A stretch of 64,000 bases of DNA from Asterella californica (taxonomy: Eukaryota; Streptophyta; Marchantiopsida; Marchantiales; Aytoniaceae), in assembly GCA_036924285.1 (NCBI GenBank), contig JAYKYS010000007.1, forward strand, positions 14,508,001 through 14,572,000. The letters are read 5' to 3'. Positions 1 through 64,000 of the stretch are shown piece after piece. Made by a program: the position numbers and the translations under genes. Numbering within the stretch: position 1 is the stretch's first letter; each line of letters opens with the position of its first letter. The notes under the pieces were generated by a model. That model had not been told where the DNA came from, did not search any database, and was given only the letters and a program-made list of their open reading frames with translations.

Positions 1-1997
1 CTGAAATACAAACTTCGATGCTTGTCGCTCCAAAGACACTCATGAGAAGACAAGCTAGGCCCTAGCTTACAGATTTTGGCACAATCTCAGATCTCCATTT
101 TCATCGCATAGATGGGTAAACCTTCTTGTCAACTTTCCATAGGCATCTTGTCTACTTCGTTTGGGCGCCTAGTGGAGAAGTTACAGGACTCGAAAGATGG
201 AGAAAATAAGCTAGGTCCCAGCTTACGGGTTTTTGGCACCACTTCGGATCTTCGTTTTTATCGCACCAGTGGATAGAGCTCCTTGTCAGCATTCCATAGG
301 CACTTTGTCTACTTCGTTTGGATGCATAGTGAAGAAGTTACAGGACTCGAAAGATGGAGAAAACAAGCTAAGCCCCAGCTTACGAGCTTTTGGCGCAACT
401 TCGGATCTTTACTTTTATCGCATAGATGGATAGAGCTCGTTGTCAGCTTTCCATGGGCATCTTGTTTATTTCGTTTGGACATCCAGAGAAGAAGTTATGC
501 GATTCGAAAAAAGATAAAATCAAGCTAGGCCCCTAGTTACTTGCTGACTGGGTATTTAGAGCTTCAGGCGTTATATCAAAGACGCAAGGGGCCTGCTTCT
601 TATTATTGAGGGTTGAACTTCGTACGTACAGACTGTTGCAAGGGGGCTGCTTAAGGGGCTTGCTTGTTCCTGCGACCTGTCGGTGGATGTTTTGGAGAAT
701 TGGGAAGTCCAATACACGCGGGCAAGGTGCCATCGGGTTCAGATCTGTGCAGGCTACGCACAGGTTAAGACGGTTCTTGAAGAGACGGATCGGGGGTTGT
801 GTTCTGGAAGAAATTGAGACGCAGGAAACAGATTTGAGGTTTTCAGTTACCTGTGGAGGAGAGTTGGACCGTTCGGGCCGTTCCGGAGTCCAAACTTGCT
901 GTCCTTGGATCCATCGGGATCAGAACAACGAGTTCTTCAGGAAATTGAAGACAATACCAGTTTTCATCGGGCGGTTTGGGAGTTGTGAGTGAAATTGGTT
1001 CGCAGGGAAGCGCTTGCGTCAGGTTTTTCATCGCTTGCGAGTTGAGATTGGATTGTTCTTCGCTATCGGTGAACCAAGCTCTTCGTTCTTGGTGCTTGCG
1101 CGATCAGGGAGTCCTCATGTACGCATAGGAGAAGACTGTAAGTGAATTGGATTGTTAGTTTGGGTGTGGTGAGCGAGTTTGAGCCGCAGGGAGCCGATTT
1201 ACGTCAGTTTTTTGCAATCTGCGACCAAATTTCTCGAGTAGTTTTGCAAAGGGAACTCCAAACGGCTTGTTTGGAGTCTTGTTAGGTTCAGGGTAGCTAG
1301 ATCTACCTAACAGAGAAGACAGATATCAGTTTGGACGATCCGTTTGTGCGGTGTGAGCGGTTTTAAGCCGCAGGGAGGAGTTTTTGAAGGTTCGATCACC
1401 TGCGACCAAAAATCTACGATATCTCGACTATCGGGAGTCGGATCTGAAGGTTTCTTGAGCCAACGGAGTCAGGGAAGGAGACCCTATCAACATTTGAAGA
1501 TCGTTTGGCGAAAGGAGAAAGTTCACAGATAGGTCTTTTTCGGTTCCTTCGCTACAGGTTTCGTCCTTTTGAGTTCGTTAAGGACTTAGTTGGTTGTGTA
1601 TGGCTTGTGGTAGCTAGCTTTAGCCAAGAGCTAGTGTGTGGATGTGGTTTGGACTTGGGTTTGGATCGCGTGATACTGTTGTGGCTCTGTTTGTTAGCAA
1701 AGAGAAGTTTCTCTTGCTTTGAGCTACGCTTTGGCGATTTCAGACTAGGGTTGCGTTTCAGGGGTTTGTTTTAGGGCTTCTGAAGTAGGTTACAGACCGC
1801 TCTGGTCTGTTCCTCAGTGTTGTGCTGTTTGGAGAAAGAATCGACAGTGTACATACTTTCAGAGTGGTATATATCGCAGCATTCCTTTTCGTGGTTGTTC
1901 TTCTCTGTCTTGTCTCTGTTTGACACACAGCATCTCCACAGCTAGGAACCTCGCGTTTTCCTGGACATCCTTCACGCACAAAATATCTGACACGATA
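1..1997 (+). repeat. 5' LTR of element A (left end cut off)
   Basis: This matches 8027-10023 without visible indels. It ends at TGACACGATA just before the internal leader. At about 2.02 kb it is long for a plant gypsy LTR. Its small open frames have no domain and also occur in the 3' LTR, so they are not annotated as genes. Confidence 0.92.
52..540 (+). repeat. Tandem repeat of about 157 bp in the 5' LTR of A
   Basis: Units start with AAGCTAGG-type sequence at 52, 208, 365 and 522, so the period is 156-157 bp with three copies and the start of a fourth. Each unit carries variants of TTTTGGC..C..CTTCGGATCT, CATAGATGG and GTCTACTTCGTTTGG. Repeats in this part of an LTR often act as enhancer modules; that role is inference here. 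The same array is at 8078-8566. Confidence 0.85.
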
Positions 1998-2000
1998 CGG

Positions 2001-2018
2001 TGGTGAACTCGACGTGAA
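2001..2018 (+). other. Candidate primer binding site of element A
   Basis: TGGTGAACTCGACGTG starts 3 bases after the end of the 5' LTR. It begins with TGG as expected for pairing to a tRNA CCA end. I could not assign the tRNA; it is not the usual initiator-Met TGGTATCAGAGC. Confidence 0.4.
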
Positions 2019-2073
2019 GGTCTGGGGTGGAGATTTCTTCTGTGTGTGAACTTTGAAGAAGAGATTGGCAGTC

Positions 2074-2943
2074 ATGAGTGGGGATGGGAAAGGTGATGGA
2101 GATGGAGCTAGTGGTTCAAGTGGGTTGCCGAAGGTGCAGTTGGATCCAGCGACTGCATCGATGTTCCAAGCTTTCACTATGTTCTTACGGCAGCAACAAT
2201 CTGATGAGCGGAAGGAAGCTTTGGCAACAAAGGCGCTACAAGCGGTGGTTAGCAGGATTGACCAGTTTGATGGAAGAGATGTCTCAAGGTATCTGAGACA
2301 TTATGTGAAGGAGATGGAGCTGAACCGGGTCTCAGAAGATGAGATGATTGAGACGTTTGAGTTGGCAGCAGCTCCAGAGATTAGGGATCATGTTAAAATG
2401 CTAACGAAGCATTTTAACAAGGATTGGGAGACTTTTGCTCGTGCCTTGATGGATGAGTACTTCTTGGAGGACTCTGATCGAGTCACCAAGAAGTCATTCT
2501 TGGAGTGGGTTGAGCAACCAAGGAAGGGTTTACAAGCTACTGAGTTGCTCAGAGAGTTTGAGAAGCAGTTTTCACGGCTGACGTTGCAGTCCAACAAGAC
2601 AGAGCTATTTCTTCGGGCTGCAGATGAGAAGTTGCAGGAGAAGCTAGAGGTACTTCTGGAAGACCGGGAGGAGGACGATGGATTGACCAGCAGCTGGAAG
2701 AAGGTTGAGGAAGCTGTTGGTCTGCTTACCAAGAGGGAGCGGAGACGAGAGAAAGTTCCTGTTAGGAGACTGGCGCCAACACCTACAGCTGTAACACCTG
2801 TTCCTGTAGTCCGACCAGTTCCTGTTGCTAGACAAGTAGTACCAGTTGCTCCAGCTGTTCCAGTTGTTCAGGCACCCATGGTATCTCCGAAGAAGGATGA
2901 CTCAAACCTTGAGGAGATATTGCGTGGAATGAGAGATCTGTAG
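2074..2943 (+). CDS. gag: Gag (capsid part) of element A
   Basis: The ATG at 2074 opens a frame of about 289 codons after the LTR leader; upstream TTG codons are less likely starts. The product is an alpha-helical capsid-type protein with a Retrotrans_gag-like core (pattern F..RDV..YLR.Y..EME and FLEWVEQ), then a Pro/Val-rich linker near residues 235-275. Element C encodes a clear homologue that continues straight into the zinc knuckle. Here an in-frame TAG (2941-2943) separates capsid from nucleocapsid. C has an arginine codon at the matching place, so the TAG is probably a mutation, although stop readthrough cannot be excluded. The protein would assemble the cytoplasmic particle that holds the RNA genome. 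Confidence 0.85.
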   Translation: MSGDGKGDGDGASGSSGLPKVQLDPATASMFQAFTMFLRQQQSDERKEALATKALQAVVSRIDQFDGRDVSRYLRHYVKEMELNRVSEDEMIETFELAAAPEIRDHVKMLTKHFNKDWETFARALMDEYFLEDSDRVTKKSFLEWVEQPRKGLQATELLREFEKQFSRLTLQSNKTELFLRAADEKLQEKLEVLLEDREEDDGLTSSWKKVEEAVGLLTKRERRREKVPVRRLAPTPTAVTPVPVVRPVPVARQVVPVAPAVPVVQAPMVSPKKDDSNLEEILRGMRDL

Positions 2944-4464
2944 ATCAAGCTCACCAGATTGGAAGAGAAGGGATCTACAAGCGGAGTAAGACCGGTTGAG
3001 AAGCAAGGCTGGATCCAGCGGTGTATCTGGTGCGATGGTACTGATCATCCGCGCAGAGATTGCAAGGAGTTCACAGATATTCTGCAGCAAGGAGTGATCT
3101 TCTGGAAGGATGGGAAGGTAGCGTTGAGGGATACTGGTGCACTTCTTCAGACCAACTTTGGTAGAGGAGGGATGAAGAAGTTGGTTGAGGACCACCTATC
3201 AGCGCAAGCAGTCGCAATCGTGGAAGCTGGAACTTATGGCACAAGGGTAGAGGATAAGGCTGAGAGGAGTTTCAACAAGCAAGTTGAGCCAAGTGAGTTG
3301 TGGTCATCTGCCATCTCCATGAAACAGAAAGGGAAGATGGCACGTGAGACGTTGCAGAGGACAGCTGCTACGATCAGAAGGGATACTGGATGGGAGGATC
3401 CGATAGAAGCTCTATCGGTGCATGCTTACATCGCCAAGAACCAACACAAACCGTTGTTGGAAGAGAAGAGAAGGCGAGATTCAGAAGATGCAGGAGAAGG
3501 AACTTCTTCCAAGAGACAGACTCGAGGGGAGAAGATTCGCCAAGAGCTTCGGGATGCAGGAGCTCAAGATCTACCGATGGACGATGCTCCTTCTTCATCG
3601 AAGGAGAAATCTCAGAAGGAGAAGGGTAAGCCGGCTGCGTACAAGCTACAGTCGGATATCGAGGCTTCAACAGACTTGAAGGGAGTCTTGGAAGATCGCA
3701 TTCTGAATGCGAAGGTGGAGTTTACTTTGAGAGAAGTGTTAGGCATCGCCAAGCGTGAGTTTCATGATGTCATCATCGATGTCATCAAACGGAAACGACA
3801 AATTACGAGTGAGACTGGTTTATCACATGCTTTGGATACTAGGATGTCTGTGGATGAGGAGAGAGAGCTTGCAAGGTGCAGTGTCTATTCTCCAGAGGAA
3901 GAAAGAGATCGAAGGCGCAGGGTGCATTTTGAGGATGAAGAGGAGGATGGGAAGCGGAGCTCGAGTCATTACAGCCACAGTCACTGGGCTCGAGCTACGA
4001 CGGAGACGTTGGTGAGGATCGAGGACTTGGATGAGCCAGTGGTTGCTCTGATCGATCATGGATCAGAAATCAACATCATGTCGAAGGAGCTGTACAAGAG
4101 GAAGAAGTGGCCGATCGACACAGAGCATGGATGGGTCATAAGAGCAGCCAACAACACGAGAGCAGACTTGTATGGAGCTTGTCCAGACATCAGAGTGCGC
4201 GTAGGTGATGTTGCTATCGAGCAAAACTTCTTTGTTCAGGAAGCAACATCATATCCACTCATTCTGGGCCAACCTTTCATCATAGCAACCCGGATGGAGA
4301 CAAAGGTACTGGACGACGGATCTGCGTATGCTAGGATCCGAAGTCAAGATGGGAAGAGAGCGGTACAGTTCCTGACTGTACCGTCCAACCACGAGCGCAA
4401 CCGAGATCGTTTGAGGGAGAAGCCGCTTCCAAGGGTGAGTGAAGAGTTCAAGGATTTTCGTTGA
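2944..4464 (+). CDS. Gag nucleocapsid and aspartic protease region of element A
   Basis: The same frame as gag continues after the TAG. Near the start is a CCHC zinc knuckle, CIWCDGTDHPRRDC (C-X2-C-X4-H-X4-C), which binds RNA. A charged linker of about 300 residues follows. Then comes a retropepsin-like protease with active-site motif LIDHGSE in place of the usual D(T/S)G, and a downstream ILGQPF motif matching the second strand of the fold. Elements C and E have DYGSE and DHGS at the same site, so the odd residue after Asp is a lineage trait rather than damage. The frame ends in TGA at 4462-4464 and the RT frame overlaps it by 4 bp in another register. Confidence 0.8.
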   Translation: MKLTRLEEKGSTSGVRPVEKQGWIQRCIWCDGTDHPRRDCKEFTDILQQGVIFWKDGKVALRDTGALLQTNFGRGGMKKLVEDHLSAQAVAIVEAGTYGTRVEDKAERSFNKQVEPSELWSSAISMKQKGKMARETLQRTAATIRRDTGWEDPIEALSVHAYIAKNQHKPLLEEKRRRDSEDAGEGTSSKRQTRGEKIRQELRDAGAQDLPMDDAPSSSKEKSQKEKGKPAAYKLQSDIEASTDLKGVLEDRILNAKVEFTLREVLGIAKREFHDVIIDVIKRKRQITSETGLSHALDTRMSVDEERELARCSVYSPEEERDRRRRVHFEDEEEDGKRSSSHYSHSHWARATTETLVRIEDLDEPVVALIDHGSEINIMSKELYKRKKWPIDTEHGWVIRAANNTRADLYGACPDIRVRVGDVAIEQNFFVQEATSYPLILGQPFIIATRMETKVLDDGSAYARIRSQDGKRAVQFLTVPSNHERNRDRLREKPLPRVSEEFKDFR

Positions 4465-6017
4465 GTACCACTATAGAGCGGGATTGTGGTGGTGCGCAAG
4501 AGAAGGTACTCTCGCTTGATGGAGATAGTGCCTTTTGTACAGGGTTTATTGGATTTTCAGAGTGTGAGATTGCTGTCTACAAGAAGATAGAAGAGCTGAG
4601 AAGAAAAGAACAAAAACATTTGCGTGGTGTTGAGTTGATGTTGAAAGAGTTGGGTGAGCTAGAAGGGGATGAATGGATTTCTGGTGTTTATGAAGAGGAT
4701 GGGTTGGAAGATCCCTTGCGAGAGATCATGTCTATTGGATGGGAGGATATGGATAAGGTCGTGCAGATTCATTCAAGGGAGGTCTATTCGGTGATCGAAT
4801 CATTCCGTGCACTGGAGGTTCGAGTTGAGACAAGGTACAAGACAGTGGATAGGAAAGTAAAGCCAGTTGCTGGTCCTTTGCCGGAAGACACCAACCAACA
4901 GATGGATCGAGCTTCAAAGGAGAAGAGTTTGAGAGATCCTGCAATGATAGGACACAAGTTCACGGAGAAGACCCTTGAAGAGCTGAAGATTGGATCTGAT
5001 GGGTCTCTTCTACCAGAAGAGAGGATGTGCTTCAAGGAGATGCTTTCAAGACATGGGAAAGCATTTGCTTTTGAGCCACTTGAGATTGGATGTGTAGATC
5101 CGTACGTTGTTACCCCGATGGTTATCTTCACGGTACCGCATGTGCCATGGAACCTGAGACCAATTCCAGTACCGCGGGCTCACTTGCCCAAACTAGTGGA
5201 GTTGCTGAAGGAGAAGATGCGGATGAAGATCTTGGAGCCGTCGTTTGCACCATATTCAAGCAGATGGTTTACAGTACCAAAGAAGAATGGGTCGCTGCGG
5301 TTCATCCAAGACATGCAGCCGGTGAACGCAGTAACAATCAGAAATGCTGGGGTGGGACCGATTGTGGATGAGTTTGCAGAAGCGTTTGCAGGAAGAGCGA
5401 TTTACTCAATGGGAGATCTTTACTCGGGGTATGATCAGTTTCAACTAGCGGAGGAGAGCAGAAGCTTCACGACAATGAGGACACCTTTGGGGTTGGTTAG
5501 GATGTGTACCTTATCACAGGGAGCTACCAACTCGGTAGCACACATGATGAACGGGATGAATCGAGTTCTAAGGGACTTCATCCCCGAAAAGACGATGCCG
5601 TTCTTGGATGACATCCCCATCAAAGGATGTGTGGAAGATGAGAAGGATGAAGCATTAGATCAGAGGGGGTGTCGGCGATATGTCATTGATCACATCGCAG
5701 ACTGTGAGAAGATCTTATCTCGACTTGAGGAAGTTCATCTTACGTTGTCAGGTGCGAAGTCTACGTTTGGAGTTAGAGAGGTTTTGATCGTTGGTCATTT
5801 GTGTGGATCGTTTGGTCGGAAGCCAGATCTGAACAAGGTGGATGCGATTGGAAGGATGAAGAAGGTTTGCAACTCGCTGACAGAAGTAAGAAGATTTTTG
5901 GGTGCTTGTGTATTCTACCACATTTGGATTCCTCATTATGCGCATGTGGCGGATCCGTTGTATGGATTGTTGCGTAAGGGTCATAAATTCAGATGGGAGA
6001 GCATACTGATGCGGTAA
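4461..6017 (+). pseudogene. pol: Reverse transcriptase region of element A (frameshifted at 3' end)
   Basis: About 518 codons encode a leader of about 200 residues and then a gypsy-type RT. Visible parts are the fingers block with PHVPWNLRPIPVP, VPKKNGSLRFIQDMQ, the palm block MGDLYSGYDQFQL and the catalytic motif FLDD at about residue 380, where most Ty3 elements have YXDD. C, B and A all carry F/L-type variants here. The frame differs from gag-protease and begins at a TTG overlapping the protease stop, so expression may have used frameshifting. After LLRKGHKFRW near 5990 the reading frame shifts into the RNase H frame by a probable 1-bp indel, judged against element E. RT would copy the element RNA into DNA inside the particle. 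Confidence 0.85.
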
Positions 6018-6478
6018 GGAAGCTGAAGTCTTTACTATCATCTCCTCCAGTTCTGGGAAGGATTGATTACAAGGGTGCTAGGCCGGTGGTTCTTACTGTG
6101 GATACAAGTCCAGTTGCAATTGGATGGGCAGTCGGACAAGATGATGAGGATGGAGACAAGTTTGCGGTTAGGTTCGGAGCGAAGGTGTTAAGTGCTCGAC
6201 AACGTGCTTACCCGCAAGTGAAGAGAGAATTGTGGGGTATTGTTTCAGCTATGAAAACTGAGAAAGAGTATTTGATTGGAGCACTAGTGGTGGTTGAAAC
6301 TGATTGCTTGCCGTTGTTAGGGATGATCATGAATTGTTCAACTCCTGATATTGCGATGTTACGATGGATCGCATATATCAAGTCGTTGAACCCGGAGTTT
6401 AGACATATCGCAGGGAAGGATAATCTGATGGCGGATATGTATCGCGGGCTCGATATGATGAGGAAGATGAGATGGTAG
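5993..6478 (+). pseudogene. RNase H region of element A
   Basis: This continues the pol homology in a third frame. It shows VDTSPVAIGWAVGQ (first Asp), RFGAKVLSARQRAYPQVKRELWGI (Glu) and VETDC (Asp), the usual retroviral-type RNase H triad, ending with FRHIAGKDNLMAD. It degrades the RNA strand of the RNA:DNA hybrid. The pattern RFGAK..S.RQR.YPQ.K.ELWG resembles, from memory, RNase H of some fungal gypsy lineages more than common seed-plant Tekay, Athila or CRM elements; a phylogeny would be needed to establish this. The frame starts inside the preceding one and ends at a TAG. Confidence 0.8.
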
Positions 6479-7926
6479 AAGACATTGACGACGTGGGTAT
6501 AGAGTTCTATTCGATTGCACAGATAGGAAGAGAAGATGAGTTGTTTGTTGAAGGGTTGTATGATGGTGATTTGCTTGATATCGGGAGGTACCTTAGTACG
6601 ATGGTTAAGCAGACAGGTTGGACAGATGAGAGGTTTCGGAGAGTTAGAAGGAAGGCCTACAACTTCATGTTGCAGGATGGGTTTCTTTGAAAACGATCGA
6701 AGCAGAAAGGTGGGGTACCGCTACGGGTGATTTGCAACAAGGAAGATCAGCAGAAGTTGCTCAAAGCATTCCATGAGAGTCTTTGGGCTGGACATCGAGG
6801 GATTTGGGCCACTTTTATCAAGATGAAAGAGCGGTATTGGTGGAAAAACATGTACAGGGATGTTGTATCTTTTGTAGAGTCTTGTTTGACATGTCAGATG
6901 TATTCGAACATCCGACATCATGACGGATTACATCCAACTTATCCGCTGGCAATACATTTCAAGTGGGTGGTAGACTTGGTGATTATGCCGGTTGGGTTGT
7001 GGTAGATGAGATACTTGGTACTTGCTAGAGAAGATCTATCAAATCAAGTCGAGGGTAGGGCGCTTCGGACGAAGACAACTGAAGGGGTATGTAAATTTCT
7101 CTTGGAAGAGGTTGTTTGTCGGTATGGATGTGTGGGAAAGATCACTGTAGATCGGGGAGAGTTAGATGCACACGAGGCTCGTGAATTCTTTGCAAGGTGT
7201 GGGGTGAGGTTGTCACTGACAACTGCTTACAACCCCGAAGGGAATGTCAAGAGTGAACGTGGTCATCCACCCATTGTGAAGGCTTTGGTGAAGGCTTGCA
7301 ACGGAAGGGTGCGCGAGTGGCCTCGACTCTTACCATTTGCGTTATGGGCAGATAGAACGACGCACAGCTCGGTGACAGGTTACATGCCGGTGGAACTCAT
7401 CACAGGTCAGAAGCCTATCATGCCGATTGAAGAACACGTTCTGACATGGAGTGTGTTACCTTGGGAGGACAATTTGACTAGAGAAGAGCTTCTTGCTATT
7501 CGAATTAGGCAGTTAGAGAGAAGACCAGAGGATATCCAAATTGCTTTGGATAGGCTGCGAGAAGCACGGTTGAAGAACAAGGTCAGATTTGATCAGCGAC
7601 ATCGTTTGAGACCCAGGGAAATCAAAGAAGGTGATTGGGTGTTAGTCTATGACAACAGTCTAGACAACCAGCATAGTGCACTCCGGAAGTTTTCCAGAAG
7701 ATGGTTTGGTCCGTATGTGGTGAAGAAGGTTCATGACAACGCAACTTACGCCCTGCAAGAGTTGGATGGAACGAGCTTGAAGGTACCAGTGGCAGGTAAA
7801 CGTGTCAAGATTTTCAAAAAGAGAGATGAGGAGGTCGATCTAGCAGATATCTTGACGGAGTTTCAGGATGAGGATGAGGATTATGCAGAAGATCTTGAAG
7901 GTGAGGTTGGTTATGATGGGAAGTAG
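6472..7926 (+). pseudogene. Integrase region of element A, interrupted by two stops
   Basis: One reading frame (mod 3 = 1) runs through with stops at 6688-6690 and 7003-7005. Between them is the HHCC zinc domain (H..SLWAGH...CLTC). After the second stop comes the catalytic core, with the first Asp in WVVDLV just before it, the second Asp in ITVDRGE and the Glu in GNVKSERGHP. The C-terminal part has the GPY/F-like motif RRWFGPYVV and an acidic tail; there is no chromodomain. All three catalytic residues are present, so only the two stops and the upstream frameshift inactivate it. Integrase would join the DNA copy to the host chromosome. Confidence 0.85.
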
Positions 7927-7989
7927 GACGATAAGCCGGTCCACTCCTTGGTTGGTATCTCTGGTGCATACCGGAGGATGCACAGATTC

Positions 7990-8001
7990 AGAGGGGGTGG
8001 A
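7990..8001 (+). other. Polypurine tract of element A
   Basis: AGAGGGGGTGGA lies immediately before the 3' LTR start TGTCGTG at 8002. A purine run at this place primes plus-strand DNA synthesis in LTR retroelements. Confidence 0.7.
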
Positions 8002-10023
8002 TGTCGTGTCGTGGACCGGCTCCTACCTGAAATACAAACTTCGATGCTTGTCGCTCCAAAGACACTCATGAGAAGACAAGCTAGGCCCCAGCTTACGGAT
8101 TTTGGCACAATCTCAGATCTCCATTTTCATCGCATAGATGGGTAAAGCTTCTTGTCAGCTTTCCATAGGCATCTTGTCTACTTCGTTTGGGCGCCTAGTG
8201 GAGAAGTTACAGGACTCGAAAGATGGAGAAAATAAGCTAGGCCCCAGCTTACGGGTTTTTGGCACCACTTCGGATCTTCGTTTTTATCGCACCAGTGGAT
8301 AGAGCTCCTTGTCAGCATTCCATAGGCACTTTGTCTACTTCGTTTGGACGCATAGTGAAGAAGTTACAGGACTCGAAAGATGGAGAAAACAAGCTAGGCC
8401 CCAGCTTACGAGCTTTTGGCGCAACTTCGGATCTTTACTTTTATCGCATAGATGGATAGAGCTCGTTGTCAGCTTTCCATGGGCATCTTGTTTATTTCGT
8501 TTGGACATCCAGAGAAGAAGTTATGCGATTCGAAAAAAGATAAAATCAAGCTAGGCCCCTAGTTACTTGCTGACTGGGTATTTAGAGCTTCAGGCGTTAT
8601 ATCAAAGACGCAAGGGGCCTGCTTCTTATTATTGAGGGTTGAATTTCGTACGTACAGACTGTTGCAAGGGGGTTGCTTAAGGGGCTTGCTTGTTCCTGCG
8701 ACCTGTCGATGGATGTTTTGGAGAATTGGGAAGTCCAATACACGCGGGCAAGGTGTCATCGGGTTCAGATCTGTGCAAGCTACGCACAGGTTAAGACGGT
8801 TCTTGAAGAGACGGATCGGGGGTTGTGTTCTGGAAGAAATTGAGACGCAGGAAGCAGATTTGGGGTTTTCAGTTACCTGTGAAGGAGAGTTGGACCGTTC
8901 GGACCGTTCCGGAGTCCAAACTTGCTGTCCTTGGATCCATCGGGATCAGAACAACGAGTTCTTCAGGAAATTGAAGACAATATCAGTTTTCATCGGGCGG
9001 TTTGGGAGTTGTGAGTGAAATTGGTTCGCAGGGAAGCGCTTGCGTCAAGTTTTTCATCGCCTGCGAGTTGAGATTGGATTGTTCTTCGCGATCGGTGAAC
9101 CAAGCTCTTCGTTCTTGGTGCCTACGCGATCAGGGAGTCCTCATGTACGCATAGGAGAAGACTGTAAGTGAATTGGATTGTTAGTTTGGGTGTGGTGAGC
9201 GAGTTTGAGCCGCAGGGAGCCGATTTACGTCAGTTTTTTGCAATCTGCGACCAAATTTCTCGAGTAGTTTTGCAAGGGGAACTCCAAACGGCTTGTTTGG
9301 AGTCTTGTTAGGTTCAGGGTAGCTAGATCTACCTAACAGAGAAGACAGATATCAGTTTGGACGATCCGTTTGTGCGGTGTGAGCGGTTTTAAGCCGCAGG
9401 GAGGAGTTTTTGAAGGTTCGATCACATGCGACCGAAAATCGACGATATCTCGACTATCGGGAGTCGGATCTGAAGGTTTCTTGAGCCAACGGAGTCAGGG
9501 AAGGAGACCCTATCAACATTTGAAGATCGTTTGGCGAAAGGAGAAAGTTCACAGATAGGTCTTTTTCGGTTCCTTCGCTACAGGTTTCGTCCTTTTGAGT
9601 TCGTTAAGGACTTAGTTGGTTGTGTATGGCTTGTGGTAGCTAGCTTTAGCCAAGAGCTAGTGTGTGGATGTGGTTTGGACTTGGGTTTGGATCGCGTGAT
9701 ACTGTTGTGGCTCTGTTTGTTAGCAAAGAGAAGTTTCTCTTGCTTTGAGCTACGCTTTGGCGATTTCAGACTAAGGTTGCGTTTCAGGGGTTTGTTTTAG
9801 GGCTTCTGAAGTAGGTTACAGACCGCTCTGGTCTTTTCCTCAGTGTTGTGCTGTTTGGAGAAAGAATCGACAGTGTACATACTTTCAGAGTGGTATATAT
9901 CGCAGCATTCCTTTTCGTGGTTGTTCTTCTCTGTCTTGTCTCTGTTTGGCACACAGCATCTCCACAGCCAGGAACCTCGCGTTTTCCTGGACATCCTTCA
10001 CGCACAAAATATCCGACACGATA
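8002..10023 (+). repeat. 3' LTR of element A
   Basis: A complete LTR of 2022 bp, TGTCGTGTCG to CGACACGATA, nearly identical to 1-1997. It contains the 157-bp tandem array at 8078-8566. Sequence after 10023 (TCGTTTGAGG) is unrelated to element A. Confidence 0.92.
8078..8566 (+). repeat. Tandem repeat of about 157 bp in the 3' LTR of A
   Basis: A second copy of the array at 52-540 with the same three units, close to the start of the LTR. Confidence 0.85.
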
Positions 10024-10094
10024 TCGTTTGAGGTTTTCCAATCCTACACCCAAGCCGAGCGAGAACTCCAAAGTCTCACTCTCTTGGATGAAGA

Positions 10095-11411
10095 TTGGAC
10101 ATCAAGGTGAAACTCTCTCTACGACTGAGAGATTCATCGCCAGAAGACTCAACTGTGTCCTTTGACAGTGATGGAAGATATGATGAGTTTGTGGTGAATA
10201 ACTTGTGTACTACAGATGCATCAGAAGTAGCAGAAAAAGTGATCTGTGGATACATTGAGTGCTACGAAATTGCGGAAGAAGCGCTTTCAGAAGACGAAAA
10301 TATTGTCTTCTCTTCAGAAGACCAATTAGTTATTCTTCTAAAAGACGAAAGTACTGTCTTCCTTTCAGAAGACCAGTTAGCTGATCTTTCAGAAAACGAA
10401 TCGAACATGGAAGAAGCTCCCAAACCGGAATAATTTGGTGCTAGTGAGTACAGTCACATTGAAGGAATGGTGAACCCTGCTGATCTTCAAGAAATGGAGA
10501 TTGCTCTTGGGAAGAAGTTGAAGCTTTCCAAGGTGATCGAGGGTCAGTAGTTGAAAGACTTCAGAGAACTCCTGATAGAGTTCCAGGATGTCTTCGCTTG
10601 GACCATAGAAGACATGAAGGGCATACCTCGAGAACTGGTAGAGCATCGCATTGACTTGCTGGAAGGTATTATTCCTACACGGCAGAGGCAGTATCGACTC
10701 AATCCCAAGTACTCATTTCTGGTGAAGGATCAGATCGATCTGTACTTGAAGGCAGGGGTCATCTTCCCAATACTTAGCAGTGAGTGGGTAGCTCATATTG
10801 TCATCGTGCCGAAGAAGCAGACGTCAAGACTCCGGAAGCTGAACTTGGCCACGAAGGAAGATCATCATCCTTTATCTTTCACCGATTCTGTGTTAGACCA
10901 GGTAGCAAGACATGAGTTTTACAGCTTCATGGAGGGGTATTCAGGTACAAACCAAGTTTCAATCAGAGAAGAAGACAAGTCGAAGACCACTTTTATTACT
11001 GATTGAGGCACGTACGCGTATAACCAAATGCCGTTTGGATTATGCAACGCACCTGTCACATTCCAGAGACTGATGATTACCATCTTTAAGGAGTATCTTC
11101 ATACATTCATGGAGATCTTCTTGGATGATTTTTTTGTGTTTGGATCAAAAGAAGATCATCTGATATTTCTGAAGAAGTGTTTTTTGAAGTGTAGAGAGCA
11201 TCGTTTGGCTCTTCACCTTGAGAAGTGCTTCTTTGGTTTGTCAGAAGGGATTTTGCTAGGACATAGGATTTCTGGAAGAGGTATAGAAGTCGACTGTGCT
11301 AAGGTGGAAGTTATCATGAAACTTCACCCACCTGCTAACCTGACTCATTTGAGAAGCTTCCTGAGTAACGTAGGATCTACAGGAGGTTTATTGACAAGTA
11401 TGCAGAGGTAG
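10095..11411 (+). pseudogene. pol: Element B pol: acidic leader and reverse transcriptase
   Basis: One frame contains stops at 10431 (TAA), 10548 (TAG) and 11004 (TGA). Its first 110 codons are acidic and repeat a short motif around SEDQL (SSEDQLVILL, LSEDQLADLS). RT follows: FAWTIEDMKGIP, the fingers region with VIVPKK, the palm with YSFMEGYSG, then MPFGLCNAPVTFQRLM, FLDDFFVFG (FLDD catalytic site) and LEKCFFGL. The sequence is clearly gypsy-like but only distantly similar to A, C and E. Stops and missing blocks show it is dead. Confidence 0.8.
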
Positions 11412-11439
11412 CAGGAAGATTTATCAAGTTGCTGAAGAA

Positions 11440-11880
11440 GGACGAACCTTACGTCTGATCTTCTGAGCAACAAGAAGCTTTCGAGAAGATGAAAAGACAT
11501 CTGTCAGAATTTCTTGTCTTGAGACCACCTGATTGAGAAAGGATCTTCCACATTTATGTGGATGTTTTTACTTTTGCCATAGGGGTGGTACTGAGCCAGA
11601 AAGATGAAAAGAAGAAGGATTATCTCATCTACTATGCGAGAGGACAACTCAGCAATGCAGAGAAGAGGTACTCGACAACTGAAAGGGAGTGTCTTGGCAT
11701 GATTTACTCCTGTAGGAAGTTTAGGCACTATCTTCTAGCTAATCCATATGTCTTCAGTGTGGATCATTTTTCTTTGAAGCATCTGATGAAGAAAGCATAT
11801 TTGTCTGGTAGAATAGCTAAGTGGATTCTTCTACTCCAGGAATTTACTGATCGACACGCTTCGAGCCTCTGTTACACTAA
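11440..11880 (+). pseudogene. Element B RNase H fragment
   Basis: After a frame change the sequence encodes FAIGVVLSQKD, YYARGQLSNAEKRYSTTERECLGMIY and SVDHFSLKHLM, the conserved blocks of gypsy RNase H. The first catalytic Asp region is VDVFTFAIG. Homology fades at about 11880; no integrase follows. Confidence 0.78.
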
Positions 11881-13090
11881 GCCACAGGTACTTGCTGTGA
11901 GCCGAAGGCTCAGTCTTCCCAAGTCCTCACAGTCTAGCTTCCACTCTCAGAAAACAAATGTAGTCTTCCAGAAGATAACTATTCCGTCTTCCGAGATTCT
12001 AACAATGCTTCCTAAGTAGCTCTCGTCTTCCGAGCTATATCTAAACAATCCTAACTAAGCAAGGCATCGCATGGATTCCCAAGAAGACAACCCACCTTGC
12101 ATTTCATCCTACTTCTTAACAGAAGATAACAAGATACGTGAGAAGCAGAGTGTACGAAAAGATTCAGAAGATGGTTGCGGACTCCTGCGGTAACAGTGGC
12201 TTCCAGGAAGACTCCCCAGACAGCTTTTGATTAACTGACGTACTCGGAAGACTTCAAATCAGATCGGGGACATCAAATCATAGACGGGACACGGTGGAAA
12301 AAGAGAAAAACACGGGAAGAATCTCAGTACTGCTTCCGGTTGCTTCTGCTGCACCGTCATTCTTCCGCGCGCTTTCGGTCTTCACTTCCATCTTCGATGT
12401 GGTACCACGATCATGCTTCTGTCGTCAATCTTGAGTTGTGCCTCTCTGCTGCTGCAATCGATTCTCGCTTCTGCCCCGAAGCTTCTCTCTAGTTCTTAAC
12501 TGACCCTTGATGTTTACTTCTTGAAATCCTCAGGGATTCCTTACTCTCTCAGCTCGAATGTGCGCTTCTTGGTTGGAAAACGGCCTCGCTTTCTCTCTTG
12601 CTCCAATTCGATCATCCTACGTGCTCTCAATCTCGACCCTTCTCGCTTCCAATGCTACTTTGATTCCCAAGGTGCAATTGGTCTTAATGCACAGTCAATT
12701 TTCCAACGTGAGAAGCAGTAAACGATTCTGTGATAGTGCGCCTTCAACACGTATCTTCCCTGTGCGATTTAGATAATGCCTTGGGTTATCCCGAATTATC
12801 TATTACTACGTTGACTACTTGATAGATACACCTACCCTTTGTCTATGTGATGTGTGGTTGATACCCATGTAGTCGCGGTCACTGTCTTCTCAAAAGATGT
12901 CTGTCTTCCGTCTTCTATCTTCTGGAAGACACGATCGAGAAGACATCTTCCTAGAAGATTCCCGTCTTCCGTCTTCCGAAGAAGTCGACTTCTCCTTACA
13001 AAAGATCCTTAAGATCATCTTTCCTCTAAGCAAGGTGTAATCTTAAGTAATAAGGCTACTTCAGTTACATAGATACGTTATTAACTTTAA
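11880..13090. other. Non-coding tail of element B, rich in GTCTTCC/GAAGAC
   Basis: No reading frame is recognisable. The stretch is dense in GTCTTCC and its complement GGAAGAC, with clusters near 12160-12260 and 12880-12990. It may be a decayed LTR of B or unique flanking sequence; no partner copy lies in the window to decide. Confidence 0.5.
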
Positions 13091-13104
13091 AAATTTCAAA
13101 AAAT

Positions 13105-14020
13105 CTTCAATCCTGCAAATTGTGGGCACCACACACCACACAGATGACCAACCACTAAATATCGGACACACCAAACTTGGACTTTGCTCCTGATAAGATG
13201 AGATGTACCTCCTCTAGACGAGTCAAAACACGCTCTACATCTCTGATATGATCTGTAACAAACCTCCTACATCCGATCGCAAAGTACTGCTCCATCCTTG
13301 TCCTCAACTGCGCAACCTTTTATAAGAATATAATCTAGAAATGGAATGGTAACCTCAGGTACAAACTCTCGTAATATCTTGTGCATCGTATTCTGCATAT
13401 GGACCACCGAGTTCGTCGCTCCTTGAGGAAGAATACACATTCACATAAGCACCAAAGGTACGCATAGTGGTTAGATCTTTACTCTCGATAGCCAACTGAA
13501 ACTGACCATAATCAGAATATAGTTCTCCAATCAAGTAGATAACTCTCTCTGCAAATGCCTCCGCTATCTCATCAATCACAAGACTCGTCCCAAAGTGATC
13601 ATTCGTCGAATGATCACTTTATTCGCAAGTTGTAGGTCTTGAATAAAACGCAAGGCTCCTGACTTCTTGGGTATAGTGAACAACCTGCTAGAATATGGTC
13701 CCCATAGATGACTCAAGTATCCTCATCTATACTTTCTCTTTCAGCAACTCGATGAGTTTAAGCAACAAGACACGAGGAACCGTAGTCGGTTTCAGATCCC
13801 AAGACACATGAGGGATTGTGAATATAACCATAGGTGCTATTATCTTCAGATCCACACAACCTATCTCCTCTGCTGAAAAAGAAAATGCTTTATCATTATC
13901 CATTATCATCTGCTCAAATACTATCTTGTCAACCTTAGTCAAGAAATCACCTCCTCCTATCTGGAGCTCCTTCAACGTCTCCTCAGTAAACTGATGCCAT
14001 ACTCGTCTATGATCACGCAA
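13105..14020 (-). pseudogene. Element C reverse transcriptase fragment
   Basis: Read on the minus strand it has VHQFTEETLKELQIG, FTIPHVSWDLKP, IDEIAEAFAE, IGELYSDYGQFQL, and after a gap DHIRDVERVLTRLEEVHL and LSGAKSKFGVS. These match element A in order. Several stops and frameshifts interrupt the frame and the part holding the catalytic FLDD appears lost or badly decayed. The homology ends near 13105 after a VVGHLCG motif. Confidence 0.8.
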
Positions 14021-14041
14021 TATGAGCTCAGTGCGTACTAA

Positions 14042-14566
14042 CTATACTTGTTGTTGCGAGTTAGCAAGTAGTTGAGTTGCTACATGCTTCACTTTCTTCA
14101 GTACAGATTTGTACTTGGCATGGACTTCTACCTCCTGAGGAAGTACACACCAACAAACCGCTTCCCTTCTCGCACTATTCTGCATCGGATGAGGAAAGAA
14201 CCGCACATACGTAGCAATCTCCTCATATATATGTCGAGAGTGGATAGGGATCACCACCATACCATCTTTCTCTTTCATCAATCTGCTTACACTGTCCAAC
14301 CAACTAGCAACTGATTGTACAGACACAAACTCTTCAAACAAGCCAGAAACCACATCATCTTCAGGTAGAACCCTTGCACGCCACAACTCTGATACATGTT
14401 TTGCCATCCACTTTTTTGTATTTTCTTTCATATCCTCAACTCTTGGAAACTGACTCCATCTATCATTCTCGAACATTAACAACCTAGACCGCCAACTATG
14501 TACACTACACACGTCTTCAAACTCTTGTACATGTTTCTCATCTGACTCTTTCACTTTGTGTGTCAA
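14042..14566 (-). pseudogene. Element C pol leader
   Basis: About 174 codons correspond to the leader in front of RT in element A. Shared features are FEEFVSVQSVASWLDSVSRLM, a histidine-rich IPIHSRHIYEEI stretch (A has IHSREVYSVIESF) and AKYKSVLKKVKHVA. The same block appears inverted within element E at about 50845-51144. Its function is unknown. Confidence 0.7.
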
Positions 14567-14613
14567 CTCTGACGAGATCTCAATAGTAGGTTCTACACCC
14601 CTGTCATCACGCT

Positions 14614-15060
14614 CTACATGAGCGGATTGCGAAAACCCTTACGTCTCTTTGTCTGAGAATCTTTATGGGTTTGTCGATCCCGCTCATGTCTTGAACGAAC
14701 AGTTAAAAACTGTATTGAGTACTTGTCATCAGGACTCCGAACTCTGACATAATGAGATCCATCATTCATCATCCTTGTCTCCATTCGAACAACGGTGATG
14801 TAAAGCTGGCCGAGTATGATAAGATAAGAGACAGACGATTGCACAAAGAAATGTTGATCAACCTTTACATCTCCAATCTTTACACGCATATTGAGGCAGG
14901 CTTCATATAACTCACTTTTTTTATTATTCGTAGCATGAAGTACCCAACCATGATTCCTTTCGATTGACCATTGTCCCTTCTCATACACCTCCTTTGAAAT
15001 GATGTTGATTTCCGACCCGTAATCGACAAGTGCAGGTATCGATTCAGAAAGTCTTCCAAG
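14614..15060 (-). pseudogene. Element C aspartic protease
   Basis: The minus-strand frame encodes a retropepsin-like domain with VDYGSEINIISKEVYEKGQWSI, GDVKVDQHFFVQ and ILGQLYITVVRMET, collinear with element A's protease. The catalytic Asp is retained (DYGS). The frame breaks near 14990 and again toward pol. Confidence 0.78.
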
Positions 15061-15187
15061 TCAAACCTACGTCTCTGTTGTCGCTTGTGCTCATTGATTT
15101 TATTTGAAATCATTGTCTGTGCTTGACTTATCCTCCTCAAATTCTTCATCTTCATTCTCAACAACAGCAGGACCAACAATCCATACT

Positions 15188-15766
15188 TCATACTTGACAT
15201 CCAAATCCATCAACGTCGATAGCATCCACCACTCCAACCATCTGACTAGTTACTTGTTCTGTCAACACATGCCTCTTTCTCTTCATGATATCAATTATCA
15301 ACTCATGAAATTCTCTTTTTGTGATACCAAGTACCTCACGAAGAGAAAATTCAACTCTAGCATCTAGAATGCGTTGCTCCAGAATAGTAAGCAAGTCTGT
15401 TGCTGTTTCGATATCTAGAGCTAACTTGTAAGCATGAGCTTTCTCCTTCTCCTGTATTGTAAACCTCTTTTCTCGTACGCTGTCTGTAGCAGTAGCCTCC
15501 TGTGACATAAGATCTACTATATGTGGTGGAACTGTAGAGATAGAAAGTATATCTTCTACAATAGAAAACCTACCAGTTGATACCGATCCAAGTGATGATG
15601 GCTCCGCTGCTCTTCTCCTCGTAACTCTTCGAGGGTCAATGTCATCAGGTGCTCCTGCATCTAAATCAGAAGCATCCCGTCGTCTTTTGTCTTCCATCAT
15701 GGCATCTTGGTCACTGTTTGCTTCTAAAAAATGCTCGAATAGAAGTTGCATCTACTGGATCTCTCC
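15188..15766 (-). pseudogene. Element C gag-protease linker
   Basis: A charged segment of about 187 codons matches the linker of element A (EDKRRRDASD against EEKRRRDSED; ILDARVEFSLREVLGITKREFHELI against ILNAKVEFTLREVLGIAKREFHDVI). It begins exactly at the insertion point of element D (15766/15767). Confidence 0.8.
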
Positions 15767-16049
15767 TGTCACGTCAGTTTGGTAACTCGGCTAGGTTGAC
15801 CGAGTGCGAAGTGGCGGACCCCGGTAAGGCCGTTAGGGCAAGTTGGTGAGAGTGTCCACAAGGGGTATACTTCGCAGGTAGGGGCTTGGAGGCCTCAGTT
15901 CTTCAAGTTGAGCCTTCAAGCTCCTGGCTACGGTGGGTAGTCTTGAGAGTGAGATCTGGATTCTCTACGAGCACAGAGTGGATTTGGCTCGACTGTAGTG
16001 ATTGTCTAGTGCCTGTTGGCAGATGGAGTGAGTACATACCTTGTTATCA
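15767..16049 (+). repeat. 5' terminal repeat of element D (shared part)
   Basis: These 283 bp match 27842-28124 at a constant offset of 12075. The segment directly follows the left CTCC duplication. The true LTR may reach to about 17.7 kb, because the 3' copy seems internally deleted after this segment and because 17590-17720 resembles part of the LTR-like insertion at 23240-23400. Confidence 0.85.
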
Positions 16050-17012
16050 CTTGAAGAACTGAGATTGCAAGGCCTGGGGTAGGGATTTCAGGTCACAGAT
16101 TGCTACCGATGGTATCTCCGGAGTTGGCAGATCGTTGGTATCTTCGATTTGCGGGTGCGCGCGTGCGTGGAGTAGTTCGTTTTGGGTGTTGTGATCGATC
16201 GCTGTGTGTATGGGTGTCGTCTGAACCTGTTCGAGGTCGATTTGGTGGTGAGGTAGTGCGGAAGCGCTGCTGAAATTTCGTGGAATGTGTTGAAGTGACC
16301 ATTTTCGGGCTGAAGTGCGCATTTGGGCGTGGTAGACGAAATAGTCGACAATGTCAGGTCGATGTGGACTCGTTGGAAGCGCGCTGGGAAGACGGTCCTA
16401 GTGCAGGAAGATTCACGAAGTTTGGTCGAGCCGTTTGCGAGTTATGGGAAGTCGAATTTCTGGTGACGGGTTTTGGTGACGGATTTTAGGTCGGCCGAAG
16501 TGCGTCGGGGACTGTCAGGTTGGATTGGGTCGATAATTTTTGGATCTGAGGAGTGCAGTAGGTGCGTGCCTGGAAGACGATTCCAACGCAACCAAAATCG
16601 TTCGATTTGGTGAAGGATCGACGAAGTTACAAGCCGAAGAAGGTCGCGGGTTGGCCAAAATCTGACGTAAATCCCGTCTGCGAGTTCCAAATTGACTGAT
16701 TTGGACTATTTGGTGCAATTTCGACCCGGAGTTGCTGTTTCGGGTGTTTTCTCGTCGTACTCGTCCTTCTTTATGGTGTTTGGCCTGGGTACTCTTCTCC
16801 AAGCGGAGCGGAGCGGAGAGTGAGCGGGAGTGTCGAGGTGTGGAGTTGCGTGTTAGGAGGCGTTTAGAGGCTTCGAGGTGCGTGAGTGCAGAGGTGCGAG
16901 AGCGGAGTGCGAGAGTGCGGAGGCGGAGCCCGAGCCTGAGCCCGCGTCCGCCACAAGCCAGCTTGCTGGCGTGTGTGAGAGAGGTATCCAAGTTTCAGTT
17001 GTGTGGGAAGTG
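16050..17012 (+). other. Non-coding 5' region of element D
   Basis: No domain is recognised. A GC-rich part at about 16795-16970 holds short imperfect repeats of the GAGCGGAG/GTGCGAGAG type. It is probably LTR interior or leader. Open frames on both strands here look spurious. Confidence 0.5.
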
Positions 17013-17127
17013 TAAAACCAGTAGGTCACCCATCCCAACACTATTTCTGGACTTGGACGCTTAACTCTGTAGTCTCAACTTTGGCTGTACCACTAGACCA
17101 ATAGCTCTTGGTGTCTTACAGGGATGC
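17013..17127 (-). pseudogene. 5S rRNA-like sequence in the 5' region of element D
   Basis: Read on the minus strand it contains AGAGTTAAGCGTCCAAG, then AGAAATAGTGTTGGGATGGGTGACCTACTGG. These line up with the box A (AGTTAAGCG), intermediate element and box C (GGATGGGTGACC) of plant 5S rRNA at the proper spacing. Agreement is good over about 55 bases and weak at the 5' third of the gene. It is not a functional 5S gene. The internal Pol III promoter region is the best-kept part, as in Cassandra-type elements, which carry 5S sequence in their LTRs. Confidence 0.72.
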
Positions 17128-17589
17128 GTGCAAGTACTTAAGGGCTGGTTTAAGGTAGTAGGAGACCTGCTCGCACGTTCCTAGAGGAGTGGTAGGGCGA
17201 CCCCAGAGTACTAGGGGGAAGCTGCTCTTGTGGTAGTGTTTGTCTATACCGAAAAGACGCGTATGAAGGCAGTTGGTAGCAGTTGTCTTGGATGAGCTAG
17301 TAGAGCTATCACGTTGATATTTTTGGAGCTACTAGAGGTATGGACATCTAGTTAGTGACCTTAGGTACAAGTTATAACAGTCGGTGATCATATATTGTGC
17401 ATGTGGTCACCGAAGAAGACGCGTCAGTCCGGGTGGGGCTGGGTTTCTCTTTATGTGAATGTTTGAGTGTGGAGGGTTATCGTTTGGACTTCTTGTGGTT
17501 GGAACCCCTTCATATTCTACTTCCTGTTTGTGCGCCGCGTTTGCTTGTGTTGGCGCTTGATTTCCAGAGTGAGTTCACTCTAGTGTGCT

Positions 17590-17720
17590 GTCGGTAGTGA
17601 GGCTGGAGTGATGACCAGTCAGACTACCTTTGTTTCTCTCACGGTGTAGTTGGAGTGACGACCAACAAACCGTGAGAGACTGCTTGTGGTGATGGCAGGT
17701 ACAAGTTGCCCTTACCTTGA
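17590..17720 (+). repeat. Leader segment of element D shared with the insertion at 23240-23400
   Basis: The motif GAGGCTGGAGTGATGACCAG is followed by TGCTTGYGGTGATGGCAGG and a GTTGCCC block in both places. This links the inserted sequence at 21005-23522 to element D or a relative. Confidence 0.65.
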
Positions 17721-17987
17721 CTGTCCTAGTAGGGGATAGGCAAGTTGTAGTTACGGTGGTGACGGGGATTTTGACATTCGGGTTAGAGAGTGTGTTCGCG
17801 AGATTCTATCACCACGGAGTTCTCGGGAGGTTCTGATGGAGACTTCTTGGATAGTGGGTATACACGGAGTGGGGTGAGGTACCGACTACCTACACCATTG
17901 CCGTTGGTTGTTCTAGAGGACGAGTCAGACGCAGACAGCGCGTTTTCTGGTGGTGAGTCTAGTGTCACCACATCGTTGTTGTGGGAC

Positions 17988-19006
17988 ATGGACGAGATCT
18001 ATGGGGCCACGAAGGGGCCTCGACGTTACTCGGGTACGGTGGGTACCATTGAGCTGGATGACTTCATCCAGGAGTTCGACAGTTGGTGCGATCTGCAGCA
18101 GATGCGGAACCCACAGTTGTTCACACCTTTCATGGCGTGGAAAGGTTTGTTTCAGCACTTGGAGGGACCACCGATGGACGATTATCACGAGTTCAGACGA
18201 GACTACTGTGTTGAGATTGAGTTGTGGAGACAACATTGGTCTCCCAACTACGTTTCTATCACTACTGGTGCAGTTTCAGGAGGCGTAGCACCTACGAGGT
18301 CAGGTGCCAGTAGTAGTGGTACATCCACGGGTGGCGGAGTCCCTACTACCAGCGGTGCGTCCACTAGTAGTGGAGCAGGTGGTAGTGCGAGCGGGATACC
18401 ACCAGAGTTTAACCCTGTGGTTCAGTTCTTCCACTGTTTGAGGAAGAATTATCAAGGTGTGCGGACCGACAAGTTGAAGAGTCTGCAGGAGTTCCAGCGG
18501 AAGACTGGAGAGAGCCTACGCGAGGCGTTTACTCGCATGAGGCGGTTGATCAGCGTTACTCAAGGAGTGACGGAAGCACAGGCAGTCCAGTTCTGATATG
18601 GGATACTAGATCGGGAGCTGCGTAGGAGAGTCAGAGATGCCACTCTCCTTAGAGACACCGCTCCGACATTGGCGGTTGTCTTTGGTTTGGCTGAGCGGAT
18701 TGAGCTCAACATGATAGAGGAGAGGGTGGTGACTGCTGGGTTCAGCAGAGACGCATCACATGGGGCGACCTCCTTTTCTCGAAGATCACAGGCTACGCAA
18801 CAGCGAGGTGGTGGTGGTGGTGGTAAGGATCGTGCTGAGCACTCACGATCCCATGGAGGTGCTGGAGGATCTGGTGGGCAGAAGCCCATGCCGTCCTTCT
18901 CTAGTCAAGAGAAGCAGGTCCTTGTTGGACTTGTGATGGTCCTCATCAGCAAAAGGATTGTCCACAAAGGAGAGGTGGTTATGAGACATCTGGGACGTCT
19001 CAAGCG
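17988..19006 (+). pseudogene. gag: Gag of element D (in-frame stop and frameshift)
   Basis: The frame is open from 17790 and its first ATG is at 17988. It encodes a Retrotrans_gag-like capsid region (DDFIQEFDSW, FMAWKGLFQHLEGP, FRRDYCVEIELWRQHW), then a Ser/Thr/Gly-rich linker and a helical block (LQEFQRKTGESLREAFTRMRRLI). An in-frame TGA at 18594-18596 interrupts it. The same frame continues with YGILDRELRRRVRDAT and a Gly-rich RNA-binding-like stretch, then a frameshift before 19007 leads into the zinc knuckle. The capsid sequence is not close to A, C or E. Confidence 0.75.
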
Positions 19007-21004
19007 GTGCCTAGGCAGTGTGAGCATTGCGGGCGACCAGGTCACAGTAGTGACCGTTGTTTTGATCTTCATCCTGAGCTACGGCAAGGGAAGGTTGATC
19101 GTGGACGAGGCAGAGGAGCTCAGGGAGGCCGTGGTGGTCGAGCTGGAGGTAGAGGTCCAGCACCTGGGAGAGGACCAGTTGGTCCACCGCTTGCTACGAC
19201 GTCAGAAGCAGGTATGGCTGCTCGGATTGAGCAGTTGGAGCAGAGGATAGCTAGTATGGCTATGGCTCAGCGGAGATCTGGTGGAACAGAAGCTTCCACG
19301 TCTTATGGAGGAGAAGGAGGTGACTTCGACTTCATGGCTGGTGTGGCACAGATTGAGACATCTGCGGCAGTGACTCGAAGTGCAGTACGTATCTCTGAGC
19401 CACGAGGTGCGTCAGTGGAGTTGGATCCACAACGCGGGGAGGCTGGTAGACAGGTCAGACTTCCTCAATCGTTCACGCTATCAGAGGCATTGAGGACCAC
19501 TTCTATGGTTCCTAAACGGCCTATCGATGGTGCAGTGGAGTTGGAGGCATCAACATCCAAGAGTGAGGATAATGCGAGTCAACCCTCGACGTTTGTGGAT
19601 GCGACGTCGAACGTGATGTTGGGGGCGGCTACAGTAGTTTTGCGAGTCCCACTATTTTCAGCCACGGATATGAGGGCATTGGGAGTCAGCTTGGCTCCAG
19701 TGTTCCAGTTGGCAGCCACGCTCAGTGAGAGCGAGGATGTGGTTACCTCTAGTGCTGAGGTGGTTCAGCAAGAGGCGGTAGATGTGTCCATGGAATCGAA
19801 GATCAAGACAACTACTAATGGTACTTGGCAAGCAGCGGCTGTCAAACTAGATGAGTCACCAGCTAGGCCAGCAATTGACCGTGCTGGATTGGCACCAGGT
19901 GTGGTGTTGTTGGACAACAAAAGTGGTATCTTCTGTTTGGTGGCACCTTCAGGGAAGGTGTATCGACCACAAAAAGTGTTGTTAGACTCTGGAGCTCAAC
20001 CGTTGATGTTGGGGAAGGCGGCGTGTATCGGTTTGGGTCTAAGGAAGTCCGAAGTAGAGAGATGTCCATTCCAGCTACAAACATCTCTAGGGGGATCAGG
20101 AGGTACAACTCTACACATGACACGCGAGTTGCTGACTGTGAGAGTTAGACCAGATCATCCCACGGATGGTTCCATGGTGAGGGCCAAGGCTATCGTTATG
20201 GCCGCGGAGTCTTATGATGTATTGGTTGGAGGTGCTGTATTATACCCTATGGGGTTCGTGATCGACTATTGGGCGGAGACATCATCTTACAGACCAGGTT
20301 GGCAGTCCGGTGAGGGACGAGTGAGCCGCTTACAAGTGCGGTTCAGTGCTAGAATTGGGGCAACGGAGCTTACATCAGGGACGATGACATCCGTTGCAGG
20401 TTTCAGTTCGGTCATCACTTGGCCGGGCGAGTTATTAGAGGGCAATGCCCATGCGGAGGATACTCCGGTCTTTGAGGAGGTGGAGGACATGCCTAGCATG
20501 TCTATGTTAGTACCATCTGCTTTGGATGTTCCACTCTTGAGTTCGAGTGGAGAGTTGCAGCAGTATGCCGATCGGTTGGTACAGCAAGCTTGGAGTGAAG
20601 CCTTTGTACCGCCAGTAGAAGAACATCGGGGTGTTCCTGTTACTGGCCTTGTGACCTTAACACCGTTGGATACGACTCACATTGCATGGCAGTATCCAAA
20701 AGAGGGTGTGTGTGTGCTGGAGCTATTTGGAGGGATCAGCACAGGTTTGGCTGCGGTATTGCAGGCAGGCATACAAGTACATCGATACTTGTATGTGGAG
20801 AGAGATGAGGTCGCAAGACGTGTCTCATTGCATCATGTGGCGCGTTTGGTGCAGAGATATCCTGAGTTGTTGCCTATATCAGCTGTTAGAGGATACCAGC
20901 AAGCATTACCGTCAGATATTTCGCTGCTGGGGGCGCAGGATCTCACGTTTGTTGGCACCATTCACTTGGTGATAGCTAGGTGGCCATGTCAAGGTCACAC
21001 GCGT
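19007..21004 (+). pseudogene. Zinc knuckle, protease and N-terminal half of the DNA methyltransferase (element D)
   Basis: A single open frame. It starts with a CCHC knuckle, CEHCGRPGHSSDRC. A linker of about 300 residues leads to a retropepsin site, LLDSGAQPLMLG, near residue 325. From about residue 565 it encodes a C5 DNA methyltransferase: motif I VLELFGGISTG (AdoMet binding), then AGIQVHRYLYVE, an acidic-ligand block as in DNMT3, and motif IV ARWPCQGHTR at about residue 659 with the catalytic Cys in PCQ. The wording LFxGIxTGL...GIQV.RY...E is DNMT3-like rather than CMT or MET1. The frame is cut after HTR (21004) by the insertion and resumes at 23523 in phase. Confidence 0.85.
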
Positions 21005-23522
21005 TGTCGTGTTGTGGATTGGCTAGGGTGTGAAACCACCACATATCCTTCGTACGTGTTTGGTGTTGAGGAGCCACTGGGACCTTATCGTGTCAAAAGA
21101 TAAGGCTCCACGTGGACGATCTGTGTACTCTTCGCTGATTGGAGATAAGAGTAGTACTCTTGTCGTCACATGTGAGATTGATGTATAAGAAGAGAGGTGT
21201 GCGGAGCTTGAGATATAGAGTGTAGAGTATCCAAGTCTAGTGGAGTGTGATCAGTATCTTCGGATGAAGTAAGCGGCGGCAGTGCGAGTGGTAGGCATGA
21301 ACGGAGAACCCTTTCGTGCTCCTGATCTTCCACTTGCGCATCCATTCGTCATTAAGATCCATTGTCTACCGCGAGATCACTTTCGAGTATTTATGGTAGC
21401 TCATTGGAGAGAGTCGTTTATGGCTGCGGTGATGGCTACTCCGGATCCTATCGTTCTGCCCATTGTCACGTACGATGCTGTTTGAGATCTTACTGTCTAC
21501 ATCTTGCTCTGATGTGGTATGGATCCTCCGTTGGATCTGAACTTCCCAGCGAGAGTTCCGTTCAACACTTGGGTCGAAATACGATGTTACAATCGACCAA
21601 AGGTGACGCATCGTGAGTTTGTCGTGAGGAACTTCGGTGAGGATTATTACAACCAGATAATAGCTTCATCTGTTCCCTTTGTAGTTCCGTTTATTGTCAA
21701 CCGTTTTAGAGTCGGGATTCTGACTCTCTATTGAGCGTAATTTGTACTTCGTGTTTACGTGCTTCGTGGCCGACGACATCGTCAACGACACGTGTTTGTA
21801 GTTTGTTCAATATAAACTTTGAGGCCTAAATGGTACTCTTGGATAAAAATTCGTTCTTTGTGTGTTTGTCATGTGAGTGAAGACAAAAACCTTTTTGTCA
21901 ACTTGTTTCTCATTGGTCGAAAGTTTGACCAATCACCTTCTACCAAGTTCCTTTCACGTTTTCGAGGGTAGAGGCACTTCCCGTGGTCCATTCGCGGAGT
22001 GTGAGCTATGGTTGGAAAGCTTGGGAGACGAGGATGCCCGTGGACTCAATGGTCGCTCGATTTGAAGCACGGATGAGAATGTTTCGATCAATTGAAGCTG
22101 AGGGGGTCAAATTCATGACCAATTCTATTTCCGTGAGGTCTTTGTCACTTTCTGGGAGTTCTGTGAGGTTGCTGGAGATGAATTGACTGTTGCTGGAAAG
22201 CTCTTGAGATGGGCTTGCCGATGGACTCAGAGATCAATCGATTCCAAGCCGGAGTGAAAAAGTTATGGCCGGTTGAAGTTGGGTGTCTCAAATCGGAGGC
22301 TATGATAGTAGGCGACTGTAAACATGAGACATTGAGAGAGATATGAAGAGTTTGAGGTCGAATTTCGATATGAAACCTTCCAAGGTCTGAGAAGGTACAG
22401 TCAGCTACCTACCTGTGAAATTTGAGACCATTTGGATTATTGGGTTGAAGGGAAACGTTGTTTTTGTGCACAAGGGTCTGCATATCGCCTTGTGTCATTG
22501 ACGAAAAGGGCTTGGATCATTCCGAGAGTTTGGTTGAGGATCTGCTGGTGAAACTTTACAGAGTGGTAGTGATGGTGACACATTAGCTTCCTGAGAAGTT
22601 TGAGCCGTTTTGATCGAGCGGTTTGTGAGGAATCGAACAACAAAGTTCTGTCGAAATAGTATCATGTTATAAAAACAGCGATAAGGGCTTGATCGTTCCG
22701 AGAGTTTGGTTGAGGATCTGCTGGTGAAACTTTACAGAGTGGTAGTGATGGTGACTCATTAGCTTCCTGAGAAGTTTGAGCTGTTTTGATTGAGTGGTTT
22801 GTGAGGAATCGAACAGCAAAGTTCTGTTGAAATAGTATCGTGTTATAGAAACAGCAAACTTTGGAAGGGCATAGATGCCAACTCAGAGATGATCTCTCTG
22901 CATGTAATACCTTAATAGAGAGATTATTCTACAGGCTATCTGCTGGCTTTAGTTTCATCTCATTCTGAGCTGTGGTTGAGGAGTGACAGCGAGGTAAAGT
23001 TGAGAGGTTCTTGCTCCGAAAGGCGCAAGAGTTAAGATTCTTTGAAGAACAGGTCGACCTGGAGGTTTTGCCAGTGCTTCAGAGCACTTGATCATGGGTA
23101 TGGAGAGTTGTTGACTGTATTTCCTGTGTTTGGATCCTCTCCATACCCGCATGCCTGTTTGTACGCCCAGTTGGTTTTGATTGGATTTGTGTGCGGGCGT
23201 TGCGCTTAGGTTTCTTTTCTATTAGGAGTGCTGGTATTTCTCTTGTGGTGAGGCTGGAGTGATGACCAGCAGACCCAAGAGTGCTTGCGGTGATGGCAGG
23301 AACAGGTTGCCCGTGCTTGTTACCCCGGTTCTATTCCTAGTCGAGTAGGAGAGAGATCTGCCGAGAGGACGTGAGGATATCGTAGCGAGAAAGGTTCAAA
23401 GTGTACTTGGAGATCAGAGAGAGGTTTGGGTGGTCACTGGTTCTGAGTCACGAAGTGCGACACGTACTCTCTACAGCTAGATACCCAGTGTATTCCCAGA
23501 TAAGAAAACACGTCACACGACA
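21005..23522 (+). mobile_element. LTR-like insertion (2518 bp) within the methyltransferase of element D
   Basis: It begins TGTCGTGTTGTGG and ends CACACGACA, an 8-bp terminal inverted repeat TGTCGTGT. It is flanked by GCGT on both sides (21001-21004 and 23523-23526), so target and insertion limits are exact. The first 20 bases resemble the start of element A's LTR (TGTCGTGTCGTGGACCGGCT), while 23240-23400 resembles the leader of element D. No RT or integrase is present, so it is a solo LTR or a non-autonomous element. Two small unrecognised frames (21282-21485 and 21519-21734) lie in it. The reading frame of the methyltransferase is unchanged once it is discounted. Confidence 0.85.
22503..22856 (+). 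repeat. Tandem duplication of about 177 bp inside the insertion
   Basis: Two adjacent copies share GAGAGTTTGGTTGAGGATCT, the GGTAGTGATGGTGAC block and AGCTTCCTGAGAAGTTTGAG. They differ by a few substitutions and one base deletion. No coding function is seen. Confidence 0.85.
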
Positions 23523-24429
23523 GCGTGCTGGGAGAGGTCAGGGTTTACATGACCCGCGATCTAGGATGTTCTGGGAGATGTTACGAATCTTACGACATCT
23601 CCAGATGCATCAGGTGGATTCTCCAGCGTACATCTTGGAGAACGTTCCTTTGTTGGGTGATGCTCGTGCACATATGATGACGAGTGTGCACCAAGTGCGG
23701 TCCTGGGTCGGACCGGCAGTGTTGTTAGATGCAGCGAGAGTGGGATCTCGTGCACATCGTCCACGGTTGTGGTGGACGAACTTGTTACCAAGAGAGGTGC
23801 TCAAGCGCGCACACGATGCAGCAAGACGACCAACGCACCTCACAGTGGATGGCATCTTGGATGCAAGACGACGATCTCAAGTAGTGAGAGTCGTCGATAG
23901 GTCACCCATGGCAGTTGTGAACCTAGTGGAACAACCTATGACAGCGTTACCCACTTTGGTGAGCTTTCCAGCGTCATATGCTTACAGAGATGGAGGACCT
24001 GGGCTTGTGTGGGATGCTCGGTTACAACAGTTGGTGGAGCTCAATGCCGACGAGAGAGAGAGAGCGATGGGTTTTCTTACGGGTACGACAGCAGTAGCTT
24101 CGGTGTCGGAGGCTTCACGTCGTCAAGTATTGGGTCAAGCAATGGACTTGAACTGCTTGACATGGATTGTTAGCCTTGGATTGGCTGAGCAACGTCGGAT
24201 GCGATTGATGGGTGTTACTGCTCGAGCACTCTTGAGCTCTTTGCTTATCGAGTCGGTGGAGGCAAAGGTTGGGGGCGAGGCACGTGGAGTTCGTCATCCT
24301 TGGACATCATGGGATGTCGTAGGAGAGAGTGTGGAGCTTGCAGCTAGAACCGCAGAAGTTTTTCGCACAGTAGCGGTGGAGGTTGTTGGTGGTGAGCAGA
24401 AGGAAACTGCTCCAGAGACTGCAAGATAG
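23523..24429 (+). pseudogene. C-terminal half of the DNA methyltransferase (element D)
   Basis: After GCGT the frame continues AGRGQGLHDPRSRMFWEMLRIL (the region after motif IV in DNMT3-type enzymes). Then come motif VI YILENVPL, motif VIII VGSRAHRPRLWWTN with the conserved arginines, a target-recognition region of about 120 residues, motif IX-like ELNADERERAMGF and motif X-like RRQVLGQAMDLN. All core motifs of a C5 methyltransferase are therefore present across the two halves and in the right order. The enzyme would transfer a methyl group from AdoMet to cytosine C5. The frame ends in TAG (24427-24429) and continues in the same frame into RT. Confidence 0.87.
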
Positions 24430-24435
24430 CAGTCA
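24427..24435 (+). promoter_or_regulatory. Candidate leaky UAG stop between methyltransferase and RT
   Basis: The in-frame stop TAG is followed by CAG TCA. This fits UAG-CAR-YYA, the readthrough context known from tobamovirus replicase genes. The RT frame is open and in the same register right after it. Recoding here would give a minor gag-pol type product including RT; this is inference from sequence only. Confidence 0.55.
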
Positions 24436-26439
24436 ACGACTTCGTCTTCTACCTCTAGCATGGTGACAGAGGATACTTGGGAGCCAGAGATTGGACCCAA
24501 GCTTATAGAAGAGGAGAGACGAAGAGTTCAGAGATTCCTGAAGAGCTACAGGAATTGTTTTGCCTTTAGTATGAAGGATTTGGGTACCTTGAAGGGACCA
24601 GGTATAAGGATCGACTTGGCTAATGACACGCCAATCTTTCGACGTCCTTATAGGTACAATGACATGGAGAGAACCTTGATCCAGAGTAGGACTCAAGACT
24701 TGGTGGAAGCTGGATTGGTGGAGATGTCACATGGAGAGTATGCATCTGCCACAGTTATGCCGGCAAAGAAGGATATGTATGGCAACTACACGGATAGGCG
24801 CATGTGTGGAGACTACCGTCATATCAATCGGCAGACGAAGTCCGATAAGTATGCCATGCCGACACCTGAGGAGATCTTTGATGCAGTGGGGCATGTGAAG
24901 GTCTTCAGTACTTTGGATCTTCGAGCAGGATATCATCAGTTGCCGATGAGAGAGCAAGATAAACCCAAGACAGCATTCTGGGGGATTGACTCTCACGGCA
25001 AGGATTGTTTGTATCAGTGGCGGTTCTTACCATTTGGGTTGAAGAACGCCCCTGCTGAATTCCAAAGAGTGATGGATAGGATCCTAGCAGGATGGGATTT
25101 TGTCAGATGCTATATTGATGACATCTTGGTCTATAGTGCTACAGTGGAGGAGCACGAGAGACACTTGCGGGATGTGTTCGAGCGGTTGAGAGCTCATGGA
25201 TTGAAGTTACATCCTGGGAAGTGCAAGTTCTTCCAGGAGTTGGTAGAGTATCTGGGTCACACCATCTACCCAAGTGGGTTGGGTGTTCAACAAACGAAGG
25301 TCGAGGTCATTGCACGTATTCCACGCCCCACAGATGTGAGTCGAGTTCGAGCATTTGTTGGTTTGGTGAACTTTTATCGTCGATACGTGAAAGGATTTAG
25401 TGCAATTGCGAAGCCATTGACCAAGCTGATGAAGGTGGACCAGGAGTGGCAGTGGGAAGATGAGCAAGAGCGAGCTTTCGTGGAGCTCAAGGATACGTTG
25501 ACATCTGCTCCCATCTTGAGGAGACCCGTTAGGGGACGTCCTTTCCAACTGCACACTGATTGGAGTATGTTGGGACTTGGAGCAGTGCTAACTCAGCATG
25601 ATGATGAGAAAAAGGAGTTTGTGGTGGCGTATGCCAGTCGCTCCAACAATTCGGCGGAGGCGAGATACAGTTCGTACGAGGGGGAGTGTTTAGCTGCAGT
25701 GTGGACTGTTGCACACTTCCGATGTTACCTGTTTGGGAACCCCTTTACTCTCATCACTGATCATCAGCCGCTCAAGTGGTTGATGGAGTCCGACAAGCTT
25801 ACAAGGAAGCTTGCACGATGGGCTCTGATCTTACAAGAGTATGACTTTCAGGTAGTGCATAGACTTGGAGTTGCAAACCTAGATGCCGATGGGTTGAGTC
25901 GCAACCCGTGCACGAGTCAGCAGGATCAGACTGGGGCTCGATGGCATGATGAGGTTGATGAGGAGATAGTGCCAGGGTGGCATGCATCTGCCTTTCTTTG
26001 TGTTTTGGCCATGAACTCTAGTATGGAGGGCCAAGTCGTATCTTTCTCAAGTGAGAGAATAGATGACGAGTCTCCAGATCTTGAGGGTGGAGATGGTGTT
26101 CCAAACCAGCGAGATATCCATGACGAAGTGACCGTGATGGAATATCTACGTACTGGTGTGGTGGTAGGCACAGTAAGTGCCAAGGAGCGAGATCGTGTCC
26201 TTCAACGAGCGAAGAGATTTCGACGAGAAGGACGACATGTACTTCGAGTGTGGGATGATGAGAGAGTACGAATAGTGCCACATCCATCCAAGAGGACACA
26301 ATTAGTACGACATGCTCATGAGGAGTTGGGACATTTTGGAGTGAAGCGCACGCATAGCTTACTCCAAGGACAGTATTGGTTGCCGGCATGGTATGCACGT
26401 CGATGTGCAACAATTTGTCGCACGATGTGTGGTTTGTGA
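24430..26439 (+). pseudogene. pol: Reverse transcriptase, RNase H and integrase zinc domain of element D
   Basis: An uninterrupted frame of about 670 codons. RT: IFRRPYRYNDMER, MPAKKD, RMCGDYRHIN, STLDLRAGYHQL, FLPFGLKNAP and the active site YIDDILVYS. RNase H: LHTDWSMLGLGAVLTQ, YEGECLAAVW and ITDHQPLKWL (triad D-E-D present), then LDADGLSR. The integrase zinc domain starts with HEELGHFGVKRTH (the two His), but the frame ends at a TGA (26437) just as the Cys pair is reached; the Cys pair CVVC lies in the next frame. RT and RNase H look intact and of standard gypsy type with YIDD, unlike element A. Confidence 0.92.
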
Positions 26440-27560
26440 TCGAGTACGAGCATCGTTTAATGCTCCTACTCCACAACTACACTCCTTTACCGATTATGGG
26501 GTTGGGTTACCGTTGGAGTTTGGATTTTGCGGGACCCTTACCGTTGACGGTACGTCATCATCGGTATGTGTGGGTGATGGTGGAGCACTTCTCCAAGTGG
26601 ATTGAGTTGGTGGCATTACCAGACAAGGCGAGTGAAAAGACGGCATATGCGTTCTTAGATCGAGTGCTGAGTCGTTTTGGAGCACCAGCTGAAGTGCTGA
26701 CATACCAAGGTACAGAGTTCCTTGGTGAGTTTCAGGCCTTGTGTGATCAGGCGTTGATTGATCATCGAACTACGTCTCGAGATCATCCTGAGGCGGATGG
26801 TTTGGCGGAGAGGGTAGTTCAGACGGTGAAGAGAGGATTGCGTAAGTATGGCTTGCAGAAGGACCACTTGGGAGACTGGGATGTGCAGTTATCATGGTTG
26901 GCTATGGGCTACCGTTTTAGCCGACAAGCGTCTTTGGCTTCCTTCTCACCGTATTTTCTATTATACGGTCGAGATCCAGATCTACCTTCGGCCATTCGTC
27001 GTGATTCTGCTGAGGTGCTGAACCTTGATGACCCGGATATGTGGGTGAGAGCATGTTCTCAACGAGCAGAGACATTTCGGAGAGTTATGCCCATGGCTTT
27101 TGAGAATCTAGCGATTGCTCAGCATAGAGACACGTTGCGATATGCAACTATCCGAGGAGGAGGTTATCGACCATCGATTCGCAGGTTTCATCCTGGCGAT
27201 TATATCTATCTACAGCAGACTGCACCGACGACATTGGATGTGACCGCAGGATGCACTATTTTACGAGTGCGTGAGGTGTTACCTTCTGGAGTACTCATGT
27301 TAGAGGGCCATGATGGTGTTGTTTGGAAGGACCATGTGCATAATTGCGCGCCATGTCATCTTCCCAACATCGATGGTACCGTTGACTCGAGCTTGGCAGT
27401 TGTACGAGCAGGCTTGAGGTGTATGTTGTGTGGGTCTGCTGGTGGAGCAGCCCGTATGTTGGTGTGTGATAGTTGTTCGAGAGGTTGGCTCATGTCATGT
27501 TTGACTCCACCTCTCACTGTCATTCCTATTGGACGGTGGGTTTGTCCTCGATGTATATAG
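26376..27560 (+). pseudogene. Integrase core and C-terminal PHD-like finger of element D
   Basis: After two nearby frameshifts (about 26385 and 26490) the core reads WSLDFAGP (first Asp), then LTYQGTEF near 26700 where the second catalytic Asp is replaced by Tyr, then HPEADGLAERV with the Glu. Hence this copy cannot integrate. A GPY/F-like region with HPGDYIYL follows. The last 45 codons form a PHD-like finger: C-ML-C, C-DS-C, SRGWLMSC, LTPPL, GRWVCPRC. The usual His of the C4HC3 pattern (GYH or GWH) is Leu here. PHD fingers read histone H3 tails, so it may have guided integration in active relatives, as chromodomains do in chromoviruses; that is inference. Confidence 0.85.
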
Positions 27561-27731
27561 CAGGGATAGCCGATTAGATCTTTGCGTGGTATGGATTGCA
27601 GACAGGCGACTAACGATGGGGCAATGTAGCACCCGGCCTCCTGATCCTTGCACCCATGAAGGTGTATATCACGTAGTTGAGATATGAAGCTATCTGGAGT
27701 TAGAGGGACCTAACCACCAGTTTGGGAGGCG

Positions 27732-28231
27732 ATTGTGGTACACTTGTGTATGTGTATGACATCGTCCATGTGTTATGTGTATGTGTGGTGTTCCTTTGAC
27801 AGCGATGTATGTTGTGTAGCGATGTGTATGCGCACGACAGCTGTCACGTCAGTTTGGTAACTCGGCTAGGTTGACCGAGTGCGAAGTGGCGGACCCCGGT
27901 AAGGCCTTTAGGGCAAGTTGGTGAGAGTGTCCACAAGGGGTATACTTCGCAGGTAGGGGCTTGGAGACCTCAGTTCTTCAAGTTGAGCCTTCAAGCTCCT
28001 GGCTATGGTGGGTAGTCTTGAGAGTGAGATCTGGATTCTCTGCGAGCACAGAGTGGATTTGGCTCGACTGTAGTGATTGTCTAGTGCCTGTTGGCAGATG
28101 GAGTGAGTACATACCTTGTTATCATTGTGGTACACTTGTGTATGTGTATGACATCGTCCATGTGTTATGTGTATGTGTGGTGTTCCTTTGACAGCGATGT
28201 ATGTTGTGTAGCGATGTGTATGCGCACGACA
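27732..28231 (+). repeat. 3' end of element D with a duplicated 108-bp terminal segment
   Basis: A 108-bp segment ending TGCGCACGACA occurs at 27732-27839 and again at 28124-28231. Between them lies the 283-bp copy of the 5' terminus (27842-28124). The second copy abuts the right CTCC duplication. I read 27842-28231 as a shortened 3' LTR, start plus end with the middle deleted. The extra upstream copy of the end is unexplained; template switching during reverse transcription would be one source. Confidence 0.75.
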
Positions 28232-28445
28232 CTCCGTCCAGTAGCTCTCCTAATGCTTTCTGCACCTCTCTTCATCATTTCAACTGGAATTTCAGCAGCT
28301 TGCTCAACCATAGTTGGATTAGAGCGCACCTCAAATCTCCCAGTATATACATCAGCTTCTACAGAGCCTGCAGTCATCGCTGTAGTGTTTGCTACAGTAA
28401 GTGCTAGAAGTAAGCTCTTCATTCTTCCTCTTCCAAAATACGTGT

Positions 28446-29602
28446 TCAAAGTGCGGTTGGATGCAACATGTTGTTCTGATAATTGACCACGTCCTCTCGC
28501 AAGGCAACCGCTAAGTCTTGACAATCTCCTCTGAGATGATCTGGACTATCACACCAAATACATCTCCTGGTAAAAGTTCTTCCTATAGATCGAGCACCTG
28601 GTGCGGTTGGTCGCTGATTCTTTCTCAGATCTGTCATCTCAACTCTTAAATCTCTCAACTGTTGAGTAAGCTCTTCAATCAAGTTATGGTGAGTTTGGTT
28701 CTGTATAGGACGTTGTCTAGGACCTCTTTGTGCTGGAACATGCACTACATGCGCTTGAGGAATCACTACAGGTACTTGGGGAGCTATAAGTGAAACTACT
28801 GGGACTTGAGGGACCACTCTCTGTTTTGACAAGGTCTCTAGTTGTCTAGCTATTGCCATCCTGCCACGACGTTGTCTAGCAAGAGTAGATACTACTTCTT
28901 CCACTCTCCTCCAGTCAAAGATAACTCCCCCCTCTACTCCACGATCAGCTAACATGAAACAAAGTCTATCTGTTGTAAACTCATCCATAGTCCCCAAGAA
29001 CAACTTTATCTTTTTAGCATACAACGTCAATCTTTCCAGACCAGAAAGCTGCGAGTACCTCTTTTCAAACTCACGAATCAACTCATTTAATCTCATGGTA
29101 CGTCCAGGCTGATGCTCTATCCAATCAAGGAACGTCCTCCTGATGACTCTATCAGAATCTTCTTCTAGAAACTCCTCCCTTAGTGCACGCTCAAACAAAG
29201 TCCATCCTCCTAGATGTCTTCTCTGTAGATTTCTCACTTTCTCTCTCTGTTCAAGAACAACAATCAACTCAAAGCTCAAAATTACCTCAACCTCAGGTGC
29301 CTTGACCAGTTCTATCTCACCCACATACTCATGCAGGTACTTAGTAACGTCTCTGTCATCAAATCGTCCACATCTACCAGCAACTACTTGTAGCGCTTTT
29401 GTAGATTTATGCTCAGCTCTTTCAATTGCAGGTTGCTGTTGAATCAGAGCAGCCAACGCTTGAAGAATCTGAGCTGTATCAACAACAGGCTGTGACTTAT
29501 CATTGGAACTACAATAGGACCTCCTTGAGAGCTGATCCCATATTGATCAACATGAACACCTTGAGCAGCAGTAACACCTTGGACGGCAGCACCATGATCC
29601 AT
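28446..29602 (-). pseudogene. gag: Gag of element C
   Basis: The likely ATG is at 29602, by comparison with element E, whose gag begins in the same context (AGGAAGATGGATCA). The frame breaks once near the N terminus; the main open part runs 29456-28446. It encodes the capsid homologous to A and E (STKALQVVAGRCGRFDDRDV, YLHEYVGEIEL, FLDWIEHQPG), a Pro/Val/Gln-rich linker, LRDLRVEMTDLRK without the stop seen in A, and the zinc knuckle CIWCDSPDHLRGDC. A frameshift follows; the remainder (28232-28445) reads in another frame with TYFGRGRMKSLL matching A's TNFGRGGMKKLV. Confidence 0.83.
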
Positions 29603-29699
29603 CTTCCTCACTCAATCTAACCAATTCTATTTCGCGTACCTACCGCCTTGTTGCGGCAGCGGAAGCTCTAACTCAGTAGGTCGTAAACTTTACACCGCT

Positions 29700-30772
29700 A
29701 ACCTGCAAACACAATCACAAGTTAGCGTCCATGCACCACTTACCTTAGTTCTGTTTGGTCCGGACCGGAGCCGGACCGTCTCTCTATTCATCAAGCTCAG
29801 CAATCCTAAGTCCCGACTTAGATCCGCCTAAGTCAGTCCCAAATATGAGCAAGTCACAATATGACTTGGGGCGGACTTCCCATAAAGTCCAGGGTCCTAA
29901 ACGGTGCCTCCAGCACACCTAGCGGCCCAACCGCCCGTGATGTCCGTCTGGGTCTAGGCTCCCGAACGGTGGTCTAACCCGCCGACTCGTTCTCTAGTCT
30001 TGCCCCAGTCCTTACATCGTTCCTAAGTCTAGACGTCCAAGTCTAGATCGGAACATGCCTTGGAACTGGCCTAGCCATCACCTCATGCCCCCAGAGTCCG
30101 CTCGCCGAACCCTGGGGTTGGGTGACTCGTCCTGACCCACCCAGGCATCGAGCCCCCCTCATATATACTTCTGGGGATCGGCGGCCCCGCCCTCCTCTTT
30201 GGTCCCTGAAAATTATACCACAACCTGATTGTGGTTCGGTCATAACTTCCAGCTCGGAGGTCAGATCGAGGAGTGTTATATATCACTGGAAAGCTCTCGA
30301 CGAGATCTTTCCAATGATACCTCACTCGCCTCGAGATCTTACGTGGAGCTCCGTCCACGACCTGATACGTCCCTGGAGCTCCAACACTTCGCAGTTTTTC
30401 CGAAACCTGTGGTTCAGACCCAGGGTCGGTCCCTGTGGTTCGTCTGCGTCTCGGACCCACGTCTCGGTCCCACGTCTCAGACCTATGTCTAAGACTCATG
30501 TTTCAGCCTGTTCCCAGACTCGCCCCCTTAGGTCAGCGTTCGTCTGAGGCCCTCTTGGAGTAGCCCCTTATGTCCTAACCCAAGGTTCTAACCTTGGTTC
30601 AGAGAACCACTGAGGGTTCATCTGATCCCAACTTCCCGGCCAAGCCGTTAAGTCTTACTCGCAGCGTTCACAACCTAGCGCAAGTCCGCTAGGGTTCTGT
30701 TGTTCGCGTCTGCGCCTGATCTTGAGAATGAGGGACTCACTCCCACTTTGGAGGTTGATGCCCTCATCAACA
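29700..30772 (-). repeat. Probable 5' LTR of element C
   Basis: The start TGTTGATGAGGGCATC at 30772 and a TATA-like AGTATATATGAGG near 30168-30156 (minus strand) suggest a promoter-bearing LTR. No second copy is in the window, so its inner end is not fixed. No genes are seen. Confidence 0.6.
30156..30168 (-). promoter_or_regulatory. TATA-like box in the LTR of element C
   Basis: AGTATATATGAGG on the minus strand, within otherwise GC-rich sequence and about 550 bp upstream of the gag ATG. Confidence 0.5.
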
Positions 30773-32153
30773 ATGATCCTTTAAGCCCAGTCTTTTATGT
30801 GAACGGTATTTTTTATACTAACACGGTGTAAAAGGAAAACCTTGTCCGTTACATACATGATGCTTAACATCAAATAACTAACTCTTTCGTATCTTATATA
30901 TATATATATAGAAGACTACACGAAACAAATCCAAATAAAGCATTTAGGTTAGTCTTAGTAAAAATGTATAATTACATAACTAAAAAAGATGATTTACATT
31001 CAAGATGAATAAATTCATCCGTTAAATACCGATATAAAACATTAAAGGCTTAAGCAAGCATGACACTCATACATTGATGTCCTGTGTAAAAATAACATCC
31101 ACTTATACAGTAAATATTATAGATATGTATTACCACTAGAAAAACTCTTAGGATCATTTGTTTATAATCACATTTGCTCCTCATTTCTTTGTAAGTGTGA
31201 TTATATATTCATAAGGTAAACCCAGTTATAATTATACGTTTTGATTGTTACCAAAGCGTGATTATAACGAGGTTTCCAGTTCTTGGGAGGGGTTGTGTTT
31301 ACTCACTAGGGTGGATACATATTATAACGAGAGCGCAAAGAAAATGAATTGGCTCATACTCCCAACAGATTTGTTGGATTTGATAACACCTCTCTTAATA
31401 ATGTATTATTTTATCACACCCTTGACTGACTTACTATTGACTGTGAAACCAATCATTTTTCCATATCAGTTAAAGTGAATTCACTTTCACACTTTATTAT
31501 AAATATATTCAAATTATAAATATTTAATCAGATCAAAACTAATAAAATAATAAACTACATGATAAAGTAACAGTTTCACTGTCGGTAGCTAATAAAGGAT
31601 ATGATCATGCACTATGCACTACATCGCTAAGAGGGGTATGATCAAGCAAAACAAACCTATTTCGATGTGATAAACAACAAATTTGTGGATGACGCACAAC
31701 CAGGTGGAAAATACCTCGTACGAATACTTAGATTGGAGTAAACCGTATGTTGAAGTAAACGACCTTACGGGAGAATGAGGCGTTCATCGACTTCGAAGGA
31801 AAGGATCAGGTCGGAAGTTGACGTTGAAGTCATGCTCGGAGTCCCCTATGTGGTGTTGTCAGTATCCTTCAGTATACCACAGCACCAAAATGAACTCTTT
31901 TCTTCCTTGCGCTTCCGGAAGGAAGATCCAAACACAGGTTAGGTTTCCCTCGAGTTATCTCCGAAAGCCATGCGCATTGGTTATATTATTTCTCGTTCAA
32001 ATCGAAACGTTTCTGAAGTAGATTGTTGACCAATATGTAAATGTTTTAGCGGGCGCGCCATTCCCTTCTTCTCTGTTCACGATACCCAAAGTGCCTAATC
32101 CGCGTGTTAAATTTTGCGTGGACAGAAATATTTTGGACATCGGCTTGAACACA
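30773..32153. other. AT-rich intergenic region upstream of SPC24
   Basis: No gene is recognised. A short (TA)n run lies near 30896-30910. The last 300 bp are less AT-rich and probably contain the SPC24 promoter and 5' UTR; no clear TATA box was chosen. Confidence 0.6.
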
Positions 32154-34011
32154 ATGGGCGCGGTTGCGGCTTTGGAAGAGGTGCTGATGGTGTTGCGAGC
32201 ATGTGTAGAGTTTCACAATGCAGAGGCCGATTGCTCGAAACTGATGAAGAATCAGGACATGGTGGCGGATGCGTTGGTTTGTTGGCGTGCCAAGCAGACT
32301 GAGATCCACGCACGCAATTTAGGTTTGTCATCGTAATTGCCTTGCGTTTATGCTCCATTTTTATGGGTCGATCGCTCGTTAACTTTGCTTGACAGCCTAT
32401 TCGCATTTGCAGATTTGCAGCAGCAAGTAGCCCTTGCCGAGCGTCAACTCGTCACAGCGAAAATGGATGATTCTTCCTCTGAGTCTTTGGAGCGCTTGAA
32501 AGAAGAACTTGCGCTCGCCCGAGGGAGGGAGAAACAAATGCGAACTGATATCAAATAAGTTTCTAGAAGCACCCTCTCATTGTAGTCGTGCTGATGTTCT
32601 TGTGAATTTTCTATCCGGCTGGTAATTCAAGTTACACGTGAATTGAGAGAAAATAACTAAAGGTCGAATGCACTCCTGGACCGGTCTTTGCTGTCTTTTG
32701 ACGCTTGAGTGGACAGAAGTCGGATGGACTCAGCTGCCAGTGTTCAGGATACTGACCGTAACGTGCAGTTTACTGACTTTGGCTTCGCGGAGGAGTATAG
32801 GTACTTGCCTGATCAGTTGGTGCCACTCTACTGCACAGATTTGGATGATTGCTTGGAAGCAATAGAGGAGCAGCTGCTCTCCATCAAGATGCAGAAGGGA
32901 ACTCTGGAAAAGCCCGACGGCGATGAGGCATTTCTCAAGTACACGTTCTCTCCTCAAGCTCAATTATGGCATTCTTCTGTAATTTGTCCTCATCCGTAGT
33001 AAGGTCAGCTCTGTGTTGTGACCTTTCTGTTTTGTCCGCAGGAACGAGTTGTCACTGTTTTTGAATGTGTCAAGCATTCTTCCGGATTTGGGAGATCCCA
33101 AATTCTCAGGCAGTATCCTCCTGAAAAAAGAAATTTTGTTTCTCACCTGCCACTGTTTCAAAACATCTCCCTGCTGTTGTCTCTGCTCCCATATGCTAAA
33201 CAACTTACTGGGGAACGTCTCTCCTTGCCTCGGGCAAATAAAAGTGATCATAAAAGTGGTCTACACCAATAGGTGTTCCTTTGTTGTACTCATTGCCACT
33301 ATTTTTTACACTCTTCTAACGAAAAGAGCAACGTTACGCGCCTGGCGCGGCTGATTATCTATCATATATAGGGAAATACCCCCCTCTCAAGGCTTGAACT
33401 CTACGCAGGCCCGTAGTGCAGAAAAGGATGTCTACTTCTTTACTGCTCAGGTACTTCTTCACCTCGCTCCCTACGCCAGATGGTTCCTCCCTGCTGTCGC
33501 CTCTAGGCTAAGTACTAATTTCCTTCCAACTTCCTCTCTCTTTGAGCGTGGTTCTTGCTCCTTAGCTCAGCTGCCATTCTCCCGGAAGATTCATATGCTA
33601 CGTCTTTTCACTATGTAGAAACAGTTACGTGGAAGATTCGCTCTGACATTTTGTATATCCTGTTCGCGCGACCAGTTATACGGATTTAATATCTCAGCAC
33701 GTTGTCTTGCTTTATGCATCCATTGTGAGAAATTATGCTGAAGTTTAGGGTAGCATCGGCATTCGACTTTATCCTGCCCGTTAGTCTTATAACTTGAAAT
33801 GCCAGGCTGTACCGAGTCCAGATCACTGATCACAATTTACAACATAGTGTCCTGTTTTTTTGGAATTCGATTGTTTTGATGGTCGGTCTTTGCCTTTAAC
33901 CTTCCTACAGCTTTTGTGGACAAACAAAAGGGGGTAAAGACTTTCAAATTCTCAACCGAGACTATGTCTCCGTTTGAGATCGGCCAAGCTGCATGGGAGA
34001 TGATGAAATGA
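32154..34011 (+). CDS. SPC24: SPC24-like kinetochore protein (NDC80 complex), five exons
   Basis: CDS join(32154..32322,32413..32547,32839..32938,33042..33112,33911..34011), 191 residues, all phases consistent. The N-terminal two thirds are coiled-coil-like (LERLKEELALARGREKQMR, DLDDCLEAIEEQL). The C-terminal globular part has LSLFLNVSSILPDLGDPKFSG, then KTFKFSTETMSPFEIGQAAWEMM, resembling the plant SPC24 pattern ..NIIP.LDD..KISG...V.KFEF....MTPF...N..W. SPC24 pairs with SPC25 to anchor the NDC80 complex to the inner kinetochore during mitosis. The ATG at 32154 is the first in frame. Introns 1, 3 and 4 are GT-AG; intron 2 needs a non-GT donor (ACTG/ATATC..CACAG/AT), because the frame meets TAA before the next GT. 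No transcript data are available. Confidence 0.75.
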
Positions 34012-37000
34012 ATCCGCCCATGTCCTGCTTTGCTCGGCTAATTGGCAGAGAAGACGGCTCCGTACACCTGGTTGCTGGTCAAGGGGCTTCAGTCAGCCTT
34101 CACCTTTCGAGGAAGTAGACAGATGTACTCACTCTTGTCTCTCTTGCTCTTCAGGCTTTCCCACTCATGTAAAATTTTGCTCTTGATCTCTGCCTGTTGC
34201 ACCCGGTTGTAAATCGCAACATGTTAAATAAAAGAAGCAATTACCACTAGCAAATTACCAGAAGCTAGTTGTAGTAGTAGGTTTTACAGCCTCAGTCAGG
34301 ATAAAGCCTCGGAAGATGGCAGGACGAGTTAGCCTTGCAGCTGAGTGCTGACGACTCGATCAATTGAGTGTGCCCTTTCTGCACTCCGGAAGTTTCGTAG
34401 TTACATTGTCAGTATTTGACAATGTAGAAGACAAGCAGGAGCTAGGAATTTACTGGAGTTCTCCTGATATGCACAGTGTATTCTTCAAGTTGTTTGCGAT
34501 TATGAGGAACAATCTTCTGACTATGAACTCTTCATGGCTAGGGATCAACATAATGATGTTGTAGTTTAATCTAGTTCACTGCTGAACATCAGCGTGAGAG
34601 ATAGAAAGAATACGTTTTTTGATAAATGACAAAGCATATCTAGTTATATTTTGTTCAGAAAAACTTTGCTGCTTTACACTGCCTAGCTACACGGTAAGGC
34701 AGAAATATTAGGATAAATCCATGGTGCTAGATAGGGTCAAGACGAAGGATGATTTTGCTACTTCGGAATTCAAATGGAGGACAAGCAAAAATGGATTTAA
34801 GGTGAACATACCGTATCATTGCCATGTTTTACACCATATCCTACTATCTACATTAACAACTTACAGAAAGTGTCCTCAATTGCCTACTTGCATTTCCAGA
34901 GAAAGAATCTATCCATGGTTTCAAAATTATCTACATTCTCATTAAATTTTGAGTTTTCTGTAAAATGTCCGTATGTCGGATCATGAAAAAAGTGGAATGT
35001 CTCTGCGACATGTTTTTATGTGCAAAACTTGATTCGTATTTTATCCTTGTATCACATCATTAGGTGCAGTAAATGGTAATTCACATCACCTGCAAGTGAT
35101 TTTTATACACTTCCTCTTTCTTCTTCTCGTCTTCATGGTTAAATCAGTATCCGACTATCATCTCAAGAAGGATCGGGAGATTTCTTATTGCTTTTGTAAA
35201 ATTAAGCAAGTTATAATTGAACAAAGATCTATAGTTCTTGATGTTTTTAGTTCAACTTTTGTTTATGTTCTGTATTTATTGACAAAGATTCATCTTTTCA
35301 ATCTTGTTTCAACTGCCGTAGAACCTCTGGTTCCAAAGCGTAATTCCTTCTTTGAACTCATCACCAAATTTCAAACTTTTCTTGTAGTCTTTTTAACCAC
35401 TCCAACTTGGTAAAGAGTTTGATAACCTTCTAGACCTTAATAAGTGATCATGGTGAAACTTAACTTATTCGCTGTTTACCTTCTAGTTGTTAACGGCGCA
35501 TTTTACATGAATACTTACAGTCTCTTCGACTTTAGCTTTTGGAATATAGTCTCCAATCAGTTCCCTCTCTGAAGAGCTTTGCATCGATTGCTAGTATTCT
35601 GTGAGACTTTGCTTACTTTCAGTTTTCCATAAACATCATAAGCTCTTGGACAGCTAGCACTAATAATCTAACTGACTTTGGAACTGAAATCAAGAATTCA
35701 TGCAATTCTTGAAACTAAGACCTACATGCATCTCCTTGATTCATACATTCCCTTTTTCTCTCTTCATCGTCTTGTATCATTTTCTTAACTTTCAATTTTA
35801 TGATGGTATTATGTCCTTGCTGCAAGTTACGGGTTCTCTCCATTATACTATGAACCACATTCATCAAGAGTTGCAATGTTAGAATCTACATTATATTCAT
35901 CAAACTTTAAGTAAAGTGCTCTATATCATTGCTAAACTCTACCACACTCTGATGTACGTCTATCGTCAATTACGACAATTGTTTTGATTTTGTACTCCAG
36001 ATTAAAACAAGCTCAATCTTGTGCTGATGATAGACCTTGCATTAGATATTGATTTTCACGTTTTTCTACCATAGTAAAATCATGAAATAAATGGATGAAT
36101 TCAAAATGATCTAGTCTCATGTTATCACAAGATCGATGGGAAAGATACAATGGGATGATGCAGACTTTGCTTATTGCTTTCAATAGAGAAGGAAAGCTTA
36201 ATGCTGAATAGTAGAAGTTTAGAAACAAAAGCATATGGCAAACTGAAATAAGATAAAAACATTGTAGCGTAAAAAAGAACTTTATAGACTTGAATGATCT
36301 ACATTCTCAAGCACCTAAAGCGACAGAAGACATACATGTATTTGTTGGTCGGAACTGTAAACTCATAACATACGGAAAGCGTAAATATTTCTATCCTTAT
36401 TTTGATCCTACAGTGATTAACCAACTGTAATGCTCATGCAGACCGCTATCATAATCTTTACCGATGTGACTACGACTCAGTTATCATAAATTACATTACA
36501 GATAAGAAGGTATTTTATTTTAGCAAGAAGCTGGATCCTTGTATCAGGGGAACACGCGATGCAAAGAACAGCAAACGGATGGAAAGACCCCATCAATCCT
36601 TACAAGAGAAAGAAGGGCTAAGCAACCACCGCCCGAAGGGGAAAGAACACCAGTAGTTCCAAGGTCTCCTGTCGCTCCTAAAATATCACACGAAGTCAAA
36701 ACTCTTACATACAACATGTGCACCTGAAATAACATCGCTTATTGCAATTGCTCTTCCGTGGACTGTGCTTGCTAAAGTTCTCGGTAGAGCAATGAAAACT
36801 CGCTGTCTAAAAACGTAGTGCAAAAGAGAGAGAAGATGATACCTTTGACATCTCTCATGGTAGACTATGGTACAATCTCAATAAAAATATCGAATTCCGA
36901 AATCCGTAGCTGTCGATCCGTATATCTCCAAAACTAAAAAGATGAAACAATGTCCCACCTACATATCCTTGTATCACATTTTTCATACTATATTACATTC

Positions 37001-37597
37001 TAACAAGCAGGTGCTTACAGCTTCAAACCTTCTTGTTGCTATGCAAATGCAGGACGAAAGTCCATTCATTTGTATGACCGTTGGTACGACCTCCGATTCA
37101 CTATTTATTCGCGTGTCAATCAATATGTTTACTTTGTACCAAATGCATCGCCTAGCAATTCGATTGCGCAACACCTTCGTTTTTTACAGAGGGTTTGAGA
37201 TGCCCTTATGGTGGTACTGGGCCGGATGGTGGAGGACGTTCATTGGGTCTGTGAGTGCTTTGGCAGGAGTCCGCAAGATTACTGTTTCGCCTTGTATTTC
37301 CAGTTTTCCCTAGCTTGTCTTGGGAGCGATGGTTTTTGTAGCTGCTATAGGAAAGATAATAAGGCAAATGATGGACAGAATCCATCCAGGAGCTTAGTTT
37401 AGGTGAGGAATCGTGACAAATCTAACTGAACACTACACAATTCGCTGGCAATCCACGAGTTTTCGCGGGGTGCTGCTTTTCTTTTCTGTTCACGTTTGAC
37501 CAGACACTTGGCTATTCGATCAGTGCATGGAGCAAATGAGAGAAACAGGCTGACAGCTTCCTTCGAGCTATAGCTTTGCTCTTGTTTCTAATAAAAC
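34012..37597. other. AT-rich intergenic region between SPC24 and GAL1
   Basis: No gene is recognised on either strand. A diverged dispersed sequence at about 34810-35110 resembles 55030-55330 (shared GGTGCARTAATGGTAATTCA-like blocks). Short open frames at 36539-36727 and 36942-37313 lack homology that I can see. Confidence 0.6.
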
Positions 37598-39094
37598 CTA
37601 AAGCTTCAAAACTGCTGCACCACCCGAGGGTTTTGATGCAAATACATAGCTGTTCAACTCGCCCTCTTTGATGGAACCGTTGTCGATCCGAGGTTGGAAG
37701 AAATCTTTCTTCAGAGACTCTATGAATCCCAGGACCGAACTTGTTTCAACTAGAGCTACCACGCAGCCACCCCATCCCGCACCAGTCAATCGCGCGCCTA
37801 GAGCGCCGTTCATTTTGCACGTCTTAACAAGCTCTTCTAACTCATCACAGCTGCAAGCATATAAGTTGCTGCAACTGGCATGACTTTCATCCATCAGTGA
37901 ACCAAGTCGCATAAGCTTCATGTCGTCGTTGTCAGAAGACAGCACAGTGTCACGAAACTGGTAAACTCTCTGGGCCTCCGAGTATACATGCTTGGCCCTG
38001 CTCAAGAGATGGAACTCCTTGACGGCTGCGAGTACCTGCAGAGAGCTTTTAGACAGCGCCATAAGATCGGCCAAGCTGAGCTGTAAGATGCTCTCTATCT
38101 CGTGTGCTGTGTAGGGCTCCGCGTGCAAGTGAGCTTCGACAGCGAGCAGAGGTGATGAAGCACCACGAGAATCGGCATAGGCTACGCACAGTCCCTCGAC
38201 GTCAGAAAGAGTTCGAACATCCAGAACTTCCACACGAGGCATTCCAAGGTTGAGTGCTAGAACCATTGCCGCGAGACGGCACTCCACAACACGGCAGTTG
38301 TATTTGGTGGCGGCAGACACCGCTTTGGTGGAGACGGTAAGTGAATTCGCAATCACGAAGGCGCCGTTTGGAGGTAAAGCTACATCGGTGGCTCGGATGG
38401 GGTTGAAGTCTATAAGTTTGGCAACGCCGACCTTCGCCATCAGAGATATTGCCTGGTCCATTCCACCGGATTGAGTTCCGATGTGGCGCTCACAAACGCA
38501 AGCAAACTCTGACACCTCTCGCTTGGAGAATCTTGATCCCAGCGCTGCCATAATGGCAATGGCAGACGAGCATACTAGGGCTGAAGAGCTCGAAACGCCC
38601 GCACCAATTGGCACAAGGCCATCAACGAGGACATCGAACCCGACAGGGGGTCCAGCATCTAGTCCTTTCGACTGCAAGTGCTCGAACACTCCCTTGTAAC
38701 CACAGAGGAAGTAATTCGCCCATAGATGTTTGGTGCGGTCCACATCCTGAGAAGGATCAGCTGGAAATGAGCATCGCGGAAACCTCTCAGCGTCTGTGTT
38801 TGAAATGTTCAAATTCAGGGGTGTCCCGCTCGCGTTCTGTCTACGGATCGCCACAATCGTGTCATGCAGGATGGCCATCGGTAACACAGAGTATCCTTCA
38901 TAATCTATGTGTTCACCGATCAAATTTACACGTCCTGGCGCGCGAGAATACAACTCTGGCTCACTTGCATACAGTTCACAAAACTTCTCCTTCAACCTCT
39001 GGTATCGCTCTTGGGCCTCCGTAAAAGTGGATCCCTGGCCATACACATCGTCCAGAGACGTGAACATCGGTACTAATTCCTCTGCGTCCGCCAT
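37598..39094 (-). CDS. GAL1: Galactokinase, GHMP family, plant GAL1 type, intronless
   Basis: An uninterrupted ORF of 498 residues with an ATG at 39094, the usual length of plant galactokinases. It phosphorylates galactose at C1 in the cytosol, feeding free galactose into UDP-sugar salvage. Visible are the galactokinase signature GRVNLIGEHIDYEG (residues 54-67), the GHMP ATP-binding loop VPIGAGVSSSSAL (161-173), the catalytic Asp in GTQSGGMDQAIS (about 213), and motif 3 GARLTGAGWGGC near residue 435. Start context and the N-terminal FTSLDDVYG block agree with plant homologues. A TATA-like GATAAAAGC lies about 115 bp upstream of the ATG. The absence of introns is notable because, as far as I recall, seed-plant GAL1 genes have several; a retrocopy origin is possible, but no poly(A) remnant was seen. 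Confidence 0.96.
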   Translation of the reverse strand: MADAEELVPMFTSLDDVYGQGSTFTEAQERYQRLKEKFCELYASEPELYSRAPGRVNLIGEHIDYEGYSVLPMAILHDTIVAIRRQNASGTPLNLNISNTDAERFPRCSFPADPSQDVDRTKHLWANYFLCGYKGVFEHLQSKGLDAGPPVGFDVLVDGLVPIGAGVSSSSALVCSSAIAIMAALGSRFSKREVSEFACVCERHIGTQSGGMDQAISLMAKVGVAKLIDFNPIRATDVALPPNGAFVIANSLTVSTKAVSAATKYNCRVVECRLAAMVLALNLGMPRVEVLDVRTLSDVEGLCVAYADSRGASSPLLAVEAHLHAEPYTAHEIESILQLSLADLMALSKSSLQVLAAVKEFHLLSRAKHVYSEAQRVYQFRDTVLSSDNDDMKLMRLGSLMDESHASCSNLYACSCDELEELVKTCKMNGALGARLTGAGWGGCVVALVETSSVLGFIESLKKDFFQPRIDNGSIKEGELNSYVFASKPSGGAAVLKL

Positions 39095-40030
39095 ACTTCA
39101 GCCTGAATAGCGATCCCGATATCGATTCCACCAAAGAACCCCACCCACAGCCCAAGCCTGCTCTACGCTAACGCTCTTCTCCTCTTGGTGCTCCAACCCG
39201 CACTGGTGCTTTTATCCTGTCTTTCAGCATAGCAAGAAGTATTTCATGAACTAAGATCTGTACATTCTTCTTCGAGCTCAGGTCCCAAGCCGGCCTTCTT
39301 CCAAACTGATGCGCTCATATCATAGAAGCGCGGGGAGGGGCCGAAGGTTATCCATCGCCGGGGAGAGGATTTAGTACCGTACTACCTCATTGGTTCTCTG
39401 TTTCAATTGTGTCTCATTGGTTCTCTGTTTTAGCTTTCGTAATATACTAACCCCTCATTATACCTTACCTTTCATGACAGTTATACCCAGCTTGATGGTA
39501 TAATACATTGGTAACAAATTAGTTTTACTTTAATAAAACATGTATTGTTAACTTTACTCATAACATTAAATTCGTTCATTTTCAGTAATATACAAAAACT
39601 CATAAACTTCACTTCTGCCCGTAAACTTATTTCCACTTGTATATGTATGTTTCCCCTGTCCAGAGGGAGTGAGTGTAGCAAATTAAAAAACCCCGGAATC
39701 TGCAGCATTTAAATTCAACTGATATTTCTCCAGAATAATTATATACTGAGAAGAGGAAATGAATATATAACTTAGAAGAGGAAATGAATGCTGCTCCTAC
39801 CTATAGGAGGATAAATCAACCGTTATTATACTGTGTGTGTGTTTGTTACTAATGCTTGACGGCTTAAACCCCAAGTATGCTTACAAGTGCTTTCAGAAAA
39901 CTGAGAAATTTAACCCTTATGCAAAAAAGGTTATCATGATTACATGCTCATCCCAACACAAACTCTGCTAAATTAAGAATCAAATTAAATCTCTTCAATA
40001 GCTTCACAAGTTGTGCTTGATCTCAGAACA
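39095..40030. other. Upstream region of GAL1 and AT-rich intergenic DNA
   Basis: The first 250 bp hold the presumed GAL1 promoter and 5' UTR (minus strand). Beyond that the DNA is AT-rich with no gene recognised; AGAAGAGGAAATGAAT is repeated at 39750-39790. Confidence 0.55.
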
Positions 40031-41006
40031 AACAACTTAATACTTACTTAGCAATGTTAATATGAAATTTTCAAGGTTTCTTGGAGCTGAATAGCATATT
40101 TTCTTTAGACTCAAAGTACCGGGAAAAAGGAATATTCTTCTTATGCTTTTATACCCATACTTGAAGGTTTAAGATATTGTTCCATAATATTGTGAACCTA
40201 ATGCAACTCAACTATCTTTATTAAGTGTGCAGGATGAACTTCTAGGAACTTTTGCTTACATGCTATTATCAGGAAAATATGTAAGTGTTAAACGAAAATC
40301 ATATACCAGGTGGATGAAAATAATCTAAATATTTTATAATATTAACTGTTAGTCCATGCCTGGAAACACGAGAAGACCAAGATATAAACCATACGGCATG
40401 AATAGACTTCTGCGCTTCTAAAGGTGTAAGTCAGAGAACCAGTAGCTATGTACACATTAATTTACTATGAGTTCAACTTATTATCGGACTTTTAAAACAA
40501 GAAAGATTAGGTAATAACAACTTAATACTTACTTAGCAATGTTAATATGAAATTTTCAAGGTTTCTTGGAGCTGAATAGCATATTTTCTTTAGACTCAAA
40601 GTACCCTGCAGGGAAAAAGGAATATTCTTTTTATGCTTTTATACCCATACTTGAAGGTTTAAGATATTGTTCCATAATATTGTGAACCTAATGCAACTCA
40701 ACTATCTTTATTAAGTTTGCAGGATGAACTTCTAGGAACTTTTGCTTACATGCTATTATCAGGAAAATATGTAAGTGTTAAACGAAAATCATATACCAGG
40801 TGGATGAAAATAATCTAAATATTTTATAATATTAACTGTTAGTCCATGCCTGGAAACACGAGAAGACCAAGATATGAACCATACGGCATGAATAGACTTC
40901 CGCGCTTCTAAAGGTGTAAGTCAGAGAACCAGTAGCTATGTACACATTAATTTAATATGAGTTCAACTTATTATCGGACTTTTAAAACAAGAAAGATTAG
41001 GTAATA
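40031..41006. repeat. Near-identical tandem duplication, about 485 bp per unit
   Basis: Units 40031-40515 and 40516-41006 differ by a handful of substitutions and a 5-bp insertion making CTGCAG in the second. They contain no coding sequence. The low divergence implies a recent local duplication. Confidence 0.92.
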
Positions 41007-43290
41007 AACTAAACCTCTTCCAATCGAAAGATGGAGGAGATGAATATGCAAGTGTTGTGAGAAGTGTCAAATACTTCTAACCTAGTGAAAGTATCAATTA
41101 TTTGCTTGTTCAGGTCTATGCGCCGATCACTAACGGTTTATCGATCCAACAAAGATGATGATTGGATCGTCCACGGTGGCAGTTTATCCACTATGGTAGT
41201 CGACGATTGACACTGTCCGAATTTGCAGTACCGAATGAGAGAAGACAGTCTTCCTGAAGACGTTGAGGAGACTAACTCGCAAGTTGAAGATTTTGTCCTG
41301 GTGAACATGAGCAGTACCTTAAAACACTTTGCCGTTCTCTGTACCCTGGAGGTTAGAGATTCTAGCCAACGTTGTGACTTCACGGGGCAGATTGTCGTTC
41401 TTAACAACGAGAAGCATATTATCCGCAATAGATTTGGCAGTCCTTTACATAAATGCAATCATTCCTAACAATGAAACATACATCAAGATTTAGCTTATGG
41501 TGTATGAGAAACTATAACCCGCTTTTCTACTTGCGTCCTTTTGTGAAGTACGATGTCAGTCCTTACTCGAAAATTTTGGCGTTATTAACACTTGTACCGG
41601 TTCTCGACAGTCATCAGAATCTTTTTGACCTTCGACTCGGGAGTTTACAGACCTTCGGCACGTTTGGACGATGTATTCACAATCTATTTTCATTCGAGAG
41701 CATAAGATGCTTGCACTGATGTAGCAGCAATCCAGATACTCGGTCTACATCGAGATGATATTCTAACCCATTAAGTTCTTGTATTTCTGGTGTCTGGATA
41801 TGCGAGCTAGGGGAACTAATCATCTTTGCGTCAGAAAACCACTAACGCTTAAGTTGTTTGTCTTACGGTTCAGTCCTGTCGTTAGCGTCTCCAACAGTCA
41901 CACTCTCGAGACTTACAAGACATAGAAGCTTGGTTGATAAAATTTGAATAATCTACAAAAACTCCAGTTCTTTAACTTTTGCTGTCAGTTTGAAGTTGTA
42001 ATTTCAAACTCGTATTCAATGTGACCAGTATTGCTCTTTTAGTTAAATGTTTAAAATGCGACAAGAATTGGTTATTACGTGCGTGGATTTTGCAGTGTCG
42101 ATTGAATAGATGAATAATCACCAAATTATGACATTATCACTCGTTCGATTGTGACAGCGTCTTCTCTCATTCGGCACCCGCGTTCACGTTGAATGAAAAA
42201 AATTTCGCAGTAACTCTCTACATTTTGTCAGTACATCATGTTCAGACCATGTCACTCACTCCACGTCAACCTGTCGTCACCACGTGTACATCCACTGTGA
42301 TGTATGATCGAGTACATACAATAACCAATCATGGGCTTGACCAAGGAACGACTTTGGCGCAGGGGCTCTGTCAAGCAACAAGATCGGCGCATGGGCCTGA
42401 CCAAGCAAATAATTGATGAAAGTATAGTAGTGAAGGATCGTGCTTGAGGCTTTTCTCCTAAAAGATAACAATGCGGTATGCGTTTGTGAATGCGTAGAGG
42501 ATTCTCGAAATATAAAGTCTCATTTTTTTGTATTTAGAAGTTGTTTTATGTAAAATATATGCTCTTCACAGTCGATTATAAATAAGATATTTGATAAATC
42601 ACGATTGCTTGATAAACTATATTTTCTAAATGTTAATTTGATAAAGCTATGAATGTTAATTAATACTTATAAAAATAAAATTCAATCATTAGATCTCTTC
42701 GCAAAACAATAAATACTTTGTATTTTTCTTATCCTTTATATTGCAGAAGACACAGCCGTAGTCATGTTTACTCAGTCCTAACATTCCACTCTCCTCTATT
42801 CCACTTCAAAGAGTGGCTTAGCATGGAGAAACCACTTCCCCGATGACTTATGTTATACATGAAATGGTTGTCTGTTGTATTTATAGAATGAATATTGTAA
42901 TCGTGCAATATGAATTTTCTTTGTCATGTCTATAATCTGGAATACTTAGAATACATAATGGATGAACATGGATGCGATGTCACATGCACTCTTTCATATA
43001 CATGAGATAAGTATGAAGTCTAACTTCTTCCATCCTATCATACACGGTTTAATTTATATATTTCTTAAATCATAATTTGAAATTAATTTATTGATATGTT
43101 AAAGTTATATATTTTTAATCCAATGAAACATCCCATATATTAAACTTAAATCATAACGAGAATAAGAGCAAGAATTATTGTTACAATGATTCATGTCTTT
43201 GTGACACATACTTTTAATGAAATTTGTTCTGGGCTAAACATGCGACAAACTCCAACCTTTGGGTTGAGATTGTAATCTCTACTCACTTCG
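41007..43290. other. AT-rich intergenic region
   Basis: No gene is recognised. Overlapping open frames on both strands at 41138-41470 lack known motifs. Short imperfect repeats of a CATGGGCCTGACCAAGCAA type occur at 42327-42413. Confidence 0.5.
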
Positions 43291-43860
43291 GATTATAAAT
43301 CTCTGCATAATCTTATAAACTTACGTTGCCGAGGAGAGTTTTTCTCAAGAAAAGCGAGCCTTCTAAATGTGACAGCGAGTCTCATTCAAATTCTCCATCT
43401 CACAAATTGTGAGATAGAGATTGAATGAGAAGACAAGAGCCAACCAGCTTGTCAACAACAACCAAAGTTATTCCATAGATATCGATTTTTGTTCGACAGT
43501 CGATCCTTACTCAGTAAGATCAATTTATATTCACCCGAAGGCAGATTTAACTCCAAATACAAGAATAGATAAATTTTGAATTCCCAATTCTTTATCCTTC
43601 TTCCTGCAACCTTCTCATACTTGAAAACCTCCAAAATCTAATCCTCTCGATCTTTCTTTTCCTCCCATACACGTCCATGGTACTCCATGACAGTAAAAAA
43701 TATAAGATCTCTAATCGTGCGATGCGACACTTTCTTAACTAACACTCCAGCTAAGCACCCCTCCAGCTAAGCTATGGTCTTTGTAAGCACTGCATATCAA
43801 ACAAGTAGGTCCCCTGCTAAGCTAAGCCCTTGCTTATTAGAAATTTCCCAGCTCTTGATG

Positions 43861-43874
43861 CCATCTTGATACCA
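43861..43874 (-). other. Primer binding site in element F
   Basis: TGGTATCAAGATGG on the minus strand, four bases after an LTR end CTATAACA. The first eight bases match the start of the plant initiator-Met tRNA complement. Confidence 0.6.
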
Positions 43875-43878
43875 CTTC

Positions 43879-44668
43879 TGTTATAGTATATGACATCCAA
43901 TATCCTCTCATTACTCGCGAAAGTCATAACTATGGAACCACCCCAGAAGACTTATAACCCCTCATAAGTTCACCAGGTAACTCCTGACCTATAACCAAAG
44001 TGGCAAGCGGAGGCTTAGGCCAGGAAGCTCACGATCGGCCCCTGGATATGCAAGACGTAGCTACATATCCAACATAAAATCCCATCTAGGAGGTCAATAT
44101 GCTAGAATAAGGAACACAAACTAGGAGGATTTGATCTTGAGACTTAGGTGAGCGTCTCTACCACTGAGGATGGTCTCTGTTTCAATTAAAAAGAGAATTA
44201 AAACTCATACATAAACATAAAGGAAGTTACTTCAGCATTCTTTACTAACTTTCTCTACGTCTTTTTTTTGTATAGCTCCATTTTTAATGAATGAAGAATC
44301 AAAACTATAGTACTCATTAACACCTACGCACTTGTATCTTCAGTTTGTGGATCCAAGTCACGAGCCAAAATTGAAAGATTTCCATATTTCACATTTTTCA
44401 TAACTTAAGAACTTTACTAACTATTACATAGAATGCTACTTCTAGCAATTGAAGGCACGAGGTCACTCTCTTCAATGAGCTCCGCATGCTGATATTTTCA
44501 CTCTTCTTCATAATGATATTTTACTCAAGCTAGGGACATCTTGTCTAGCTCAGCTCTAGCTTAATTCTAGTCCAGCTTGGTAAGCTTGGGTGCAGCTTCT
44601 TATGAAAATGTGACTCGGGTGTCTTCTGGAGATCTGTTTCACTGTAGAGGACGTCTCAATACATTCAT
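43879..44668 (-). repeat. LTR of element F
   Basis: About 790 bp, aligned in inverted orientation with 47740-48529. It ends CTATAACA just before the primer binding site. Divergence and indels show both copies are old. It contains the tRNA-like segment on the minus strand near 44180-44115. Confidence 0.72.
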
Positions 44669-44790
44669 CCTTTCTAAATCTGCACATCCTCCGGTGTGTG
44701 CCAACTCTTCCACTAGTTCTTAAGACTTTCTAAGTTGTCATTGTTCTCTTCAAAGTCTTCAAGTAGAAGATCTTTATCAACATTTATGAT

Positions 44791-45464
44791 CTATTTTGAC
44801 TCCAAAAAATTGACTAGCTCAACAGATTCTCTTCTTCTTTTGAACAACTTGACATGCTTATCGGCAATAGGAAGTCTCAAAGGTGTACCATCAAACTCAT
44901 GCAAAGAATAAGTAGCAGTCTGATGCACATCTGAGACAACATATGGACCAAACCACCTCCTAGAAAGCTTCAAAATCATAGAATGTTGGTTCTCTAAAGT
45001 ACTATCATATACCAAAACCCAATCTCCAGCGTGTACAGATTTTGGACGGAGCATGTAGGTCTTGTCAAACCTGTCTGTCGAGCCTCTTTCAGTTTCTGTT
45101 GTGCCTCTGTACGATCCTCTTCTCTATGTTTCAACTGATACGAAATGCGAGAAGCTATACATGATCTTTTCGTCTTCTCATGATAAAGTAGACCATGTAG
45201 GGAAGTCTTCATCTACTAGCATAATCGGCTTCTAACCAACATCAGTTCAATGAGTATGTATCTAATAGTGGTGCAATGAGTCGTCTTGTCAGCCCACCGA
45301 GCAAAGAGGAACAACCTAGACCACTCTCTATGTCTACCATAATGTGCCTTCACCAAGGCTTGAACAATCAGTGGGTGTCCACGCTCGATCTTGCCAATCC
45401 TCTCTAAATTCATGACAATAGTGAGTTTGAGTTTCACCCTGTATTGAGCAAAGAACTCCTTCAC
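44791..45464 (-). pseudogene. Integrase fragment of element F
   Basis: Three overlapping frames together match the second half of element A's integrase: IERGHPLIVQALVKAHYGRHREWSRL (A has SERGHPPIVKALVKACNGRVREWPRL), RISYQLKHREED, and GDWVLVYDSTLENQHSM with LSRRWFGPYVV. The catalytic core upstream is absent. Frameshifts and stops show it is dead. Confidence 0.85.
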
Positions 45465-45470
45465 TTATGT

Positions 45471-47739
45471 TATGTTAAAGGTAGTAAAATATAACTTTCT
45501 CTCCTAAGGTCTAATTCAGACAATGTGAGTATATTTGGGAAGTTGTTCTCAAAGATTTTCATTGCTATTGACATTGTCGCTTGGATTTCTCATTAAAATC
45601 TTATGAGAAATTTATGACGGATCAAAGTTCACTTTAAATGATAAATTTAAGATTTTTTGTTATACATATGTTTTGAGATTGAACTTAGAACTATATGTTT
45701 GGTGCATACTCAATACTATTTAGAAAAGAGTTTTGGACACATCTTTCATGCAAAAGGTATAACGCTGAAAGGTCATCTTGTCACATATGACAAACTACTA
45801 GTGACTCAACATTTGATCAGATATCAAGTATGATCGACTCAGATTAAAATTCTTATAAAGACCCTTAAGTTTAAATTTATGGATCTCATTAGACTCATTA
45901 TATAATAATTTTGGTATTGTCATGATATGAATTATTCCAAATCATGAAAGAATCATCATTTAGTTACAAATTTGTTTTTTTGTTAAGTCAAACTGGAATC
46001 TTAGAGAAGCCGATTGAGGAAAAAGTGAGCAATAAAAAATCTTAAAACATCATGGAATAGAGCTTGTCACGCTAATCAATGTGGTATGTCAAAACACGAG
46101 AAATACAGTTACAAAAGAAAAGTTATTTTGTGCACTTTCATAAGAGTTGTGAAAGCAAGAAGTGTACATTAAGTCATAGTGAGTTCGAGATGGAGGATTT
46201 AGATCACAACATGTAGATTGTAGTAAATAGCATATGTTAGTGACTATAATTTGTCAAAAAAATAGTCATGTATGGAAAAAGTTATGAAATTTTAGTAGTG
46301 AAGAGAGATGAAATATCGTAGTTCACTAGCTTATTAACTTCTCTGTCTAAACAATTGTGAGATCGGCCGTAGCTCGTAGCTAAGCAAAGTTTTAAGGAAG
46401 AGGTCTCAATATCAAACCCCTTCATAGTCACAATCACTTGGTAGTATATTGACCCCTTCAGAGAAATATGAGGAACATCAAGTTGTCTAAGAGTGAGATT
46501 CTATATATCTCTTAAACATACCATGAATGTAAGACACTTCCGCTTGTCTCCGCATCAGTGCAATCATCTGATGTGGATGCTAGAGATGAAGTTATCACCG
46601 AGACTTTGAAATATACTCTATGTTAGAGTACAAACTCTCCTATAATCACCTATCGTGGATGTTAGAAATGAGATTACCCCCAAGGATTTGAAATGAACTT
46701 TATGCTAGAGGACCACCTCTTCTTCGGGTGCAGGATAATTGTCTGAATCTCGGTGAGATCTCTCTAAGTAGAGGATAGCAAGATGACGACAAAGATGTTA
46801 TCAAATGATAAACAGTTTTTTGGAAAAATAAATATTATTGTAGGAAGTACTTGGGTAGAAATTTCATGTGGAATTTGATCTCCAGATTGAAAGTTAAGAC
46901 ATATAGAAGTTGAGAGCAATAATAGCTATAACTCAAACTCTAGAGTTCCAGTCAAGGTGATTTCAGTAGTAGGAGGTAGTAGTGAAGAAGTCAGAAATCG
47001 ACTATACAATGGATTTGACGGACAACCTTCGGGTTGAGTCTGAAGATGCGTGTTAACTACTGACTATTCCTTCTAACACATACAAAGATATTACGTGTTA
47101 AATTTTCTTTGAGATTTATTTTTTAGTTATTCTGTTTAAGACATTGTCTTAAACCTATTAGGTCAAAAGATAACATAAAGGAGAAAGGATGTTCATCAGC
47201 TCTTAGAAATTATCAACATCATCAAAGAGGAAATCAAAGAGGAAATCAGAGAAGATTATGGAGATTATCGATCGAGAGCTTTATTTTCTTTCTTAGTGAT
47301 AGAAGATATCAAGGAGTTTAAGACTGAGTTTGGAGACGAGTAGATACGTGATACTTGTAAACAGATCTTTGTGAACAGAAAATTGGAAGCTTCTAAGAGA
47401 AAACAAGAGTGCTTCATATGAACAATTTTCTTTCTGAAGTTCGTCAGATTTGAAGACTCAATGTTGTATGAGTACCGGGTGATTTTCTGATCAAAGACTT
47501 GTGAATTTTTATGCGTTTTTTGTGCGATTCGTGTTTCATATGTTCGATCTTTTCTACACTTTCAAGATCATATCATTGCCAGAAAGTTTTGCCTTACATA
47601 GGAAGATCTCTTTTCACTTCGACAGCGTAAGAGGTCAAGGTGATAATCAGATAATTATCTACAAGTTTAACAAACAGTCAACTATCATAGTTGTAGAGAA
47701 ACAAGTTCAACCACTCGAAAAATCAGATCAAGTACACAT
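45471..47739. other. AT-rich spacer between elements F and E
   Basis: No gene is recognised. This is the loop of the large inverted repeat formed by the LTR-leader segments of F and E. A frame at 47501-47821 lacks recognisable motifs and runs into the LTR of E. Confidence 0.55.
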
Positions 47740-48529
47740 TGTCGTGCTACGTGACGTCTCAAACATTGAAACTCATCTCAAAAAACATCCGAGTGACATT
47801 TCTACAAGAAGCTGCACTTGAGCTTATCAAGCTGGATAGGAGTTAAGCTAGGGCTACTCATAGCTTGAGTTAAAGAAGAGCTTTGAAGAAGAGTGAAAGT
47901 ACTCAAATGCGGAGCTCGTTGAGGAGAGTGACCTCGTACTTTCAATTGTGAGAAGTAGCCTTCTATGTAATAGTTAGTGCAGTTTTTTGTTATAAAAATG
48001 TGAGAGAGTGAAATCTGTATGGCTCGTGACTTGGATCTATTATCTGAAGGTACAAGTGTGTAGGTGTTAGTAAATACTATAGTTTTGATTCTTCATTCAT
48101 TAAAAACGGAGCTATATAGAAAAGTTGAAGCAGAGAAAGTTAGTAAAGAATGTAGAAGTAACTTTCTTTAAGTTTATGTATGAGTCTTAATTTTCTTTTT
48201 AACACGAGAACAGAGGTCGTCTCTAGTGGTAGAGGCGCTCATCTATAAAGAGAAGGTTTCAAGATCAAATCCTCTTGGCCGTCGTTCCCTATTCCGGCAA
48301 GTTGACCTCTCGAATGAAAGTCTATGTTGGATATGTAGCTACATCTTGCATATTTAGAGATGGAGGATCGGTATCTCTTTTAATAGTGGGCTTATTGGTC
48401 TAAGCTTTCGCATGCCACTTTGATTATAGGTCAAGAGTTATCTGCTGCAGCTATGAGGGGGCTGTAAGCCATGTGGGGTGGTTCCATAGTTGTGACTTCG
48501 GTCAATACTAGATGACTTGTGCTATAACA
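47740..48529 (+). repeat. 5' LTR of element E
   Basis: Starts TGTCGTGCTACGTGACG and ends GCTATAACA. It is an inverted match to 43879-44668. The start TGTCGTG is shared with the LTR of element A and the insertion at 21005. Confidence 0.75.
48212..48275 (+). other. tRNA-like segment within the LTR of element E
   Basis: TCTAGTGGTAGAGGCGCTC resembles a tRNA D-arm and box A. About 25 bases later GGTTTCAAGATCAAATCC resembles box B and the T-arm. The F copy keeps both (CAGTGGTAGAGACGCTC and TCTCAAGATCAAATCC). It may be a tRNA-derived SINE head captured by the LTR. It is not a functional tRNA: I see no proper anticodon stem or acceptor pairing. Confidence 0.5.
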
Positions 48530-48533
48530 GAAG

Positions 48534-48546
48534 TGGTATCAAGATG
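48534..48546 (+). other. Primer binding site of element E
   Basis: TGGTATCAAGATG, four bases after the LTR end. The first eight bases match the initiator-Met tRNA type. Confidence 0.62.
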
Positions 48547-49116
48547 ACATCAAGTGGGAAATTTCTAATAAGCAAGGCTGTAGCTTAGCATAAGGTCTAC
48601 CTGTTTGATACACAAGTTTTCTTATAAAGACCCTAGCTTAGTTGGAGGGGTGCTTAGCTAGGGTCTTAGTTAAGAAAAGTGATGCATCGCACGATTAAGG
48701 GTATTGTACTTTATCGTCGTGGAGAGTCCTCGATGCGTACAAGAAGAAGAGAAAGATCGAGAGGATCAGATTTTGAAGGTTTTCAAGTGTGAGAAGGTTG
48801 CATGAAGAAGAATAAAGAATTGGGAGTTCAAATTTTATCTATTGTTGTATTTGGAAGTAAATCTACCTTCCGATGAATATAAATTGATCTTATTGAGTAG
48901 GGATTGATTGTCAAACAGACATTGGTATTTGTAGAAGACTCTGGTTGTTGTAGGTACGCCGGTTGGCTCTTGTCTTCTCATTCAGTCTCTATCCTCACAA
49001 TTAGTCACAGTTAGAAGACTCGCCTTCCTTTCCTGAGAAAGACTCTCTTCGACATAAATCTGGTGCTCCCACTGAGAGCCTTCAGGGTAGTTAGTTTTGA
49101 GGATTTTTTTGATTGA

Positions 49117-49620
49117 ATGAGGAAGATGGATCAAGGTGTTGTTACTCAAGGTGTTGTTCAAAGAATTGCTCTTCAAGGTGTGTCAACCACACCTCCAATA
49201 GCTGGTGCACAACCTGCTGTTGATACAACTCAAATTCTTTAAGTGTTGGCTGCTTTGATTCATCAACAACTTGTAACTGGATGAGCTGAGAAAAAATCAA
49301 CTAAGGCTCTACAGACATTTGTTGGTCGATGTGGATGATTCGCCAGTAGAGACCTTATCAAGTACTTGCGAGAGTTTGTGGGTGAAATGGAACTGGTGAA
49401 GATATTTGAAGTTGAGATAATCCTTAGTTTCGTATTGACTGTTGTTCTTGAACTGAGAGAAGGTATGAGGCATACAGAGGAGACATCTAGGAGGGTAGAC
49501 TCTTTTTGAACGTGCACTGAGGGAGGAATTTCTAGAATAAGATTCTGATAGAGTCACAAGGAGGACATTTCTTGATTGGATAGAGCGTCAACTTGGGCAT
49601 TGGATGCTAGAAAGAGTAGA
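49117..49620 (+). pseudogene. gag: Gag fragment of element E
   Basis: The ATG at 49117 (or 49126) starts a product matching element C gag: AQPAVDTTQIL, LAALIHQQLVTG, STKALQTFVGRCG, YLREFVGEMELVK, FLDWIERQLG. Stops at several places and at least two frameshifts destroy the frame. The zinc knuckle region is missing; the sequence passes directly from the capsid into the linker (TLARHRLGRMTVAGQL). Confidence 0.8.
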
Positions 49621-50517
49621 AGAAGCAATATCTACTCTTGCAAGACATCGTCTTGGGAGGATGACAGTAGCTGGGCAGTTAGATACAACGACCTTGTTAG
49701 AGAAGAAGAAGGCTCCAACCTACAAGTTAACTGATGATATCGAACAGCGACTGACTTGCGTATTGTCTTGGAGCAAAGAATTGTGGATGCTATGGTGGAT
49801 TTTAGTCTTAGTGAGGTTCTTGGCATTGCGAGAAGAGAGTTCCATGAACCGATCAATGATATCATGAAAAAGAAGAGACATGTTTTAATTGAGCTGGTAG
49901 CTAGTCAGATGATTGGAGTGGTGGATGTCATTTATATTGATGAAGTTGAAGATGTACATCATGAGGTATGGACTGTTGGTCTTGCTATTGTTGAGAATGA
50001 AACTGAGGAATTCGAGGAGGAGAAGTCAAGCACATACAGTGACTTCAGACATAGACACTGGATACGTGCAACAACGAAAACGCAAGTTCAGATTGAAGGG
50101 CTTTATGAACCAATACTTGCACTTGTGGACCATGGATCATAAGTCAACATAATTTCAAAGGAGGTCTATGAGAAAAGACAATGACCAACTGAGAGGAACC
50201 ATGGTTGGATACTCCATGCTGCCAACAATTAGAAAGGTGAGTTGTATGGTGCATGTCTTAATATGCATGTCAGGATTGAGGACGTAGAAGTCGAGCAACA
50301 TTTCTTTGTACAATCATCTACATTATATCATGTCTTACTAGGTCAACCCTACATTACCGTAGTTTGGATGGAGACAAAGATAATGGATGATGGGTCTCAT
50401 TATGCTAGAATTCAGAATCTTGATGACAAGTATTCAGTACAGATTTTGACTGTTCATTCGTTGTTTGACATGAACGAAACCGACAAACTCTTAGAGATCT
50501 CAGACAAAGAGATGTAA
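49621..50517 (+). pseudogene. Gag linker and protease fragment of element E
   Basis: It encodes FSLSEVLGIARREFHEPI (A has FTLREVLGIAKREFHDVI), an acidic block EETEEFEEEKS, then the protease: LALVDHGS directly followed by a stop, VNIISKEVYEKRQ, EDVEVEQHFFVQSS, LLGQPYITVVWMET. It is collinear with C and A. The catalytic Asp codon remains, but stops follow it. Confidence 0.82.
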
Positions 50518-50819
50518 GGGTTTTTGCAGTCCGTTCCTGTAGAGCGAAATGACAAGGGTGTAGAACCTACTATTGGGATCATGTCAAGGTTGATACAAGA
50601 GCTAGAAGAACCGGATGAGAGACATGTATCCCGAGCCATCACATACAATTCAAAATGATTCAATGAAACATGTGATCTTGGAAAAAAGTTATTTCTTACC
50701 TCGACGTTGAATTTACCTAGAACACGATCATGTTTTCGTGTTGGTGATTGTAAGTGAGAAGGCCTTGATCATGAACGTCTGATTTACAAAGACCGGAAGG
50801 AGGTGACTGCAGGAAGTAC

Positions 50820-51270
50820 CAATCTCTTTATAAACTCGTTTCCTTCACTCTTCTGCATCGGATGAGGAATGAACCGCAGATATACAACAATCTCTTTGTA
50901 CATCCGTCGATAGTAGACTGAAAATTACTGTTATACCATCTCTGTTCTTCATCAACCTACTCACATCATTCAACCAACACGCAAGCGACTGTATATACAC
51001 AAACTCCTCAAATATACCAGAAATTGCTTCAACCCCTTCAGAATCTTTGCACACCATAACTCTAAAACTTATCTTTCGTTTCACTTTTTTATATTTTTTC
51101 CTAATCTTCAACTCGTGTAAACTGACTCCACCCATCGTTCTCAAACATCAACAACCCAGACTGCTAGTTGTACACTATATATGTCTTTGAACTCCACATC
51201 ATTCTGAATGGTCGAAGAACAGATCGTGGTCACCAGAAAAGTGTTGTAATAATCTGGTTGATGATACGAG
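50820..51270 (-). pseudogene. Inverted segment of the pol leader within element E
   Basis: On the minus strand 51144-50845 encodes GIFEEFVYIQSLACWLNDVSRLMKNRDG, matching element C's FEEFVSVQSVASWLDSVSRLMKEKDG. The flanking parts of E are in plus orientation (protease before; LSQETEVHVKYKSLLKKVKPVA after). So about 450 bp are inverted in place. Confidence 0.78.
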
Positions 51271-52256
51271 ACATCTTTGTTGTTGTGCACTTTCTCAAGA
51301 GACGGAAGTCCATGTAAAGTATAAGTCTTTACTGAAGAAGGTGAAGCCAGTAGCAAGTCAGTTACCGGCTAACGTGCAACAGTATGTACAGTTAGTAGGT
51401 ATTGAGCCTATACTACGTGATTGTAGACGAGTAGGACATCAATTTATTGAAAAGATGTTGCAGGAGCTCGAAACATGAGAGGGTGATTCCTTGACTGAGA
51501 AGAAGCTTTTTGAGCGAAAGATAATGAGTCATGGTAGGACGTTTTTCTTTTCAGCAAAGGAGATAAGCATATGCAAAATGGGATGCATAAGGTGCTATGA
51601 GAGTTAGTACCTGAGATTACCATCTCTTTTCTATATGACATTTTTATGAAAGGTTGTGCAGTTGAAGACAAAGATAATGCGGTGCTTGCAGATGGTTGCA
51701 AAAAAATTGCTGTGGATCATATCAAAGATGTAGAGCGCATTCTGATGTGATTAGATGAGGTATATCTCACCTTGTCAGGTGCTAAGTCTAGGTTTGGTGT
51801 GTCAAAAATTTTGGTGGTTGGTAACTTGTGTGGTACTTTTGGGAGTAGTCCAAATCCAGATAGCCAAGATAGCTAACTACACAAATATCATAGAGATTCG
51901 TTGTTTCTTGGAGGCTTGTGTATTTTACCACTTATCCATTCATCACTATGCACACGTTGCAGAACCTTTATAAATATTATTGAGGAAAGGTAAGAGGTTT
52001 ACTTGGACCTTGGAGCATCATGAAGCTATGGAGAGACTAAAAGAGACTTTGAAGTTCTGTATGTGTTGAAGAAAGTAGACTATGGAAGTGAGAGACATGT
52101 CATTATCACAGTTGATACTAGTCCGAGAGCAATTGGATGGACAGTTGGTCAAGATGATGTGGAAGGAGTGTTGTTTAATTCTAGGTTTGGAGCCAGGATC
52201 TTGACTGACAGGCAACACAACTATCTTGGAGAGACAAGAAGATTGGAGTGAAACTC
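51271..52256 (+). pseudogene. Pol remnants of element E (leader end, RT end, RNase H start)
   Basis: Pieces in order: EVHVKYKSLLKKVKPVASQLPANVQQ, a short remnant with FMKGCAVEDKD and VDHIKDVE, LTLSGAKSRFGVSK, RCFLEACVFYHLSIHHYAHVAEPL, and RNase H start VDTSPRAIGWTVGQDDVEG with FGARILTDRQHN. The RT fingers and palm are missing (about 51470-51630). Confidence 0.8.
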
Positions 52257-52756
52257 AATTTAGAGAGATAAGGAAGAAGGCATATAATTATTTTTACAAG
52301 ATGAGTATCTTTGGAAGCATCCAAATAGAAGAGATTGAGCATTTCTACGAGTTATAGATGATATGCAGACCAAGCAACAATTGATGAAAGAGTTTCATGA
52401 CACCTTGAACATCGAGCTTTGGCTACCTACAGAAGTTAAAGGAGCGATACTGGTGAAAAGGTACGTATTAGGATGTGGTGAACTTTGTGAACTCATGCTT
52501 GCATTGTCAGTTTTATTAAAAGGTGCATTATAGAGATGGTCTAGTGCGTACTTATTCGCCTAGTATTCACTTCCAATGGATTCTTGATTTGGTGGTGATG
52601 CCTTCAAGGTTTTGACTTGTGAAGACCTCTCCAACTTTGTAGAAGGACGAGCTTTGAGTACGAAGATCAGAAAGATATATGTAGGTTTGTTCTTGAGGAC
52701 ATTATCTGTACATATGGATCTCTCGGAAGATTACGTGCAGACATAAGAGAGTTACG
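52257..52756 (+). pseudogene. Integrase fragment of element E
   Basis: Broken frames match element A: LMKEFHDTLNIELW (zinc-domain region), CEDLSNFVEGRALSTK (A has REDLSNQVEGRALRTK) and DIRELRC-like remnants. Homology stops at 52756. Confidence 0.72.
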
Positions 52757-53714
52757 TTGTAGCCGTTTGGAGTTCTCCTGCAAAACCATGCAAGAAATTG
52801 GTCACGTGAAAAACTGATAAATTATTTCAATGCGGCTCAACTTCACTCATCACACACAATACAACAATCCGATCTACGTACGATCTTCTCCTATGGATAG
52901 ATAAGGACTCATTGATCGCGTATGCATCAAGAACGAAGAACTTGACTCACCGATTGCGAAGAACAACTCAACTTAACGCAAGCGAATAAAAATCTGACAT
53001 AAGCATCACCGTACGAATCAATTTCTCTCACATCTCTCAAATCGTCTAATGAAACTTCATATCATCTTCAGTTTCTTGAAGAACTCGGTGTTCTGATCTC
53101 GATGGATCCAAAGACATCAAGTTTGGACTCCGAAATGGACCGAACGATCATACTCTCCTTCGCATGTCACTGAAGCACTCCAAATCGTCTCTCTTATGTC
53201 TCACTTTCTCCTAGAACACACACCTTGATCCGTCTCTTCACGAACTATCTTAACCAACACGTAGCCTGCACAGATCTGAACTCAATGACACCTTGTGCGC
53301 ATGCATTGGACCTCTCAATCCTCGGAATCGTCTGTCGATAAGTCGTAAACACAAAGTAATCTCTTAAGCTGCCCTCTTACGTCAGTGCAGAATATGTGAG
53401 GTTTTTCTAGATAATGATCAAACAGCCTCCTTGCACCCTTAGTATAGCATAAAAACCACAAATACCCAGTCAGCATCGATACGCTAAGGCTTAACTTGAT
53501 TTTCTCATCTTACGAATCTCATAACTCTGTCAGATAGTGTCAATTTAAATGAAATGTCCATGAGAAGTTAACAACGAGCTCTATCACTTGGTGCAACGAA
53601 AGCGAAGATCTGAAAGTTGCATAAAAGCTCATTTTTAGTCTTATGAACATCTTTAAATGATAATACAAAACATCAAATTGGATTTTCAAGTAGGAGCCAG
53701 TCCACGACATGACA
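52757..53714 (-). repeat. Truncated LTR of the element A family, minus strand
   Basis: On the minus strand it starts TGTCATGTCGTGGACTGGCTCC at 53714 (A has TGTCGTGTCGTGGACCGGCTCC). It follows A's LTR with deletions as far as the GAACTCCAAACGGC block, equivalent to about position 1267 of A. Only one unit of the 157-bp array is left. No internal sequence of the same orientation adjoins it. Confidence 0.85.
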
Positions 53715-56239
53715 ACGCTGGAGTCCCTTGTCAAGGGATCCAAACATTGATTTCATCATCAAACATGCCATCAGATTTAGTACACAAGTTTCCTCCAAAA
53801 TTATAAATCTTTGTTATACATAATTTCTTTATAGACTTCATTGATCAATCGAAGAATACGATCTTCAGAGACAAAGTCTCTTATATACTAGTCGTTTAGC
53901 AACACGTAGGTATATCGTTAGATCAAGATCAAAAATTGTCTAACTGTCTAATGGCCGGATATATCCGTATAACAATCCATAAGATTAACTATCCGGACTA
54001 ATTCATATCTGGTAACAACTCTGGGTATACAATGTGTTTCCGAACATCCTATCGTATCCATCCGGATTATCTCTTGTAATAATCTGTAATGCCATCTGGA
54101 TGATACTTCCGGATTGTCCTCTAAAACTTTAGGTGAAGAATAAGATAACAAAGGTTATGATGATAATTTTCTATTTTTGGTTATCTCGACAAGTATAAAT
54201 CTGATACATGTGTTATGTAACAAAATATAAGGTTATACCACATAGTACTTGTTTGTAGTCGATCCAAATTGAGAATAGTTTCATTCAGCCTAGATGTATG
54301 ATTGGAGAGGAAAATCTTAGTAATTATTATGATGCTCTTTGCATTACATGCAACCTATCACTATATTTCTTGAGTTTCAAATGATAGTCTTGTCATTGAT
54401 GCACATTCATACTGGAATAATGCAAACTGTTAACAGTAATAGTCTACTTGAGAAAAGTATCTATACAAGATCTTTTGATCATTATTGGATGTGATTTATT
54501 TATGTGCCGCTTGTCCAAATTATATTGTTTGTAGATAATACTCCTATTTCGTTTTACATGCCTTTCACGTTTTGCGAAGCCGTGTAGATCACTAACATAC
54601 ATTCTCTACAAAGAATTGAAACTAATCTAGTAATGAAAAGAAATGAAAAGCACGCTCGAAAGAAATAAAAAACACACAAGTTACTATATATTCCTTTGTT
54701 ACAATGAGAGTTAAATTTATCTTATACTTCTAAGCGCAACAAATTCAATCACAGTACCCACGCATTGATCCTTCTATTCTATCATTATCGATCATCATCA
54801 TAATCAAAATCTTTCCATTTTTGCTTTCTTGACTTTGATGCAACTATTGGTTCATGAGTACTGTTCCTTTTTTCTTAGAGGAAAGTCACAACTTGAAAAG
54901 TTGTTGACAGTTGAATATCGTAGTGCTAGTAGGTGCAAGCGCTAAAACCACTCAGTAGTAAATTTATCAATCCTCGACAGTTGATATCTTTGTTTTCATT
55001 TGGACGCTTGAATCATTAAGTTCTAAATTCTATTGATCAGTTGAAAGTCGTCTGCAAAATTATCATTAGTGTTATAAATATACCATATCATATTTACAAG
55101 CTGTGTCATCAACTGCTTACTTGCATTTGCAAAGAGTGAATCATACATCGTATCAAAAATATCTATGATTTTCATTATGGGAGAACTTAACGTACATGTG
55201 ATTTCGATCAAAAGCTAGATCTTCTCGATGAAATATTTTTATGTACAAACTGGATTCGTATTGTATACTTGTTCACACCGCTAGGTGCAATAATGGTAAT
55301 TCAGATCACTTGCAGATCATTCTATATCTATCTTCTGGAGGTGACATTTTCTGTTGACTATGAGAGTCATCCATTTGACATCCACATAGGATTGGTTGCA
55401 TAACCAAGTTGATTTGTAACATCCACATCATTTTTTATCCCAAAGCTCTTTTTGTAAATTCAGGATTTCTCAAGAGATTACTGGACCTGACCGGGATGAC
55501 ATATGACCCAAGTTTATATGTAAATCTTGTGACTTCTAATCTTTATATCCAATCACAGTCGTTATTGCGTATTCTGAGATAATGACTATAATTCAACACC
55601 AAACTGATTTTCTCTGGAGTGTGAAAGTTCATATACCCAAGTTTACACAAGAAGAAAAATTGTCACGAGTAGAAATTGTGATTTTCACCGATAATAAATT
55701 CATTTGATCTTTTTAAACCAATGACATATCATCAGTTTTGGTGAATTCGGAGAATAGCATTTGCAAGAGCCTCCAACGAATAGTGATTTTGCACAGATCA
55801 AGGAAATCAAGTTCTACTCGGTTTGTACGACCATCATGGTAGCCAAATATCCTGCCCCACGGCCTTGTACAAGAACAAGAAGAAGACAAAAAAGATACAA
55901 ATACAAAACTCAAGGGGAGAAATATTTCAGTTTAGGTAGGTGGTCAATTAAGCGGGGAGAAATATTTCAGTTTACAAGTCTTGAAGGAAGTCGGCAAAAA
56001 TCTTCTGTTTTACTGCAGTGAGAAGTCCGCGGCTGGTTTCGCCCAAGTCAAAATTCAGTGTAAATTTAAACTTCTATTTTTAAATTTCTATATTTGAAAA
56101 TCTAATTAAAACTACTCTTACGAGAACAGAACACGTGGCCTCACAAACGAGAGAAACCATAAGCACAGTAACAGTAGATAGAATCTATTCAGCTATAAGT
56201 CAAAGCTTCTCGACAAATTAAAATAATCTTGGAGACAAT
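53715..56239. other. AT-rich intergenic region
   Basis: No gene is recognised. 55030-55330 weakly resembles 34810-35110 in the same orientation. GGGGAGAAATATTTCAGTTTA is repeated at 55914 and 55955. Confidence 0.5.
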
Positions 56240-56661
56240 AATTAAGAGCTAACCCTTCCCAACGGAAGGATTAACTCTTAATTATGCCTCATGTACAGTT
56301 CCTGAATGTACATGAGGTGAATATCCTGTCTCTCACTACGTTAGGCATCCCCAACGTACTTGTACAGTGAAAATCGTTTTCTCTTAACAGAAAACATGTA
56401 AGTGTTATAAAAATATATTATAATAAGCTATAATGAAAAATCAAAATTATTTATAAATGTTAAATGTTAACCTCTCCGGGAACAGCTAATTGATGCAGAC
56501 AGAACCCATAAATCGAGAGCGGGCTGAAGCGTTCCTTGGGGTATAAGTCCGGGACAGGAGTAGTCAATAGGCGTCATTTACTAGAGACATTTAATATATA
56601 TCCTAACCCTTCTCGCCGGAAGGGTTAGGATATATATTAAACACCTCATGTACACGAGGTG
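56240..56661 (+). repeat. Twin-hairpin repeat element, copy 1
   Basis: Four inverted repeats frame a body of about 270 bp. 56240-56283: imperfect, core TAACCCTTCC..GGAAGGATTA. 56287-56317: CCTCATGTACA paired with TGTACATGAGG. 56590-56641: a perfect 22-bp stem around CTAACCCTT..AAGGGTTAG. 56642-56661: CACCTC..GAGGTG. The body includes TTAGGCATCCCCAACGT and GTAAGTGTTATAAAAATATA, both found again inverted at 63140-63228. Confidence 0.8.
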
Positions 56662-56842
56662 AATAAATAAGCAGCCTCACCAAATATACATAGAAGTCGT
56701 CGTCTCGGTCGGGGAAGGAAAACGCCAACCGGCTGACATGAACAAATTTGTTCAGGTACACTGTGTGGAGGTGTTGAATATATCAGTTTTTGAATTGTGG
56801 CCTGGTACTTTGAAAAGTCATGAAACAGTTTCAGGTACTGAC

Positions 56843-56960
56843 ACACTTTCTCTAATATAGTTTATATAGTAAAATTTTCCAGAAAAGATGAATGACGCAA
56901 TACACTTTCTCTAATATAGTTTATATAGTAAAATTTTCCAGAAAAGATGAATGACGCAAT
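56843..56960. repeat. Tandem duplication of 59 bp
   Basis: Two identical adjacent copies starting ACACTTTCTCTAATATAG at 56843 and 56902. Confidence 0.93.
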
Positions 56961-57539
56961 ACAAACAGGCTGTGCCTAGAGATCTGGTAGCCTCAGTTTG
57001 AATCTTCATGCAAACTCATAAATAAAAAAGTCAATCTGTTCAGAATATTCAGGGAGATGTTTAACAAAAGAAAAGAAAGTTTTAAGATAGGTGTGCTCAA
57101 AATTTAGTTAAACTAAAATGTTTAGAGGAGTGTCTTTAAGAAATCATTTCTTACTAAACCTCCCAAGAGGTATCATGATTGATTATTTCCGAAAACTAAT
57201 CTCAGAAAAAAAACAAACGCATTGAAATATATGAAAGTAACACAGCAGGAGGTAATATACTACCATAAACACTCAAATGAGCGAAACACTCGTGCAGTTC
57301 TATACACTTACGTATCATTCCATTTTCGCGCTAACCAACTTATCAGATTGCCACACACAGTTTAGATTTAGTTTTAGTGTACTGTCTCTTAAACTTAGGA
57401 GCGTTCCTAAACTGGAGATTTTTCCCAATACCTAATCTCAAAGTATCAACACAAATAGAGCTTGACTAAATTAGCATTCGTTAATTGGCTGTCTAGCGTT
57501 CAGGAAGAGGAGGAAATGAGTTTAGAACCAGATAAATCG

Positions 57540-58400
57540 CTACCACATGGCCCCGCAGTTTCACTGCAAGTAGCGCTCTATCTGTCGTGTAAAGTATTTT
57601 GTCGTATTACAATACGGTTTAAGAGAAGGATGATAAGGAGAGAGAAGGATGGAGTGAGTCTGCTGTGAAACTTGGAAAGAAGAGAGGAAAAAATTTAGAC
57701 CCGGATAGTCTCACAATTCCATTGGAAGCCGGAGCAAAATACACGCATCTGCAAAGTTATACGTCGATTGTAAAAGATGAAAACAAAAGTAAAAGTTTGT
57801 TATCTCTGTAATATATTTTGTCATATTAGGAAAGGATAAGAAGAGAGAAGGAAAAAGTGTCCATGTGAAACTCGGAAAGAAAAAGACAAAATTTCGTATG
57901 TACGAAAACCTATAGCCAGAAAGTTCTAATGTTATGCATTAGCATAACTATACGAAAAGAAAAGGATCCTTTTTGTCGTGTAACGTAACAGAATCGTCGT
58001 AAAAACAGGAACAAGAGAAAAGGATGTAGATACGGATAGATCTCAGAAAAGAAAGAGCGAAGTTGTTATGTAGAGAACGTACTGATGGAGACGTTGTGAA
58101 AACCGGAAAGAGAGAGGTCAAACAATTCCACTGCAAGCGTAGTTACTATTTCCTATTTGCTATGTTGTAGCATAGCTATAAGTCAATTATGAAAACCGGA
58201 AATGAAGGAAATTTCTATAAATCGATTATGAAAACTGGAAATGAAGGAAACTTTTAGCGAAACAAAAGGATGGAGTCATGGTGAAAACCGAAAAGGGGAA
58301 GTGAAAGGAAGTAGCAAAAACCGATGTACGTCGTGAAAACCGGAGAAAAGGAAGGAAAGGGAGAAATCCTGAAAATCGCTAACGCGTAGCCATGCAATTT
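57540..58400. repeat. Degenerate tandem repeat region with GAAAACCGGAAA-type motifs
   Basis: Repeated loosely every 100-170 bp: a TTCCAYTGCAAGC or TTTCACTGCAAGT block, ATATTTTGTCRTATTA, and GTGAAAMYSGGAAAGARAGAG. Copies are too diverged to set a clean period. No coding sequence is apparent. Confidence 0.6.
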
Positions 58401-58450
58401 TATTGCAAGCTGATCTCCTCGCTTGTTATCCTTTCTATTTTCTATTTCCA

Positions 58451-58561
58451 TAGGCAGGAGGTGGGTGGCAGGAGTTCATCTTGCATAAGGGAAGGAGAGG
58501 AGGACATACTTTCTGCCGCCCACCTTCTGCCTACGGGGGAGAGATCTCTTTCCCTTATGCA
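58451..58561. repeat. Two interleaved inverted repeats (A-B-A'-B' order)
   Basis: Arm A 58451-58471 pairs with 58513-58533 (21 bp, two wobble-compatible differences). Arm B 58482-58499 pairs with 58546-58561. The order A-B-A'-B' would give a pseudoknot or two mutually exclusive hairpins. Confidence 0.75.
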
Positions 58562-58976
58562 GTTCACTGTTCGGCTTGAAGAAACTCTTTCCGATACTCG
58601 GAAATCTTTATCCAATAACGAACATCTCAGGATAATTTAAGCGCGATTGTCAGGTACGACAGTGTACCAATCATACTTCGTTGCTGTCTCGAGTTCCATA
58701 ACCGAATAGAGACTCCGAATCGTGGTAGTCTCAACGCCCCACGAGTCATTCATCAACCTCGTTCTTAGGAAGAACCAACCACTTTACACATATCCGTATG
58801 TCACATAACAATGCCACGAGGAATGATCCAGTGCATATTCCCCATTGTACTTTACTACTTCCTAAGCTACGATATCGTACATTTTCTACATGTTTTCAAC
58901 ACTAGCTTTATGATGGACTACATGAGATCATCCTCTCGTGGGTCGAAACAAAACGAGCTGACAAACAAAATTACCA
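58562..58976. other. Short intergenic stretch downstream of the ERD7-type gene
   Basis: No gene is recognised. If exon 4b of the ERD7-type gene is used, its 3' UTR would lie here on the minus strand. Confidence 0.5.
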
Positions 58977-59160
58977 CTAAATTTTCCTGTTATGGTTGAC
59001 CTCCTTGGCTAAAGTCTTAAGCATACCACGTTTCCCCGAAGTTTTAGCTTTCTTGGGATTCAGGGCTTTCCTGATCTTGGTCAAAGTCCATGCGGTTGAC
59101 ACAACATATCCTACACTTGCCAAGGTTTCTCCTGTCACCTCCTTGGCCGTTTGTCCATAT
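58977..59160 (-). CDS. Alternative terminal exon (4b) of the ERD7-type gene
   Basis: An acceptor ACATTTCACAG at 59161 is followed by a frame of 61 codons with TAG at 58977, in the same phase as exon 4. It encodes YGQTAKEVTGETLASVGYVV and TAWTLTKIRKALNP, the C-terminal end of the plant senescence domain, paralogous to exon 4 (YGEAAKELTEEVNKTAGHLT, WTFTKIRKAFNP). It can be spliced from exon 3 (donor at 59830) in place of exon 4, giving 536 instead of 534 residues. It could also be a non-used relic, but the acceptor, frame and stop are intact. Confidence 0.72.
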
Positions 59161-59254
59161 CTGTGAAATGTCATTGGAACCCAAAGTCAGATGCAACATC
59201 ACAGATCGTCGTACTCAATATAATCCCCATTTTCTATACCACTCTACAATTCCC

Positions 59255-61704
59255 TTAGGATGGTTTGTTAACAGCAGCTTGTTGGGCCGCAGCCCTCAAC
59301 ATGCCGGTTTTCGACACAAAGTTCTTCGGATTGAAAGCCTTCCGAATCTTAGTAAAAGTCCAGACAGTTGACGTAAGATGGCCAGCAGTTTTGTTAACTT
59401 CTTCAGTTAACTCCTTAGCTGCTTCTCCGTATCTGTGCCACATCAGATGGAGAGTAAATAAGATGACGAAGTCCAGGTACACCCAGAGACGGGCCAAGGG
59501 ACTACAGTCGGTATGAGAACACACTTATGAGAAGAGATTGCGGACTCAATCAGAAGGAAAAGAAACCGAAAAGTAAAAACAGCGGAATTCTACGGACGTT
59601 TCTCGTTTCTCGTTTCCTACCACGCGACGCGAAACTCTCTGCCTTCTACCCCCCCACTATCAGACACTCTGGGGATGTCGTGTCCGTACAAAAGCAACCG
59701 TATCGTCATAACTTCCCTTAAAGGTAGTGTCAAATAAGAAAATCTCTACAAAAGACACTGTTGAAGTTCAACAATCAGAACCCCGTCGTCCCCTCTGCTT
59801 GCTTACACACATCTCTGCTATAAATCTCACCTGTAATTCACAAAGTCTTGTGTAACTTCCGATGATCTTGACATAACATCTGTTCCAGCCTTTTCAACTG
59901 CATCAAAGACCCTACCTGCAGATCAAGCCGTAACTTTATTAGAACCTTGCCCAGCAATAGTAAGAGCCGTCTGAGATCCCTTCCTGTCTTTCTGGCTCTA
60001 CGACATCAAAGGTCTAGAAAGAAGTTCAAGTCTCCTGGGACCAGGTAGATTAGTTCCAACTTACTGAATGCGTCTAGTGAGACCAGCGCAACTTCTCCCG
60101 GTAGAAGTTTAAAGAAAGCTTTGCCAGGTGTAGAGTTTATGACTGCGCTGGAGAAAAGACCAGTGGTGTAAACGATGCCTCCCAGCAGTCCTTTTGCTAC
60201 TCGGTCTGTCATACCGGATACCTTCCTTACCCTGCGCATGTGCCAACAAGCATTAGCATATTCGCCACATCCTGAGCTTTAGGAGTGCCCTGTTGGATAC
60301 AGAAGTTCTAGTCAACTTATAGCTCTAGATTCCATCAGCCTGTATAGCTGGCTTCTTGCATTGGACTCACACTAGCATCCCGAGATCGAGAGATTCTCCC
60401 TACAGGATCATGCCATGATCGTTGCCTTCTGCGACAAAGCTCATGTCTACTAAGGCAGTACGGATTAACAACCACCTTTCAAAGAAAATGACTTTGCCAG
60501 CAAACAGAACAAGAGTTCGGTAAACCAACCTGCGCATGTTTGCTATGGTGGAGGGCCTGATCTTGGAAGCATCCTTCTTAGGCTTGAACTTGTTTTTGAT
60601 GTAGCTGTGTCCGGAGTCTAACTGCTGAACCGTTGTATCACTCAACCAAAGGATGCCTCTGATAACGTGACCAGCACCAGTTGCAATTCCCTTGGCAACA
60701 CTGCTATTGTAGTCATCAACATTGGGGGCCATGGTAGTCCAGAATGCTGCACTCTTCTCCTCTGACACAATCTTCCCGTCATTCGATAGAGTCTCCGCTG
60801 AAACGACCTTTCCAGGAGGGAGGTGTGCTACATCCACATCTTTTACGTCTTCTGATCCATCCTTTTGTACTACAGTGGGAGCTGAGAACGTGCTGTAGCG
60901 CTGAAGGTAGGTCTCTAGTTCAGAAAGTCTTGCAATTTGATCCTCGGATGATGGAGCCGGAAGTGTGACACCATAATTAAGCGTTTGCATTTGGCTTCGA
61001 TCACTCTCCACAGGCTGCTCCGGACTTTGAGATGATTCGCCCAAGGCTTTGGGCACCTTCAGCGAGAAATAATAATGGGTGGGATCCAACTTGACAGTGT
61101 TCATTTCCTGCACGAGTGGCCATTTCAGGTCCTCCCCAACCATTGCAATGACAACAACTTTGGTTTTCTCCTGCACAAATCGGAGCAACTTAAAGTCTCC
61201 CGAACCCAAGTGCACGCTTTCCTCCTGATCGATCAAATGAACAATGGCTCCAGGTATAGTGAGCAGCACCTGCTCTCCGATAAGAACTTCAACTTCTTCA
61301 CCATCAGCTCCAGGCGGAACGAAAACGTCAGGATACAGAGAGTTCTTATCTACATGCGCTGAGTGATTACCAACTTCGGGCCCCTGTCCGTTAGATCCTC
61401 CTGGGGCAGCATAAACTTCAGGATACAAAGACTTGTTTTCTGCAGGCGCTGAAACGCTCGTCGACTCCATGGCACGGCTCAAATCCTCAGTGTAGAGATA
61501 TGGATTCTGTTGATTGGATTGAGCGTTCTGCACGGCAAGGTTAGCAGACTCCGGGTTCTTGAAGCTCCCAGCGGGAGCGACTGGACTCGGCTGCGCTTGG
61601 CCTGCTGTGTTTCCAAGCCACTTGTTTGATCCCACCATGAAGTTTCCCTGATCTGGAGCCCCGTTAGATCCCTTACTCGACACCTTGTCTTTGAGCCAGT
61701 CCAT
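59255..61704 (-). CDS. ERD7: ERD7-like senescence/dehydration-associated protein, four exons
   Basis: CDS complement(join(59255..59432,59831..59915,60065..60231,60530..61704)), 534 residues, all introns GT-AG and all phases consistent. The ATG at 61704 (MDWLKDK) is the first in frame; the frame is open further upstream only with non-ATG codons. A variable N terminus is followed at residues 140-200 by VLLTIPGAIVHLID and LGSGDFKLLRF, and from about residue 323 by the plant senescence (Spartin-type) domain: AKGIATGAGHVIRGILWLSD, VSGMTDRVAKGLLGGIV, FFKLLPGEVALVSLDAFS, VFDAVEKAGTDVMS and TFTKIRKAFNP. ERD7 family proteins bind membrane lipids and lipid droplets and are induced by drought, cold and senescence. 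Arabidopsis proteins show the same block order. A second copy of the last exon lies 95 bp downstream. Confidence 0.92.
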
Positions 61705-62950
61705 ACTCTGCTTATCAAACTCCTCGAAACAGCAAACCCTCAAAGCGTACAGAACTCTCTCCTCCCTCACATAAAAAGCTCTCGCAAGCCTCGGCGCCTC
61801 TCTGATGTACCAGATCCTACTCTTGCAACGAGCAAAATAATGCCAAGTAAAGCCTCGTCTCCACACACCACTGCTGATCTGATCAACTTCGCATCCCAAG
61901 CATTACTTTCACTACTCTATTATAGCCCCAACTCGCGGAAGAGCCACTTAACTGTTGACCTGAAGTGAGAATCACGTAATCCGCTCACGATCTCGCATCT
62001 CAGCAAATGCCGGGGATTACAAAGCCCCTCCGCAAAACAACTCTTGGACAGTCCTCTCTTCCGGCGAATCTTTAGGACGAAGCCTTGAACCTTGAACCCA
62101 AACCCAACCCCGCAACTATGAGCTAGCGGCAAAAGGACGGAAGTGAATTCCCCTCAACGAATTCACGCGGTGTTTATCAGCACTGTCTGATGGACCGGAA
62201 TTGGGCTCTTCCCGGACTCCGCGTATCTTGATGTTCCAAAACTCGACTCGAAGCGCCCCGATCTTGTCTGTCGACCATGAGAGCAAAGTTGTTGTTTGAT
62301 GCTGAGTGGCAGTATGATCTTTGTGGACATATTGACTTTTCGAGCCTGTGACTGATGACGTGGTCTAACGAGTTCAGTCTGTTGACGCCTGTACCTTCAG
62401 AACGACACACGTCTAAATTCCTAAGCAAGTCACCCTTTGTCAGGCTATTCATTACCCGCGAAACCGTGCCACGTAGCTCCCCGGGCAATCTCCAGGCCGG
62501 GTGTACAGTTGTCTGCTCTTTGTTCACCGACAGCTTCAGTCCTGTGGACCTGATTTTGTTCCTGTTGGGTCGCTAGGTGTTGATTTCTGGTACGCTATAG
62601 CTATGGTCGAGAGTGAAACCGTGATACCCCGTAAGGAACAGGTGGATTTTGTTGTCGTATAGTATGTTTTGTTTTATTGGGGGGAGTTAGGGATTTATTA
62701 GGACAGGCAGTTAGTTTATTAGGGAGTTATTAGGACAGTTAGGGGGAAGAAAGAGAGAGTTGATGGGGTCTTCTCATGATATTCGGTCTAAGGCCGTAAA
62801 GGAAGAAACTTTCTAGTGCCACGTAGGTCGTGCCGGATGAGACTTGCGTCAATTATCTCACATGATAAGTGTTTCGAAGGTAAAAAAAAAGTGGTCTTTT
62901 ATCGTCTTACATGTTTTAGTTTGAATATTTGGGCTGCTTATTAATATTTT
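61705..62950. other. 5' region of the ERD7-type gene and intergenic DNA
   Basis: The first 450 bp hold the presumed promoter and 5' UTR on the minus strand. Overlapping frames on both strands at 62177-62576 show no domain. An AGGACAG/GGGAGTTA(G) repeat occurs at 62684-62750. Confidence 0.5.
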
Positions 62951-62959
62951 ACGAGAAGG

Positions 62960-63617
62960 ATTAGAACATTATTTAATGTCTTCGGTAAATGACACTATTT
63001 TATAATTATTTTTCCAGACGTATATGCCCAGGAGCGCAGCGGCCCGGGTCTTCGCTTATGGGTTCTCTCCAGATGAGTTGGCTACTCCAGGACTGACTAA
63101 CATATAATGTTTATAAATATTTTTAATTTTTAATTTTAATTTAGTACAATATATTTTTATAACACTTACAGACTTTCTGATAAGAGAAAACTAAATTCAC
63201 TGTACAAGGACGTTGGGGATGCCTATGTGCTTATTGATGCAGATAGTAGTAGGCGTCATGTCACAAGGACACAATCTTATAAATTGTCTATGATGTGTTC
63301 TCATCGCTTTCGTTATATAAGGAAAGTGATATGACCTAATGAACACTATTAAAGGGAAAACAAATGAAGTTAATAAAGCAAACTTGTATGGAAATAATTA
63401 TATAATACAGAATATATCACTTCGTTGTATTAGTATGATTTTACTTTTCTCCAATCTGACAGTAAGGTATGGAAGACCATTAGTCAGGATTCGTTCTTGC
63501 GCTGGACCGACCCCTTTAAATGCATATTCACCTCCTCCATCGCAAATGGAGGAGGCAAATATGTAGAGGTTTAATTTAGTATTTAACCCTTCAGACAGGA
63601 AGGTTAAATACTAAATT
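62960..63617 (-). repeat. Twin-hairpin repeat element, copy 2 (inverted relative to copy 1)
   Basis: Reverse-complement matches to copy 1 at 63140-63228 and about 62980-63085 are split by unrelated sequence. The hairpins are 63531-63555 (CCTCCTCCAT paired with ATGGAGGAGG, perfect) and 63573-63617 (16-bp perfect stem plus one bulge, AATTTAGTATTTAACC). Stem sequences differ from copy 1, but the CACCTC and TAACCCTTC cores are shared. Confidence 0.72.
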
Positions 63618-64000
63618 CAAATCACTGTGAATTAATGTATAATCAGTTTCAGGTTTTCGGACTTGTACTTTGTAGCAAGGCTGTGTACGCATACTTTGTG
63701 GTTTATATTCTGGTCTGTTCGGGTTTTTAAGAATAGATTAATATCTAATATTTTATTACTTAATATGTAAATTTTATTTAATATAATATTTTCTAATATC
63801 ATTAAAAGAACAAAAATTCTCCAGAAGTTCATCTAGCATGCATATCTTATTAGACTGCAATTCGATTGAGATTGCAGCAACTGATTTCTAAGCCATGTCT
63901 TGTTAGGGGAACGGTCTTTCATGTGTAGCATGGGTACATGGGTAGCAGTTGAGAGTAGATGGAAACTCAGGATTATCCGACGAACTTTGAAGTCTGATAT
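63618..64000. other. AT-rich sequence at the window end
   Basis: No gene or known repeat is recognised. Confidence 0.5.

What the first reader, a model, noticed from the sequence alone, without database searches (positions are those of the whole stretch)
15767..28231. Ty3/gypsy retrotransposon encoding a DNMT3-like cytosine methyltransferase
Element D places a C5 DNA methyltransferase between protease and RT. Seen directly: motif I LELFGGISTG, motif IV PCQG, motif VI ENV, the SRAHRPR block of motif VIII and motif IX/X-like ends, in order and in frame across the two halves. Retrotransposon-borne methyltransferases are known from dinoflagellates and charophyte algae; I know of none described for land plants. 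Such an enzyme could methylate the element's own cDNA. The sequence style (LFxGIxTGL, GIQVxRY) points to DNMT3.
Basis: partly seen in the sequence, partly recalled or inferred. Interest (0 to 1): 0.92.

Follow-up and report, generated by a model that had tools for sequence, protein, structure and literature searches.

The report
Jumping gene carrying a DNA methyltransferase
The window holds a damaged copy of an abundant, recently active retrotransposon that carries its own DNMT3-like DNA-methylating enzyme and appears to insert itself by cutting an internal site rather than using the ends of its DNA; a related element is known from the alga Klebsormidium.

Summary
Element D (15767-28231; 4-bp target duplication CTCC) is a retrotransposon with a Ty3/gypsy-type pol and a C5 cytosine methyltransferase domain between protease and RT. 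A 2.5-kb insert (21005-23522) splits the domain in frame; other copies lack it. An unsplit copy best matches DNMT3A among solved structures (2e-11), in unrearranged motif order. The unnamed 516.7-Mb genome carries a large young family; the domain is under purifying selection (dN/dS 0.14).
A close precedent exists: KnitGypsy-Dnmt3 of the charophyte Klebsormidium nitens, whose repeats were also called DIRS-like. So this is not categorically new; whether the host is a land plant is undetermined.
New here: (1) the DNMT ends ORF1 (Gag-PR-DNMT) before a conserved UAG-CAGUCA readthrough-type stop. (2) A self-priming site that covaries between subfamilies. (3) Integrated copies read A-body-B-GC-A-B: their ends lie at a GACAGCTGTC palindrome inside what reverse transcription should make as the LTR (B-GC-A). 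The A|B seam shows end-joining-like footprints in 11 of 44 copies. Inferred: the DDE integrase opens the palindrome of the PBS-side LTR and the cDNA ends are joined by the host (297 canonical ends, 0 of the mirror form).

The parts
15763..15766 (.). left target-site duplication CTCC
15767..16049 (+). repeat A1 (left terminus TGTCACG...; contains the inferred transcription start); A1/A2 differ at 4 of 283 bases
15866..15870 (+). TATAC, 28 nt upstream of the inferred start; TAAAC in the main subfamily
15894..15908 (+). self-primer CTCAGTTCTTCAAGT, inferred 5' end of the RNA
16049..16063 (+). primer-binding site ACTTGAAGAACTGAG, complementary to 15894-15908; covaries between subfamilies
17787..19250 (+). 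gag; in-frame TGA at 18594 and a frame change near 18905 in this copy
18923..19060 (+). two CCHC-type zinc knuckles (by eye)
19976..20014 (+). protease core VLLDSGAQPLMLG (by eye)
20705..21004 (+). DNMT3-like domain, first part (motif I ELFGG to motif IV WPCQGHTR)
21005..23522 (.). 2,518-bp secondary insert (TGTCGTGT...ACACGACA) with 4-bp duplication GCGT (21001-21004 / 23523-23526)
23524..24171 (+). DNMT3-like domain, second part (motif VI ENV, VIII SRAHRPRLWW, IX-X)
24427..24435 (+). conserved UAG CAGUCA stop context between ORF1 and ORF2
24430..26439 (+). RT, RNase H, start of integrase zinc region
26358..27560 (+). integrase core (rve), in another frame in this copy
27417..27557 (+). C-terminal PHD finger
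27722..27731 (+). polypurine-tract-like TTGGGAGGCG directly before B1 (TTAGGGGGGCG in most copies)
27732..27839 (+). repeat B1
27836..27845 (.). palindrome GACAGCTGTC at the B1-GC-A2 junction, inferred integrase site
27842..28124 (+). repeat A2
28125..28231 (+). repeat B2 (right terminus ...CGCACGACA); identical to B1
28232..28235 (.). right target-site duplication CTCC

Best explanation
Element D is a defective copy of a large, recently active family with a gypsy-type pol and a captured DNMT3-type enzyme. Inferred cycle: RNA starts at about 15894; its 5' end folds onto the PBS and primes reverse transcription; the plus strand starts at the purine tract before B1, so linear cDNA has LTRs of the form B-GC-A. 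The DDE integrase does not use those ends. It cuts the GACAGCTGTC palindrome inside the PBS-side LTR (3' of CA on both strands, giving recessed CA ends with a 2-nt overhang), and inserts the A end and the B end with a 4-bp duplication. The original cDNA ends (A end, B start) are joined by host end-joining, as in a two-LTR circle, leaving the seam A2|B2. The DNMT is made as the tail of Gag-PR-DNMT, upstream of a leaky UAG, so in Gag-like rather than Pol-like amounts, and most likely acts on cDNA inside or near the particle. Shown: anatomy, 4-bp duplications, covarying primer site, seam footprints, selection on the DNMT. Inferred: order of steps, readthrough, cDNA as target.
For: Exact 4-bp duplication in 15 of 16 copies with both ends found, 5-bp in 0 of 16; the failing one runs off the fetched stretch; 4 more of the 20 lacked one end. 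Repeat order B-A-B at 45 of 61 right ends, one of them with an insert in A2. Seam: 44 of 61 align over the whole B-GC-A-B; 11 of 44 have an indel within 25 nt of A|B, among them 'ACT' (first PBS bases), 27 nt ending in the purine tract TTAGGGGGGCG, and a 22-nt loss of the A end; elsewhere 18 gap events, 10 of them one alignment pattern shared by 5 copies. Exact patterns of the main subfamily in the genome: canonical end 297, mirror form 0, B-GC-A-PBS 5, reversed controls 0. Primer complementarity of 12-15 nt in 17 of 19 left-end sequences, with two pairs changed on both sides between subfamilies; the window-type primer is in 15 of 61 right ends (3 more with one change) and the window-type A end + PBS occurs 25 times in the genome. 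UAG CAGUCA in 20 of 20 pol stretches, one shifted by 9 nt, and in the window. dN/dS of DNMT 0.142 (60 pairs between, 99 within) against 1.06 and 1.08 (47 and 27 pairs) for the tail behind it.
Against: The mirror form should be as common as the canonical one if a symmetrical two-LTR circle were opened at random; it was not found (0 against 297), so a preference for one site must be assumed. No RNA, cDNA or protein data. Seven of 17 left ends have a C at PBS position 13, which does not pair with the T seen there in the main primer. PHD dN/dS between subfamilies is 1.06 (47 codons, one copy of the second subfamily). Within the window's subfamily DNMT dN/dS is higher, 0.249 on 6 pairs, but so is RT, 0.205. 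CpG is no more depleted in the element (0.72) than in the window (0.74).
Confidence: 0.72

Rival explanations
1. Symmetrical two-LTR circle, either palindrome opened at random (DIRS/PAT-like topology with a DDE enzyme).
For: Explains the A|B seam and its footprints; copy C313a (A joined to a truncated A on the left, B alone on the right, duplication GGCT) shows that the other palindrome can be used when the PBS-side one is lost.
Against: Mirror form 0 against 297 canonical.
Confidence: 0.15
2. Reverse transcription itself makes a linear A...B-GC-A-B molecule (unusual strand transfers) and integrase uses true cDNA ends.
For: Integrated ends are regular TG...CA with 4-bp duplication.
Against: Needs a plus-strand start at the palindrome, but the purine tract lies before B1; PBS and purine-tract bases appear at the A|B seam, as expected for joined cDNA ends.
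Confidence: 0.13
3. The methyltransferase is a passive passenger (no function for the element).
For: No activity was seen for the Klebsormidium enzyme in yeast, though the paper calls that inconclusive (PMC5890265 section 10).
Against: dN/dS 0.14, like Gag, while the tail behind it is about 1; catalytic motifs invariant in 10 of 10 aligned copies.
Confidence: 0.07
4. The enzyme acts mainly on host chromatin or on RNA, not on cDNA.
For: The element also carries a PHD finger, a chromatin-reader fold; the DNMT could be free after protease cleavage (inference).
Against: Placement next to Gag and protease suggests packaging; nothing tested.
Confidence: 0.25

Closest known systems
KnitGypsy-Dnmt3 of Klebsormidium nitens (de Mendoza et al. 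2018, PMC5890265; abstract and sections 9-11 read, passages elsewhere)
   Different: The paper places Dnmt3 in the Pol ORF, here it ends ORF1 before a UAG; the word PHD is absent from its main text, and sections 9-11 give no target-duplication, priming or seam analysis for it.
SymbioDIRS-Dnmt3 of Symbiodinium (same paper, passages)
   Same: Dnmt3 sharing an ORF with RT in a DIRS-class element
   Different: tyrosine recombinase instead of DDE integrase
PAT/Ngaro/VIPER split-direct-repeat elements (PMC6681497, passages read)
   Same: A1 at the 5' end, B1 A2 B2 at the 3' end
   Different: those use a tyrosine recombinase; here rve integrase and 4-bp duplications
Tf1/sushi and Tcn1 self-priming chromoviruses (PMC6317226, passages read)
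   Same: self-complementary priming site
   Different: chromodomain there, PHD finger here; split repeats here
TMV-type readthrough stop with CARYYA (PMC4132726, passages read)
   Same: UAG CAGUCA fits
   Different: readthrough not tested

Membership tests
DNMT3 family | best match among C5 methyltransferases of solved structure | tested here: met
   DNMT3A 2.3e-11, DNMT3B 3e-8, an entry named only 'DNA methyltransferase' (4onj, recalled as a plant DRM) 3e-4, HaeIII 4e-4, HhaI 0.013, DRM2 0.016, tRNA C38/DNMT2 0.018 or weaker; no tree was built
DNMT3 family | motif order I-X unrearranged (against DRM) | tested here: met
DNMT3 family | PCN in motif IV as in DNMT3A | tested here: not met
   PCQG here against PCND in DNMT3A; taken as a variant, since I do not hold PCN to be defining
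Ty3/gypsy | PR-RT-RH-IN order with rve integrase | tested here: met
   protease by eye
Ty3/gypsy | short target duplication, TG...CA ends | tested here: met
Ty3/gypsy | plain LTR at both ends | tested here: not met
   A ... B-A-B; so called gypsy-type by pol, not a standard member
DIRS/PAT | split direct repeats A1-B1A2B2 | tested here: met
DIRS/PAT | tyrosine recombinase | tested here: not met
   rve integrase instead, with 4-bp duplication
KnitGypsy-Dnmt3 | Gypsy domains + unrearranged Dnmt3 + DIRS-like repeats + purifying selection | tested here: met
KnitGypsy-Dnmt3 | Dnmt3 inside the Pol ORF | tested here: inconclusive
   same frame as RT but behind a conserved stop
KnitGypsy-Dnmt3 | sequence homology to the K. 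nitens copies | not testable with these tools
   The search for homologous proteins switched off
Tf1/sushi-like self-priming | PBS complementary to the RNA 5' region | tested here: met
   the RNA 5' end itself is inferred
Tf1/sushi-like self-priming | place in the chromovirus clade by RT tree | not tested
   -

The most novel reading that the evidence does not exclude
A retrotransposon with a retrovirus-type DDE integrase that ignores its cDNA ends and integrates from an internal LTR palindrome, needing host end-joining of the cDNA ends in every cycle, and that makes a DNMT3-type enzyme in Gag-like amounts (Gag-PR-DNMT) to mark its DNA in the particle. It would revive, in altered form, the discarded idea (recalled) that joined-LTR DNA is an integration precursor.
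Probability: 0.55. Interest if true: 0.87.

Novelty: new variant of a known kind. Interest (0 to 1): 0.74.

Why it matters
Methyltransferase-bearing retrotransposons turn the host's silencing mark into an element's tool, and here is another genome with a large, young family under selection for the enzyme. The permuted, seam-bearing integrated form gives a natural record of each integration event, so the route from cDNA to provirus can be read from genomes alone, and it couples a DDE integrase to the repeat topology of tyrosine-recombinase elements.

Tried and rejected
AlphaFold of the DNMT domain on 10 near-identical copies: mean pLDDT 32.7, useless; no fold search was made on it. Viral collection: no relative of the second half or of the RT ORF, one short 40% match to the domain alignment (L112, not followed); genome contigs: none. 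These scans look for a few short peptides and find close relatives only. NCBIfam gave only a weak dcm hit. Methylation footprint: CpG o/e not lower in the element; only 7 A1/A2 differences in 12 copies, too few for a spectrum. A tree of DNMT classes was not built for want of reference sequences. Host identity not resolved; paper searches with Chara, Coleochaete and Nitella listed no title or abstract start reporting such an element. An intron reading of 21005-23522 was rejected: duplicated GCGT, inverted ends, and other copies lack it.
Full report
Observation. The element spans 15767-28231. It begins TGTCACG, ends CGCACGACA, and is flanked by CTCC on both sides. It sits in an older gypsy-like element on the minus strand; joining the flanks with one CTCC gives a reading that continues like the homologous region of the element at 1-8483 (compared by eye, no DNA match was found by blastn). 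Pfam finds RVT_1 (1.1e-33), RNase H, rve (8.3e-12), a PHD finger (4.2e-8) and a sub-threshold DNA_methylase hit (0.004) in this broken copy.

The methyltransferase. The domain is split by a 2,518-bp insert (21005-23522) with duplicated GCGT, placed so that the frame is the same on both sides. Other copies are unsplit: 117 matches were scored out of 4,838 first-look candidates, 87-94% identical apart from the window itself, and 10 of 10 taken for alignment are continuous. One unsplit domain scores 1.3e-9 in Pfam and finds DNMT3A (2.3e-11) and DNMT3B (3e-8) ahead of 4onj ('DNA methyltransferase', recalled as a plant DRM, 3e-4), HaeIII (4e-4), HhaI (0.013), DRM2 (0.016) and DNMT2-type enzymes (0.018 and weaker). 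The motifs are in the normal order, so it is not DRM. Motif IV reads PCQG, unlike the PCND of DNMT3A. In the 10 aligned copies PCQ, ENV and SRAHR are invariant; motif numbers are recalled.

Selection. 29 copies were offered (20 pol stretches, 19 of them chosen for open frames of 1,367-1,382 aa, plus 9 search loci, one of which repeats a pol copy); 23 aligned over the DNMT. Pairs were formed from 7 named copies of the window's subfamily (4 of them usable for most domains, 1 for Gag, integrase and PHD) and 15 of the main one; pairs with dS of zero were dropped. dN/dS between / within the main subfamily: DNMT 0.142 / 0.142 (60 and 99 pairs), RT 0.075 / 0.037, RNase H 0.058 / 0.176, integrase 0.117 / 0.041, protease 0.060 / 0.126, Gag-NC 0.143 / 0.163, linker before protease 0.283 / 0.213, tail behind DNMT 1.059 / 1.077 (47 and 27 pairs), PHD 1.063 / 0.066. 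Within the window's subfamily (6 pairs): DNMT 0.249, RT 0.205, tail 0.705. Choosing open copies biases all values downwards, but the contrast with the tail remains.

Expression. In 20 of 20 pol stretches one frame (Gag-PR-DNMT) ends at TAG followed by CAGTCA, in one of them shifted by 9 nt. RT-RH-IN-PHD follows in the same frame and is unbroken (1,038-1,041 aa) in 11 of 20. CARYYA is the TMV-type readthrough context (PMC4132726, passages). Hence the DNMT should be made with Gag rather than with Pol. That is inference.

Repeats and integration. Repeats are A1 (left) and B1-GC-A2-B2 (right). Of 16 copies with both ends found, 15 have an exact 4-bp duplication and none 5 bp; the sixteenth runs off its stretch, and 4 of the 20 lacked one end. 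Of 61 right ends (window, 20, 40; of 117 matches known), 45 read B-A-B (one with an insert in A2), 5 B only, 1 B-A, 10 show no match. The sequence before B1 is a purine tract (GGCG|ATTGTGG in 43 of 61, 18 not matched by the expression used), and A1 is followed at once by a PBS in 17 of 20 left ends. So reverse transcription should give LTRs B-GC-A, and the integrated form is permuted by one B. The exact site GCGCACGACAGCTGTCACGTCA was found in 43 of 61.

Self-priming. The 15 nt after A1 are complementary to 15894-15908 in the window copy. In 17 of 19 left-end sequences a 12-15 nt match is found at the same place; of the two without it, one has a duplicated A and one stretch ends too early. Between subfamilies TTCAAG/CTTGAA becomes TTTGAG/CTCAAA, two pairs changed on both sides. 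Only the window represents its subfamily among the fetched left ends, but the window-type primer is in 15 of 61 right ends (3 more with one change; main type 25; 18 none), and the window-type A end + PBS occurs 25 times in the genome, reversed control 0. At PBS position 13 the main subfamily varies (G 9, C 7, A 1 of 17), so only 12 nt pair strictly in most. A TATAC lies 28 nt upstream in the window copy; the main subfamily has TAAAC there.

The seam. Of 61 right ends 44 align throughout; 11 have an indel within 25 nt of A|B: +ACT, +T (four), +A (two), +22, +11, +27 containing the purine tract, and minus 22. Eighteen gap events lie elsewhere; 10 of these are one two-gap pattern shared by 5 copies. 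Retained PBS and purine-tract bases are what joined cDNA ends would show. In copy C313a the left end reads A joined to an A lacking its first bases, the right end B alone, with duplication GGCT: the other palindrome was used where the PBS-side one was missing.

Which site is opened. Exact patterns of the main subfamily occur 297 times for the canonical right end, 0 times for the mirror form A|B-GC-A-PBS, and 5 times for B-GC-A-PBS of any origin; reversed controls are 0. One of the five lies where the right end of a known copy (C207:13054589) is expected and so may be a tandem. There was no positive control for the mirror pattern. A symmetrical circle opened at random does not fit. I prefer cutting of the PBS-side palindrome, which strand extension would make double-stranded first, with end-joining before or after. 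This ordering is inference.

Age. A1 and A2 are identical in 8 of 12 copies compared (a thirteenth differed in length and was left out); the window copy differs at 4 of 283. The family has moved recently. This window copy is broken (stop and frame change in gag, insert in DNMT, frame change in integrase).

Other DNMT-like places. A DNMT3A query gives 131 matches (150 scored of 975 candidates); many coincide with copies, but five cover only the motif I-IV half at 39-41% identity (for example C1:40145511, the best hit, and C419:30573625) and may be separate host genes; not followed.

Literature. PMC5890265 (abstract, sections 9, 10, 11 read) reports KnitGypsy-Dnmt3 in K. nitens with DIRS-like repeats and Gypsy domains, purifying selection and inconclusive yeast activity. 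PMC12344493 (passages) says that some DNMT3 members are embedded in LTR Copia and DIRS elements in streptophytes and dinoflagellates. Listings show no title or abstract start naming another host of a Gypsy-borne DNMT; apart from the two papers above only PMC9915684 was opened among them (passages, nothing relevant). One search listed five papers for split direct repeats with gypsy and integrase; none has a DDE integrase with split repeats in its title or abstract start, and I opened one (PMC6681497, passages).

The first half's PDB hit is now given as not significant, the seam insert of one copy as 22 nt, and the window-type PBS was counted.

Noticed in passing
21005-23522: The insert in the DNMT has ends TGTCGTGT...ACACGACA much like element D's own ends and a 4-bp duplication; perhaps a solo or non-autonomous relative. 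It holds a 165-nt repeat in two copies (22515-22855).
   Followed up: partly
14042-15751 and 28446-29546, minus strand: Older gypsy-like element into which element D inserted.
   Followed up: partly
1-8483: Another gypsy-like element with RT and a weak rve hit, a DUF4100-like region and terminal repeats that contain an internal repeat offset by 157 nt.
   Followed up: partly
37598-39097, minus strand: Galactokinase gene (Pfam), and at 60400-61902 a Senescence-domain protein; they suggest a plant-type host.
   Followed up: partly
L017 and L037: Copy C313a: A joined to a truncated A on the left, B alone on the right, exact 4-bp duplication.
   Followed up: yes
G000:C21:15323229, C102:30263490, C207:13050875, C313:27777095, C419:12624081: Five B-GC-A-PBS places, possibly tandem elements from unequal exchange.
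   Followed up: no
G000:C1:40145511 and four similar places: DNMT3A-like stretches covering only motifs I-IV, possibly host DNMT genes.
   Followed up: no
L032: A copy whose A2 is interrupted by sequence that includes reverse-complement B and purine tract of the same family.
   Followed up: no
40121-40910: Two 300-nt direct repeats, starts 490 nt apart, 99% identical, outside the element.
   Followed up: no
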